A stretch of 43,921 nt of DNA from Rhodococcus maanshanensis NBRC 100610 (GTDB taxonomy: Bacteria > Actinomycetota > Actinomycetes > Mycobacteriales > Mycobacteriaceae). How positions within the stretch are numbered: position 1 is the first letter of the stretch; every line of letters starts with the position of its first letter. This document shows positions 1 to 43,921 of this stretch, piece after piece. Location: contig NZ_BCXA01000056.1 in assembly GCF_001894865.1 (NCBI RefSeq), forward strand, positions 1-43,921, in the 5' to 3' direction. A program made the position numbers and the translations under genes. Under the pieces are notes generated by a model. It saw nothing but the letters and a program-made list of their open reading frames with translations. It ran no database searches and was not told the DNA's origin.

Positions 1-13
1 TGGGTTAGCAGAT

Positions 14-58
14 CACGCAGACGCTCGGCTGGGCTATCCCAGTCGAGCGTTCTGCGTG
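14..58. repeat. Imperfect palindrome (interrupted hairpin)
   Basis: Three paired blocks, 14-20/52-58 (CACGCAG/CTGCGTG), 22-27/44-49 (CGCTCG/CGAGCG) and 29-33/38-42 (CTGGG/CCCAG), surround a 4-nt loop (CTAT). Single mismatches or a bulge separate the blocks. It could be a terminator for a gene beyond the left edge or a dispersed palindromic element. Confidence 0.5.
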
Positions 59-238
59 GACGGGTGGTGAGTTGGCGAGCGTGGTGCTCGAGGACAGCCC
101 CAAGCCTTCCGGGCCCACACGCATCCGGTGTCCCGGTTGATCCAAACAGCCCGAGCCGGGGCCGTCACACTTCCAACACGGCCCATCGACGCAAGAACCC
201 GCAGCTTCAACACTTCGCGGTCAACCTCTGAAATCGAC

Positions 239-277
239 GCGGTCGTCGCAACTCCCACTGGGTGTTGCGACGACCGC
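239..277 (-). terminator. Hairpin terminator of the his genes
   Basis: A perfect 14-bp inverted repeat (GCGGTCGTCGCAAC at 239-252 against its complement at 264-277) with an 11-nt loop lies about 65 nt past the hisG stop on the minus strand. No U-tract follows, which is common for high-GC actinobacterial terminators. Confidence 0.65.
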
Positions 278-342
278 TGGAAGCTGCCCGTGGGTGTGAC
301 CGGGGCCGTTCGTGTCTCCTCGAAGCCGACTACGCGCGGGCG

Positions 343-1194
343 TCAGAAGGCCCGGCAGGACCGGATGTCGGAGGCCAGGATCGCCTTCGCGCCGATCTCG
401 GCGAGCTGATCCATCACGTCGTTGCTGACCTTGCGCGGCACGAGCGCGCGGATCGCGACCCACGCCTCGTCGGCCAGCGGCGAGATCGTCGGCGACTCGA
501 GGCCGGGGGTGATCCGCAGCGCCTCGTCGAGCAGTCCGCGCGGGCAGTCGTAGTCGAGCATCAGGTACTGCTGCGCGAAGACGACGCCCTGCACGCGGGC
601 GATCAGCTGGTTGCGCGCCTTGTCGGTGCCGTCCGAGCCCTCGCGCTGGATCAGCACGCCCTCTGAGTCACAGAGGGATTCGCCGAAGGCAACCAGGTTG
701 TGCTGACGCAGGGTGCGGCCGGAACCGACGACGTCGGCGATGGCGTCCGCGACACCGAGCTGGATCGAGATCTCCACGGCGCCGTCGAGCCGGATGACGG
801 TGGCCTCGACGCCTCGGGCGGCGAGGTCCCGCCGGACCAGGTTCGGGTACGAGGTGGCGATCCGCAGACCGGCCAGGTCGGCAGGCGACCAGTCCTTGCC
901 CGCGGGGGCCGCGTAGCGGAAGCTCGAACGACCGAATCCGAGGGACAGCCGCTCGGAGACCGGGGCTCCCGAGTCGAGAGCGAGGTCACGACCGGTGATG
1001 CCGAGGTCGAGTTCGCCCGACCCGACGTAGATCGCGATGTCCTTGGGACGGAGGAAGAAGAACTCGACCTGGTTCGCCGGGTCGAGGACGGTCAGATCGC
1101 GGGAGTCGGTACGGCGGCGGTAGCCGGCCTCGTCGAGGATCTCGGCGGCGGACTCGGACAGCGAGCCCTTGTTGGGTACTGCGACGCGCAGCAT
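343..1194 (-). CDS. hisG: ATP phosphoribosyltransferase HisG (long form)
   Basis: Catalyses the first step of histidine synthesis, joining ATP and PRPP to phosphoribosyl-ATP in the cytoplasm. The 283-residue product begins [14 protein letters not shown]. It has the expected catalytic core ([50 protein letters not shown]) followed by a C-terminal ACT-like regulatory part, so it is the long, histidine-feedback-inhibited form (the M. tuberculosis enzyme is about 284 aa). The start is set by GGAAGG about 7 nt upstream; the frame stays open further upstream but without conserved sequence. hisE lies 67 nt upstream on the same strand, as in mycobacteria, and the two are probably co-transcribed. Confidence 0.97.
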
Positions 1195-1261
1195 GGGGTG
1201 TTCCTTCCGGAAGTGGCGAGAGGGTGGCCAGAGGACGTGTGGAGTCGATGCGGAGCGCGAC

Positions 1262-1525
1262 TCACAGATGTCGGTAGACGTCCTCGAGCTTGAGCCCACG
1301 CCCGACCATCAGCACCTGCACCCAATAGAGCAGTTGGGAGATCTCCTCGGACAGCGACTCGTCACTCTCGTGCTCGGCGGCGATCCACACCTCACCCGCC
1401 TCCTCGAGCACCTTCTTGCCCTGCGCATGGACGCCCGCGTCCAACGCGGCCACGGTGCCGGAGCCCTCGGGACGGGTGGCGGCACGGTCGGTCAGCTCGG
1501 CGAACAGCGAATCGAAGGTCTTCAC
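1262..1525 (-). CDS. hisE: Phosphoribosyl-ATP pyrophosphatase HisE
   Basis: Hydrolyses phosphoribosyl-ATP to phosphoribosyl-AMP, the second step of histidine synthesis. The 87-residue protein is the usual length for a stand-alone HisE. It carries the MazG-like helical motif [16 protein letters not shown] followed by [15 protein letters not shown], whose acidic residues bind magnesium. It precedes hisG in transcription, matching the mycobacterial hisE-hisG pair. The HAD phosphatase gene lies 72 nt upstream on the same strand, so it may share the metH transcript. Confidence 0.96.
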
Positions 1526-1597
1526 GGGTCACGATTCTTTCACGGGCGAGAAGCGACTCCCCACTCGGCCAGCAGATCGAGGAGCTCGAGCCCGCGC

Positions 1598-2311
1598 TCA
1601 GGCGTGGACGGTTCGCCACGCCGCGGCGAACCCCGACTCCCCTATCCCCTCGAGACTCGCCCTGTGCACCCGGCGCGGTCCGATCGGCACCGCGACCTCG
1701 CACGGCACCACCAGCACCGCGCAGCCTGCCGCCTCGGCGGCCGCCGAACCGGTCGGCGAGTCCTCGACCGCCAGGCAGTGCTCGGGAGCGATGCCGAGCA
1801 GCTCCGCCGCGCGCAGGTACGGATCCGGCTCGGGCTTGCCGCGGGGAACCTCGTCGCCGCAGACGGTGACGTCGAAGTGCTCCCGCCCCAACGTGTCCAG
1901 TGCCTGCTCGGCAAGCACTCGCTCGGTGTTGGTCACCAGCGCGGTGCGCAGCCCGCTCTCCCGCGCCGTGCGCAAGGCCTCCTGCGCGCCCGGCCGCCAC
2001 GGGATGCCGAGCGAGAACAGCTCGGTGACACGGGCGTTCATCCAGGCCGCGGCGTCCGCGAGGGCGGCGGCCGTCGGGTCGAGCTCGAGTGCCCCGAAGA
2101 TGGTCGCGAGCGCATCGGGCCCGGAGGCGCCGATGATGGCGTGCCGCGTGCTCGCCGTCATCACCCCGCCCAGTTCGGCCGCGAGCTCGTGCATGGCGAC
2201 GTCCCAGAGCTTCTCGGAGTCGAGCAGGGTGCCGTCCATGTCCCAGAGCACGGCCTTGAGGTCTGGACCCGATACCGCCATCGACACCCCGAACGTCGAG
2301 GCCTCAGACAT
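1598..2311 (-). CDS. HAD-superfamily phosphatase, beta-phosphoglucomutase-like subclass
   Basis: A predicted cytoplasmic phosphohydrolase of 237 aa. Motif I is seen near residues 22-29 (LWDMDGTLLDSE, nucleophile Asp in DMDGT), motif II in LRTALVTNT, the lysine in RGKPEPDPYL, and motif IV in CLAVEDSPTGSAAAEAAG. The cap sits between motifs I and II, as in the PGMB/phosphatase subclass. The start overlaps the end of metH by 8 bp (ATGTCTGA), which implies translational coupling to metH. An internal Met at residue 12 is an alternative start. The substrate cannot be read from sequence. Coupling suggests, but does not prove, a housekeeping or metabolite-repair role linked to methionine or one-carbon metabolism. 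Confidence 0.85.
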   Translation of the reverse strand: MSEASTFGVSMAVSGPDLKAVLWDMDGTLLDSEKLWDVAMHELAAELGGVMTASTRHAIIGASGPDALATIFGALELDPTAAALADAAAWMNARVTELFSLGIPWRPGAQEALRTARESGLRTALVTNTERVLAEQALDTLGREHFDVTVCGDEVPRGKPEPDPYLRAAELLGIAPEHCLAVEDSPTGSAAAEAAGCAVLVVPCEVAVPIGPRRVHRASLEGIGESGFAAAWRTVHA

Positions 2312-5300
2312 TGAAGTACTTGGCCTCGGGGTGATGCAGCACGAACGCGTCGGTCGACTGCTCGGGATGCAGCTGCAACTCCTCGGACAGCACCACGCCG
2401 ATCCGCTCCGGCTCGAGCAGGGCCACCATCTTGGCGCGATCCTCGAGGTCGGGGCAGGCGCCGTAGCCGAACGAGTAACGGGCGCCCCGGTAGCCGAGCT
2501 TGAAGTACTCCTCGACGTCCTCCGGGTCCTGCTCGGCGAGGTTGTGTCCGCCGGCCAGCACCAGCTCCTCGCGAACGCGGCGGTGCCAGTACTCGGCGAG
2601 CGCCTCGGTGAGCTGCACGCCGATGCCGTGCACCTCCAGGTAGTCCCGGTACGAGTTCGCGGCGAACAGCTCGTTCGCGAAGTCCGCGATCGGCTGGCCC
2701 ATCGTCACCAGGTTCAGAGGCAGCACGTCGACCTGGCCGGTGCGGCGCGCCTCCTCGCGCGAGCGCACGAAGTCGGCGATGCACAGGAACCGGTCCCGGT
2801 GCTGACGCGGGAAGGTGAACCGGAACCTCTCCGGCGCATCGGGAGTCGGCTCGGTGAGCACGACCACGTCGTCGCCCTCGGAGACCGCAGGGAAGTAGCC
2901 GTACACCACCGCGGCGTGCGCGAGGATGCCGTCGGTGCTGAGCCGGTCCAGCCAGTAGCGCAGCCGCGGCTTGCCCTCGGTCTCCACCAGCTCCTCGTAG
3001 GTCGGCCCGTCGCCGGCCCGCTGCCCGCGCAGGCCCCACTGGCCCAGGAACAGCGCCCGCTCGTCGAGCAGTCCGGAGTAGTCCGCCAGCGAGATGCCCC
3101 TGACGATGCGGCTGCCCCAGAACGGCGGCGTCGGGACCCCGATGTCGGTGGCGACATCGGACCGTTCCGGCACCTCGACAGGAACCTCGGCGGCCTTGCG
3201 CGCCTCGGCGATTCGCTTGGACCGCTCGTGCCGCGCCTTGCGTTCCGCGGCCTTCTCCTTGGCTGCCAACGCCTCCGGGCTGTCCGGGTCCGGTCCCCCG
3301 CCGCGCTTGGTGGTCATGATGGTGTCCATCAGCCGCAGGCCCTCGAAGGCGTCGCGCGCGTAGGAGACCTCGCCCTCGTAGATCTCGGCGAGGTCGTTCT
3401 CGACATACGTCCGCGTCAGTGCCGCGCCACCGAGCAGGACCGGGAACTGCTCGGAGACGCCCTTGGCGTTGAGCTCCTGCAGGTTCTCCTTCATCACCAC
3501 GGTGGACTTCACCAGCAGGCCGGACATACCGATCACATCGGCCTTCTTGTCGATCGCGGCGTCGAGAATGGTCGCGATCGGCTGCTTGATGCCGAGGTTG
3601 ACCACCTCGTAGCCGTTGTTGCTCAGGATGATGTCGACCAGGTTCTTGCCGATGTCGTGCACGTCGCCCTTGACGGTTGCCAACACGATCCGGCCCTTGC
3701 CGTCCTCGTCGGTGGCCTCCATGTGCGGCTCGAGGTACGCAACGGCCGCCTTCATCACCTCGGCGGACTGCAGCACGAAGGGCAGCTGCATCTGTCCGGA
3801 ACCGAACAGCTCGCCGACGGTCTTCATGCCGTTCAGCAGTGTGTCGTTGATGATCTCCAGCGGGGGCTTCTCGGTCATCGCCTCGTCGAGGTCGGCCTCG
3901 AGTCCGTTGCGCTCGCCGTCGACGATGCGCCGCTCGAGCCGCTCGAACAGCGGCAGTCCGGCGAGCTCCTGTGCCCGGGTCTCGCGGGCCGAAGCCGCGG
4001 ACACGCCCTCGAACAGCTCCATCAGCTTCTGCAGCGGGTCGTAGCCATCGCTCCTGCGGTCGTAGACCAGGTCGAGCGCGACCTGACGCTGCTCCTCCGG
4101 GATCCGCGCCATCGGCAGGATCTTGGACGCGTGCACGATCGCGGTGTCAAGGCCCGCCTCCGTGCACTCGTGCAGGAACACCGAGTTGAGGACCTGTCGG
4201 GCGGCGGCGTTGAGGCCGAACGAGATGTTCGAGATGCCGAGGGTGAAGTGGATGCGGGGGTGCGCCGCCTTCAGCTGCCGGATCGCCTCGATCGTCTCGA
4301 TGCCGTCCTTGCGCACCTCCTCCTGACCGGTGGAGATCGGGAAGGTCAGCGCGTCGATGATGATGTCGGACTCGTCGAGGCCCCAGTTGACGGTGATGTC
4401 CTCGATCAGTCGCTCCGCGATCCGCACCTTGTGCTCGGCGGTGCGCGCCTGGCCCTCCTCGTCGATGGTCAGCGCGACGACGGCGGCGCCGTGCTCCTTG
4501 ACCAGCCGCATGATCTTCTGGAACCGCGAATCCGGCCCGGTGCCGTCCTCGTAGTTCACCGAGTTGACCGCGGACCGTCCACCGAGGTGCTCGAGACCGG
4601 CCCGGATCACGTCCGGTTCCGTCGAGTCGATCATGATCGGCAGCGTCGAGGCGGTCGCGAGCCTGCTCGCGAGTTCGGTCATGTCGGCAGCGCCGTCGCG
4701 CCCGACGTAGTCGACGTTGAGGTCGAGCATGTGCGCGCCGTCGCGTGTCTGGTCCTTCGCGATGTCGATGCACCGTTCGAAGTCCCCGGAGATCATCGCC
4801 TCGCGGAAGGCCTTGGAGCCGTTGGAGTTCGTGCGCTCACCGATCACCAGGATGCTGGCGTCCTGCTCGAACGGCACCGCGGCGTACAGGGACGAGGTGC
4901 CACCCTCGGGAACCGGGTTGCGCGTTGCCTTCTCGACCGTGCGCACCGCCTCGGCGACCTGACGGATGTGCTCGGGCGTGGTGCCGCAGCAACCGCCGAC
5001 CATGCCGAGCCCGAACTCGGAGACGAAGCCGCTCAGCGCATCCGCGAGTTCCGGTGCGGTGAGCGGGTATTCGGCGCCCTTCGCGCCGAGCACCGGGAGT
5101 CCGGCGTTCGGCATCACCGACACCGGCAGCGTCGAGTGCTTGGACAGGTGCCGCAGGTGCTCGCTCATCTCCGCGGGCCCGGTGGCGCAGTTGAGACCGA
5201 TCATGTCGATGCCGAGCGGTTCGAGCGCCGTCAGCGCGGCGCCGATCTCGCTGCCCAGCAGCATGGTTCCTGTGGTCTCGACGGTGACGTGGGTGATGAT

Positions 5301-5873
5301 CGGGATCCGGCGGCCGAGCTTCTCCATGGCGTGCTGGCTGCCGATGATCGCCGCCTTGACCTGAAGCAGGTCCTGGCAGGTCTCGACGAGGATGGCGTCG
5401 GCGCCCGCCTCGATCATGCCGAGGGCGGACTCGGTGTACGCATCGCGGAGCACAGCGAACGGCGCGTGCCCGAGCGTGGGGAGCTTGGTACCTGGCCCCA
5501 TCGATCCGAGCACGAACCGCGCCATGCCGTCCCGGCCGGGGCCCATCTCGTCGGCGACCTCACGCGCGATCCGGGTGCCGCGCTCGGACAGATCGCGGAT
5601 CCGGTGCGAGATGTCGTAGTCGGCGAGGTTGGGCAGGTTGCAGCCGAAGGTGTTGGTCTCGACGGCGTCGGCACCGGCCTCGAAGTAGGCCCGGTGGATG
5701 TCCGCGAGCACGTCGGGGCGGGTTTCGTTCAGGATCTCGTTGCAGCCCTCGAGGCCGAGGAAGTCGTCGAGAGTGAGATCCGCGTCCTGCAACATCGTTC
5801 CCATCGCACCGTCGCCGATGACAACGCGCTGCGAGAGCGCATCCAACAGGGCGGAGTGAAATGGGGCAGACAT
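2304..5873 (-). CDS. metH: Cobalamin-dependent methionine synthase MetH
   Basis: Transfers a methyl group from methyltetrahydrofolate through methylcobalamin to homocysteine. The 1189-residue protein has all four modules: an N-terminal homocysteine domain (GDGAMGTML; zinc cysteines in GLNCATG and GGCCGTTPEHI), a pterin domain (ILVIGERTNSNGSKAF), a cobalamin module with the B12-ligand His739 in DVHDIGKNLV, and a C-terminal AdoMet reactivation domain (near GYGACPDLEDRAKM). The start MSAPFHSALLDALSQR is supported by a TACTCT hexamer 7 nt upstream, predicting a leaderless message. The frame stays open for another 59 codons upstream, but that part overlaps the divergent PAC2 gene. No cobalamin riboswitch fits in the 51-bp gap. 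Confidence 0.97.
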   Translation of the reverse strand: MSAPFHSALLDALSQRVVIGDGAMGTMLQDADLTLDDFLGLEGCNEILNETRPDVLADIHRAYFEAGADAVETNTFGCNLPNLADYDISHRIRDLSERGTRIAREVADEMGPGRDGMARFVLGSMGPGTKLPTLGHAPFAVLRDAYTESALGMIEAGADAILVETCQDLLQVKAAIIGSQHAMEKLGRRIPIITHVTVETTGTMLLGSEIGAALTALEPLGIDMIGLNCATGPAEMSEHLRHLSKHSTLPVSVMPNAGLPVLGAKGAEYPLTAPELADALSGFVSEFGLGMVGGCCGTTPEHIRQVAEAVRTVEKATRNPVPEGGTSSLYAAVPFEQDASILVIGERTNSNGSKAFREAMISGDFERCIDIAKDQTRDGAHMLDLNVDYVGRDGAADMTELASRLATASTLPIMIDSTEPDVIRAGLEHLGGRSAVNSVNYEDGTGPDSRFQKIMRLVKEHGAAVVALTIDEEGQARTAEHKVRIAERLIEDITVNWGLDESDIIIDALTFPISTGQEEVRKDGIETIEAIRQLKAAHPRIHFTLGISNISFGLNAAARQVLNSVFLHECTEAGLDTAIVHASKILPMARIPEEQRQVALDLVYDRRSDGYDPLQKLMELFEGVSAASARETRAQELAGLPLFERLERRIVDGERNGLEADLDEAMTEKPPLEIINDTLLNGMKTVGELFGSGQMQLPFVLQSAEVMKAAVAYLEPHMEATDEDGKGRIVLATVKGDVHDIGKNLVDIILSNNGYEVVNLGIKQPIATILDAAIDKKADVIGMSGLLVKSTVVMKENLQELNAKGVSEQFPVLLGGAALTRTYVENDLAEIYEGEVSYARDAFEGLRLMDTIMTTKRGGGPDPDSPEALAAKEKAAERKARHERSKRIAEARKAAEVPVEVPERSDVATDIGVPTPPFWGSRIVRGISLADYSGLLDERALFLGQWGLRGQRAGDGPTYEELVETEGKPRLRYWLDRLSTDGILAHAAVVYGYFPAVSEGDDVVVLTEPTPDAPERFRFTFPRQHRDRFLCIADFVRSREEARRTGQVDVLPLNLVTMGQPIADFANELFAANSYRDYLEVHGIGVQLTEALAEYWHRRVREELVLAGGHNLAEQDPEDVEEYFKLGYRGARYSFGYGACPDLEDRAKMVALLEPERIGVVLSEELQLHPEQSTDAFVLHHPEAKYFNV

Positions 5874-5880
5874 GCCGTCC

Positions 5881-5886
5881 AGAGTA
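5881..5886 (-). promoter_or_regulatory. -10 element of leaderless metH promoter
   Basis: On the minus strand TACTCT lies exactly 7 nt before the metH ATG, the TANNNT spacing that puts the transcription start on the A of the start codon. The -35 region would overlap that of the divergent PAC2 promoter within 5887-5912. Confidence 0.6.
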
Positions 5887-5912
5887 GTGGGCCCCTTGAA
5901 GGACCCTGGTCG

Positions 5913-5918
5913 TAGGCT
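5913..5918 (+). promoter_or_regulatory. -10 element of leaderless PAC2-gene promoter
   Basis: TAGGCT ends 6 nt before the GTG start at 5925, so transcription should begin at the start codon. It faces the metH promoter across a 51-bp divergent gap. Confidence 0.6.
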
Positions 5919-5924
5919 GGTCGG

Positions 5925-6821
5925 GTGAGTCCAAGCGAACCCGAAGTCACGTCCGAGCACGACGCGCCCGCGCTGCGTGACCCCATCCTCGTCGCCGCCT
6001 TCGAGGGGTGGAACGACGCGGGCGACGCCGCCAGTGGCGCCGTCGAGCACCTGGAACTCATCTGGGATGCGCGACCGCTTGCCGAGCTCGACTCCGAGGA
6101 CTATTACGACTATCAGGTCAATCGTCCGACGGTTCGCCAGGTCGACGGGGTCACCAGGGAGATCGAGTGGCCGGCAACCCGGGTCTCGGTGTGCTCACCC
6201 CCCGGCAGCGAACGGGACGTGCTGATCCTGCGCGGCATCGAGCCGAACATGCGCTGGCGCAGTTTCTGCGACGACCTGCTCGAGATCATCGAGGACCTGG
6301 GCGTCACCACCGTTGTCATCCTCGGCGCCCTGCTGGCCGACACCCCGCACACCCGGCCGGTGCCGGTCACCGGCACTGCGTACAGCACGGAGTCGGCCGA
6401 GCGGTTCAACCTGGAACAGACCCGCTACGAGGGCCCGACCGGGATCACCGGGGTGCTCCAGGACGAATGCGTCAAGGCGGGGGTGCCCGCCATCTCGTTC
6501 TGGGCAGCCGTCCCCCATTACGTGTCGCAGCCGCCGAATCCGAAGGCCACCGTCGCGCTCCTGCAGCGCGTGGAGGAGGTGCTCGACGTGGAGGTGCCGC
6601 TCGGCGAGCTGCCCGCCCAGGCCGAGGAGTGGGAGCAGTCGGTCACCGAGATGACCAAGGACGACGAGGAGATCACCGAGTACGTGCGCTCGCTCGAGGA
6701 GCGCGGCGACGCGGAGGTCGACATCTCGGAGGTCATCTCCAAGATCGACGGTGACGCCATCGCGGCCGAGTTCGAGCGCTACCTGCGCAGGCGTGGACCC
6801 GGCAGCTTCGGCGGCCTGTGA
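5925..6821 (+). CDS. PAC2 family protein (proteasome-assembly-chaperone-like, Rv2125-type)
   Basis: A 298-aa cytoplasmic protein of the PAC2 family, named after a eukaryotic proteasome assembly chaperone; the actinobacterial role is not settled. Family features are PILVAAFEGWNDAGDAASGAVEHL at the N-terminus, a central sheet region (VLILRGIEPNMRWRSF, VTTVVILGALLADTPHTRPVPV) and the SFWAAVPHYVSQPPNPKA segment, followed by an acidic helical tail. The GTG start fits the leaderless -10 immediately upstream; no Shine-Dalgarno is seen. It diverges from metH as the homologue does next to metH in M. tuberculosis, which supports orthology. Confidence 0.9.
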   Translation: MSPSEPEVTSEHDAPALRDPILVAAFEGWNDAGDAASGAVEHLELIWDARPLAELDSEDYYDYQVNRPTVRQVDGVTREIEWPATRVSVCSPPGSERDVLILRGIEPNMRWRSFCDDLLEIIEDLGVTTVVILGALLADTPHTRPVPVTGTAYSTESAERFNLEQTRYEGPTGITGVLQDECVKAGVPAISFWAAVPHYVSQPPNPKATVALLQRVEEVLDVEVPLGELPAQAEEWEQSVTEMTKDDEEITEYVRSLEERGDAEVDISEVISKIDGDAIAAEFERYLRRRGPGSFGGL

Positions 6822-6830
6822 GATTCGTCT

Positions 6831-6847
6831 CTCCCGGTCACCGGGAG
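6831..6847 (+). terminator. Hairpin after the PAC2 gene
   Basis: CTCCCGG-TCA-CCGGGAG forms a 7-bp stem with a 3-nt loop about 10 nt after the stop codon, followed by GCCTTTC. It is a short but GC-only intrinsic terminator candidate. Confidence 0.55.
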
Positions 6848-6910
6848 GCCTTTCGGCGGGGTCGGTCCCACCCCTCGGGGCCGATCCCACCAGATCACAG
6901 GCCTGTTATT

Positions 6911-6924
6911 CATGTCCTGACATG
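6911..6924. promoter_or_regulatory. Perfect palindrome upstream of nirB
   Basis: CATGTC-CT-GACATG is a perfect 14-bp palindrome in the 273-bp gap before nirB, about 170 bp ahead of its start codon. It has the shape of a dimeric regulator's operator. I could not match it to GlnR, Crp or another known consensus. Confidence 0.35.
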
Positions 6925-7094
6925 TGCTGGATCGGACCGGTGAGTTCTTCCTGATTCCCACGTAACCTCTGCGCAGCCACTTCGTCACCGGAGCGCAGCA
7001 CCCTCGAATCCATGGCGAGCACACGGCGGTACCTGCGCAGCGTGGACAGGTGCACCGACGGGGCCGTCACGGACCTCGGACAGGTGGTGCTCTG

Positions 7095-9572
7095 ATGCGA
7101 CGACTGGTTGTGATCGGCAACGGGATGGCGGGCGCCCGCACGGTGGAGGAGATCCTCGCCAGGGGCGGCGGCGACCAGTTCGACATCACGATGATCGGCG
7201 ACGAGCCGTACGGCAACTACAACCGGATCATGCTCTCGCACGTGCTGGCCGGCGAGTCCAGCACCGACGACGAGGACCTGATCCTCAACCCGATGAGCTG
7301 GTATCGGGAGAACGGCGTGAAGCTGTACGCGGGCGATCGCGCCGTCCGGCTCGACCGGTTCGCGAAGACCGTGACCTGCGCGAGCGACCGCGAGGTCGGC
7401 TACGACGTGCTGATCGTGGCGACCGGCAGCAACACCTTCTTCCCGAACATGGACGGTCTGCGCGAGGCCGACGGACGGCTCGCGCGGGGCGTGTTCGGAT
7501 TCCGCACCATCGCCGACACGAACGGCATGCTGCAGATGGCACAGGCCGAGGACGATGTCTCCGCGGTGGTCATCGGCGGTGGGCTGCTCGGGCTCGAGGC
7601 GGCCTACGGACTGCGCACCCAGGGGCTCACGGTGAACGTCGTGCACTCCCCCGGCCACCTGATGAACCAGCAGCTCGACGAGCGCGGCGGATCGGTGCTG
7701 CGCGCCAAGATCGAGGCGCTCGGCGTCGGTGTGCACACCTCGGTCCGGACCGACGCGGTGTTGCGGGACGAGCAGGGGCGGGTGACCGGCGTTTCCTTCA
7801 CCGACGGCAGCTCCCTCGCGGCCGACATGGTCGTCGTCACCGCGGGAATCCGTCCGAACACCGAGCTCGCCCGCGCGGGTGGCCTGGTGATCGAACGCGG
7901 CATCGTCGTCGACGACCAGATGCGCTGTGAGGACGAGGGTTCGGTGTACGCGGTCGGCGAGTGCGCACAGCATCGCGGCGAGCTGTACGGGCTCGTCGCC
8001 CCGGTGTGGGAGCAGGCCGTGGTGCTGGCCGAACACCTGACCGGTGCGAATCCCGAAGCCGCCTATGAGGGTTCACGCTCGACCACCAAGCTCAAGGTCG
8101 CGGGCGTCGACGTCGCGGCGATGGGTGTCAAGGGCCCCGAACTCGACGACGACGAGTTCCTCCAGTTCTACGATTCACGCAACGGCACCTACAAGAACGT
8201 CGTGGTGCGCGACGGCAAGCTGATCGGGGCGACCCTGATGGGCGAGGTCGGCAAGGCCGGGATGCTCACCCAGGCGTTCGACGGCAAGATCGAGCTCCCC
8301 GAGGACCGCCTCAGCCTGCTGTTCGACCTCGCCGACGGCGGCGCGGGGTCCAGCGCGGCCGACCTGCCGGACGACGCCCAGGTCTGCAACTGCAACGGGG
8401 TCAGCAAGGGCGACATCGTGTCCTGCGTGCACGCGGGTGCGTCCTCGCTCGGCGAGGTCATCGCGAAGACAAGGGCGGGCAAGGGCTGCGGCTCCTGCAA
8501 GGGGCTCGTGGCCGACATCGTCGCCTGCGCGGCGGGTGGCGCACTGGTGCCGGATCCGTCCGCCGACTGGTACGTCCCCTGCATCCCGATGACCAAGGCC
8601 GAGCTGATCGCCGCGATCCGGGAGCAGGACCTGCGCGCGGTCTCGCAGGTGTTCACCGCACTCGCCGCCGACGGTGCCGAGGACGCGGGATCCAAGATGC
8701 CGCTGGCCTCGCTGCTGCGCACCATCTGGGGGCCGGACTGGGTCGACGAGCGCGGCGCGCTGTTCATCAACGACCGGGTGCACGCGAACATCCAGCGGGA
8801 CGGCACCTTCTCGGTGGTACCGCAGATGAAGGGTGGGGTGACCACGCCGGACCAGCTGCGCCGCATCGCCGACGTCGCCGACAAGTACCACGTGCCGCTG
8901 GTGAAGGTCACCGGCGGCCAGCGCATCGACCTGCTCGGGATCCGCAAGGAGGACCTGCCCAAGGTGTGGGGCGATCTGGACATGCCGTCGGGCTACGCAT
9001 ACGGCAAGAGCATGCGCACGGTGAAAACCTGTGTCGGCAGCGACTTCTGTCGGTACGGCCTTGGCGATTCGACCGCGTTGGGCATCGCACTCGAGGAACG
9101 GTTTCAGGGGCTCGAGACGCCCGCCAAGCTCAAGCTGGCCGTCGCGGGCTGCCCGCGGAACTGTTCCGAGGCGCTGTGCAAGGACTTCGGCGTGGTCTCG
9201 GTTGGCGAGGACCGATGGGAGATCTACGTCGGCGGCGCGGCAGGCGCCCACATCCGCAAGGGTGATCTGCTCGCGACGGTCGAATCGTCGGACGCCGTAC
9301 TCGCACTGGCAGGCCGCTTCATCCAGTACTACCGCGAGGACGCGAAATGGCTGGAACGCACATATACCTGGGTTCCGCGAGTGGGACTGGAACACTTGCA
9401 GGCCATACTGATCCGCGACGAGGAGGGGGCCGTGGCCGGTCTGGACGAGCGCATGGCGATCGCGGTCGCGGGGTACCGCGACCCGTGGCAGGAACGCACC
9501 GAACCGAAGTCGCCCGCACAGTTCGTGCCGTCGCTTCCGCTGCTCCCGCTCCCCCAGGTGCCGGTCCGATGA
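7095..9572 (+). CDS. nirB: NADH-dependent nitrite reductase large subunit NirB
   Basis: Reduces nitrite to ammonium in the cytoplasm with electrons from NADH. The 825-aa protein begins with an FAD/NAD module (VVIGNGMAGARTVEEI, VVIGGGLLGLEAAYGL). A BFD-like [2Fe-2S] domain follows with cysteines 431, 433, 465 and 468 (CNCNG...GCGSCKG). Next comes the nitrite/sulfite reductase half-domain, with siroheme/[4Fe-4S] ligands Cys646, 652, 686 and 690 (CVGSDFC and CPRNC, spacing C-x5-C-x33-C-x3-C). The start MRRLVVIGNGMAG is chosen because the fold begins there; the frame is open for 15 further codons upstream. No clear Shine-Dalgarno is seen. It overlaps nirD by ATGA. Confidence 0.96.
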   Translation: MRRLVVIGNGMAGARTVEEILARGGGDQFDITMIGDEPYGNYNRIMLSHVLAGESSTDDEDLILNPMSWYRENGVKLYAGDRAVRLDRFAKTVTCASDREVGYDVLIVATGSNTFFPNMDGLREADGRLARGVFGFRTIADTNGMLQMAQAEDDVSAVVIGGGLLGLEAAYGLRTQGLTVNVVHSPGHLMNQQLDERGGSVLRAKIEALGVGVHTSVRTDAVLRDEQGRVTGVSFTDGSSLAADMVVVTAGIRPNTELARAGGLVIERGIVVDDQMRCEDEGSVYAVGECAQHRGELYGLVAPVWEQAVVLAEHLTGANPEAAYEGSRSTTKLKVAGVDVAAMGVKGPELDDDEFLQFYDSRNGTYKNVVVRDGKLIGATLMGEVGKAGMLTQAFDGKIELPEDRLSLLFDLADGGAGSSAADLPDDAQVCNCNGVSKGDIVSCVHAGASSLGEVIAKTRAGKGCGSCKGLVADIVACAAGGALVPDPSADWYVPCIPMTKAELIAAIREQDLRAVSQVFTALAADGAEDAGSKMPLASLLRTIWGPDWVDERGALFINDRVHANIQRDGTFSVVPQMKGGVTTPDQLRRIADVADKYHVPLVKVTGGQRIDLLGIRKEDLPKVWGDLDMPSGYAYGKSMRTVKTCVGSDFCRYGLGDSTALGIALEERFQGLETPAKLKLAVAGCPRNCSEALCKDFGVVSVGEDRWEIYVGGAAGAHIRKGDLLATVESSDAVLALAGRFIQYYREDAKWLERTYTWVPRVGLEHLQAILIRDEEGAVAGLDERMAIAVAGYRDPWQERTEPKSPAQFVPSLPLLPLPQVPVR

Positions 9573-9895
9573 CCGCGATCGCCGAAGGCGCGACGCCGAC
9601 CACGCTCGGCGCGGTCACCGACCTGACCCCGGGTGAGGGCAGGGCGTACGCCGTCCGTGGGCTCCAGCTGGCGGTGTTCCTGTTGTCGGACGGCACGATC
9701 CGCGCGATGGACGCGGTGTGCCCGCACAAGGGCGGACCGCTCGCCGACGGACAGATCGACGGCGGCGTCGTGATGTGTCCGCTGCACCAGTACGCGTTCT
9801 CCTTCGACACGGGTGCGTGCACCTCGGAGGGCGTCGGTGCGGCGCAGACCTACCCGGCCCGGGTCGTCGACGGAATGGTGATGGTCGACATCTAG
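9569..9895 (+). CDS. nirD: Nitrite reductase small subunit NirD (Rieske-type)
   Basis: A small partner of NirB needed for nitrite reduction. The 108-residue protein is a Rieske-fold domain with a full ligand set: Cys51-Pro-His53 (CPHKGGPLADG) and Cys70-Pro-Leu-His73 (CPLHQYAF). It may therefore hold a real [2Fe-2S] cluster; many NirD proteins have lost these ligands. The ATG overlaps the nirB stop codon (ATGA), so the two subunits are translationally coupled. A 75-bp gap with a small hairpin separates it from narG, so narGHJI may be read through from nirBD or have its own promoter. Confidence 0.94.
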   Translation: MTAIAEGATPTTLGAVTDLTPGEGRAYAVRGLQLAVFLLSDGTIRAMDAVCPHKGGPLADGQIDGGVVMCPLHQYAFSFDTGACTSEGVGAAQTYPARVVDGMVMVDI

Positions 9896-9937
9896 GAACC
9901 CGGCACACAAACGCAGCTCAACAAGTGGGGCCCCGCC

Positions 9938-9952
9938 TGCGGCGGGCCGAAG
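9938..9952 (+). terminator. Short hairpin in the nirD-narG gap
   Basis: A GC-only stem (CCGCC at about 9938-9942 with GGCGG at about 9946-9950, extended by a further C-G pair) with a TGC loop lies between nirD and narG, just before the narG ribosome binding site. It could attenuate read-through or stabilise the nar message end. It is weak evidence on its own. Confidence 0.3.
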
Positions 9953-9970
9953 ATCCTCGGAGAGGTACCG

Positions 9971-12900
9971 ATGCCAAGCTCAACCAAGCCCGGCAGCACA
10001 ACAGGAGTCGCGGGAACCGACCTCGCCGATTCCCTGCTCAAGTTCGGCAGACACTTCCAGCGCGGCGAGGCCTCCGAGGACCTGCGCACGCTGTACCAGA
10101 TCGGCGGCCGTTCGTCGGACGACTTCTACCGCGATCGGATGTCATACGACAAGGTGGTCCGGTCGACACACGGCGTGAACTGCACCGGATCCTGCTCATG
10201 GAAGATCTACGTCAAGGACGGGATCATCACCTGGGAGGCCCAGCAGACCGACTACCCGTCGATCGGCCCGGACAAGCCCGAGTACGAGCCGCGCGGCTGC
10301 CCCCGCGGCGCCTCGTTCTCCTGGTACACCTACTCGCCGGCGCGGGTCCGCTATCCGTACGTGCGCGGCGTGCTGCTCGAGATGTACCGGGATGCCAAGG
10401 AACGCCTCAAGGATCCGGTGCTCGCGTGGGAGGACATCGCATCCGACCCCGAGAAGTCCAAGCGCTACAAGTCCGCCCGCGGCAAGGGCGGATTCGTGCG
10501 GGCCGAGTGGTGGGAGGCCGCCGAGATCGTGGCCGCCGCGCACGTGCACACCATCAAGAAGTACGGTCCGGATCGCGTCGCCGGGTTCTCCCCGATCCCG
10601 GCCATGTCGATGGTCAGCCACGCGATCGGCACCCGGTTCATCTCGCTGATCGGCGGCGCGATGCTGTCCTTCTACGACTGGTACGCCGACCTGCCCGAGG
10701 CCTCGCCCCAGGTGTTCGGTGACCAGACCGACGTGCCGGAGTCGGCCGACTGGTTCGACGCCGGCTACCTGATCATGTGGGGCTCCAACGTCCCGGTCAC
10801 CCGAACCCCGGACGCGCACTACATGACCGAGGCCCGCTATCGCGGCCAGAAGGTCGTGGTGGTCTCGCCCGACTACGCCGACAACACCAAGTTCGCGGAC
10901 CAGTGGCTGCCGGCGCGCCCCGGCACCGACGGCGCCCTCGCCATGGCGATGGGTCACGTGATCCTCAAGGAGTTCTTCGTCGAGAAGGACACCGAGCGGT
11001 TCACCGACTATGTCAAGAAGTACACCGACCTGCCGTACCTGATCACGCTGGACGAGCGTGGCGACGGGTATGTGCCCGGAAAGTTCCTCACCGCAGCCGA
11101 TCTCGGAGACACCGCCGAGGGCGCCGAGCACAAGACGGTGCTGCTGAACGCGGAGACCGGCGAGACCGTGGTTCCCGGCGGCTCCCTCGGACATCGGTTC
11201 ACCGAATCCGGCAAGGGCCACTGGAACCTCGACCTGCACGGCATCGACCCGCTGATGACCATGCACGAGGATCCGGAGATGGCGGCCAATGCGGTCGCCG
11301 TGGATTTCCCCCGCTACGACACCTCCACGCCCGGGGTGCTGCGGCGCGGTGTGCCCACCCGGATGGTGGCGGGCAGGCGGGTGACCACCGTGTTCGACCT
11401 CATGCTCGCCCAGTACGGCGTCGGCCGTCCCGACCTGCCCGGCAACTGGCCGACCGGCTACGACGACACCGAGGAGCCGTACACCCCGGCGTGGCAGGAG
11501 GGCATCACCGGCGTGTCCGCGGCCGCCGCGGCGCGGGTCGCCCGCGAGTTCGCCGACAACGCCGACCGATCCGGCGGCCGGTCGATGATCCTGATGGGTG
11601 CGGGCACCAACCACTGGTTCCACTCCGACCAGATCTACCGGTCCTTCCTGACCCTGACCATGCTCACGGGCTGCCAGGGCGTCAACGGCGGCGGCTGGGC
11701 CCACTACGTCGGCCAGGAGAAGTGCCGCCCTGTCACAGGCTGGGCGACACTCGCATTCGGCTCGGACTGGTCCCGACCCGCCCGGCAGATGCAGGGCACG
11801 ATCTTCTGGTACCTGGCCACCGACCAATGGCGCTACGACCCCTTCACCGCCGAGGTGATGTCCTCCCCGCTGGCGAACGGCACGTTCGCCGGCCGCACCG
11901 CCGCGGACAACATCGCGCTCGCCACCCGCCTCGGTTGGATGCCGAGCTACCCCACCTTCAACCGCAATCCACTCGACCTGGCGGACGAGGCGGACCGGCT
12001 GGGCAAGAACGCGGCCGAGCACGTGGTGGACGGCCTCAAGACCGGTCACCTGCAGTTCGCCGTCGAGGACCCGGACGCGCCCGAGAACTTCCCGCGCTGC
12101 CTGACGGTGTGGCGCTCGAACCTGCTCGGCTCGTCCGCGAAGGGCAACGAGTACTTCCTCAAGCACCTGCTCGGCGCCGACTCGAACCTCAATGCCCGTG
12201 ACTCCGAGGGCATCCGGCCCGAGGAGCTGATCTGGCGGGATGAGGCCCCCGCGGGCAAACTCGACCTACTCACCACGCTGGACTTCCGGATGACGAGCAC
12301 CACGCTGTTCTCCGACGTCGTGCTGCCCGCCGCCACCTGGTACGAGAAGCACGACCTGTCCAGCACGGACATGCACCCGTTCGTGCACGCCTTCTCCCCC
12401 GCGATCTCTCCGCCATGGGAGACCAAGACCGACTTCGAGGCGTTCCACCGCATCGCCCGCGGCTTCAGTTGGCTGGCCGAGAAGCACCTCGGCACCCGGC
12501 GCGACATCGTCGCGGTGCCGCTGACCCACGATTCCAACGACGCCACCGCGCAGCCGGGCGGGCGAGTGCTGGACTGGAAACGCGGTGAATGCGAGCCGAT
12601 CCCGGGCAAGACGATGCCGAAGCTCGTGGTCGTCGAGCGGGACTACTCGGCGATCGCGGAGAAGCTCGGTGCGCTCGGTCCGCTGGTCGAGGAGCTCGGG
12701 CTGACGACAAAGGGCGTCACCACCCACCCGACCGAGGAGGTCGAGTACCTGCGCGGCGTCAACGGAACGGTGCAGACCGGCGTCGCGGCCGGACGGCCCT
12801 CGCTGGCCAAGGACAAGCACGCCTGCGAGGCGATCCTCGCACTGTCGGGTACCACCAACGGACGGCTCGCAACACAGGGCTTCGAGCACCTGCAGGAGCG

Positions 12901-13684
12901 AACCGGAACCGAGCTGGTCGACCTGGCCGCCGAGAACGAGGGCACCCGAATCCGATTCGCCGACACCCAGGCCAGGCCGGTGCCGGTGATCACCTCGCCG
13001 GAATGGTCGGGATCGGAGACCGGCGGCAGGCGGTACTCACCGTTCACCATCAACACCGAACGGCTCAAGCCATGGCACACGCTGACCGGCAGGCAGCACT
13101 TCTACCTCGACCACGACTGGATGGCCGAGCTCGGTGAGCAGCTGCCGATCTTCCGTCCGCCACTCGACATGACGGCGCTGTTCAGCGAGCCCGCGGTGGG
13201 CGAGACCCACGGCAACGGGGTCGGCGGCACCGTCACCGTCCGGTACCTGACCCCGCACTCGAAGTGGTCGATCCACTCGGCGTATCAGGACAACCTGCAC
13301 ATGCTCACGCTCTCGCGCGGCGGTCAGTCCATCTGGATGTCCGACGTGGACGCCGCCAAGATCGGTGTGGCGGACAACGACTGGATCGAGGCGAGCAACC
13401 GGAACGGCATCGTGGTCGCCCGCGCGATCGTCAGCCACCGGATGCCCGAGGGCACCGTCTTCATGTACCACGCCCAGGACCGCGCGGTCGACGTGCCGCG
13501 CACCGAGCGCACCGGCAAGCGCGGCGGCATCCACAACGCCTTGACCCGGCTGATGATCAAGCCCTCGCACCTGATCGGCGGCTACGCCCAGCAGTCCTTC
13601 GCGATGAACTACCACGGCCCGACCGGCAATCAGCGCGACGAGGTCACCACGATCCGCCGCCGCGACCAGGAAGTGACGTACTGA
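9971..13684 (+). CDS. narG: Respiratory nitrate reductase alpha subunit NarG
   Basis: Molybdenum (bis-MGD) catalytic subunit of the membrane-bound, cytoplasm-facing nitrate reductase, reducing nitrate to nitrite with quinol electrons. The 1237-aa length is typical. The N-terminal FS0 cluster motif is His67-x3-Cys71-x3-Cys75-x34-Cys110 (HGVNCTGSC ... RGCPRG). The segment FYDWYADLPEASPQ contains the conserved Asp that ligates molybdenum in the E. coli enzyme, and LIMWGSNVPVTRTPDAHYM is also family-specific. There is no twin-arginine signal, as in other NarG proteins with an inward catalytic site. GGAGAGG lies 7 nt before the ATG. The stop overlaps narH by one base (TGATG). Confidence 0.97.
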   Translation: MPSSTKPGSTTGVAGTDLADSLLKFGRHFQRGEASEDLRTLYQIGGRSSDDFYRDRMSYDKVVRSTHGVNCTGSCSWKIYVKDGIITWEAQQTDYPSIGPDKPEYEPRGCPRGASFSWYTYSPARVRYPYVRGVLLEMYRDAKERLKDPVLAWEDIASDPEKSKRYKSARGKGGFVRAEWWEAAEIVAAAHVHTIKKYGPDRVAGFSPIPAMSMVSHAIGTRFISLIGGAMLSFYDWYADLPEASPQVFGDQTDVPESADWFDAGYLIMWGSNVPVTRTPDAHYMTEARYRGQKVVVVSPDYADNTKFADQWLPARPGTDGALAMAMGHVILKEFFVEKDTERFTDYVKKYTDLPYLITLDERGDGYVPGKFLTAADLGDTAEGAEHKTVLLNAETGETVVPGGSLGHRFTESGKGHWNLDLHGIDPLMTMHEDPEMAANAVAVDFPRYDTSTPGVLRRGVPTRMVAGRRVTTVFDLMLAQYGVGRPDLPGNWPTGYDDTEEPYTPAWQEGITGVSAAAAARVAREFADNADRSGGRSMILMGAGTNHWFHSDQIYRSFLTLTMLTGCQGVNGGGWAHYVGQEKCRPVTGWATLAFGSDWSRPARQMQGTIFWYLATDQWRYDPFTAEVMSSPLANGTFAGRTAADNIALATRLGWMPSYPTFNRNPLDLADEADRLGKNAAEHVVDGLKTGHLQFAVEDPDAPENFPRCLTVWRSNLLGSSAKGNEYFLKHLLGADSNLNARDSEGIRPEELIWRDEAPAGKLDLLTTLDFRMTSTTLFSDVVLPAATWYEKHDLSSTDMHPFVHAFSPAISPPWETKTDFEAFHRIARGFSWLAEKHLGTRRDIVAVPLTHDSNDATAQPGGRVLDWKRGECEPIPGKTMPKLVVVERDYSAIAEKLGALGPLVEELGLTTKGVTTHPTEEVEYLRGVNGTVQTGVAAGRPSLAKDKHACEAILALSGTTNGRLATQGFEHLQERTGTELVDLAAENEGTRIRFADTQARPVPVITSPEWSGSETGGRRYSPFTINTERLKPWHTLTGRQHFYLDHDWMAELGEQLPIFRPPLDMTALFSEPAVGETHGNGVGGTVTVRYLTPHSKWSIHSAYQDNLHMLTLSRGGQSIWMSDVDAAKIGVADNDWIEASNRNGIVVARAIVSHRMPEGTVFMYHAQDRAVDVPRTERTGKRGGIHNALTRLMIKPSHLIGGYAQQSFAMNYHGPTGNQRDEVTTIRRRDQEVTY

Positions 13685-15318
13685 TGAGAGTTATGGCGCA
13701 GATGGCCATGGTCATGAACCTGGACAAGTGCATCGGCTGCCACACCTGCAGTGTCACGTGCAAGCAGGCGTGGACCAACCGCGGCGGCGTCGAGTACGCC
13801 TGGTTCAACAACGTGGAAACCCGCCCTGGACAGGGCTATCCGCGGCAGTATCAGGACCAGGAGAAGTGGAAGGGCGGCTGGACGCTCAACAAGCGCGGCA
13901 AGCTGACGCTGCGCACCGGCTCCCGGCTCAAGCGGCTGCTCAACATCTTCGCCAACCCCGACCTGCCGACGGTCTCGGACTACTACGAGCCCTGGACCTA
14001 CGACTACGAGAACCTGCTGGCCTCGCCCGCCATGGACACGGTCCCGGTCGCGCGCCCGAAGTCGCTGCTGACCGGAGAGGACACCAAGGTCACCTGGGGC
14101 GCCAACTGGGACGACGACCTCGGCAGCGGACCCGAGCAGGTCGGCAAGGATCCGTTGCTGGCCAAGGTCTCCGACAAGGTCAAGCTCGAGTTCGAGCAGA
14201 CCTTCATGTTCTACCTGCCGCGCATCTGCGAGCACTGCCTGAACCCGGCCTGCGCGGCGTCGTGCCCGTCGGGAGCGATCTACAAGCGCTCCGAGGACGG
14301 CATCGTGCTCGTCGACCAGGACAAGTGCCGCGGCTGGCGGCAGTGCGTCACCGGCTGCCCCTACAAGAAGATCTACTTCAACCACAAGACCGGCAAGGCC
14401 GAGAAGTGCACATTCTGCTACCCCCGGATCGAGGTCGGCATCCCGACCATCTGCTCGGAGACGTGCGTCGGCCGGCTGCGGTACATCGGCGTGATGCTCT
14501 ACGACGCTGACGCCGTCCTCGAGGCCGCGTCGGTCACCGACGACAAGGACCTCTACCCGTCGCAGCTCGGTGTGTTCCTCAACCCGCACGACCCGAGGGT
14601 GGTCGCCGAGGCCGAGCGCGCCGGCATCTCCGCCGAGTTCATCGAGGCCGCGCAGAACTCCCCGGTGTACAAGCTGATCGTCGACTATCAGGTGGCGCTG
14701 CCGCTGCATCCGGAATACCGCACCATGCCGATGGTCTGGTACATCCCGCCGCTCTCCCCTGTGGTCGAGGCCCTCTCGGACACCGGCCACGACGGCGAGG
14801 AGGCCGACAACCTGTTCGGTGCCATCGACTCGCTCCGCATCCCGGTCGAGTACCTGGCCGAACTCTTCACGGCGGGCGAGATCGGACCCGTGCGCGCCTC
14901 CCTGCAGCGATTGGCGGCGATGCGTGCGCACATGCGCCGGGTCAACCTCGGCGAGCCGACGCGGCCCGAGGTCGCGAACGCGGTCCGGTTGACCGAGACC
15001 GAACTGGAGTCGATGTACCGGCTGCTCGCCATCGCGAAGTACGAAGACCGGTACGTCATCCCGAACGGTGCAGGCTCGGACGCGCACCGGCTCGACGCGC
15101 TCGCCACCGGCTGCAGCCTCGAGGGCGACGGCGGACCCGGCATGACCGCGTTCGACGTGATGGCCGACAAGTTCCATCTCACCGAGCAGGTCGTCGACAC
15201 CAATTCCGATGCGGCCCCGGAGAACAAGTCCGGCCGGATCAACCTGCTCAACTGGGACGGCAAGAGCACAGCGGGCCTGATCCCCGCCGCGGCCGCCTCC
15301 AACCGGGACGGCGCCTGA
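13684..15318 (+). CDS. narH: Respiratory nitrate reductase beta subunit NarH
   Basis: Electron-transfer subunit carrying iron-sulfur clusters between NarI haems and NarG. The 544-aa product shows four cysteine groups: CIGCHTCSVTCKQAW, CEHCLNPACAASCP, CRGWRQCVTGCPYKK and CTFCYPRI...CSETCVGR. The Trp in CRGWRQC replaces a cysteine, as expected for the [3Fe-4S] cluster of NarH. The ATG shares its A with the narG stop codon, and the stop shares its A with the narJ ATG, so the operon is translationally coupled. A few codons downstream, MAQMAMVMNLDKC offers alternative Met starts, but the overlap favours the first. Confidence 0.97.
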   Translation: MRVMAQMAMVMNLDKCIGCHTCSVTCKQAWTNRGGVEYAWFNNVETRPGQGYPRQYQDQEKWKGGWTLNKRGKLTLRTGSRLKRLLNIFANPDLPTVSDYYEPWTYDYENLLASPAMDTVPVARPKSLLTGEDTKVTWGANWDDDLGSGPEQVGKDPLLAKVSDKVKLEFEQTFMFYLPRICEHCLNPACAASCPSGAIYKRSEDGIVLVDQDKCRGWRQCVTGCPYKKIYFNHKTGKAEKCTFCYPRIEVGIPTICSETCVGRLRYIGVMLYDADAVLEAASVTDDKDLYPSQLGVFLNPHDPRVVAEAERAGISAEFIEAAQNSPVYKLIVDYQVALPLHPEYRTMPMVWYIPPLSPVVEALSDTGHDGEEADNLFGAIDSLRIPVEYLAELFTAGEIGPVRASLQRLAAMRAHMRRVNLGEPTRPEVANAVRLTETELESMYRLLAIAKYEDRYVIPNGAGSDAHRLDALATGCSLEGDGGPGMTAFDVMADKFHLTEQVVDTNSDAAPENKSGRINLLNWDGKSTAGLIPAAAASNRDGA

Positions 15319-16016
15319 TGGTCGCGCTCGGATTGCGCCGCAAGGTGTCCAACAAATTCCGGCCGGGGGCGGAGGTGACCCTGTCCGAGCGGGACCAGCG
15401 GGTCGTGTGGCGGATCGCCGCCCTCCTGCTGGACTACCCGACGGAGCAGACGCTCGGGATGCTCGGCGACCTGCGCAGAGCGGCCGAGACGGTACCGGGA
15501 TCGGCAGGCGCGAACCTGGTTGCGTGCGTGGACTTCATGCAGCGCACGCCCCGGATCGAGCTGTCCTCACTGTACGTCGAGACGTTCGACCTGCGCAGGC
15601 GCAGCAGCCTGCACCTGTCCTACTACGCGTACGGCGACACCCGCAATCGCGGTATGGCGCTGCTGCGCTTCAAGAACGCCTACCGCAACGGCGGCGTGAC
15701 GCTGGGTGACCACGAACTGCCCGACTTCCTGCCCGTGGTCCTCGAGTTCGCGGCGACCACCGATGCCGCGCGCGGGTGGCGGCTGCTGGTCGAACACCGC
15801 GCCGTGGTGGAGGTGCTCCGGCTGTCCCTGCGCGACAGCGAGTCCCCCTTCGCTCCCGTCCTGGATGCGCTGTGCGCGACGCTGCCGGAACTCGACACCG
15901 ACGACAGGCAGAAGGTGGCGAAAATGGCAGCCGAGGGCCCGCCCGAGGAAGCGGTCGGCCTCGACACGTACGCGCTCGACCCCGCATTGCACCCCGAGAT
16001 GGGAGAACGACGGTGA
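15318..16016 (+). CDS. narJ: Nitrate reductase assembly chaperone NarJ
   Basis: A cytoplasmic, non-structural chaperone required for cofactor insertion into NarG and membrane docking of NarGH. The 232-residue, mostly helical protein has family features ALLLDYPTEQTLGML, the region IELSSLYVETFDLRRRSSLHLSYYAYGDTRNRG and the segment ELPDFLPVVLEFA. It sits between narH and narI with 1-bp and 4-bp overlaps (narJ TGA within GTGA), the usual narGHJI order. Confidence 0.95.
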   Translation: MVALGLRRKVSNKFRPGAEVTLSERDQRVVWRIAALLLDYPTEQTLGMLGDLRRAAETVPGSAGANLVACVDFMQRTPRIELSSLYVETFDLRRRSSLHLSYYAYGDTRNRGMALLRFKNAYRNGGVTLGDHELPDFLPVVLEFAATTDAARGWRLLVEHRAVVEVLRLSLRDSESPFAPVLDALCATLPELDTDDRQKVAKMAAEGPPEEAVGLDTYALDPALHPEMGERR

Positions 16017-16747
16017 CCACGCTGATGTGGCTGACCCTGCCCTATATCGCCCTCACCTCCTTCGTGGTGGGGCATGTGTGGCGCTACCGCAAGGACCAGT
16101 TCGGCTGGACCACCCGCTCCTCCCAGATGTACGAGAGCCGATTGCTCCGGCTCGGCAGCCCGCTGTTCCACTTCGGCATCCTGGCCGTGCTCGCGGGGCA
16201 CATCGGCGGCGTGTTGATCCCGGCCAGTTGGACGGAGGCGCTTGGCATCTCCGATCACACCTATCACCTGCTCGCGGTGGGGTTGGGCGTGCCCGCCGGC
16301 ATCGCGACCGTCGTCGGCCTGGCCATTCTCGTGTACCGGCGGATCAGTGTGCCTGCCGTGCGTCAGTCCAGCAGCACCAGCGACAAGATCATGTACGTGC
16401 TGTTCATCGCCGTCATCGCGACCGGGATGTTCAACACCCTCGGCGAGAATCTCATCCTCGGCGATTACGACTACCGCTCGACGGTGTCGCCGTGGTTCCG
16501 GAGCCTGTTCACGCTGAACCCGCAGCCGGACCTGATGGTCGGCGTCCCGCTCAGCTTCCAACTGCACGGCCTGACCGTGCTGGCGCTCCTGGCGATCTGG
16601 CCGTACACCCGCCTGGTGCACGTGTTCAGCGCACCGATCGGATACCTGGGCAGGCCGTACGTGGTCTACCGCAGCAAGGACGTCAAACGACCCGGTGGAA
16701 ACCGTTACGACAAGGCCTGGGAGACCGCAAACCGAAACCGCGCGTGA
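16013..16747 (+). CDS. narI: Respiratory nitrate reductase gamma subunit NarI
   Basis: Membrane cytochrome b subunit that oxidises quinol and passes electrons to NarH. The 244-aa protein starts at GTG (VTTLMWLTLPYIALTSFVVGHVWRYR), overlapping the narJ stop. It shows about five hydrophobic segments, with haem-ligand candidate histidines in HFGILAVLAGHIGG and in SFQLHGLTVLALLAIWPYTRLVHVFSAP, plus the family segment WRYRKDQFGWTTRSSQMYESRLLRLGSPLFHFG near the first loop. The C-terminus is basic and cytoplasmic. No narK transporter follows; the next gene is an MspA-type porin after a 138-bp gap. Confidence 0.96.
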   Translation: MTTLMWLTLPYIALTSFVVGHVWRYRKDQFGWTTRSSQMYESRLLRLGSPLFHFGILAVLAGHIGGVLIPASWTEALGISDHTYHLLAVGLGVPAGIATVVGLAILVYRRISVPAVRQSSSTSDKIMYVLFIAVIATGMFNTLGENLILGDYDYRSTVSPWFRSLFTLNPQPDLMVGVPLSFQLHGLTVLALLAIWPYTRLVHVFSAPIGYLGRPYVVYRSKDVKRPGGNRYDKAWETANRNRA

Positions 16748-16762
16748 ACACCTGTCGCCACA

Positions 16763-16783
16763 CTGCCGAAAATGTCGCGGCAG
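16763..16783 (+). terminator. Weak hairpin after narI
   Basis: CTGCCG and CGGCAG pair across a 9-nt loop 15 nt after the narI stop. A second small inverted repeat (CGCTA-TCAAC-TAGCG) follows at 16788-16802. Together they may end or slow nar transcription before the porin gene. Confidence 0.35.
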
Positions 16784-16885
16784 CCAGCGCTATCAACTAG
16801 CGTTCGAGAAGCATCGGGGATCTGTGTTGATTTGGGCCAATCGCGAGTACGCGAGGGGAAACTCGACCGAACGGATGTGGAATTC

Positions 16886-17590
16886 ATGGCAAGATTTCGT
16901 GGACCTCGGCGCCACCGCGGAACTGGGCCTGGTCGGGCGGCTGCGGTTGCCGCCCTCGCGGTTGCGGGAATGATCCTGGGAAACGGCACCTCGGCAGCGG
17001 TGGTCAACAATGCGAACAGTCTCATCGACTACAAGGGCAATCGGATCGAGGTCTCGCAGGGCGACACCAACATCACTGCCGTGCCGCCACTCGACAGTTC
17101 GCCTCTGAGCCGGGAGTTCTTCCACAACGGCTACGCCCAGGTCACCATCGACGGCCCGACGGCAGCGGACTTCACCGGCACCAAGCTGTCCTTCGGCTAT
17201 CAGATCGGCTACCCGGTCGCGCTCACGGGCGCGTCGGTGCAGCTGAACACCCCCGGACTCGGCTTCGAGCTCGAGCACACCGACGGCATCATCTTGGGCG
17301 ACTTCTTGGGCGATCCCAATGTCGAACTGGGCTTCGAGAACCGCGGCATGCTGGTAGGCGACATCATCCCGCAACAGAATCTGATCGTCGACCTCGAACC
17401 CGGCGGGATCACCGATGTCCCGCTGGTCAGCGAGAAGGAGTTCGACGGCCCGGGAGCCAGGATCCGGCTCGCGGGTGTGCACGGCAGCATCTCGGGTGCC
17501 CTCGGACAGGTCACGCTCCGGCCGTATGCCCGGGTCGAGACGGCGTCCGGCGACATCGCGATGACCTACGGCGCCCCGGTGCCGCTGTAG
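16886..17590 (+). CDS. MspA-family mycomembrane porin
   Basis: An outer-membrane (mycomembrane) porin for small hydrophilic solutes. The 234-aa precursor has a basic N-terminus and a hydrophobic signal (GRAAAVAALAVAGMILGNGTSA) with likely cleavage before VVNN. The mature part matches the MspA pattern: PLDSSPLSREFFHNGYAQVTIDGP, KLSFGYQIGYPVALTGA, and the C-terminal GVHGSISGALGQVTLRPYARVETASGDIAMTYG, close to the MspA rim and stem segments. The Met start at 16886 is chosen because the signal begins there; the upstream open codons look non-coding. It follows narI in the same direction, so nitrate or nitrite passage is a reasonable but unproved role. Confidence 0.9.
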   Translation: MARFRGPRRHRGTGPGRAAAVAALAVAGMILGNGTSAAVVNNANSLIDYKGNRIEVSQGDTNITAVPPLDSSPLSREFFHNGYAQVTIDGPTAADFTGTKLSFGYQIGYPVALTGASVQLNTPGLGFELEHTDGIILGDFLGDPNVELGFENRGMLVGDIIPQQNLIVDLEPGGITDVPLVSEKEFDGPGARIRLAGVHGSISGALGQVTLRPYARVETASGDIAMTYGAPVPL

Positions 17591-17601
17591 GCCCCGGAAC
17601 A

Positions 17602-17655
17602 GCACAGACGAGGGCAGGGGGACGCGGGTTCGCGTCCCCCTGCCCTCGTCTGTGC
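17602..17655 (+). terminator. Very long perfect hairpin after the porin gene
   Basis: A perfect 25-bp inverted repeat (17602-17626 against 17631-17655) with a 4-nt loop (GGTT) starts 12 nt after the porin stop. No T-tract follows. It is a strong terminator candidate separating the porin from the jet operon, or a palindromic repeat element. Confidence 0.75.
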
Positions 17656-17718
17656 GGCCGGCGACGGGTTGCGAAACGCCGATCCGAACGCCCGCTAGGT
17701 ACCGTCCGGCCGCTCCCC

Positions 17719-17724
17719 TACCCT
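17719..17724 (+). promoter_or_regulatory. -10 element of leaderless jetA promoter
   Basis: TACCCT lies exactly 7 nt before the jetA ATG at 17732, predicting a leaderless message for the jetABC operon. No Shine-Dalgarno is present and no clear -35 is seen. Confidence 0.6.
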
Positions 17725-17731
17725 GTTCACG

Positions 17732-19225
17732 ATGAGTGATTCCGGAACGCCCGCCGCGGGCCCGCGCGATGACCGGCTGCGGCTGTTCGCCTTCACCAGC
17801 GCGGAGAAGCGCGGGGAGTACCTGTGGGTGCTGCGGGCGTTCGACCACGCGAGGGCGAACTACGTGGTCCTGCTGCACGCGGGCGAGATCGCGGAGATCC
17901 TGGGCCGGATCGCGGGCGACGACCAGGCAGGCCGGCTGGCGGGCGCCGAGATCACGCCGCTGCTCGAGCAGCTGCACCTGTGGGGCGTGCTCGAGCGCAG
18001 CTACGACGGCACCAGGGCGGCCACCCTCGCGGAGTACCGCAACCGTCACTTCGTCTACCAGTTCAGCCAGGCCGGCTACCAGGCTTTCCGGGCGGTCGAG
18101 GACGTGCTCGGGGCACGCCTCGAGGACGCCTCGCTCTCCCGCCTCGCGCTGCCCGACCTGCTGGCCGACATGCGGGAGCTGGCCGAGGCCAACCGGGATG
18201 CCGACGGCGACCTGATCTACCGCAAACTCAGCAGGCTCGATTCCACGCTGTCGGACATGGCGACAAGGGCGGCCCAGTTCTACCTCACGCTCGGCGACCT
18301 GGTGCGCACCACCGAGATCACCCCCGAGTCGTTCCTCGCGCACAAGGACGCGCTGCTCACCCACATGCGCGAGTTCAGCTCCGACCTCGCCCGATACGCG
18401 CCCAAGCTCGCGGAGGCGATCGCGGCCGTCGAGGACACCGGGATCGACCGGCTCGTGGCCAGGGCCGCGGCCAGCGACGAGCGGGTGTTCCTGACCCTGC
18501 ACGAGCGCGAGGACGACTGGCGGTCGCGCTGGTCGGGGCTCAAGCACTGGTTCGTCGCCGACGCGGGTGTCAGCGAATCGGACCGGCTGCGGGAGGGCAC
18601 CATGAGCGCCATCGCCGCTGTGCTCTCGCTGCTGCGCCGCGTCACCGAGACGCGCAGGGGCGGCGTGAGCAGGGAGAGCCAGCTGCGGCACCTGGCCGGC
18701 TGGTTCGCGGCGACCCCGACCGAGGACGCCGCGCACGCGCTGTACCAGGCCGTGTTCGATCTCGGCAGGCCACGGCACCTGTCGATGCTGCACCCCGACG
18801 CCGACATCATCCCCGAGTCGCGGTCCTGGTGGGACGCCCCGCCGGTGGAGATCTCGCGCACCCTCGCCGAGACCGGCCGCACCCCGTCTCCCGGCCTGCC
18901 CGGCCGGGTGCAACGCAACGACGCCAGCATCCGCAGGCTGCGCGAGGGGCAGCTCGCGGCGCAGCGCGCCCGCGCCACCGCGGCGAAGTCGCTGGCCGGT
19001 GGGGGTGTCTACGACCGGGTGCTCGACGAGCAGGAGACCGAGGTGCTGCTGAGCCTGCTCAACGCCGCCCTGACCGCGCGGGTGCCGGTGAGCGGTCGGG
19101 TCGGCAGCTCGACCGGCGCCGAGAACGGGGTCCGGCTGACGCTGCGCCCGCACGACGAGTCGACGACGGTCCGGACCGCCCGCGGCATGCTGCACCTCGA
19201 CCGGCTGCAGGTGAGCGTGCAGTGA
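17732..19225 (+). CDS. jetA: Wadjet type II JetA (TIGR02677/DUF2397 family)
   Basis: A kleisin-like or regulatory subunit of an SMC-type anti-plasmid complex. The 497-aa protein matches the TIGR02677 pattern: an N-terminal LRLFAFTSAEKRGEYLWVLRAFDHAR winged-helix region, LEQLHLWGVLERSYD with EYRNRHFVYQFSQAGYQAFRAVEDVLG, a long helical middle (residues about 120-330) and a C-terminal part containing PPVEISRTLAETGR and LLNAALTARVPVSG. It is first of three genes with 4-bp (GTGA) coupling to jetB. The family function in plasmid restriction is established for complete jetABCD loci; here no jetD is found, so the role in this organism is inferred. Confidence 0.88.
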   Translation: MSDSGTPAAGPRDDRLRLFAFTSAEKRGEYLWVLRAFDHARANYVVLLHAGEIAEILGRIAGDDQAGRLAGAEITPLLEQLHLWGVLERSYDGTRAATLAEYRNRHFVYQFSQAGYQAFRAVEDVLGARLEDASLSRLALPDLLADMRELAEANRDADGDLIYRKLSRLDSTLSDMATRAAQFYLTLGDLVRTTEITPESFLAHKDALLTHMREFSSDLARYAPKLAEAIAAVEDTGIDRLVARAAASDERVFLTLHEREDDWRSRWSGLKHWFVADAGVSESDRLREGTMSAIAAVLSLLRRVTETRRGGVSRESQLRHLAGWFAATPTEDAAHALYQAVFDLGRPRHLSMLHPDADIIPESRSWWDAPPVEISRTLAETGRTPSPGLPGRVQRNDASIRRLREGQLAAQRARATAAKSLAGGGVYDRVLDEQETEVLLSLLNAALTARVPVSGRVGSSTGAENGVRLTLRPHDESTTVRTARGMLHLDRLQVSVQ

Positions 19226-20631
19226 GGGCGCGCGAGATCCCACCGCTGGCGCTGGACTCCTACCAGCGCGCGGCCCGCATAATCCTCTCCAATCACCTTG
19301 TCACACAGAACTATCCGGACCGGATCGCGCTGCCGCTGCTGCGCAGGTGGGCCACCGAGCTGCGCGAGGACCTGCTCGAACTCTTCGGCTACCGGCTCGA
19401 GGTCACCGAGACGACGGCACGGCTGTTCACGGTGACCGACCGGCTGGACCCGACGGCGGCGGCCAGGACCGGCACCGACCGCACCTTCGACCGGCACCGC
19501 TACGCCTACCTCGCCCTGTGCCTTGCGGCGCTTGGCCGAGCCGGGAACCAGATCACCCTCTCGGAGCTGGCGGACCACGTCGCGGCCGACGCCACCCAGG
19601 TGGACGGCGTGGAACTGTCCACAGAGCGGGCCGCCGACCGGGACGCGTTCGTCGACGCGGTCGGCTGGCTCGCGGCCAGGGGCGCCATCGCGCTCGCGGA
19701 CGGCGACGCGGGTGGCTGGGCGGCCAATCCCAGCGCGGGCGAGGCGCTGTACGACATCGACCGGTCCGTCGTGGTGGCGCTGTTCCGGCCGCCGCGTGCC
19801 CTCCAGCACCTCACCTCGATCAGGGGCCTGCTGGCGGGGCAGGAGGTCCAGGCGGCCGACGAGGACGGGCTCGTGCCCGACCGGCCTGCCGACCCGAGGG
19901 AGACCGCGCGGCGGGTACGCCGGGCTCTGGTGGAACGCCCGGTCGTCTACGCGGACGAGCTCGGCGACGACGAGCGCCTGCAGCTGGCGCTGCCGCGGAC
20001 GGCTGCGGACGTCGAGTCCCTCACCGGGCTGGCCGCCGAGCGACGGGCCGAGGGCATCGCGCTGATCGACACCTCGGGCCGCATGTCGGACGTGCGCTTC
20101 CCGAGCACGGGCACCGTCGCCCAGGTGGCCCTGCTCCTGGCAGGCGAGATCGCCGACCGGGTGCTGGACCCGGACGCGGGCGAGCTCGTCCGGGTTCCCG
20201 CAGGCCCGACCCGCACCGCCGCGCTGATCGACGCGCTCGACGGCGCCATCCCCGCGGCAGGTGTCTTCCACGGACTCGCCGAGGAGCCTGCCGTCGACGC
20301 GGCACCGGACGCCGAGCCCGGCCCCGAGCCCGTGCTGTTCCCGCTCATCGACGACGCCTGGATCGCATCCGCGGTGGCGGACCTGGTCCGTCGGTTCGGC
20401 CGGACCTTCGCGGCACAGTGGCAGGCCGACCACGACGGGTTGCGAGAGCAGGCCGTCGCGCTGCTGGACAAGCAGCGACTGGTCCGCCGCACCGAGGGCG
20501 GCGTGCTCGTGTTGCCTGCGCTGGCGCGCTACCGCGGCGTCGTCGTGAACGTCCGCGACCGGGCGAGCCAGCCCGAGTTGTTCGGTGACAACCCCGATCC
20601 CGCAACCCCGTCCGAACCAGTAGAGAAGTAG
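19222..20631 (+). CDS. jetB: Wadjet type II JetB (TIGR02678/DUF2398 family)
   Basis: KITE-like partner of the Jet SMC complex, 469 aa from a GTG that overlaps the jetA stop. Recognisable TIGR02678 segments are the N-terminal YQRAARIILSNHLVTQNYP, LFGYRLEVTETTARLFTVTDRLDPT, FDRHRYAYLALCLAALGRAGNQITLSEL, and later REtARRVRRALVERPVVYADEL and EGIALIDTSGRMSDVRFPSTGT. The C-terminal segment ALARYRGVVVNVRDRASQPELFG ends just before jetC (13-nt gap). The protein is probably cytoplasmic and DNA-associated through JetC. The assignment rests on family resemblance and gene order. Confidence 0.88.
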   Translation: MRAREIPPLALDSYQRAARIILSNHLVTQNYPDRIALPLLRRWATELREDLLELFGYRLEVTETTARLFTVTDRLDPTAAARTGTDRTFDRHRYAYLALCLAALGRAGNQITLSELADHVAADATQVDGVELSTERAADRDAFVDAVGWLAARGAIALADGDAGGWAANPSAGEALYDIDRSVVVALFRPPRALQHLTSIRGLLAGQEVQAADEDGLVPDRPADPRETARRVRRALVERPVVYADELGDDERLQLALPRTAADVESLTGLAAERRAEGIALIDTSGRMSDVRFPSTGTVAQVALLLAGEIADRVLDPDAGELVRVPAGPTRTAALIDALDGAIPAAGVFHGLAEEPAVDAAPDAEPGPEPVLFPLIDDAWIASAVADLVRRFGRTFAAQWQADHDGLREQAVALLDKQRLVRRTEGGVLVLPALARYRGVVVNVRDRASQPELFGDNPDPATPSEPVEK

Positions 20632-20644
20632 AGGCAGAACTCGC

Positions 20645-23600
20645 ATGGCAAGCGCGCGCTTTCGCCCGACCCGGGCCGGGATCATCAACCTCTGGGACTA
20701 CCGCGACCAGGAGTTCTCCTTCGCCGACGGTCGCCTCGTGCTGCGCGGGCCCAACGGCTCCGGCAAGACCAAGGCCCTCGAGGTGCTCTTCCCGTTCGTG
20801 CTCGACGGCCGCATCGAGCCCCGCCGTCTGAACCCGTTCGCCGGCGAAGAGCGCACCATGAAGTCGAACCTGCTCTACCGCGGACAGGACTCCGCGCACT
20901 CTTACGTCTGGATGGAGTTCGCTCGCGGATCCCATGCGGACCCCGAGGCGGTCACCGTCGGCATCGGGATGCGCGCCACCAGGCAGAACGACAAGGTCAC
21001 CCGATGGCATTTCGTCGCCGACGGGCGGGTCGGGGTCGATTTCTCCCTGCTCGGCGGCGACGACCGCCCGCTGACGAAGCGCCAGCTGGCCGACCAGATC
21101 GGCACCGACGCGATCACCGACCGGCCCACCGACTACCGGGCCGCGATCGACGCCCGGCTCTTCGGGCTCGGCGCCGAACGCTACGACCAGCTGATCAACC
21201 TGATCCTCACCCTGCGCCGACCTCAGCTGGCGAAGAACCTCGACCCGAAGGGCCTGTCCCAGGCGCTGACCGACGGCCTGCGCCCCCTCGACGAGCAGTT
21301 GGTGCTCGAGGCGGCCCGCTCCTTCAGCGACATGGAGGAGGTCGGCCGCGCGCTCGAGGGCCTTGCCGCCGCGGATCAGGCCGCGCAGGGCTTCGTCGGG
21401 GTCTACACCAAGTACCTCCGCCAGCAGGCCAGAGCGGACGTCGAGCAGGTGTCGCGGCGACTCGAGTCCGTCGAGCACGGTGTCGTCGCGCTGGCCGAGG
21501 CCGCGGAGCTGCGGACCAGCCGCCAGCAGGAGCGGGTGGCCGCGGAGGAACGGTTCAATGCCGCGGAGCGCGCGCTCGAACAGGGTCGATCCGACCTCGA
21601 GACGCTGCAACGGTCCGGCGCGTACGAGGGCAAGCAGCAGCTCGACGACCTGGCCGCCGTGGTCGCCCAGCTCAAGCTCTCGACCGAGCAGCAGCTCGAC
21701 AAGGCCCAGAAGGCCCAGGCCGGTCTCGAGCAGCGCGCCGACGAGGCCGCGAGGTCCGCGAGCGCGGTGACCCGCGCGTCGGCGGCACTGACCAGGGCCG
21801 AGGACGAACTGCAGTCGGCGGCCGAGGACGCCGGGATCGCCTGGACCCCGTTGCCCGCCACCGCCCGTCCCGACCAGTTCGCGGCGACGCTGCGGGGCCA
21901 CGCGGAGGAGCGCGACGGAGATGTGCGCGCGGTACGGACCGCGCTCGGCACCGTCGAGAAGGCCGGGACCGAGCGGACCCGTGCCGACCGGGCCGGCACC
22001 CGCGGGAGCGAGTTGCTCGAGACGTCGAGGGCCGCCGTCGCCGAGGCCGAGGCCGCCACGGCGCTCGCCCGCGCCGAATGCGCGGCGGCGCTGCGGTCCT
22101 GGTGGACCGACCATTCGGCCCTGTTCGCCTCCATCGGGGTCGGCAACGCCCTGTTCGATGCGCTCGACTCCGCGGTGGCGAGCGCGGGCGACGACGAATC
22201 ACCGAGCCTGGCAACGGTGTTCGGCGAGCACACCGAGGCAGGCCTCGATACGGTGCGGGCCACCCGGGCACAGGCGGAACTGCAAGCCGGCCAGTCGGCC
22301 TCGATCATCGCCGAACTGTCCGCCGATCGGCAGCGGATCTCCGCGGAAACCGACGATGCACCACCGCCCTTCGCTGCCAGGGCCGGTTCTCGCGAGAATC
22401 TGGCCGGAGCCCCGCTGTGGCGCCTTGTCCGCTTCGCCGACACAGTGAGCCGGGAGACGGCCGCGGGGGTCGAATCCGCGCTGCAGGCCGCGAACCTGCT
22501 CGACGGGTGGGTGTACGGCGGCGACGGCCCCGCACCGGCAACCGATTCGGAGCAGCACCTGGTCGCCTTGCCCGAATCGGACCGCCCCGGCGGCCCGACG
22601 CTCGCCGACGTACTGACCGTCGAGTCCGACACCGGGGTGCCCGAGGCGAGGGTGCAGGCGATCCTGTCCTCGATCGCTCTGCACGCCGAGCCCACCGAAC
22701 CGGACGCCTTGGTCGGCGTCGGGGTCGACGGACGCTTCTGGCAGGGCGTGCAGCAGGGCAGGCACAGCAAGCCCGACGCCGAGTACATCGGCGCAACCGC
22801 TCGGGCCCGGCGACGCGAGCTGCGGCTGGCCGAACTCGACGACGCCATCACGGAGGCCGAGCGGTCCCGCACCGAAGCCCTTGCCGCGCAACACGAGGCG
22901 GGCGAGCTCGCCGGACGGCTCGCGGCCGCATCGAAGGCCCTGCCCCGCACCACGCCGGTGCTCGCCGCGCTCAAATCGGTCACCGAGGCGGCCGGGGCCC
23001 TGCGCACCCGCTCGGAATCGACCGCCGTCACCCAGCGCGAGCTGGACCAGGCCATCGCGGACCTCGGCGCGAAGGAAAAGCAACTGCGCGCGGCTGCGGT
23101 CGCGCACCGGACCCCGCACGGGGGCCGGGAACTGGACTCGCTCGCGGCGGCGATCCGGCACTTCGAGAAGCAGGGCGACCTGGTGCAGCGCTGCAGGCGC
23201 GAACACGACAAGGAGATCGAGCACCACCGCGAGTCGGACGACCGGCACAGCGAGGCCCGTGCAATCGCCGAGGAGTTCGCCGAGGAATCGGCGATCGCCG
23301 AGGAGAACTACGCGACGCAGGTGCAACGGCTGGAGATGCTGCGCGACAACCTCGGTGCGAGCGCCGAGCAGATCGATGCGGACCTGGAGAAGGTCCGCGC
23401 CCGGATCGAGGACCTCAAGTCCGAACAGCGGGCGGCCCGCAAGGCCAACGAGTCCGCCGTCGAGCAGATCGGCAAGGCGGAGGGTTCCCACAGCGCCGCG
23501 GTCGAGGCGCTGCGCAGCGCGCTCACCGAGGCACGGGCCGACGCGGACCGGTTGGCGCCGTACGCCCGCCGCGACCTGCTCGAGCTGTTGGGGATCGCCG

Positions 23601-24823
23601 AGCACCACTCCTGGCCCGCGAGCGCGGCGGCGTGGCTGACCGCCGACCAGATCGTCTACCGGATCCAGAACGAGGACGGGGCAGGCACCGGTGCGTCGGT
23701 GCTCCCGGACGAGGTGGACGCGCTCCATCGCGCGCTGGCGGAGGCGACGGAATCCGTGCGGGTCAGCGACGGGGCACGCAAGTCCACCAGGACCGCATTG
23801 ACCACGGCATTGCAGGACTTCGATGCGCAGCTCGCGGCGGCGGGTCAGGACTACCGACTGCAGTGGGACGCCCCGGACGGGCTCACCACGGTCCGTGTCC
23901 AGGACGAGCAGGGCTACTCCTCGATCGGGGAGTTCGCGGGCCGCATCGCCGTCGCCCGCCAGGATCAGGAACAGCTGCTCACCGAGTCCGAGCGGAGGAT
24001 CCTCGAGGACGCGCTGCTGACCGGTCTCGCGCAGCAGATCCACGAACGCACCGTCGACGCGCGGGCACTCATCGCGCAGATGGGCACCGAGATGCGCGAA
24101 CGGCGGATGTCCTCGGGCAACACCATCGGCGTGCACTGGGTGCTGGCCGACAACCTCGACGAGAGCTCGCGGGCGATCTCGAAGCTGCTCGACCGCGATG
24201 CCTCCGCGCTCGGAGCCGACGAACTGGCCACCATGCGAGCACATTTCGCGGCCCAGATCCGGTCGTCGCGGGCGGCGCACCCGGAGCGGTCGTACCCGGA
24301 GATCCTGGCGACGGCCCTGGACTACCGGCGCTGGCGGGTCTTCTCCTTCACCCTGATCGGCGGCGACGGCAGCGAGGATCGGCTGACCGTGGCCCGGCAC
24401 GGCGCCCTCTCGGGCGGTGAGCAATCGGTGTCGCTGCACCTGCCGCTGTTCGCGGCCGCACACGTCATGCTGTCGTCTGCGGACCCGCACTCACCTCGGC
24501 TGCTCGGCCTCGACGAGGCATTCGCCGGTGTCGACGACAACGGCCGAAGCGAATTGCTCGGCCTGAGTGTGCAATTCGATCTGGACCTGTTCATGACCGG
24601 ATACGACCTCTGGGTGACGTACGCGGGCGTACCGGGGTGCGCCCACTACGACCTCGCGCATTCGACCGCGGAGCAGTCCGTGAGCGCCGCCCTGCTGGTG
24701 TGGACGGACGGGGAGCTCCTGGCCGAGCACGACGGCAGCGACCTGGCGACCGCGCTCGGCTCGCCGCTGCGCCGCCGGGTCCTCGCCGCGGCGGAGGGCG
24801 GCCTGGAGTTCGCGCAGGTGTGA
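20645..24823 (+). CDS. jetC: Wadjet type II JetC, SMC/MukB-like ATPase (TIGR02680 family)
   Basis: The motor ATPase of the Jet complex, 1392 aa, expected to bind and extrude DNA. The N-terminal head has Walker A GPNGSGKT at residues 35-42 and the family segment LLYRGQDSAHSYVWMEF. A very long Ala/Glu/Arg-rich coiled-coil region runs from about 240 to 1150, interrupted near 550-720 by a globular hinge-like part. The C-terminal head has the ABC signature LSGGEQ at 1255-1260 and Walker B LLGLDEAF at 1286-1293, with catalytic Glu1291. All ATPase motifs are intact, so the gene looks functional. GAGG precedes the ATG. A perfect hairpin begins 16 nt after the stop; no jetD follows. Confidence 0.9.
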   Translation: MASARFRPTRAGIINLWDYRDQEFSFADGRLVLRGPNGSGKTKALEVLFPFVLDGRIEPRRLNPFAGEERTMKSNLLYRGQDSAHSYVWMEFARGSHADPEAVTVGIGMRATRQNDKVTRWHFVADGRVGVDFSLLGGDDRPLTKRQLADQIGTDAITDRPTDYRAAIDARLFGLGAERYDQLINLILTLRRPQLAKNLDPKGLSQALTDGLRPLDEQLVLEAARSFSDMEEVGRALEGLAAADQAAQGFVGVYTKYLRQQARADVEQVSRRLESVEHGVVALAEAAELRTSRQQERVAAEERFNAAERALEQGRSDLETLQRSGAYEGKQQLDDLAAVVAQLKLSTEQQLDKAQKAQAGLEQRADEAARSASAVTRASAALTRAEDELQSAAEDAGIAWTPLPATARPDQFAATLRGHAEERDGDVRAVRTALGTVEKAGTERTRADRAGTRGSELLETSRAAVAEAEAATALARAECAAALRSWWTDHSALFASIGVGNALFDALDSAVASAGDDESPSLATVFGEHTEAGLDTVRATRAQAELQAGQSASIIAELSADRQRISAETDDAPPPFAARAGSRENLAGAPLWRLVRFADTVSRETAAGVESALQAANLLDGWVYGGDGPAPATDSEQHLVALPESDRPGGPTLADVLTVESDTGVPEARVQAILSSIALHAEPTEPDALVGVGVDGRFWQGVQQGRHSKPDAEYIGATARARRRELRLAELDDAITEAERSRTEALAAQHEAGELAGRLAAASKALPRTTPVLAALKSVTEAAGALRTRSESTAVTQRELDQAIADLGAKEKQLRAAAVAHRTPHGGRELDSLAAAIRHFEKQGDLVQRCRREHDKEIEHHRESDDRHSEARAIAEEFAEESAIAEENYATQVQRLEMLRDNLGASAEQIDADLEKVRARIEDLKSEQRAARKANESAVEQIGKAEGSHSAAVEALRSALTEARADADRLAPYARRDLLELLGIAEHHSWPASAAAWLTADQIVYRIQNEDGAGTGASVLPDEVDALHRALAEATESVRVSDGARKSTRTALTTALQDFDAQLAAAGQDYRLQWDAPDGLTTVRVQDEQGYSSIGEFAGRIAVARQDQEQLLTESERRILEDALLTGLAQQIHERTVDARALIAQMGTEMRERRMSSGNTIGVHWVLADNLDESSRAISKLLDRDASALGADELATMRAHFAAQIRSSRAAHPERSYPEILATALDYRRWRVFSFTLIGGDGSEDRLTVARHGALSGGEQSVSLHLPLFAAAHVMLSSADPHSPRLLGLDEAFAGVDDNGRSELLGLSVQFDLDLFMTGYDLWVTYAGVPGCAHYDLAHSTAEQSVSAALLVWTDGELLAEHDGSDLATALGSPLRRRVLAAAEGGLEFAQV

Positions 24824-24839
24824 GGGCGAATGCTGGCGG

Positions 24840-24878
24840 CGGTATCGGCGTCCGGCACGGATCCGGACGCCGATACCG
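24840..24878. terminator. Bidirectional hairpin terminator between jetC and the hydrolase gene
   Basis: A perfect 16-bp inverted repeat (24840-24855 with 24863-24878) around a 7-nt loop (CACGGAT) lies between two converging genes, 16 nt after jetC and 6 nt after the hydrolase stop. It should end transcription from both sides. Confidence 0.8.
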
Positions 24879-24884
24879 GTCACG

Positions 24885-25646
24885 TCAGTCCGAGGCCGTG
24901 TCGGCGGCCCGGCCGAGGTGACGGGCGAAGAACCGGGCCGAGCTGTCGCGCTCGTACTCGGGCACCTGGTTGTGCCTGCCCGGGTGGGCGTGCAGCGTCT
25001 TCTCCCTCGCGGCGAAGGCGTCGAACAACGCGATCGCAGCGGTGTGGTCGATTTCGTCCTCGTCCCACGGAATCCGGTACTCGACAGGGACGGTGATCTT
25101 TCTCGCCGCCTCGATCAGAGCGTCGTGCACATAGACCCCACCGAAGCTCACGGCAGCGATCCGGGAATCGACCGCCGTCAGCATCAGCCCGGTCACGACA
25201 CCCAACGTCATTCCGCCGTAGCCGATAGGCGCTTCGGCGCCGACCTCGGGCAGCGCCTGCAGGGCGTCCAGGGTCGCCTGCCATTCCGGCACCGCACGCT
25301 CCGCCAGCGACATGTTGTAGTCGATGACGATCGGGGCGATCGGAGCTATCGCCGCCCTGGCCCGATGGATCGCCTCGGCCCACCGTTGATCCTGACTGTT
25401 TCGCGGCCGGTCACCATGTCCGGGCGCATCGATGGCGGCGACGGTGTACCCATAGGTGGTCACGCAGTGGAGCGCGCTGGCTACCAGCCCCGGCGCCTTC
25501 TTGTGCATGCCGCCGGCGTGCCCCGACAGCAGCAGCGGTGCGCCAACGGTTCCGGATGTGGGTGACCAGAGCACGCCGGTGATCTCATCCAGGGTGAATG
25601 TACGTTCGATGACACCGTTCGACGATGTCTCAGAGGTGAAATGCAT
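24885..25646 (-). CDS. Alpha/beta hydrolase-fold protein with Thr in place of the nucleophile Ser
   Basis: A 253-aa cytoplasmic protein of the alpha/beta hydrolase superfamily, dienelactone-hydrolase-like. It shows the oxyanion-hole region PLLLSGHAGGMHKK, the strand and helix AAIDAPGHGDRPRNS, the elbow region IGYGGMTLG, an acid-residue segment (YRIPWDEDEID) and the C-terminal His in HPGRHNQVPEYE. The elbow should read G-x-S-x-G but reads G-M-T147-L-G, so Thr sits where the catalytic Ser is expected. Shine-Dalgarno AAAGG precedes the ATG. A 19-codon ORF lies 49 nt upstream. The substrate is unknown, and the protein may be non-catalytic or an unusual threonine hydrolase. Confidence 0.85.
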   Translation of the reverse strand: MHFTSETSSNGVIERTFTLDEITGVLWSPTSGTVGAPLLLSGHAGGMHKKAPGLVASALHCVTTYGYTVAAIDAPGHGDRPRNSQDQRWAEAIHRARAAIAPIAPIVIDYNMSLAERAVPEWQATLDALQALPEVGAEAPIGYGGMTLGVVTGLMLTAVDSRIAAVSFGGVYVHDALIEAARKITVPVEYRIPWDEDEIDHTAAIALFDAFAAREKTLHAHPGRHNQVPEYERDSSARFFARHLGRAADTASD

Positions 25647-25695
25647 GGTGTTGCCTTTCGGGATCGCCTTGTTGTCGAGGCGCTCCCGGCGACAC

Positions 25696-25755
25696 CTACG
25701 TCGATCGCCGAACCGTGAACACGAGTGGGAGCACCCACATGGTTACTGCGTTCAT
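25696..25755 (-). CDS. 19-residue leader ORF upstream of the hydrolase gene
   Basis: The minus strand reads AGGAGGT, 7 nt, then ATG and 19 codons (MNAVTMWVLPLVFTVRRST) to a TAG. The ribosome binding site is the best in the window. The peptide has a hydrophobic core and a basic end. Its stop lies 49 nt before the hydrolase start. I infer a translated leader peptide or small membrane peptide that could control the hydrolase gene. I know no named family for it; the strength of the Shine-Dalgarno is the main evidence. Confidence 0.55.
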   Translation of the reverse strand: MNAVTMWVLPLVFTVRRST

Positions 25756-25887
25756 GGGTCCCACCTCCTCGCGTGATGTCACGGTCTCGCGCACGCTATC
25801 AACCTGAACCGAATCCCGTCCAACCTATTTCCTGCCTCGCCATTGGCCCGTTGCACGCGCAGGGGAAGTGCCGCGAATCCCGAACGG

Positions 25888-26448
25888 CTATGGCAGTTCC
25901 CGGATCACCCGGCACGGGTTGCCCGCCGCGAACACCCGCGACGGCACGTCCTTGGTCACCACGGAGCCCGCGCCGATCACCGTGTCGTCCCCGATGGTCA
26001 CGCCGGGACAGACGATCACTCCCCCGCCCAGCCAGACGTTGTCGCCGATCACGACCGGAGCCGCCGACTCCCACCGCTGCCGCCGCGCCTCGTGGTCCTC
26101 CATCGGATGCAGCGCGGTGAGCAACTGGGCACGGGGACCGATCGAGACGTCGTTCCCGATCGTGATCGGCGCGCAGTCCATCAGGATCGCGTCGTAGTTC
26201 AGGAAGCTGTTCGAGCCGATCGTGATCAACGATCCGTAGTCGCACTGGAATCGCGGCATGACCCATGACCCCTCGCCGATCGAGCCGAGGAGCCGCTTCA
26301 ACAGGTCCAGGCGCAGCGAATCCTCGTCGGCCCCGGTGGCATTGAACTGGTCGAGCAGGCGCTGGCAGGCCTTCCGCTCCGCGACCAGGTCGGCGTCGTT
26401 GTCGCGATAGAGCTCGCCGAGCAGCATTCGATCTCGTTGTTCCCCCAT
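25888..26448 (-). CDS. Sugar O-acetyltransferase, LacA/Maa-like hexapeptide-repeat enzyme
   Basis: Transfers acetyl groups from acetyl-CoA to a sugar or similar hydroxyl acceptor in the cytoplasm. The 186-aa protein has the N-terminal Maa-type helical domain (MLLGELYRDNDADLVAERKACQRLLDQFN) followed by left-handed beta-helix repeats (ITIGSNSFLNYDAILMD, ITIGNDVSIGPRAQLLTALHP, VVIGDNVWLGGGVIVCPGVTIGDDTVIGAGSVVTKDVP). The catalytic His is probably in LLTALHPME. The start is fixed by a TAGGGT hexamer 7 nt upstream, predicting a leaderless message; the frame is open farther upstream into mshC. The acceptor is not predictable. Confidence 0.9.
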   Translation of the reverse strand: MGEQRDRMLLGELYRDNDADLVAERKACQRLLDQFNATGADEDSLRLDLLKRLLGSIGEGSWVMPRFQCDYGSLITIGSNSFLNYDAILMDCAPITIGNDVSIGPRAQLLTALHPMEDHEARRQRWESAAPVVIGDNVWLGGGVIVCPGVTIGDDTVIGAGSVVTKDVPSRVFAAGNPCRVIRELP

Positions 26449-26455
26449 GACGCCG

Positions 26456-26461
26456 ACCCTA
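26456..26461 (-). promoter_or_regulatory. -10 element of leaderless acetyltransferase promoter
   Basis: TAGGGT on the minus strand lies 7 nt before the ATG of the acetyltransferase, inside the 37-bp gap after mshC. The gene should therefore have its own transcript despite being downstream of mshC. Confidence 0.55.
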
Positions 26462-26485
26462 GCCGACGGCATGGGGGGACGCCGG

Positions 26486-27727
26486 TCAGCGCAGCGAGAC
26501 CCCGAGCAGTCCGTCGACGGCGTCCGCGAGCGCTCCCGGTGCCGACGGGTCCGAGCCGCCGTGATCCACGGCCCACCGGGCCCAGGCGTCAACAGCGTCG
26601 ATCGCCTTCGGGGTGTCCAGGTCGTCCGCCAGGTGCTGGCGCAGCCGTCCGATGGTGTCCTCCGCGGACTGGGCCGACCCGAGCGCGGCGGCACGACGCC
26701 ACAGCGCGAGGCGCTCCTCGGCCGCGGCGAGCACGTCGCCCGTCCAGGCCCGGTCGGTGCGGTAGTGCCCGGACAGCAGACCCAGCCGGATCGCCATCGG
26801 GTCGACGCCCTCGCCGCGCAGCTTCGACACGAACACCAGATTGCCGCGGCTCTTCGACATCTTCTCGCCGTCGAGCCCGATCATCCCGGTGTGCACGTAG
26901 TGCCGCGCGAATCGGCGGTCCAGCACAAGGGATTCGGCGTGCGCGGCCGAGAACTCGTGGTGCGGGAAGATCAGGTCGCTGCCGCCACCCTGCACATCGA
27001 AGCCCGAACCGATCCGGTTCAACGCGATCGCGGAGCACTCGATGTGCCACCCCGGCCTGCCCGGCCCGAACGGCGACGGCCAGGACGGCTCACCCGGTCG
27101 CTCGGCGCGCCACACCAGCGCATCGAGCCGGTCCTGCTTCCCGGCCCGCTCGGGGTCTCCCCCGCGCTCGGCGAAGAAGCGCTCCATGGTGTCGCGGTCG
27201 TAGCCGGACTCATAGCCGAACTGCTCGGTCGCGTTCGCCCGGAAGTAGACGTCCGGGTACTCCTCGTCGTCGACCACGTATGCGGAGCCCGCGGCGAGCA
27301 GCTTCTCCACCATCTCGACGACCTCGTTCACCGATTCGACGGCGCCGATGTAGTCGCGCGGCGGCAGCACCCGCAGCGCCTCCATGTCCTCGCGGAACAG
27401 CGCCGTCTCGCGCATGCCGAGCACCACCCAGTCCTCGCCGTCCCTGGCCGCACGCTCGAAGAGCGGATCGTCGACGTCGGTCACGTTCTGCACGTAGTGC
27501 ACGTTGTGACCGGCGTCGCGCCACAGGCGGTTGACGAGATCGAACGTCAGGTAGGTGGCGGCGTGCCCGAGGTGTGTGGCGTCGTAGGGGGTGATCCCGC
27601 ACACGTACATGGTGGCGGTCTCGCCCGGGGTGACGGGTCGGACCCGGCGGTCCGCGGTGTCGAAGAGCCGAAGCGGCGGCCCCTGACCGGGAACGGAGGG
27701 AACGGCTGTGTCGGACCAGGACTGCAT
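26486..27727 (-). CDS. mshC: Cysteine:GlcN-inositol ligase MshC (mycothiol biosynthesis)
   Basis: Joins L-cysteine to GlcN-Ins with ATP, the penultimate step of mycothiol synthesis in the cytoplasm. The 413-aa protein is a cysteinyl-tRNA-synthetase relative: zinc ligand Cys43 in [17 protein letters not shown], the HIGH-like motif THLGH at 51-55, zinc-site residues in [11 protein letters not shown] and [13 protein letters not shown], and KMSKS within [13 protein letters not shown]. It lacks the tRNA-binding extension of CysS and is the right length for MshC (M. tuberculosis about 414 aa). TAGGCT lies 7 nt before the ATG, so a leaderless transcript is predicted. Mycothiol is restricted to actinobacteria. 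Confidence 0.96.
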
Positions 27728-27734
27728 ACGGACG

Positions 27735-27740
27735 AGCCTA
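27735..27740 (-). promoter_or_regulatory. -10 element of leaderless mshC promoter
   Basis: TAGGCT (minus strand) sits 7 nt before the mshC ATG. A perfect 12-bp palindrome, GGAACGCGTTCC at 27762-27773, covers the place where the -35 would be. Confidence 0.6.
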
Positions 27741-27775
27741 TCGGAGGGCCCGAAGTCCCCCGGAACGCGTTCCCG

Positions 27776-28594
27776 CTAGAAGGCGGGCCACGGGATCGGC
27801 CGGTGGTTTCCCGGCAGTGGCATCACCGGGTCCGCGAGCATGGCGTCGGTCCGCGCCACCAGCGCGTCGATCTCGTCGCCGGTGATGTGCTGGTGCAGCT
27901 GATCGGCCAGCGGGCCCCGCAGGCGCTCGGCGAGGGCCTCGACGTCGACGAGCAGTGCGCCGTGTACCGGCTGGCCGGCCCAGCCCCACAACACGGTGCG
28001 CAGCTTGTCCTCACTGTGCAGGCAGATGCCGTGATCGACGCCGTACACCGAACCGTCGATGCCCTCGAGCGCATGACCACCCTTGCGGTCCGCGTTGTTG
28101 AGCAGCACGTCGAGCACGGCCATCCGCTGCAGCCGGGGGTCGTCGGCGTGGACCAGCGCCACCTGCTCGCCGTCCCCGTCGTACGCGAGCAGCACCTCGA
28201 ACCACCCGGCAGGCACCTGGTCCGGCGGGCAGATGTCGACCAGCGCCATCCGCTCACCCAGCTCGCCGGTCGGTTCCGGCGTCTCCACCCAGCGTTGCAC
28301 CATGCCGGGGCCGTACGGCCCGTCCCGCAGGATCGTCTCCGGGATCACGCCCCATCCGAGCGCCTCGGAGATCAGATAGGACGCGACCTCGCGACCGGCG
28401 AGGGTGCCGTCCGGAAAGTCCCACAGCGGGCGCTCACCGCGGATCGGCTTGTACACGCATCGGACGCTCTGCCCGTTACTCGTGGCCTCGCAGACCAGCG
28501 TGGCGTTGCTGGCGCTGACGATCCGACCCAGCACTGACAGTTCGCCGGTGTGCAGCAACTCGGACTCCTCGTCCACGACGTGGTCGGCGGTCAA
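27776..28594 (-). CDS. SCO1664 family protein (TIGR03843), kinase-like fold
   Basis: A conserved actinobacterial protein of unknown function, 272 aa. Sequence features suggest a PI3/4-kinase-like fold: VRCVYKPIRGERPLWDFPDGTLAGREVASYLIS (possible nucleotide-binding Lys), MAVLDVLLNNADRKGGHALEGIDG (catalytic-loop-like D-x-x-x-N-N-A-D-R) and VYGVDHGICLH (metal-binding-like). It is translated 3 nt after the DUF3090 gene, so the two are coupled. The phosphomutase-like gene is next upstream, and this three-gene neighbourhood is conserved in actinobacteria. No substrate is known to me. Confidence 0.88.
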   Translation of the reverse strand: MTADHVVDEESELLHTGELSVLGRIVSASNATLVCEATSNGQSVRCVYKPIRGERPLWDFPDGTLAGREVASYLISEALGWGVIPETILRDGPYGPGMVQRWVETPEPTGELGERMALVDICPPDQVPAGWFEVLLAYDGDGEQVALVHADDPRLQRMAVLDVLLNNADRKGGHALEGIDGSVYGVDHGICLHSEDKLRTVLWGWAGQPVHGALLVDVEALAERLRGPLADQLHQHITGDEIDALVARTDAMLADPVMPLPGNHRPIPWPAF

Positions 28595-28597
28595 CGG

Positions 28598-29191
28598 CTA
28601 CTCCTCTTCGGGTAGTTCGTCGATGCGCTCGAAGTTCGCGCCACGCCGGTAGCCGTTGGTGCGGATGCAGACGTGCCCCTCAGGGGTCAGCGGCTCACCG
28701 CACAACGGGCACGGTGCGCGCCCCGCCGCGATGACCCGCTCGGACCGCAACGCGAACGCCCTGGCCTGCTCCGGCGTCAGGAAGACCCGGACCGCGTCCG
28801 GTCCGTCCTCCGCGTCGTCGAGGACCACGGACTCGTCGAACTCCGACTCGCTGACCGCGAGCAACTCGACGACAACCGAGCCCGCGTCCGCGTCCCACCC
28901 GAGGCCCATCGTGCCGACCCGGAACTCGGCGTCGATCGGCGTCATCAACGGGCTGAGGTCCTCGAGCTCGACGTCCTGCGGCGGCACGGCCGTGCCGAAC
29001 CGGCGGTGCACCTCGTCGAGCAGCAGTCCCATCCGGTCGGCGAGCACCTGTACCTGCTGCTTCTCCAGCAGCACGGTGATCACCCTGGACTCGTGGATCG
29101 CCTGGAGATAAAAGGCACGGTCACCCGGCTCGCCGACGGTGCCGGCGATGAATCGATCAGGGGTGCGGAAAACGTGTATTGCTCGGGACAT
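28598..29191 (-). CDS. DUF3090 family protein (TIGR03847)
   Basis: A 197-aa protein of unknown function conserved in actinobacteria. It begins MSRAIHVFRTPDRFIAGTVGEPGDRAFYLQA and ends with a zinc-ribbon-like CPLCGEPLTPEGHVC plus RTNGYRR, so metal binding is plausible. GGAGG 5 nt before the ATG at 29191 decides this start over an earlier in-frame Met at 29266. It pairs with the SCO1664-family gene downstream (3-nt gap). A possible -10 (GATAAT, minus strand) is at 29291-29296, which would give a leader of about 90 nt. Confidence 0.88.
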   Translation of the reverse strand: MSRAIHVFRTPDRFIAGTVGEPGDRAFYLQAIHESRVITVLLEKQQVQVLADRMGLLLDEVHRRFGTAVPPQDVELEDLSPLMTPIDAEFRVGTMGLGWDADAGSVVVELLAVSESEFDESVVLDDAEDGPDAVRVFLTPEQARAFALRSERVIAAGRAPCPLCGEPLTPEGHVCIRTNGYRRGANFERIDELPEEE

Positions 29192-29306
29192 CAGCACCTC
29201 CGTCTGGTCGAGCGGTCGATATCTGTAACCGTGGTCGGGCGGAATCGCGGCGCAGGTCGCGTCCACGACGGGACTCGGGTCGCGTCACTCATTATCCGCC
29301 CACCCC

Positions 29307-29999
29307 CTACCTTCCCACCTCGCCGCCGGGAACGGCATCCGACGATCCGACGCCCGCGGGCTTGGCAGGCGCGCTGCCGTTGAGTCCCGACAGGTCGCCC
29401 GTGTCGTTCATCCGCAGCACGAACGGTCGGGTCGCGGTGTAGCGCACCACGCTCACCGACGCCGGATCGGCGACGATCCGCTGGAACCCGTCCAGGTGGG
29501 TCCCGAGTGCATCGGCGAGCACCGACTTGATCACATCACCGTGCGTGCAGGCCAGCCACAGCACGTCCCCGCCGTGTTCCTCGGCGAGCCTCGCGTCGTG
29601 CGCGCGGACCGCGGCGACCGCCCTGGCCTGCACCTGCGCCAGGCCCTCGCCGTCGGGGAACACCGCCGCGGACGGGTGCTGCTGCACCACCTTCCACAGC
29701 GGTTCCTCCAGCAGGTCCTTGATCGCCTGTCCGGTCCACGACCCGTAGTCCACCTCGATCAACCGGTCGTCGGCGATCGGGTCAAGGTCCCGATCCCGCG
29801 CCAACGGTTCGACGGTCCGTTCGCAGCGCAGCAGCGGGGAACGCACGATCGCCGCAAGCGGCACGCCGGAGAGCCGATCCACCACCGCGCGGGACTGCTC
29901 CCGGCCGCGGTCGTCGAGATCGATGCCCGGCGACCGGCCGGCGAGCATGCCAGAGGTGTTGGATGTCGATCGCCCGTGCCGCAGCAGGATCACTGTCAT
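29307..29999 (-). CDS. Histidine phosphatase family protein, MSMEG_4193-type (TIGR03848)
   Basis: A 230-aa phosphatase or phosphomutase of the histidine phosphatase superfamily. The N-terminal RHG motif is LLRHGRSTSNTSG (phosphohistidine His8). The second catalytic region is RSPLLRCERTVEPL with Glu in DDRLIEVDYGSWTG, and the second His lies in LWLACTHGDVIKSVLADALG. The last 40 residues are a low-complexity, Pro/Gly/Ala-rich tail. TAGTCT lies 6 nt before the ATG and overlaps the uppP stop codon, so a leaderless start inside the end of uppP is predicted. The substrate is unknown. Confidence 0.9.
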   Translation of the reverse strand: MTVILLRHGRSTSNTSGMLAGRSPGIDLDDRGREQSRAVVDRLSGVPLAAIVRSPLLRCERTVEPLARDRDLDPIADDRLIEVDYGSWTGQAIKDLLEEPLWKVVQQHPSAAVFPDGEGLAQVQARAVAAVRAHDARLAEEHGGDVLWLACTHGDVIKSVLADALGTHLDGFQRIVADPASVSVVRYTATRPFVLRMNDTGDLSGLNGSAPAKPAGVGSSDAVPGGEVGR

Positions 30000-30005
30000 G
30001 GGACC

Positions 30006-30011
30006 AGACTA
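30006..30011 (-). promoter_or_regulatory. -10 element of leaderless phosphatase promoter
   Basis: TAGTCT (minus strand) is 6 nt before the phosphatase ATG and includes the uppP stop codon TAG. The gene may therefore be expressed independently of uppP. Confidence 0.55.
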
Positions 30012-30857
30012 GGTCGCCGAGATCACGCCGGTGCCCAGCAACCCGAACACCAGCAGACCCAGGATGATGCGGTAGCCCACGAACCAGTACATCGAGTGGT
30101 CGACCACGAACCGCAGCAACCACGCGATGGTGACGTACCCGATCACGAACGCGATCAGGGTCGCCACGATCAGCTGGGCCCCGCTGGCGTTGAGTCCCTC
30201 GCCCGCGGGCGCGAATGCGTCGGGGAGGCTGAACAATCCGGCCGCGGTGACCGCGGGGATCGCCAACAGGAACGAGTAGCGGGCTGCCGCCTCACGGGTG
30301 AGACCGAGGAACAGGCCTGCGCTGATGGTGCCGCCGGACCGCGACACACCGGGGATCAGGGCCAGCGCCTGAGCGGAGCCCATGATCACGCCGTCCTTGA
30401 GCGTGAGCTGTTCGATCGGCCTGCGCTTGCGCCCGTAGTACTCGGCCGCGGCGATCACCAGCGCGAAGACGATGAGCATCGTCGCGACCAGCCACAGGTT
30501 GCGCGCCCCGGTGCGGACCTGGTCCTTGAAGAGGAACCCGAGGACGCCGACGGGGATGGTGCCGACGATGACGTACCAGCCCATCTTGTAGTCGTGGTCG
30601 CCGCGCTTGCCCGGGTCGAACAGGCCACGGAACCAGGCCATCGCGATCCGCCAGATGTCCCTGGCGAAGTAGACGAGCACCGCGGCCTCGGTGCCGAGTT
30701 GGGTCACCGCGGTGAAGGAGGCGCCCGCGTCGGTGTCCCAGAACAGTTCCGACACGATACGAAGATGGCCGGAGGAGGAAATCGGCAGGAACTCGGTCAG
30801 CCCCTGGATCACTCCGAGGACGATGGCCTGCAGCCATGTCATCGATTCCACGATCAC
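30009..30857 (-). CDS. uppP: Undecaprenyl-diphosphatase UppP (BacA family)
   Basis: Dephosphorylates undecaprenyl (or decaprenyl) pyrophosphate at the membrane, recycling the lipid carrier for peptidoglycan and arabinogalactan synthesis. The 282-aa protein has seven or eight hydrophobic segments and both signature motifs, [15 protein letters not shown] (residues 19-32, catalytic Glu22) and [14 protein letters not shown]. The GTG start at 30857 is preferred because GGAG lies 7 nt before it; an ATG five codons later (MTWLQ) is the alternative. It diverges from the aldo/keto reductase gene. Confidence 0.95.
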
Positions 30858-30918
30858 TGGCCGACTCCAGGGGACACGTTAACGCGGCAAAGAAGATTCA
30901 CGGGAGCGACCGTACCCG

Positions 30919-30937
30919 GCGCGCCCCCTGGGCGCGC
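30919..30937. promoter_or_regulatory. Inverted repeat in the uppP/aldo-keto-reductase divergent gap
   Basis: GCGCGCCC-CCT-GGGCGCGC, an 8-bp perfect inverted repeat with a 3-nt loop, lies just upstream of a TACGCT -10 candidate (30953-30958) for the plus-strand gene. It could be an operator or a hairpin. Confidence 0.35.
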
Positions 30938-30981
30938 ACCGCGCGGCACCACTACGCTCCCCTTCTTGTGGTGATCGAATT

Positions 30982-31902
30982 ATGAGGCAGCGCGCGGTCG
31001 GAGACAGCGGACTCCGGGTGTCCCGCATCGGGCTCGGCACGCTCGGGTGGGGTCGGGACACGGACGGCGTCGAGGCCGCGGCCCAGCTGATGGGTTTCGC
31101 GGAATCCGGTGGCACCCTTGTCGATTCGGCACCGTTCTACGGCGACGGCGTGTCGCAGCGGATCCTTGCCGAGCTGCTCGACGACGTGGTGCCGCGCAGC
31201 CAGCTCGTGCTCAGCAGCAGCTCGGGCATCCATCCGGGCCGCGAACGCCTCGACTGCTCCCGCCGCGCGCTGATCGGTCAGCTCGACGCGACCCTCAAGG
31301 AGCTGGGCACCGACCACCTCGACCTGTGGCAGGTCGCGACCTGGGATCCGTTCACCCCGGCCGAGGAGGTCGCCTCGGCGCTCGAGTTCGCGGTCGCGAC
31401 GGGACGCGCCCGATACGTCGGCGCGCGCGGCCACCTGGGCTGGCAGCTGGCCACCGCCGCGGCAGGCACCAAGCTCATCGCCACCCAGGCCGAGTACTCG
31501 CTGCTCGCCCGCGGGGTGGAGGACGAACTGATCCCGGCCGCCGACCATCACGGCATCGGCCTGCTGGCGGCCGTTCCGTTGGCGGGCGGCGTGCTGACCG
31601 GCAAGTACCGCGACGGCATCCCCGCCGACTCCCGCGGGGCAACCGAGTCCGGCGCGGACCTGGTGGTCGGGTACCTGAACGACGACCACACCGCCCGGGT
31701 CGTCGAGGCCGTCGTCACGGCGGCCGACGGGCTCGGGGCCTCCCCGCTGGCCGTGGCGCTGGCGTGGGTGTGCGACCGGCCAGGGGTGGCCAGCGCCATC
31801 GTCGGCGCCAGGGACTACGCCCAGCACACCGGCGTGCTCGCGGCCGAGGACCTGGAGTTGCCCGCGGCGATCGCCGCGGCCCTCGACGACGTCAGCGCCT
31901 GA
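30982..31902 (+). CDS. Aldo/keto reductase-fold protein lacking two catalytic residues
   Basis: A 306-aa protein with the AKR barrel pattern: RVSRIGLGTLGWG, GGTLVDSAPFYGDG (tetrad Asp and Tyr present), ATQAEYSLLARGVEDELIPAADHHGIGLLAAVPLAGGVLTGKY and the cofactor-binding region GVASAIVGARDYAQ. The catalytic Lys expected after strand 3 is absent (LVLSSSSGIHPG), and the catalytic His expected in strand 4 is replaced (LDLWQVATWDP). Standard hydride transfer with proton relay is therefore doubtful. It may bind nicotinamide cofactors or act on another substrate. It is followed 40 nt later by the PPOX gene. A TACGCT -10 at 30953 would give a short leader. Confidence 0.85.
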   Translation: MRQRAVGDSGLRVSRIGLGTLGWGRDTDGVEAAAQLMGFAESGGTLVDSAPFYGDGVSQRILAELLDDVVPRSQLVLSSSSGIHPGRERLDCSRRALIGQLDATLKELGTDHLDLWQVATWDPFTPAEEVASALEFAVATGRARYVGARGHLGWQLATAAAGTKLIATQAEYSLLARGVEDELIPAADHHGIGLLAAVPLAGGVLTGKYRDGIPADSRGATESGADLVVGYLNDDHTARVVEAVVTAADGLGASPLAVALAWVCDRPGVASAIVGARDYAQHTGVLAAEDLELPAAIAAALDDVSA

Positions 31903-31930
31903 CGGCCCCACCTCCGGCAGTCTGGCCACC

Positions 31931-31936
31931 TACGCT
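31931..31936 (+). promoter_or_regulatory. -10 element of leaderless PPOX-gene promoter
   Basis: TACGCT is 6 nt before the GTG at 31943. The intervening GGAGGG is too close to the start codon to serve as a Shine-Dalgarno. Confidence 0.5.
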
Positions 31937-31942
31937 GGAGGG

Positions 31943-32392
31943 GTGCCTTCCACGTCGATGCCGCAGGCCGAGCTTCGCAGCCGGTTCGCCCGCGCACGGG
32001 TCGCGCGGCTGGCCACCGCAGGCGCCGACGGGCTGCCGCACCTGGTGCCGGTGGTCTTCGCGATGGCGGGCGGGGTGATCTACACGGCGGTCGACGACAA
32101 ACCCAAGTCGACGCGGCGGCTCCGACGGCTCGACAACATCACCGCGACCGGGCGGGTCAGCCTGCTGGTCGACGAGTACGCCGAGGACTGGTCGCAACTC
32201 TGGTGGATCCGCGTCGACGGCACGGCGCGGGTGCTCGACGACGACGCGCAGAGCCGGATCGGCACCGACGCGCTCGTGCGGAAGTACGTGCAGTACACGA
32301 CCTCTCCGCCCGAGGGTCCGGTGGTCGCGATCGATCCGGCGCGATGGGTCTCCTGGTCCGCCCTGGACACCCGATCTACTAGGGCAGGCTAA
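31943..32392 (+). CDS. PPOX-class probable F420-dependent protein (Rv0121-type, TIGR03668)
   Basis: A split-barrel flavin/deazaflavin-binding protein of 149 aa that probably uses cofactor F420, as other actinobacterial members of the class do. Typical segments are RFARARVARLATAGADGLPHLVPVVFAMAGGVIYTAVDDKPKSTRRLRRLDNI and RVSLLVDEYAEDWSQLWWIRVDGTARVL. The start is GTG with a leaderless -10. Its last codons and TAA form part of the IdeR/DtxR-like box that precedes the heme oxygenase gene. The substrate is unknown. Confidence 0.88.
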   Translation: MPSTSMPQAELRSRFARARVARLATAGADGLPHLVPVVFAMAGGVIYTAVDDKPKSTRRLRRLDNITATGRVSLLVDEYAEDWSQLWWIRVDGTARVLDDDAQSRIGTDALVRKYVQYTTSPPEGPVVAIDPARWVSWSALDTRSTRAG

Positions 32393-32397
32393 CCTTG
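32379..32397 (+). promoter_or_regulatory. IdeR/DtxR-like iron box upstream of heme oxygenase
   Basis: CTAGGGCAGGCTAACCTTG matches the mycobacterial IdeR consensus TTAGGTTAGGCTAACCTAA at 14 of 19 positions, with the right half-site (AGGCTAACCT) intact. It overlaps the TAA stop of the PPOX gene and lies 36 nt before the heme oxygenase ATG. It predicts iron-dependent repression of the heme operon. Confidence 0.7.
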
Positions 32398-32433
32398 TAC
32401 GGAATGCGCTTCCGAGGAGCTACAGGAGAAACG

Positions 32434-33120
32434 ATGACAGTGCTCGATGCCGGTGTCGACGCCGCGGATGATGCGACCGGATTGGCCGAGCGGATCAGGA
32501 CGCAGACCGACGCGGCACACCGCCAGACCGAGCAGTCGCGCTTCGTCGGTGATCTCCTCGCGGGCAAGCTGACCAGCGCCGGGTACGCGGCCCTGCTCGG
32601 CCAGACCTACCTGGTGTACCTCGCCCTCGAGGAGGCGGGCCGTGCCCAGGCATCGAACCCGATCGTGGCGGAGTTCCTCGGCGACGAGCTCCTGCGCACC
32701 GAGGCACTCGAGGCCGACCTGGAGTTCCTGCTCGGCGCGAACTGGCGCGACGAGATCACCCCGCTGCCCGCCACCACCCGGTACGTCGACCGGCTCAACG
32801 AGGTCGCGTTCGACTGGCCCGCCGGCTTCGTCGCGCACCACTACATCCGCTACATGGGCGACCTCTCGGGCGGGCAGATCATCCGCCGGATGCTCGAGCG
32901 CGCCTACGGCTACACCACCGACGGGCTGCGGTTCTACATCTTCGACCAGATCGAGAAGCCCAAGCTCTACAAGGACGCCTACCGAGGCAAGCTCGACGCC
33001 GCGCCGCTGTCCGCGGACGAGCAGCAGCGCCTGATCGACGAGGTGATCCTGGCCTACCGGCTCAACGGCGACCTGTTCGCCGACCTCGAGGCCGAGATCG
33101 AGAGCTACCTGGTCAAATGA
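32434..33120 (+). CDS. hmuO: Biliverdin-producing heme oxygenase (HmuO-like)
   Basis: Opens the haem ring with oxygen to release iron, carbon monoxide and biliverdin in the cytoplasm. The 228-aa, all-helical protein has the proximal haem-ligand His29 in TDAAHRQTEQSRF and the distal Gly-rich helix YIRYMGDLSGGQIIRRM. AGGAG lies 6 nt before the chosen ATG at 32434; upstream in-frame codons overlap the iron box and are not used. It is coupled by ATGA to the heme-binding lipoprotein gene, so haem uptake and degradation share one iron-regulated operon. Confidence 0.95.
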   Translation: MTVLDAGVDAADDATGLAERIRTQTDAAHRQTEQSRFVGDLLAGKLTSAGYAALLGQTYLVYLALEEAGRAQASNPIVAEFLGDELLRTEALEADLEFLLGANWRDEITPLPATTRYVDRLNEVAFDWPAGFVAHHYIRYMGDLSGGQIIRRMLERAYGYTTDGLRFYIFDQIEKPKLYKDAYRGKLDAAPLSADEQQRLIDEVILAYRLNGDLFADLEAEIESYLVK

Positions 33121-34145
33121 GCCGACTGCTCGGTGCTCGGGGCGCGCGACTGCTGGCCATCGCGCTGACGGCCGCGGCGATGACCACAGCCTGCGCGACC
33201 GGCGGCGACGCGCCGACCGGCGCGCAGACCGGTAGGACCACCGCCACCCTCGAGAGTCTCGACCCCGACCCGATCGCCGAGCACCCGGCCTCGGTCCTGC
33301 CGGTGACCGTCAAGAGCGCGGATGGCGCCGACGTGACGATCACGGACACCAGCCGGATCGTCGCGGCCGATCAGTACGGCACCCTCACCGAGACCGTCTA
33401 CGCGCTCGGTTTCGGCGACCGCCTCGTCGGCCGGGACATCGCGGCGAAGTTCCCCGCCGTCGAGTCGGTCCCGAACGTCACCCCCAGCGGCCGCCAGCTC
33501 TCCGCCGAGGCCATCTTGAACCTGCACCCCACCGTGGTGCTCACCGATGCCAGCATCGGACCGCGGGCCGTGCAGGACCAGTTGCGTGCGGCCGGCATCC
33601 CGGTCGTCTTCTTCGACCCCGCCCGCTCACTGACGAGCGTCCCGGACCAGATCCAGGCCGTCGCCGACGCGCTCGGGGTGCCCGCCGAGGGCACCGCGCT
33701 GCGGGAGCGGACCGCCGCCGAGATCGCCGACGCCACCGCACTCGTACCGTCGAACGCCGACCCGCTGACGATCGCGTTCCTCTACATGCGCGGCCCAGCG
33801 ATCACCATGCTGGCCGGCCCCGGATCGGGTGCCGACTCGCTGATCGAGGGGCTGGGGGCCACCGACGCGGGGACCGCGGCCGGGCTCACCAAGGACTTCA
33901 CGCCGATCACCAGCGAGGCGATGATCGCGGCGGCGCCCGACGTGTTCCTCATGATGACGGGCGGCCTCGAATCCATCGGTGGCGTCGAGGGTCTGACCGC
34001 CATCCCCGGCATCGCGCAGACCCCCGCCGGCCGCGATCAGCGGATCGTGGACATGCAGGACGGCGCCCTGCTCAGCTTCGGACCGCGCACCGGCGCCGTC
34101 CTGAAGGCACTGGCGACGGCCGTCTACGGCCCACCCGCCCAGTGA
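33117..34145 (+). CDS. hmuT: Heme ABC transporter substrate-binding lipoprotein HmuT
   Basis: Captures haem outside the membrane and delivers it to the HmuUV permease. The 342-aa precursor has a lipoprotein signal with the modified cysteine at residue 26 (AMTTACATG). The mature part is a class III periplasmic-binding fold: RIVAADQYGTLTETVYALGFGDRLVGRD, LSAEAILNLHPTVVLTD, GIPVVFFD and a C-terminal TPAGRDQRIVDMQDGALLSFGPRTG. The ATG overlaps the heme oxygenase stop, and its TGA overlaps the hmuU GTG. Confidence 0.94.
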   Translation: MSRLLGARGARLLAIALTAAAMTTACATGGDAPTGAQTGRTTATLESLDPDPIAEHPASVLPVTVKSADGADVTITDTSRIVAADQYGTLTETVYALGFGDRLVGRDIAAKFPAVESVPNVTPSGRQLSAEAILNLHPTVVLTDASIGPRAVQDQLRAAGIPVVFFDPARSLTSVPDQIQAVADALGVPAEGTALRERTAAEIADATALVPSNADPLTIAFLYMRGPAITMLAGPGSGADSLIEGLGATDAGTAAGLTKDFTPITSEAMIAAAPDVFLMMTGGLESIGGVEGLTAIPGIAQTPAGRDQRIVDMQDGALLSFGPRTGAVLKALATAVYGPPAQ

Positions 34146-35218
34146 CCGCCACGACGGCCACCCCCGCGGCCGCGCCGCCGCGCAGGCGGCTCCGCGGCGG
34201 GGCGGTCCTGGCCGCGCTGGCCATCGCGCTCGTCGTGCTCGCGTTGGTCTCCGCCTGCGTCGGGCAGGTACCGACCGCGCCGATGGAGGTCATCGGCAGC
34301 GTCCTGCATCGCATCGGTCTCGACCTCGGCCCCATGCCCGCGCACCCCAGCGGCGAGGTCACCCTCTGGCAGGTCCGGTTCCCGCGGGTCGCGCTGGCCA
34401 TCGTGGTCGGCGCCGGACTCGCCTGCGCGGGCGCGCTCCTCCAGGGCGTGTTCGCGAACCCGCTCGCCGAGCCCGGCGTCATCGGCGTCTCCGCGGGCGC
34501 GGCGGTGGGCGCGAGCGCCGTGATCGTCACCGGCGGCGCGTTCGTCGCCGGTCCCTCCGTGGCGGCGGCCGCCTTCGTCGCGGGTCTCATCACCACGGCC
34601 CTGGTGTACCTGCTGGCGCGGTCCGAGGGCCGCACCGAGGTGGTGACCCTCGTCCTGACCGGCATCGCGATCAACGCGTTCGCGGGTGGCCTGATCGCGT
34701 ACTTCACGTTCGCCGCCTCCCCCGCCGCCCGCGATCAGATCGTGTTCTGGCAGCTCGGCAGCCTCAACGGCGCCACATGGAGCTCGGTCGCGATCGTCGC
34801 GCCGATGGCGGCCGTCGGCATCGCGGTGACCATGGCGATGGCGACCAAGCTGGACCTGCTGGCCCTCGGCGAGAGCGCGGCCGCGCATCTCGGCGTGAAC
34901 GTGGAACGGGTGCGTCAGCTCGCGGTCGTGGTCGTCGCGCTGCTCGTCGCCTCCTCGGTGGCGTTCACCGGCATCATCCTGTTCGTCGGCCTCGTGGTGC
35001 CGCACCTGATGCGGATGATCGTCGGACCGGGCCATCGTCTGCTGATCCCGGCCAGCGCGCTGGGCGGGGCGATCCTGCTGCTCGCCGCGGATCTCGGCGC
35101 CCGCACCCTGGTGCCCAACGCCGACCTGCCGCTCGGCATGCTCACCTCGCTGGTCGGCGGCCCGTTCTTCTTCTGGCTGCTGCGCCGGACCCGTCGTCAG
35201 CAGGGTGGGTGGGCCTGA
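34142..35218 (+). CDS. hmuU: Heme ABC transporter permease HmuU (FecCD family)
   Basis: Inner-membrane permease that forms the haem channel as a dimer. The 358-aa protein starts at GTG within the hmuT stop (GTGA). It has an N-terminal hydrophobic segment after a basic stretch and about ten membrane segments. Family motifs are QVRFPRVALAIVVGAGLACAGALLQGVFANPLAEPGVIGVSAGAA and, near the ATPase contact, GIILFVGLVVPHLMRMIVGPGHR. The stop TGA shares its A with the hmuV ATG. Confidence 0.95.
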   Translation: MTATTATPAAAPPRRRLRGGAVLAALAIALVVLALVSACVGQVPTAPMEVIGSVLHRIGLDLGPMPAHPSGEVTLWQVRFPRVALAIVVGAGLACAGALLQGVFANPLAEPGVIGVSAGAAVGASAVIVTGGAFVAGPSVAAAAFVAGLITTALVYLLARSEGRTEVVTLVLTGIAINAFAGGLIAYFTFAASPAARDQIVFWQLGSLNGATWSSVAIVAPMAAVGIAVTMAMATKLDLLALGESAAAHLGVNVERVRQLAVVVVALLVASSVAFTGIILFVGLVVPHLMRMIVGPGHRLLIPASALGGAILLLAADLGARTLVPNADLPLGMLTSLVGGPFFFWLLRRTRRQQGGWA

Positions 35219-36063
35219 TGGCGACACTGGCGGCGCAGCTGCGGAATCTGTTCGCGCGAGAGCTCGAGGTGCCGGAGCGACGGGAGCCGGGCGCGGTGAG
35301 CATGCGCGCGGTCGGCGTCAGCGTGGACCGCGGGCAGCGCCGGGTGCTGGAGTCCGTCTCGCTCGACGTGCGCGTCGGCGAGGTGCTCGCCCTCGTCGGA
35401 CCGAACGGCGCGGGCAAGTCGACGCTGCTGGCGGCGATGGCGGGCGACCAGGCCATCGCGGAGGGCCACGTCGAGCTCGACGGCAGGCCGCTGGAGCACT
35501 GGACGGGCACCGACATGGCCCAGCGGCGGGCGGTACTCCCGCAGCAGCACACCGTCGGGTTCTCGTTCACCTCCCTCGAGGTGGTCCGGATGGGCCGGGC
35601 GCCGTGGACGCGCACCGCCTGCAGGGACGAGGACGCCGACGCGGTGCGGGAGGCCATGGAGGCGTGCGACGTCGCCGCGTTCGCGGAGCGGCCGTTCGCC
35701 GCGCTGTCCGGCGGCGAACGCTCACGGGTCGCCCTGGCCCGGGTGTTCGCCCAGCGCACCGAGACGCTGCTGCTGGACGAACCGACCGCGGCGCTCGACC
35801 TCGGCCATCAGGAGGCGGTGATGTCGCTGGTGCGTGAGCGCGCGCGGGCGGGCACCGCGGTGGTGGTGGTGCTGCACGACCTCGCGCTGGCCGCGGCGTA
35901 TGCGGACACCGTCGCCGTCCTGGAGGCCGGCGCGCTTGCCGCGTACGGCAGCCCGCGCGAGGTGCTCACCGAGACCCTGCTCAGCCGCGTGTACGGCCAC
36001 CCCGTCGAGGTGATCGCGCATCCGCGCTCGGGCGCCCAACTGGTGCTTCCGCAGCGGGGCTGA
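35218..36063 (+). CDS. hmuV: Heme ABC transporter ATPase HmuV
   Basis: Cytoplasmic ATPase driving haem import through HmuU. The 281-aa protein has Walker A GPNGAGKST at 61-69, a Q-loop in VLPQQHTVGF, signature ALSGGERSRVALARV, Walker B ETLLLDEPTAALDLGHQ and the H-loop in VVVVLHDLALAAAYAD. An extra N-terminal 28 residues precede the ABC core; a later start at Met29 is possible, but the overlap with hmuU favours the first. It ends the heme operon, followed at once by an inverted repeat terminator. Confidence 0.95.
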   Translation: MATLAAQLRNLFARELEVPERREPGAVSMRAVGVSVDRGQRRVLESVSLDVRVGEVLALVGPNGAGKSTLLAAMAGDQAIAEGHVELDGRPLEHWTGTDMAQRRAVLPQQHTVGFSFTSLEVVRMGRAPWTRTACRDEDADAVREAMEACDVAAFAERPFAALSGGERSRVALARVFAQRTETLLLDEPTAALDLGHQEAVMSLVRERARAGTAVVVVLHDLALAAAYADTVAVLEAGALAAYGSPREVLTETLLSRVYGHPVEVIAHPRSGAQLVLPQRG

Positions 36064-36124
36064 GCCGAGTGTGCACCTTCCGGCGTGTCGGCCGAGTGCA
36101 GGCGACGGCAGCTGCACACTCGGC
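36064..36124. terminator. Inverted-repeat element between converging genes
   Basis: GCCGAGTGTGCA at 36064-36075 pairs perfectly with TGCACACTCGGC at 36113-36124. A third copy-like block, GCCGAGTGCA at 36091-36100, lies in the loop and can compete for the right arm. It lies between hmuV (plus) and the Rv2137c-like gene (minus) and should stop transcription both ways; it also looks like a dispersed palindromic repeat. Confidence 0.6.
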
Positions 36125-36129
36125 GGGAC

Positions 36130-36483
36130 TCAGCGCCGGTCGAGCACCGAGCTGAGCCGGCCCAGCAGCGCGCGGAGCGTGGTGCCGGTTGCCGTTCCCG
36201 GGTTGACCGGGTCCGCCGACGCGACGGCGTCGCGCACCGCGGCGGCGATGCTGCGCTCGTCGGTCAGGTCAACGGTGATCATCGAGCGTTCGGCGGTCGC
36301 GACCACGTCCGACTTGTCCGGGACCGTCGACTCGAGGTCCGCGCGGTACACCTCGACGTAGAGGGTGCTGCGGCGGACACGGAAGGCGAAGGCCTGCCCG
36401 TCCGCGTTCGTGCCGAATCCATGTGCGTACGGACCGACGCTCAGGTCCTCCAACGCGAACCCGGGGGTTCTGCCTGAGTCCAC
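36130..36483 (-). CDS. Conserved hypothetical protein (Rv2137c-like position)
   Basis: A 117-aa protein of unknown function. The body VGPYAHGFGTNADGQAFAFRVRRSTLYVEVYRADLESTVPDKSDVVATAERSMITVDLTDERSIAAAVRDAVA looks like a small alpha/beta domain. I chose GTG at 36483 because GGAGG lies 8 nt upstream; the frame is open for 65 more codons, but those are compositionally unlike the body. It lies between uppP and lppL as Rv2137c does in M. tuberculosis (from memory), although the heme genes intervene here. A -10 candidate TACCGT (minus) is at 36541-36546. Confidence 0.7.
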   Translation of the reverse strand: MDSGRTPGFALEDLSVGPYAHGFGTNADGQAFAFRVRRSTLYVEVYRADLESTVPDKSDVVATAERSMITVDLTDERSIAAAVRDAVASADPVNPGTATGTTLRALLGRLSSVLDRR

Positions 36484-36702
36484 CCCGCCTCCTCCCCGCC
36501 GCGGTCGACGACTGTGCCGGACGCCGGCCCAGGTGCATTCACGGTAGACCCGATCCGGCCCGAGGGCCCGAGTCGGATTATTCGGACGAGACGCGATCAG
36601 GGATGCTAGGGGGCGGACACGGTGAACATCGGGCGACGGGTCGGCGGCGGGGCACGCCGCGACATCGAACGCCGGCACCGAAGAGCGACTGAGGAGACGT
36701 AC

Positions 36703-37716
36703 ATGCGGGTACCGGCGGGACGCACAACCACGGTCTTGGCGGGTGCGCTGTTATTGCTGGTCACCGGCTGTTCCTCGAAGGACGAGGGGGAGAATCTCAA
36801 GACCATCGAGCCCGCAACGGCGGCGGTCTCCCCCGCGACGGTCGCCCCGCCCGCGGGCACCGTGCGGCCGCTCCCCGGCGCTGTCGAGACGGCGGCGTTC
36901 GACCCGAAGACCGGGACCGTGGCCTTCCTCACACCCGACGCGGACCGCCTGCTCCTGCTGCCCGCCGCCGATCCGGGCGCCGCCCCGCGTGAGGTCCAAT
37001 TGCCCGGCGGCGTGGCCAATCTCGGCGCGCCGCGCGACGGCGTGTTGCTGGTGCCCGCGGGCCGCGCCGTGGTCCGGGTTGACCTGGCCTCAGGTCAGAC
37101 GACCACCGTCGACGTCGACGGCGACGTCAGCTCCGCCGCCCTCCTCCAGTCCGGGTCGACGGCGGTCGGCACCGCCGACGGCTCGGTCCTCGTCCTCGAC
37201 GCGAGCGGCAAGGAAACCGAGCGCATCTCGGGACTTGCGTCCGTCGACGCGCTCGGCGTCACCGGCGAGCAACTGACCGCGCTCGATCGCAAGCAGACCT
37301 CCGTCACCGAGATCGACATCCAGGACAAGTACCTCGGCCGCGCCCTGCGAGCGGGCGAGGGTGCCACCAACCTGACCACCGATCACTTCGGCCGGGTCCT
37401 CGTCACCGACACCCGCGGCGGCGAACTCATCGCCCTGACCACCGATCCGCTGATGATGCGTCAGCGCTTCCCGGTCCCGAACTCCCCGTACGGCATCGCC
37501 TACGACGACACCGCCAACCTGGTCTGGGTCACGCTGACCCGCAGCAACGAGGTGGTCGGCTACGACCTCTCGAGCGGGATCCCGGTCGAGAAGCGGCGCT
37601 TCCCCACCGTCCGCCAGCCCAACGCGGTGACCGTCGACCCCGGCACCGGCACGCTCTTCGTCGGCTCGGCGGTCGGCGACGGCCTGCAGTCGATCGACAC
37701 CAAGGCACAGTCATGA
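36703..37716 (+). CDS. lppL: Lipoprotein LppL-like, beta-propeller type
   Basis: An exported lipoprotein of 337 aa with lipobox LLVTGC near residue 24 and a Pro/Thr-rich linker. The mature part repeats blade-like units (DPKTGTVAFLTPDADRLLLLP, DGSVLVLDASGKETERI, GRVLVTDTRGGELIALTTDP, NLVWVTLTRSNEVVGYDL, DPGTGTLFVGSAVGDGLQS), suggesting a YVTN/SMP-30-like propeller. GAGGAGA precedes the ATG at 36703; the earlier in-frame codons lack a signal. It lies directly before pyrD, as lppL does in M. tuberculosis. Its function is unknown. Confidence 0.88.
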   Translation: MRVPAGRTTTVLAGALLLLVTGCSSKDEGENLKTIEPATAAVSPATVAPPAGTVRPLPGAVETAAFDPKTGTVAFLTPDADRLLLLPAADPGAAPREVQLPGGVANLGAPRDGVLLVPAGRAVVRVDLASGQTTTVDVDGDVSSAALLQSGSTAVGTADGSVLVLDASGKETERISGLASVDALGVTGEQLTALDRKQTSVTEIDIQDKYLGRALRAGEGATNLTTDHFGRVLVTDTRGGELIALTTDPLMMRQRFPVPNSPYGIAYDDTANLVWVTLTRSNEVVGYDLSSGIPVEKRRFPTVRQPNAVTVDPGTGTLFVGSAVGDGLQSIDTKAQS

Positions 37717-37763
37717 CGGTTGTCACCGCCGACGATCGCACGACCGGAATCTAGGGAGATTCG

Positions 37764-38834
37764 TTGTACAGCTTGCTGCTTCGCCTGATGTTCCGGCTCC
37801 AGCCGGAACGAATCCACCACATCGCGTTCCGCGCCATGCGGCTGGTCACCGCCGTCGGGCTGGTGCGCGCACTGGTCGCCAAGGTGCTCACCGTCTCCGA
37901 TCCGGTGCTGCGCACCCGGGTGTTCGGGGTGGACTTCCCGGCTCCGCTCGGCCTGGCCGCCGGGTTCGACAAGGACGCGACCGGCGTGAACGCCTGGGGG
38001 CCACTCGGGTTCGGTTTCGCGGAGGTCGGCACCGTCACCGCGCAGGCCCAGCCGGGCAACCCGGCGCCGCGCCTGTTCCGGCTGCCAGCCGACCGCGCGC
38101 TGATCAACCGGATGGGCTTCAACAACCACGGCGCGGGCCACGCGGCGAACCAGCTGCGCCAGCGGCGAAACGGGGTGCCGATCGGCGCGAACATCGGCAA
38201 GACCAAGGTCGTGCCCGCGGCCGAGGCCGACGCCGACTACACGGCCAGCGCCCGGTTGCTCGGCCCGCTAGCCGATTTCATCGTCGTCAACGTCAGCTCG
38301 CCGAACACCCCGGGTCTGCGCGACCTGCAGGCCGTCGAGTCGCTGCGTCCGCTGCTGGGCGCGGTGCTGAGCGCGGTGGACGTCCCGGTGCTGGTGAAGA
38401 TCGCGCCGGACCTGTCCGACGAGGACGTCGACGCCGTCGCCGACCTGGCGGTCGAGCTCGGCCTGGCAGGCATCGTGGCCACCAACACCACGATCAGCCG
38501 CAGCGGCCTGCGCACGCCGGAGTCCGAGGTGGCCGCGATCGGCGCGGGCGGCCTGTCCGGCCCTCCCGTCGCGGACCGCTCACTGGAGGTCCTGCGCCGC
38601 CTGTACACGCGGGTCGGTGACAAGCTGACCCTGATCTCCGTCGGTGGCATCGAGACCGCAGACCAGGCCTGGGAGCGAATCCTCGCCGGCGCCAGCCTGG
38701 TTCAGGGCTACACGGGATTCATCTACGGGGGCCCGTTCTGGATGCGCCGGATCCACAAGGGCCTGGCGCAGCGGGTCCGAGCGGCCGGGTACTCCTCGCT
38801 GTCCGAGGCGGTCGGGGCCGAGCACCGGGGCTGA
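37764..38834 (+). CDS. pyrD: Quinone-dependent dihydroorotate dehydrogenase PyrD (class 2)
   Basis: Oxidises dihydroorotate to orotate in pyrimidine synthesis, passing electrons to the membrane quinone pool. The 356-aa protein has the N-terminal class 2 amphipathic region ([22 protein letters not shown]), the FMN and substrate segments [37 protein letters not shown] and [19 protein letters not shown] (catalytic Ser region), and [34 protein letters not shown]. It starts at TTG, set by AGGGAGA 5 nt upstream. It is 47 nt after lppL, likely in one operon. Confidence 0.96.
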
Positions 38835-38846
38835 GCCGCTGACGTG

Positions 38847-39113
38847 ATGCGTCTCCTGCCCGTCATCGCCGGTTGCCTGCTGAGCTGGGTGCTCGGTGCG
38901 GTCGTCGTCCGCCTCGGCTTGGACTGGGCGGACACCTTTCCGTACAGCGAGGCGTCCGAGCGGCGCTATCTCGGCGTCGCGGGCGCCGCCCTGCTCGTGG
39001 CGATCGGCGGTTCGGTCGCCACGCTGCTCGTCGCACGCCGTCGGCACCGCCGAGACCGAACAGCCCTAACGACCCCAGCCGTTGCCGTTGAAGGGGATGA
39101 TCTTGGTTCGTGA
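38847..39113 (+). CDS. Small two-span membrane protein
   Basis: An 88-aa protein (or 89 aa from GTG at 38844) with two hydrophobic segments, LLPVIAGCLLSWVLGAVVV and LGVAGAALLVAIGGSVATLLVA, and a basic RRRHRRDR stretch between the second span and the C-terminus. It begins 12 nt after pyrD and is probably co-transcribed. Its last 48 bases overlap the convergent small gene on the other strand. I do not recognise the family. Confidence 0.6.
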   Translation: MRLLPVIAGCLLSWVLGAVVVRLGLDWADTFPYSEASERRYLGVAGAALLVAIGGSVATLLVARRRHRRDRTALTTPAVAVEGDDLGS

Positions 39114-39290
39114 GCCATCGGGATGCCGGGGTGCCACCGAGGAATACCTGCTGGCCGCCCGGTCACGGAGCAGGTTTCCAGGACGCAGGAATTCCAGGCC
39201 TACCCGGACCCACCAGAACCGAGGACGAACTGCAGGCTGATCAGGTCGGTGCTCAGGTTCGATCGGTTCCTTCCTGACATAGTGGCTCAT
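39066..39290 (-). CDS. Small basic hypothetical protein, 74 aa
   Basis: A hydrophilic, Arg/Pro-rich protein with a Trp-containing centre (RPRFWWVRVGLEFLRPGNLLRD) and the C-terminus SRTKIIPFNGNGWGR. There is no signal or membrane segment, and I do not recognise the family. Support for translation is a TAGACT -10 hexamer exactly 6 nt before the ATG, the same leaderless layout as nine other genes here. Its 3' end overlaps the small membrane gene tail to tail by 48 bp. Confidence 0.5.
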   Translation of the reverse strand: MSHYVRKEPIEPEHRPDQPAVRPRFWWVRVGLEFLRPGNLLRDRAASRYSSVAPRHPDGSRTKIIPFNGNGWGR

Positions 39291-39296
39291 GCCCAG

Positions 39297-39302
39297 AGTC
39301 TA
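39297..39302 (-). promoter_or_regulatory. -10 element of leaderless promoter for the 74-aa gene
   Basis: TAGACT (minus strand) lies 6 nt before the ATG at 39290, about 30 nt downstream of the Pks13-like gene's stop codon. Confidence 0.5.
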
Positions 39303-39330
39303 GGCGCGAGAGCCCTGTCCCGGCCGTTTC

Positions 39331-41178
39331 CTATTGGTCCACCTCGATCAGGGCGAGCTTCTTCATCAGATCCTCGGCCACCACCCCGACGCGCGGCTCA
39401 TCGATGATCTGGATGTGATCGCCACCGACGTGGATGATCTCGAGGTTCCTCACCGCCTCGCCCCACCCCCCGTCGGGCTGACGAGTGCGGAATGTCGGCT
39501 CGATGATCATCAGGTCGTCCTGGTAGCTGTCGGTCATGTACAGCACGACGTCCCCGTCGTACGTCGCGAGGTCCGCGGTCTGGATGGCGCGGTACTCGAG
39601 CCAGGACGTGCGCTGGTGTTCGATGATGCCGCCGGGAATCTTGGTGCCGCTCATCGTGAGCAGGTCCATCAGGATCTGGATCTGGGCCTCGTCACTCTCG
39701 GCCGCAGCGAGCTTGTCGTAGGGCAGCGGGTAGTCGAGGTTGTACGTCTTCTTCGCGAACGCCGCGTACCGCTCCCAGCGTTTGCGGATCTCCTCGGGCG
39801 TGTCCTCGACCTTCTCGCCGGGCATGACCGTGTCGATGAGACCGACGATGCGCACGTCCGCGCCTTCGTCGCGGAGCAGCTTGGCGACCGCGTAGGCGAG
39901 GGCCCCGCCGAACGACCAGCCGTACAGCACGTACGGGCCGTCGCCCTGGATCTCGCGAACCAGCGGGAGATACGCCTTCGCCCGTGCCTCGAGCGAGCCC
40001 TCGGTGCGCTCGAAGCCGTACATCGGGGTGTCCGCCGGCAGCCGCTTGAGCAGCGGCTCGTAGGCGACCGTCGAGCCGCCGGCCGGGTGGAACACGAACA
40101 CCGGCACCGCGGACGACCCTTCGGGACGGGCGCGCAGGGTGCGCACAAGCCCGTCGATCTTGACTCCGTCCTCGAGGTGCTCGCGGACCTTCTCGGCGAG
40201 CTGCTCGATGGTCTCCGAGTCGAGAATGTCGTCGAAGGTCACCTCACCGCCCGCGCGCTCGGACAGGCGCGCGGCCAGCTTCTGGGCGGTGTCGTCGTCG
40301 AGCACCGGCAGGGTGTTGAAGATGCCCTTCGCCGACTTCCCGGTGACGACCGCCCAGCTCGCGAACGTCAGCCGCTCGGCCGCATCACGCGGGGGCACAT
40401 CGACATCCGAGCGCTCGGCTGGCGCAGGCCGCGGCACCCCGGCGGGGGCCTCGGTCTCGGCGGGGAGAGCCGCAGGCGCGGGCACCGACCCCTTCTCGAG
40501 CCGCTGGCTCTCGGCGAGCGCCTCCAACTCCTCGCGGTTGTCGATCGCGTAACGCAGGTACTTCTCCATCTCGCGCAGGCTCGCGTCGCGGACCGCCTGC
40601 AGCTGCAGCTGCGGGATGTCGAACTCGTACTCGACGCGGTTCTTGATCCGCACCGCCATCAGCGAATCCAGTCCCAGCTCGATGAGCGGGATCTCGGCGG
40701 GCAGGTCCTCGACCGCATAGCCCATGGACTCGGCGACGATCAGACCGAGCCGCTCCTCCAGGCTCTGGCCACTACTGGAATCCCACTTGCCACCGAAGGA
40801 TTCGACGATCCCGGGCAACTCCTCCATCGGCGAACCGGACCGCCCCGCCGGCGCGGTGACAACCGGCTCGGGCAGGACCGCACCGGTCGAGACGACCGCC
40901 TCGAACAACAGCGTGAATCCCGCCGCGCCCGCTTGGCGAAAGACCTGCACCGATCCCCCACCCAGATGCGGCACCAGGGTCACCGTCAGGCTCCCGTCCG
41001 ACGGCAGCTCCCCGTGCGTGACGGTGGCACTGAGGACGGAGTCCGGCAGAACCTGGGCCGTCACAAACGTGACGAGTGCACCGAGATCAGGCGCAGACGA
41101 CACCGGGACCTCCCACGCGTGCCTGCCGTCCGGCAGCGGAACATAGGCACCGACAGTGCAATTGGTCTCGCTCGACAT
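39331..41178 (-). CDS. Stand-alone Pks13-like C-terminal protein: linker, acyl carrier and thioesterase
   Basis: A 615-aa protein that resembles only the C-terminal third of mycolate condensase Pks13. Residues 1-110 match the post-acyltransferase linker ([16 protein letters not shown]). Residues 140-215 are an acyl carrier domain with phosphopantetheine Ser172 ([23 protein letters not shown]). Residues about 255-345 are the Pks13-type [24 protein letters not shown] region, and 350-615 a thioesterase with Ser422 (GWSFGG), Asp449 (GLID) and His588 ([11 protein letters not shown]). Ketosynthase and acyltransferase are absent. A Shine-Dalgarno (GAGGAGGGGAG) precedes the ATG, so it is a genuine gene, not a broken end. 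It could release or transfer acyl chains made by another synthase. Confidence 0.88.
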
Positions 41179-41331
41179 GTGAAGTCTCCCCTCCTCGCGA
41201 CGCGCACCGATGTCACGGCGCAGCGCCCAGATTCCATTCGTGCGACACGCGAGCCCCGCGCCCCGATCCCCCCGGCGCGCAGACCCAAACCCACTGATCA
41301 TGACACGTCGGGCCGCCTCGAACCGCCGTAT

Positions 41332-41364
41332 CGCGCCTTGGCGCGCTTGTTCGTTGCGACGAAC
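41332..41364. promoter_or_regulatory. Two palindromes in the Pks13-like/DprE1-like divergent gap
   Basis: CGCGCC-TT-GGCGCG (41332-41345) is followed 3 nt later by GTTCGT-TGCG-ACGAAC (41349-41364). The second covers the -35 position of the leaderless DprE1-like promoter (-10 at 41382). They could bind a dimeric regulator controlling both divergent genes. Confidence 0.5.
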
Positions 41365-41381
41365 GCGCGGCGCGGTGTGGC

Positions 41382-41387
41382 TATGGT
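41382..41387 (+). promoter_or_regulatory. -10 element of leaderless DprE1-like promoter
   Basis: TATGGT lies 7 nt before the GTG at 41395, favouring that start over the ATG at 41383, which lies inside the hexamer. Confidence 0.55.
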
Positions 41388-41394
41388 GGGGCCG

Positions 41395-42780
41395 GTGACT
41401 GTGACGACCGAGTTCAGAACCGAACGGCGTTCTCTGAGCGGGTGGGGTAGGCGTGCAGCGACACCGGCCGACGTGCTGTCGACTCCCGACCTCGAGACCA
41501 TCGCCAAAGCCGTGAGCCAAGCCGGACCGAGAGGGGTCATCGCGCGCGGTCTCGGCCGCAGCTACGGCGACCCCGCGCAGAATGCGGGCGGACTGGTGAT
41601 CGACATGACCGCCCTCGACCGGATCCACCGCATCGACCCGGACTCCGGGGTCGTCGACCTCGATGCCGGGGTCAGCCTCGACGCGCTGATGCGCGCCGTC
41701 CTCCCCCACGGCCTGTGGGTTCCCGTCCTGCCGGGAACCAGGCAGGTCACGGTGGGCGGGGCCATCGGGGCCGACATCCACGGCAAGAACCACCACTCGC
41801 ACGGCAGTTTCGGCAACCACGTCGAGTCGCTCGACCTGCTGACCGCCGATGGGAGCGTCCGCACCCTGTCCCCGACGGGCGACGAAAAGGCCCTGTTCTG
41901 GGCCACCGTCGGCGGAATGGGGCTGACCGGCATAATCGTCCGGGCGCGCGTGCGGATGAAGGACACCGAGACGGCCTATTTCATCGCCGATCACGACCGC
42001 ACCGCCAACCTCGACGAGACGATGGAACTGCTGACCGGCGGCTCCGACGAGGGCTACGACTACTCGATGTCGGTGCCCGACACCATCTCCACCGGCCCGA
42101 AGCTCGGCCGAGCGGGGTTCACCCGCGGATCACTGGCGACTCTTGACCAGCTGCCGCCGAAGCTGCGCCGGGATCCCCTGCGGTTCAACGCTCCTCAGCT
42201 ACTCACCGTCCCGGACATCTTCCCGAGCGGGTTGGTCAACCGCCTCACGACGCGGATCGCCGCGGAGGCCGCACACCGGATGTACCCGAAGCACGGCCGG
42301 GGCACCGTCCAGAATCTGACGCAGTTCTACCACCCGCTCGACCTCCTCGGAGAGTGGAACCGTGCCTACGGCCCACAGGGTTTCATGCAGTATCAGTTCT
42401 CCATCCCGTTCGGCGCCGAGCAGCAACTCGCCGATATCGTGCGCGCGATCGCCGAGTCCGGGCACCGATCGTTCCTCAACGTGTTCAAGAGGATGGGTGA
42501 CGGCAATCCCGCGCCACTCTCGTGGCCGCATCCGGGATTCATGCTGAGCCTCGACTTCCCGATCTGCGCGGGGCTCGGGCGATTCTGCGACGAGCTGGAC
42601 GAACAGGTGTTGGCCGCCGGCGGTCGCCTCTACTTCGCCAAGGACTCTCGCACGACCCCCGAGCGCATTGCCCGGATGTACCCGCGGCTCTACGAATGGC
42701 GGACTGTTCGGGACAGCGTGGACCCCGAGCGCGTCTTCGCCTCCGATCTGGCTCGGCGTCTTCGGCTGGTGTCTGGCTAG
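41395..42780 (+). CDS. DprE1-type FAD oxidase (decaprenylphosphoryl-ribose 2-epimerase subunit homologue)
   Basis: A homologue of DprE1, which oxidises decaprenylphosphoryl-ribose on the way to the arabinose donor for arabinogalactan. At 461 aa from the GTG it equals the M. tuberculosis length. FAD-site and active-site segments are conserved: [72 protein letters not shown] and Lys416 in YFAKDSRTT. The benzothiazinone-reactive Cys387 of M. tuberculosis is replaced by Ser385 (FMLSLDFP). No dprE2 follows, so this is probably a paralogue rather than the main DprE1. It diverges from the Pks13-like gene. Confidence 0.88.
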
Positions 42781-42939
42781 CCGGATCGTGGTGCCACCCT
42801 GAGGATCCGGTCGGCGCGGTCGAGGTTGACGTCGACGCGGTGCCGGCTTGCGTCCACTCGGGACTCGATGCCCGTGTTCATGCCCGACCAGGGCGTGTCT
42901 GGCAAAGTCGCGGTCCAAGCGATGACCGCCCGTGCTCGA

Positions 42940-42945
42940 TACAGT
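42940..42945 (+). promoter_or_regulatory. -10 element of leaderless promoter for the last gene
   Basis: TACAGT is 6 nt before the ATG at 42952 in the 171-bp gap after the DprE1-like gene. Confidence 0.5.
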
Positions 42946-42951
42946 GATCGA

Positions 42952-43872
42952 ATGCTCATTTCCGCTGACGTGATCGACGTCCTGGACCCGATGTCGGGCC
43001 TCGTTCTTGCCGGCGAGGCGGGCGGGCGTCTGACTTTCGCGCTGTGGCGAGACGGTGCAGTGCGTCTCCTCGACGACAGACTCGCCGAGAACTCGCGGCG
43101 AGAGCTCCCTCTGGGGGATGACGTCTGCGTCCTTGCGGCGTCCAGCCTCGATCTGCTTGTTCTCGCCTCCGCCGGCGGGCTCGTCATCGCCGGAGAGGAA
43201 GTGGTCACGGTGCCCGGAGTACCCGCCGACGCTGCCGCGCTCCTTGGCGGTCTACTTGTCGTCGCCGTCCCGGACGGCGAGAGACACCGGCTGCTCGTGC
43301 TCGATCCCGCGACCGGGGCGATCCTCGACGACCAGGCGATCGATGCCGATGATGCTCGCGCCTTCCTGCATCCCCATCCCTCCGAAGACACGGCGATTCT
43401 CGAGCTCGCCATGGGGCAGGATGGCGTTCTCGCCTTCCGCGTCGATGTCGAGGGATCGCGCCTACATCTGACCGAGATCCTGGCAGGAGATGATCCCGTG
43501 GTCGCGGGCTTCAGTCCGTCGGGTGCGAGGCTACTTCTCACCCCGTATCCAAGCGATCCGCAGACCGTACGGGTGCTGTCGTGGCCGGATCTGAAGGAGA
43601 TATCACGGCTCGACGCGAGTGACGTCGACGCCGAGTACGGTTTCGGGCTCGCCGGATGCTGGATCAATGACGACCGAGCCGCCGTGTACGCGACCGAGGA
43701 CGCATTGATCGTTGCCGACGAGAACCTCGACTCGTCCGAACGCATCGTATTGCCGATCGACTTCGGCGACGAGGGAGAGATCGAGAGGCTCACGCATCTG
43801 GGTTCGGGGAACGTCGCCGTCGGCGCGTGGACGCCAGCCGGTCGACTCACCCTCGTCGTGCGCCTCATCTGA
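42952..43872 (+). CDS. Hypothetical protein, probable beta-propeller or beta-rich repeat protein
   Basis: A 306-aa acidic protein with no signal peptide and no family I recognise. The sequence alternates short hydrophobic strands and turns in units of about 40-45 residues (LVLAGEAGGRLTFALWRDGAVRLLDD, LLVLASAGGLVIAGEEVVTVPG, LLVVAVPDGERHRLLVLDPATGAILDD, VVAGFSPSGARLLLTPYPSDPQTVRVLSWPDLKEISRLD, AAVYATEDALIVADENLDSSERIVLP), as in WD40 or YVTN-type propellers. The start is supported by a leaderless -10; upstream in-frame codons look non-coding. It follows the DprE1-like gene in the same direction but has its own promoter. Confidence 0.7.
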   Translation: MLISADVIDVLDPMSGLVLAGEAGGRLTFALWRDGAVRLLDDRLAENSRRELPLGDDVCVLAASSLDLLVLASAGGLVIAGEEVVTVPGVPADAAALLGGLLVVAVPDGERHRLLVLDPATGAILDDQAIDADDARAFLHPHPSEDTAILELAMGQDGVLAFRVDVEGSRLHLTEILAGDDPVVAGFSPSGARLLLTPYPSDPQTVRVLSWPDLKEISRLDASDVDAEYGFGLAGCWINDDRAAVYATEDALIVADENLDSSERIVLPIDFGDEGEIERLTHLGSGNVAVGAWTPAGRLTLVVRLI

Positions 43873-43921
43873 AACCGCGACACCCGTCTTGCGGTCTCAG
43901 CAAGCATCCCCAACCCTTGCG
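43873..43921. other. Right-edge sequence without a gene
   Basis: The 49 bases after the last stop contain no open frame of note. They could belong to an intergenic gap or to the 3' end of a minus-strand gene outside the window. Confidence 0.4.

Follow-up and report, generated by a model that had tools for sequence, protein, structure and literature searches.

Operons without jetD are already known in the Wadjet group of SMC complexes: MukBEF and several other members lack JetD, according to the available part of one study (PMC7617805). MksBEF of Pseudomonas aeruginosa is likewise a nuclease-free SMC-kleisin-KITE complex found beside Smc, and in the accessible text of PMC10586767 it is considered likely to derive from JetABCD through loss of JetD and is said to organise the chromosome; as regards viability, an excerpt of PMC7485682 describes it as redundant with both SMC and ParB. 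The same text of PMC10586767 calls the relation of defence SMC complexes to chromosome condensins not resolved. In Rhodococcus, the three proteins of the "Wadjet_II" system listed for R. erythropolis NI86/21 carry consecutive identifiers (PMC12915292, available in part), and we infer them to be JetA, JetB and JetC. Another survey credits 73% of 97 Rhodococcus genomes with a Wadjet, together with an RM system and with Eleos or PD-T4-3 (PMC10482375, also available in part). In the portions available, both surveys read Wadjet as defence and leave the missing nuclease unremarked.

We analysed a 43,921-nucleotide stretch of DNA from Rhodococcus maanshanensis NBRC 100610 (hereafter the window), in which jetA, jetB and jetC are open frames lying side by side on the forward strand at 17732-24823. 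The kleisin gene jetA (17732..19225; DUF2397/TIGR02677; 497 aa) is followed by the KITE gene jetB (19222..20631; DUF2398/TIGR02678; 469 aa), whose GTG start makes a 4-nt overlap with the jetA stop codon, and the SMC ATPase gene jetC (20645..24823; TIGR02680; 1392 aa) begins 13 nt beyond jetB. Motif reading of JetC located the Walker A motif GPNGSGKT at residues 35-42 (20747..20770, + strand), the ABC signature LSGGEQ at 1255-1260 (24407..24424, +) and the Walker B motif LLGLDE at 1286-1291, with Glu1291 (24500..24517, +). In agreement with the first-pass annotation, the three genes are thus full length and coupled, and the motifs are where it had placed them. Its account of the 3' side was also borne out: a perfect 16-bp inverted repeat (24840..24878) lies in the gap between jetC and a convergent gene, which is the jetD position in relatives. 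The convergent gene (24885..25646, reverse strand), which is outside the system and had been judged a hydrolase, matched nothing in Pfam, NCBIfam or PADLOC at E<=0.01, and in the other 80 loci its cluster did not occur among the displayed neighbours of jetC. A second perfect inverted repeat, of 25 bp and terminator-like on sequence reading, separates mspA from jetA (17602..17655). An mshC-like gene (26486..27727, reverse strand), recognised by its ORF and synteny, marks the conserved locus. The names narI and mspA follow Pfam matches in the window, whereas metH, PAC2, mshC, cysQ, PGM, uppP, nir and nar are putative names based on similarity.

Family searches related all three proteins to type II Wadjet. 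JetA matched PF09660 (481 bits) and TIGR02677 (243 bits), JetB matched PF09661 (233 bits) and TIGR02678 (141 bits), and JetC matched TIGR02680 (709 bits, residues 5-1353) and PF13558 (69 bits); all six scores exceeded the curated cut-offs, no other family did so for JetABC, and the best PADLOC models were JetA2, JetB2 and JetC2. The A-B-C order and the ATPase motifs are also those of type II Wadjet. Neobacillus vireti Wadjet-II JetABC (9qe0/9qe1) was the best structure match, 9qe0_A being the sole PDB relative of JetC by sequence (E 5e-69). The structure models of JetA (pLDDT 67) and JetB (pLDDT only 57) matched the kleisin and KITE folds, with unrelated winged-helix proteins close behind in Z, and on these models both subunits would resemble their MukBEF counterparts. 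SMC, kleisin and KITE subunits are therefore all encoded in one operon, on the basis of family and fold matches. Membership in the MukB/MksB sequence families was rejected, since only the six families named above exceeded their cut-offs; in this the window's subunits differ from MukBEF and from MksBEF, which is MukBEF-like in the literature excerpts available. MukBEF, moreover, apparently replaced Smc-ScpAB (PMC10586767, in the text available), whereas the window's own genome encodes and retains ScpA. Lamassu was rejected as well: the LmuB model gave JetC 32.5 bits against 1420 for JetC2, and JetA, JetB and the next gene matched no Lamassu model.

The difference from type II Wadjet lies in the nuclease, as no JetD (TIGR02679/DUF2399) was found in the window's genome, and in a locus that is mostly fixed in the chromosome. 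This genome is a 5.67 Mb draft of 96 contigs, rated 100% complete. TIGR02679 gave no match in it, every one of the 8 candidates from the first look having been scored; in the same run, 18 of 151 genomes were positive. A clade profile, built from 10 JetDs of the window's clade and its sister, matched 17/151 genomes strongly (best E 5.8e-200) and missed one TIGR02679-positive genome (G149); at E<=0.1 it found nothing in the window's genome, where scoring covered only 12 of the 31 candidates from the first look, or in five others of the genus. The type I family PF09983 was likewise without a match (control positive in 1/14 genomes). PF09664 also gave none, a run that carries no weight alone because its control matched nowhere. 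In the case of remnants, tblastn of 29 JetDs against the 6 kb 3' of each jetC gave, for the window, a best match of E 0.93 over 25 residues, more than 3 kb away; among the 62 JetD-less rows of our comparison, 12 had a match at E<=1 (best E 0.021), covering 20-53 residues and mostly kilobases from jetC. The first-pass annotation had seen no JetD in the window, and this absence extends to the TIGR02679, PF09983 and clade-profile searches of the whole draft genome, so that its suggestion of a jetD lying elsewhere found no support in this genome. As far as these own-genome searches go, the system resembles MksBEF and MukBEF in having no associated MksG/JetD.

JetC was present in all six genomes of the window's genus and JetD in none (0/6). 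The same imbalance was seen in Rhodococcus, where JetC occurred in 26/28 genomes, two of these with TIGR02679, and more broadly JetC is frequent in genera with few JetDs. Some TIGR02680 copy was found in 115/128 Nocardia genomes, in some solely of another type (e.g. G083, G365), and some Nocardia genomes, G067 among them, have a second, complete system with JetD. Since no TIGR02680 match at E<=1e-40 was obtained in 13/128 Nocardia and 2/28 Rhodococcus genomes, JetABC is not essential. The chromosomal place of the locus is largely shared among relatives: 62 of 80 loci have metH or PAC2 on the 5' side or mshC on the 3' side, many relatives have mshC immediately after jetD (or jetC), and in 16 of them jetD fills exactly the junction of jetC and mshC. 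JetC distances correlate with those of MetH (r 0.95 over 50 loci) and of MshC (r 0.86 over 40 loci). JetC relatives occurred in 17 plasmid records, all of them below 60% identity and none from Rhodococcus or Nocardia. A Streptomyces plasmid relative (JetC 45% identical) carries all four jet genes, among transposases.

On the JetC tree, the window falls in a clade in which 12/12 rows lack JetD. The eight outgroup rows of that tree were picked among JetD+ loci, and other outgroup clades of the wider tree include JetD-less members. Because this whole clade is without JetD, the loss in the window reads as an old one and not as the recent simple deletion that the first-pass annotation had considered, even though 16 relatives carry jetD after jetC. 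On the JetD tree, all 18 sequences from within the clade group together (100/99) and have the sister lineage that JetC has, their split is about as deep as that of JetC, and path lengths in the two proteins correlate (r 0.97, 153 in-clade pairs). As the JetDs of the relatives belong to a single family whose history follows that of JetC, jetD was most likely ancestral in the clade and was lost repeatedly in Nocardiaceae; this agreement of the two trees and the 16 loci with jetD between jetC and mshC favour loss, one of the options initially put forward. With JetD placed at its root, the JetC tree requires at least 10 losses; leaving out three isolated JetD+ lineages lowers the number to 6. Undirected plain parsimony needs 6 state changes, a smaller number than the losses that a single gain implies, which would suit a JetD-less ancestor that gained JetD several times at one spot. 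Such a history is nevertheless very unlikely, given that the nearest JetC sister lineage (G096, G104) is JetD+, that the in-clade JetDs are monophyletic with a matching sister and depth, and that 16 of them occupy one junction. The JetDs of two loci (L073 and L079) pair weakly (86/78) in conflict with the JetC tree, and neither adjoins mshC, which hints at some exchange. The AU test, run on a quick LG+G4 tree whose branches are long, rejected a single clade of all JetD-less loci (29/48 rows; p about 1e-78). The expectation that jetD-less loci form a clade with intact ATPase motifs thus failed overall but was correct for the window's neighbours and for the motifs.

Conservation of the core was high whether or not JetD was present. 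GPNGSGKT and LSGGEQ were identical in 62/62 JetD-less and 18/18 JetD+ rows, and the Walker B Asp-Glu was retained in the same 62/62 and 18/18, with LLG or LLA preceding LDE. Across the window and 79 relatives, JetA, JetB and JetC span their families in all JetD-less rows except for three in which a contig end truncates jetA. Median dN/dS for jetA/B/C, calculated by NG86 on high-GC genes and usable only as ratios, was 0.19/0.23/0.23 in the JetD-less window clade against 0.10 for mshC (ratios 1.9-2.4), with maxima of 0.26-0.33 (66 pairs per gene), and 0.08/0.10/0.07 in JetD+ Rhodococcoides against 0.05 for mshC (ratios 1.4-2.0). The JetD-less clades of the window and of Nocardia have higher absolute values than Rhodococcoides, and slightly higher ones when scaled to mshC. 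The roughly twofold excess over mshC in the window's clade, together with the 15/156 genomes of the two genera without a TIGR02680 match, could suggest a relic, with jetD gone first and JetABC drifting to loss. We regard this as extremely improbable: the maxima are well below 1, JetABC evolves somewhat faster than mshC in JetD+ lineages as well, and both the motifs and the family-spanning proteins persist. These comparisons indicate that JetABC is under purifying selection after JetD loss, which upholds long retention, though not function, for the three-subunit condensin without cleavage initially proposed.

Columns of JetA, JetB and JetC that are invariant in JetD+ lineages were released in JetD-less lineages no more than in the reverse control. 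The JetD-binding surface thus appears free of visible decay, and JetABC may still keep a partner there. Another nuclease or topoisomerase encoded elsewhere could have replaced JetD, and in Nocardia such as G067 the second, JetD-containing system might act in trans. This explanation seems to us decidedly unlikely, as the window's genome matched none of TIGR02679, PF09983 or the clade profile. Among locus neighbours, 10 genes sampled beside jetC in JetD-less loci included no nuclease family (they belonged to varied metabolic, regulatory and transport families, two being without a match), and no gene around jetC was common to all JetD-less clades.

PF03090 replicase genes, which we take to mark plasmid initiators, were found in 16/103 JetC+/JetD- genomes, 27/241 genomes with neither and 3/56 JetC+/JetD+ genomes. 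The difference between JetD+ and JetD- genomes (Fisher 0.074) is suggestive only and confounded by genus (0/29 and 0/8 in one genus, g6; 2/2 and 7/16 in another, g27). Plasmid exclusion by JetABC alone, another early proposal, found no support in this weak test (16/103 vs 27/241). JetABC might still defend the cell without cutting, by compacting, silencing or mis-segregating incoming circular DNA through loop extrusion; the type I Wadjet core is described as a DNA-shape sensor in the available text of PMC10586767, and JetABC is equally conserved with and without JetD. We consider this unlikely, because PF03090 genes are not depleted in JetC+/JetD- genomes and because the frequent, vertically inherited chromosomal position is unlike that of a mobile defence gene. 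A chromosome role and foreign-DNA silencing fit the present comparisons alike.

In the model we favour, and as the comparisons support, a type II Wadjet JetABCD shed jetD several times and retained JetABC, mostly at one chromosomal place. JetC would hydrolyse ATP, and JetABC would load on DNA and extrude loops like the Wadjet and MukBEF cores. With no JetD to cleave it, the end state of extrusion would stay intact, so the selected function would be loop extrusion itself, most likely in auxiliary chromosome folding or segregation beside Smc-ScpAB. That the locus is a nuclease-free Wadjet II derivative kept by selection is very probable. Since the three proteins were kept intact after the loss of the cutting enzyme, the present role of JetABC on DNA probably needs no cutting; that its main job is on the chromosome has about an even chance. 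Taken as a whole, we lean towards a nuclease-free SMC-kleisin-KITE complex from type II Wadjet that acts on the chromosome like MksBEF, whose function has been shown.

What is new here is a recurrent, Nocardiaceae-wide loss of the nuclease in type II Wadjet; no description of a JetD-less type II clade in this family was found in the mainly open-access journal literature searched. The high Wadjet counts surveyed in Rhodococcus and relatives probably include loci without the cutting subunit, so a JetD check is needed before such loci are counted as plasmid defence. It is conceivable, although we hold it somewhat short of probable, that Nocardiaceae made many independent switches from immunity to chromosome maintenance, shedding the nuclease 6 to 10 or more times and keeping the core as a widespread condensin. 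Because close relatives carry one orthologous locus either with its nuclease or, after repeated losses, lacking it, the transition could be studied in matched strains. If this reading is true, close JetD+/JetD- pairs such as Rhodococcoides kyotonense JCM 23211 and KB10 would allow a direct test of how an SMC defence system turns into a condensin.

Three neighbouring same-strand genes fill positions 17732–24823 of the window: jetA (497 aa) shares 4 nt with the next gene, jetB (469 aa, initiated at GTG), and jetC (1392 aa) starts 13 nt past jetB. Each product scored above the curated cut-off of its own type II Wadjet family, and the best PADLOC models for the trio were JetA2, JetB2 and JetC2. 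Sequence alignment confirmed the ATPase motifs that the first-pass annotation had assigned to JetC, namely Walker A (35–42), LSGGEQ (1255–1260) and Walker B with Glu1291. Since perfect inverted repeats stand on both sides, with 25-bp arms before jetA (17602–17655) and 16-bp arms after jetC (24840–24878), the three genes seem to form a self-contained unit. Their GC3 (0.90–0.95) is similar to that of most neighbouring genes. The stretch directly upstream of jetA (7125–17590) contains genes resembling nir and nar as well as one for an MspA-type porin, and the nar-mspA block also adjoins jetA in four relatives (L041, L043, L065 and L118) among the best 80 of 367 loci.

The absence of the nuclease JetD, previously noted for the window, was found to extend to the whole genome (5.67 Mb, 96 contigs, completeness rating 100%), which gave no match to the JetD family TIGR02679, with 18 of the 151 genomes in the same run positive. 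Type I JetD (PF09983) was not matched in this genome either, the control being positive in Corynebacterium glutamicum. A profile of 10 JetDs from the clade and its sister gave no match at E ≤ 0.1 among the 12 of 31 candidates scored in this genome; the same run detected JetD in genomes G059 (5.8e-200) and G046 (3.3e-164) but missed the TIGR02679-positive genome G149. For PF09664, neither our genome nor the controls in the same run had a match. All six genomes of the window genus carried JetC, and none carried JetD.

In a family sample of 401 genomes, the JetC family TIGR02680 (E ≤ 1e-40) was present in 159 and TIGR02679 (E ≤ 0.001) in 57: both in 56, JetC alone in 103, JetD alone in 1 and neither in 241. 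By genus (names inferred), JetC-positive genomes and those among them with TIGR02679 anywhere numbered 6/0 in the window genus (g1), 37/29 in Rhodococcoides (g6), 3/3 in g9, 14/0 in Prescottella (g10), 4/0 in g14, 4/1 in Antrihabitans (g16), 1/0 in each of g18, g25 and g28, 43/18 in Nocardia (g22), 26/2 in Rhodococcus (g23), 18/2 in g27 and 1/1 in g30. Deeper sampling at E ≤ 1e-40 found TIGR02680 in 115 of 128 Nocardia genomes (any copy) and 26 of 28 Rhodococcus genomes; it is thus frequent, not universal. One of the two Rhodococcus genomes without it, G193, had six matches to the replicase family PF03090, the maximum of the 401-genome sample. The JetD of Nocardia can in some genomes belong to a second, divergent system: G067 carries a complete Wadjet II locus (L126, order jetD-A-B-C) plus a JetD-less orthologue (L127), and as both are in one genome, JetD could act there in trans. 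Match positions in G400 and G416 fit a similar pair.

One scan of named genomes provided the locus set. Of the best 80 of 367 loci, 18 have jetD after jetC and 60 lack it; in two, L082 and L091, the sequence stops too early to decide. In a JetC tree of 90 rows (L082 omitted; the eight outgroup rows selected from JetD-positive loci), 12 rows including the window formed a supported clade that wholly lacks JetD. JetD was absent in 29 of 30 Nocardia rows, L091 being the undecidable one, and present in 15 of 16 rows of the Rhodococcoides clade; L052, L073 and L079 were isolated JetD-positive rows. A wider JetC tree (48 rows) placed JetD-positive G096 and G104 as nearest sister, the remoter clades being mixed. 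The 18 JetDs likewise formed one clade (100/99) with the JetDs of G104 and G096 as sister, the same sister as in the JetC tree, and JetC and JetD path lengths correlated, with r 0.97 over the 153 in-clade pairs and r 0.92 over all 325 pairs. At 16 of these 18 loci, jetD lies exactly between jetC and mshC, a name that we assigned, like metH, PAC2 and uppP, by similarity. Sequence comparison thus points to JetD as most likely ancestral in this clade. With JetD at the root and one gain, 15 losses are needed on the tree as drawn and at least 10 with weak branches collapsed; setting L073 and L079 to unknown lowers this to 9 and 7, and adding L052 to 8 and 6. Against JetD ancestry, undirected parsimony on the JetC tree takes only 6 state changes, and the JetDs from two loci that do not adjoin mshC, L073 and L079, pair weakly, contrary to the JetC tree.

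The idea that JetD-less loci form one clade was rejected on the wide JetC tree (AU p about 1e-78), in which the second JetABC copies of g27 and the JetABC of g14 and G140 lay in separate parts. The g27 copies (L143, L146, L148 and L149, with jetA unrecognised in L149) are divergent, lack JetD and occur in genomes where the JetD-less orthologue is present too; JetD is likewise missing beside JetABC in g14 (L121–L123) and G140 (L124), with 15–18 kb covered per locus throughout. No TIGR02679 match was listed for the genomes of these eight loci. By eye, the g27 copies have conserved flanks, one with MarR-like and acyl-CoA-ligase-like genes and the other with thiolase-like and glutamate-synthase-like genes, and two regulator-like genes precede jetABC in L122 and L123.

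Walker A, the signature and the Walker B Asp-Glu are kept in all 62 JetD-less rows (the window, L091 and 60 others) and all 18 JetD-positive rows. Among JetD-less rows, jetA was partly or wholly missing only in L086, L089 and L105, which are cut by contig ends. In L059 (Rhodococcus sp. AW25M09, 6447–8551), jetA is split over two frames, yet jetD is present, reflecting either a sequencing error or a broken gene. Median pairwise dN/dS (NG86, dS 0.1–1.2) for jetA/B/C was 0.19/0.23/0.23 in the window clade (66 pairs each; mshC 0.10 in 45 pairs, metH 0.10), 0.21/0.26/0.20 in Nocardia (metH 0.13), 0.03/0.07/0.05 in the R. erythropolis group (mshC 0.04) and 0.08/0.10/0.07 in JetD-positive Rhodococcoides (jetD 0.12, mshC 0.05, metH 0.04). 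Measured against mshC and metH, JetABC is constrained to a similar degree whether or not JetD is present, and slightly less against mshC in the window clade. JetABC columns invariant with JetD deviated on average by 2.5–4.2% in JetD-less lineages (reverse control, 3.3–6.0%). A search for a JetD remnant in the 6 kb after jetC found none.

The chromosomal place of jetABC is mostly fixed. Within the stretch fetched, metH or PAC2 lay upstream, or mshC downstream, in 62 of the best 80 of 367 loci; among the remaining 18, some have moved and others are on short contigs. JetC distances correlated with those of MetH (r 0.95, 50 loci), MshC (r 0.86, 40 loci) and UppP (r 0.855, 32 loci). The genes adjoining jetC in JetD-less lineages varied (hemerythrin, alcohol dehydrogenase, BTAD regulator, chitinase-like, transporter and others); among 10 scanned, none matched a nuclease family and two had no family match. 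JetC relatives (E ≤ 1e-30) occurred in 17 of 72,556 plasmid records, all below 60% identity (13 Streptomyces, 2 Pseudonocardia, 1 Cupriavidus, 1 Nonomuraea). A single plasmid was inspected, the 377-kb linear Streptomyces plasmid NZ_CP109482.1 (L162); its jetABCD is complete and lies between several transposase genes.

In the relatives, the Glu of CEN and both Asp of DFD, which we take to be the Toprim catalytic residues, are invariant in 29 of 29 aligned JetDs, and the JetDs of L052, L068, L073 and L079 score 187–205 bits against TIGR02679. With these residues and matches, the JetDs look like active nucleases and the JetD-positive relatives like complete Wadjet II. Strains named Rhodococcoides kyotonense (L062 and L071) differ in jetD: mshC directly follows jetC in KB10, and jetD lies between them in JCM 23211, making a good natural pair without and with JetD.

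PMC10586767 and PMC12287153 describe Wadjet JetABC as a loop extruder, with JetD triggered to cut once a small circle has been wholly extruded; JetABC without JetD would leave the extruder. JetABC alone might instead exclude plasmids, a reading that we do not favour given the PF03090 replicase census (16 of 103 genomes with JetC only, 27 of 241 with neither, 3 of 56 with both), a weak test confounded by genus. As to a remaining extruder, PMC10586767 has P. aeruginosa MksBEF thought to derive from JetABCD through JetD loss, and PMC7485682 reports that joint loss of SMC, MksB and ParB is lethal in this species, any single one sufficing. PMC7617805 states that MksG/JetD is missing from MukBEF and from several further Wadjet-group members, and it catalogues operons without it; the Nocardiaceae loci may be included. 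A PADLOC Wadjet call requires all four genes according to PMC9252829, whereas a Rhodococcus genome paper (PMC12915292) has a Wadjet_II entry with three proteins. JetD-less Wadjet-group operons are already known; in the literature searched we found no paper describing a type II complex without JetD from Nocardiaceae. Because ScpA is kept in the window's own genome, JetABC would be a second condensin there.
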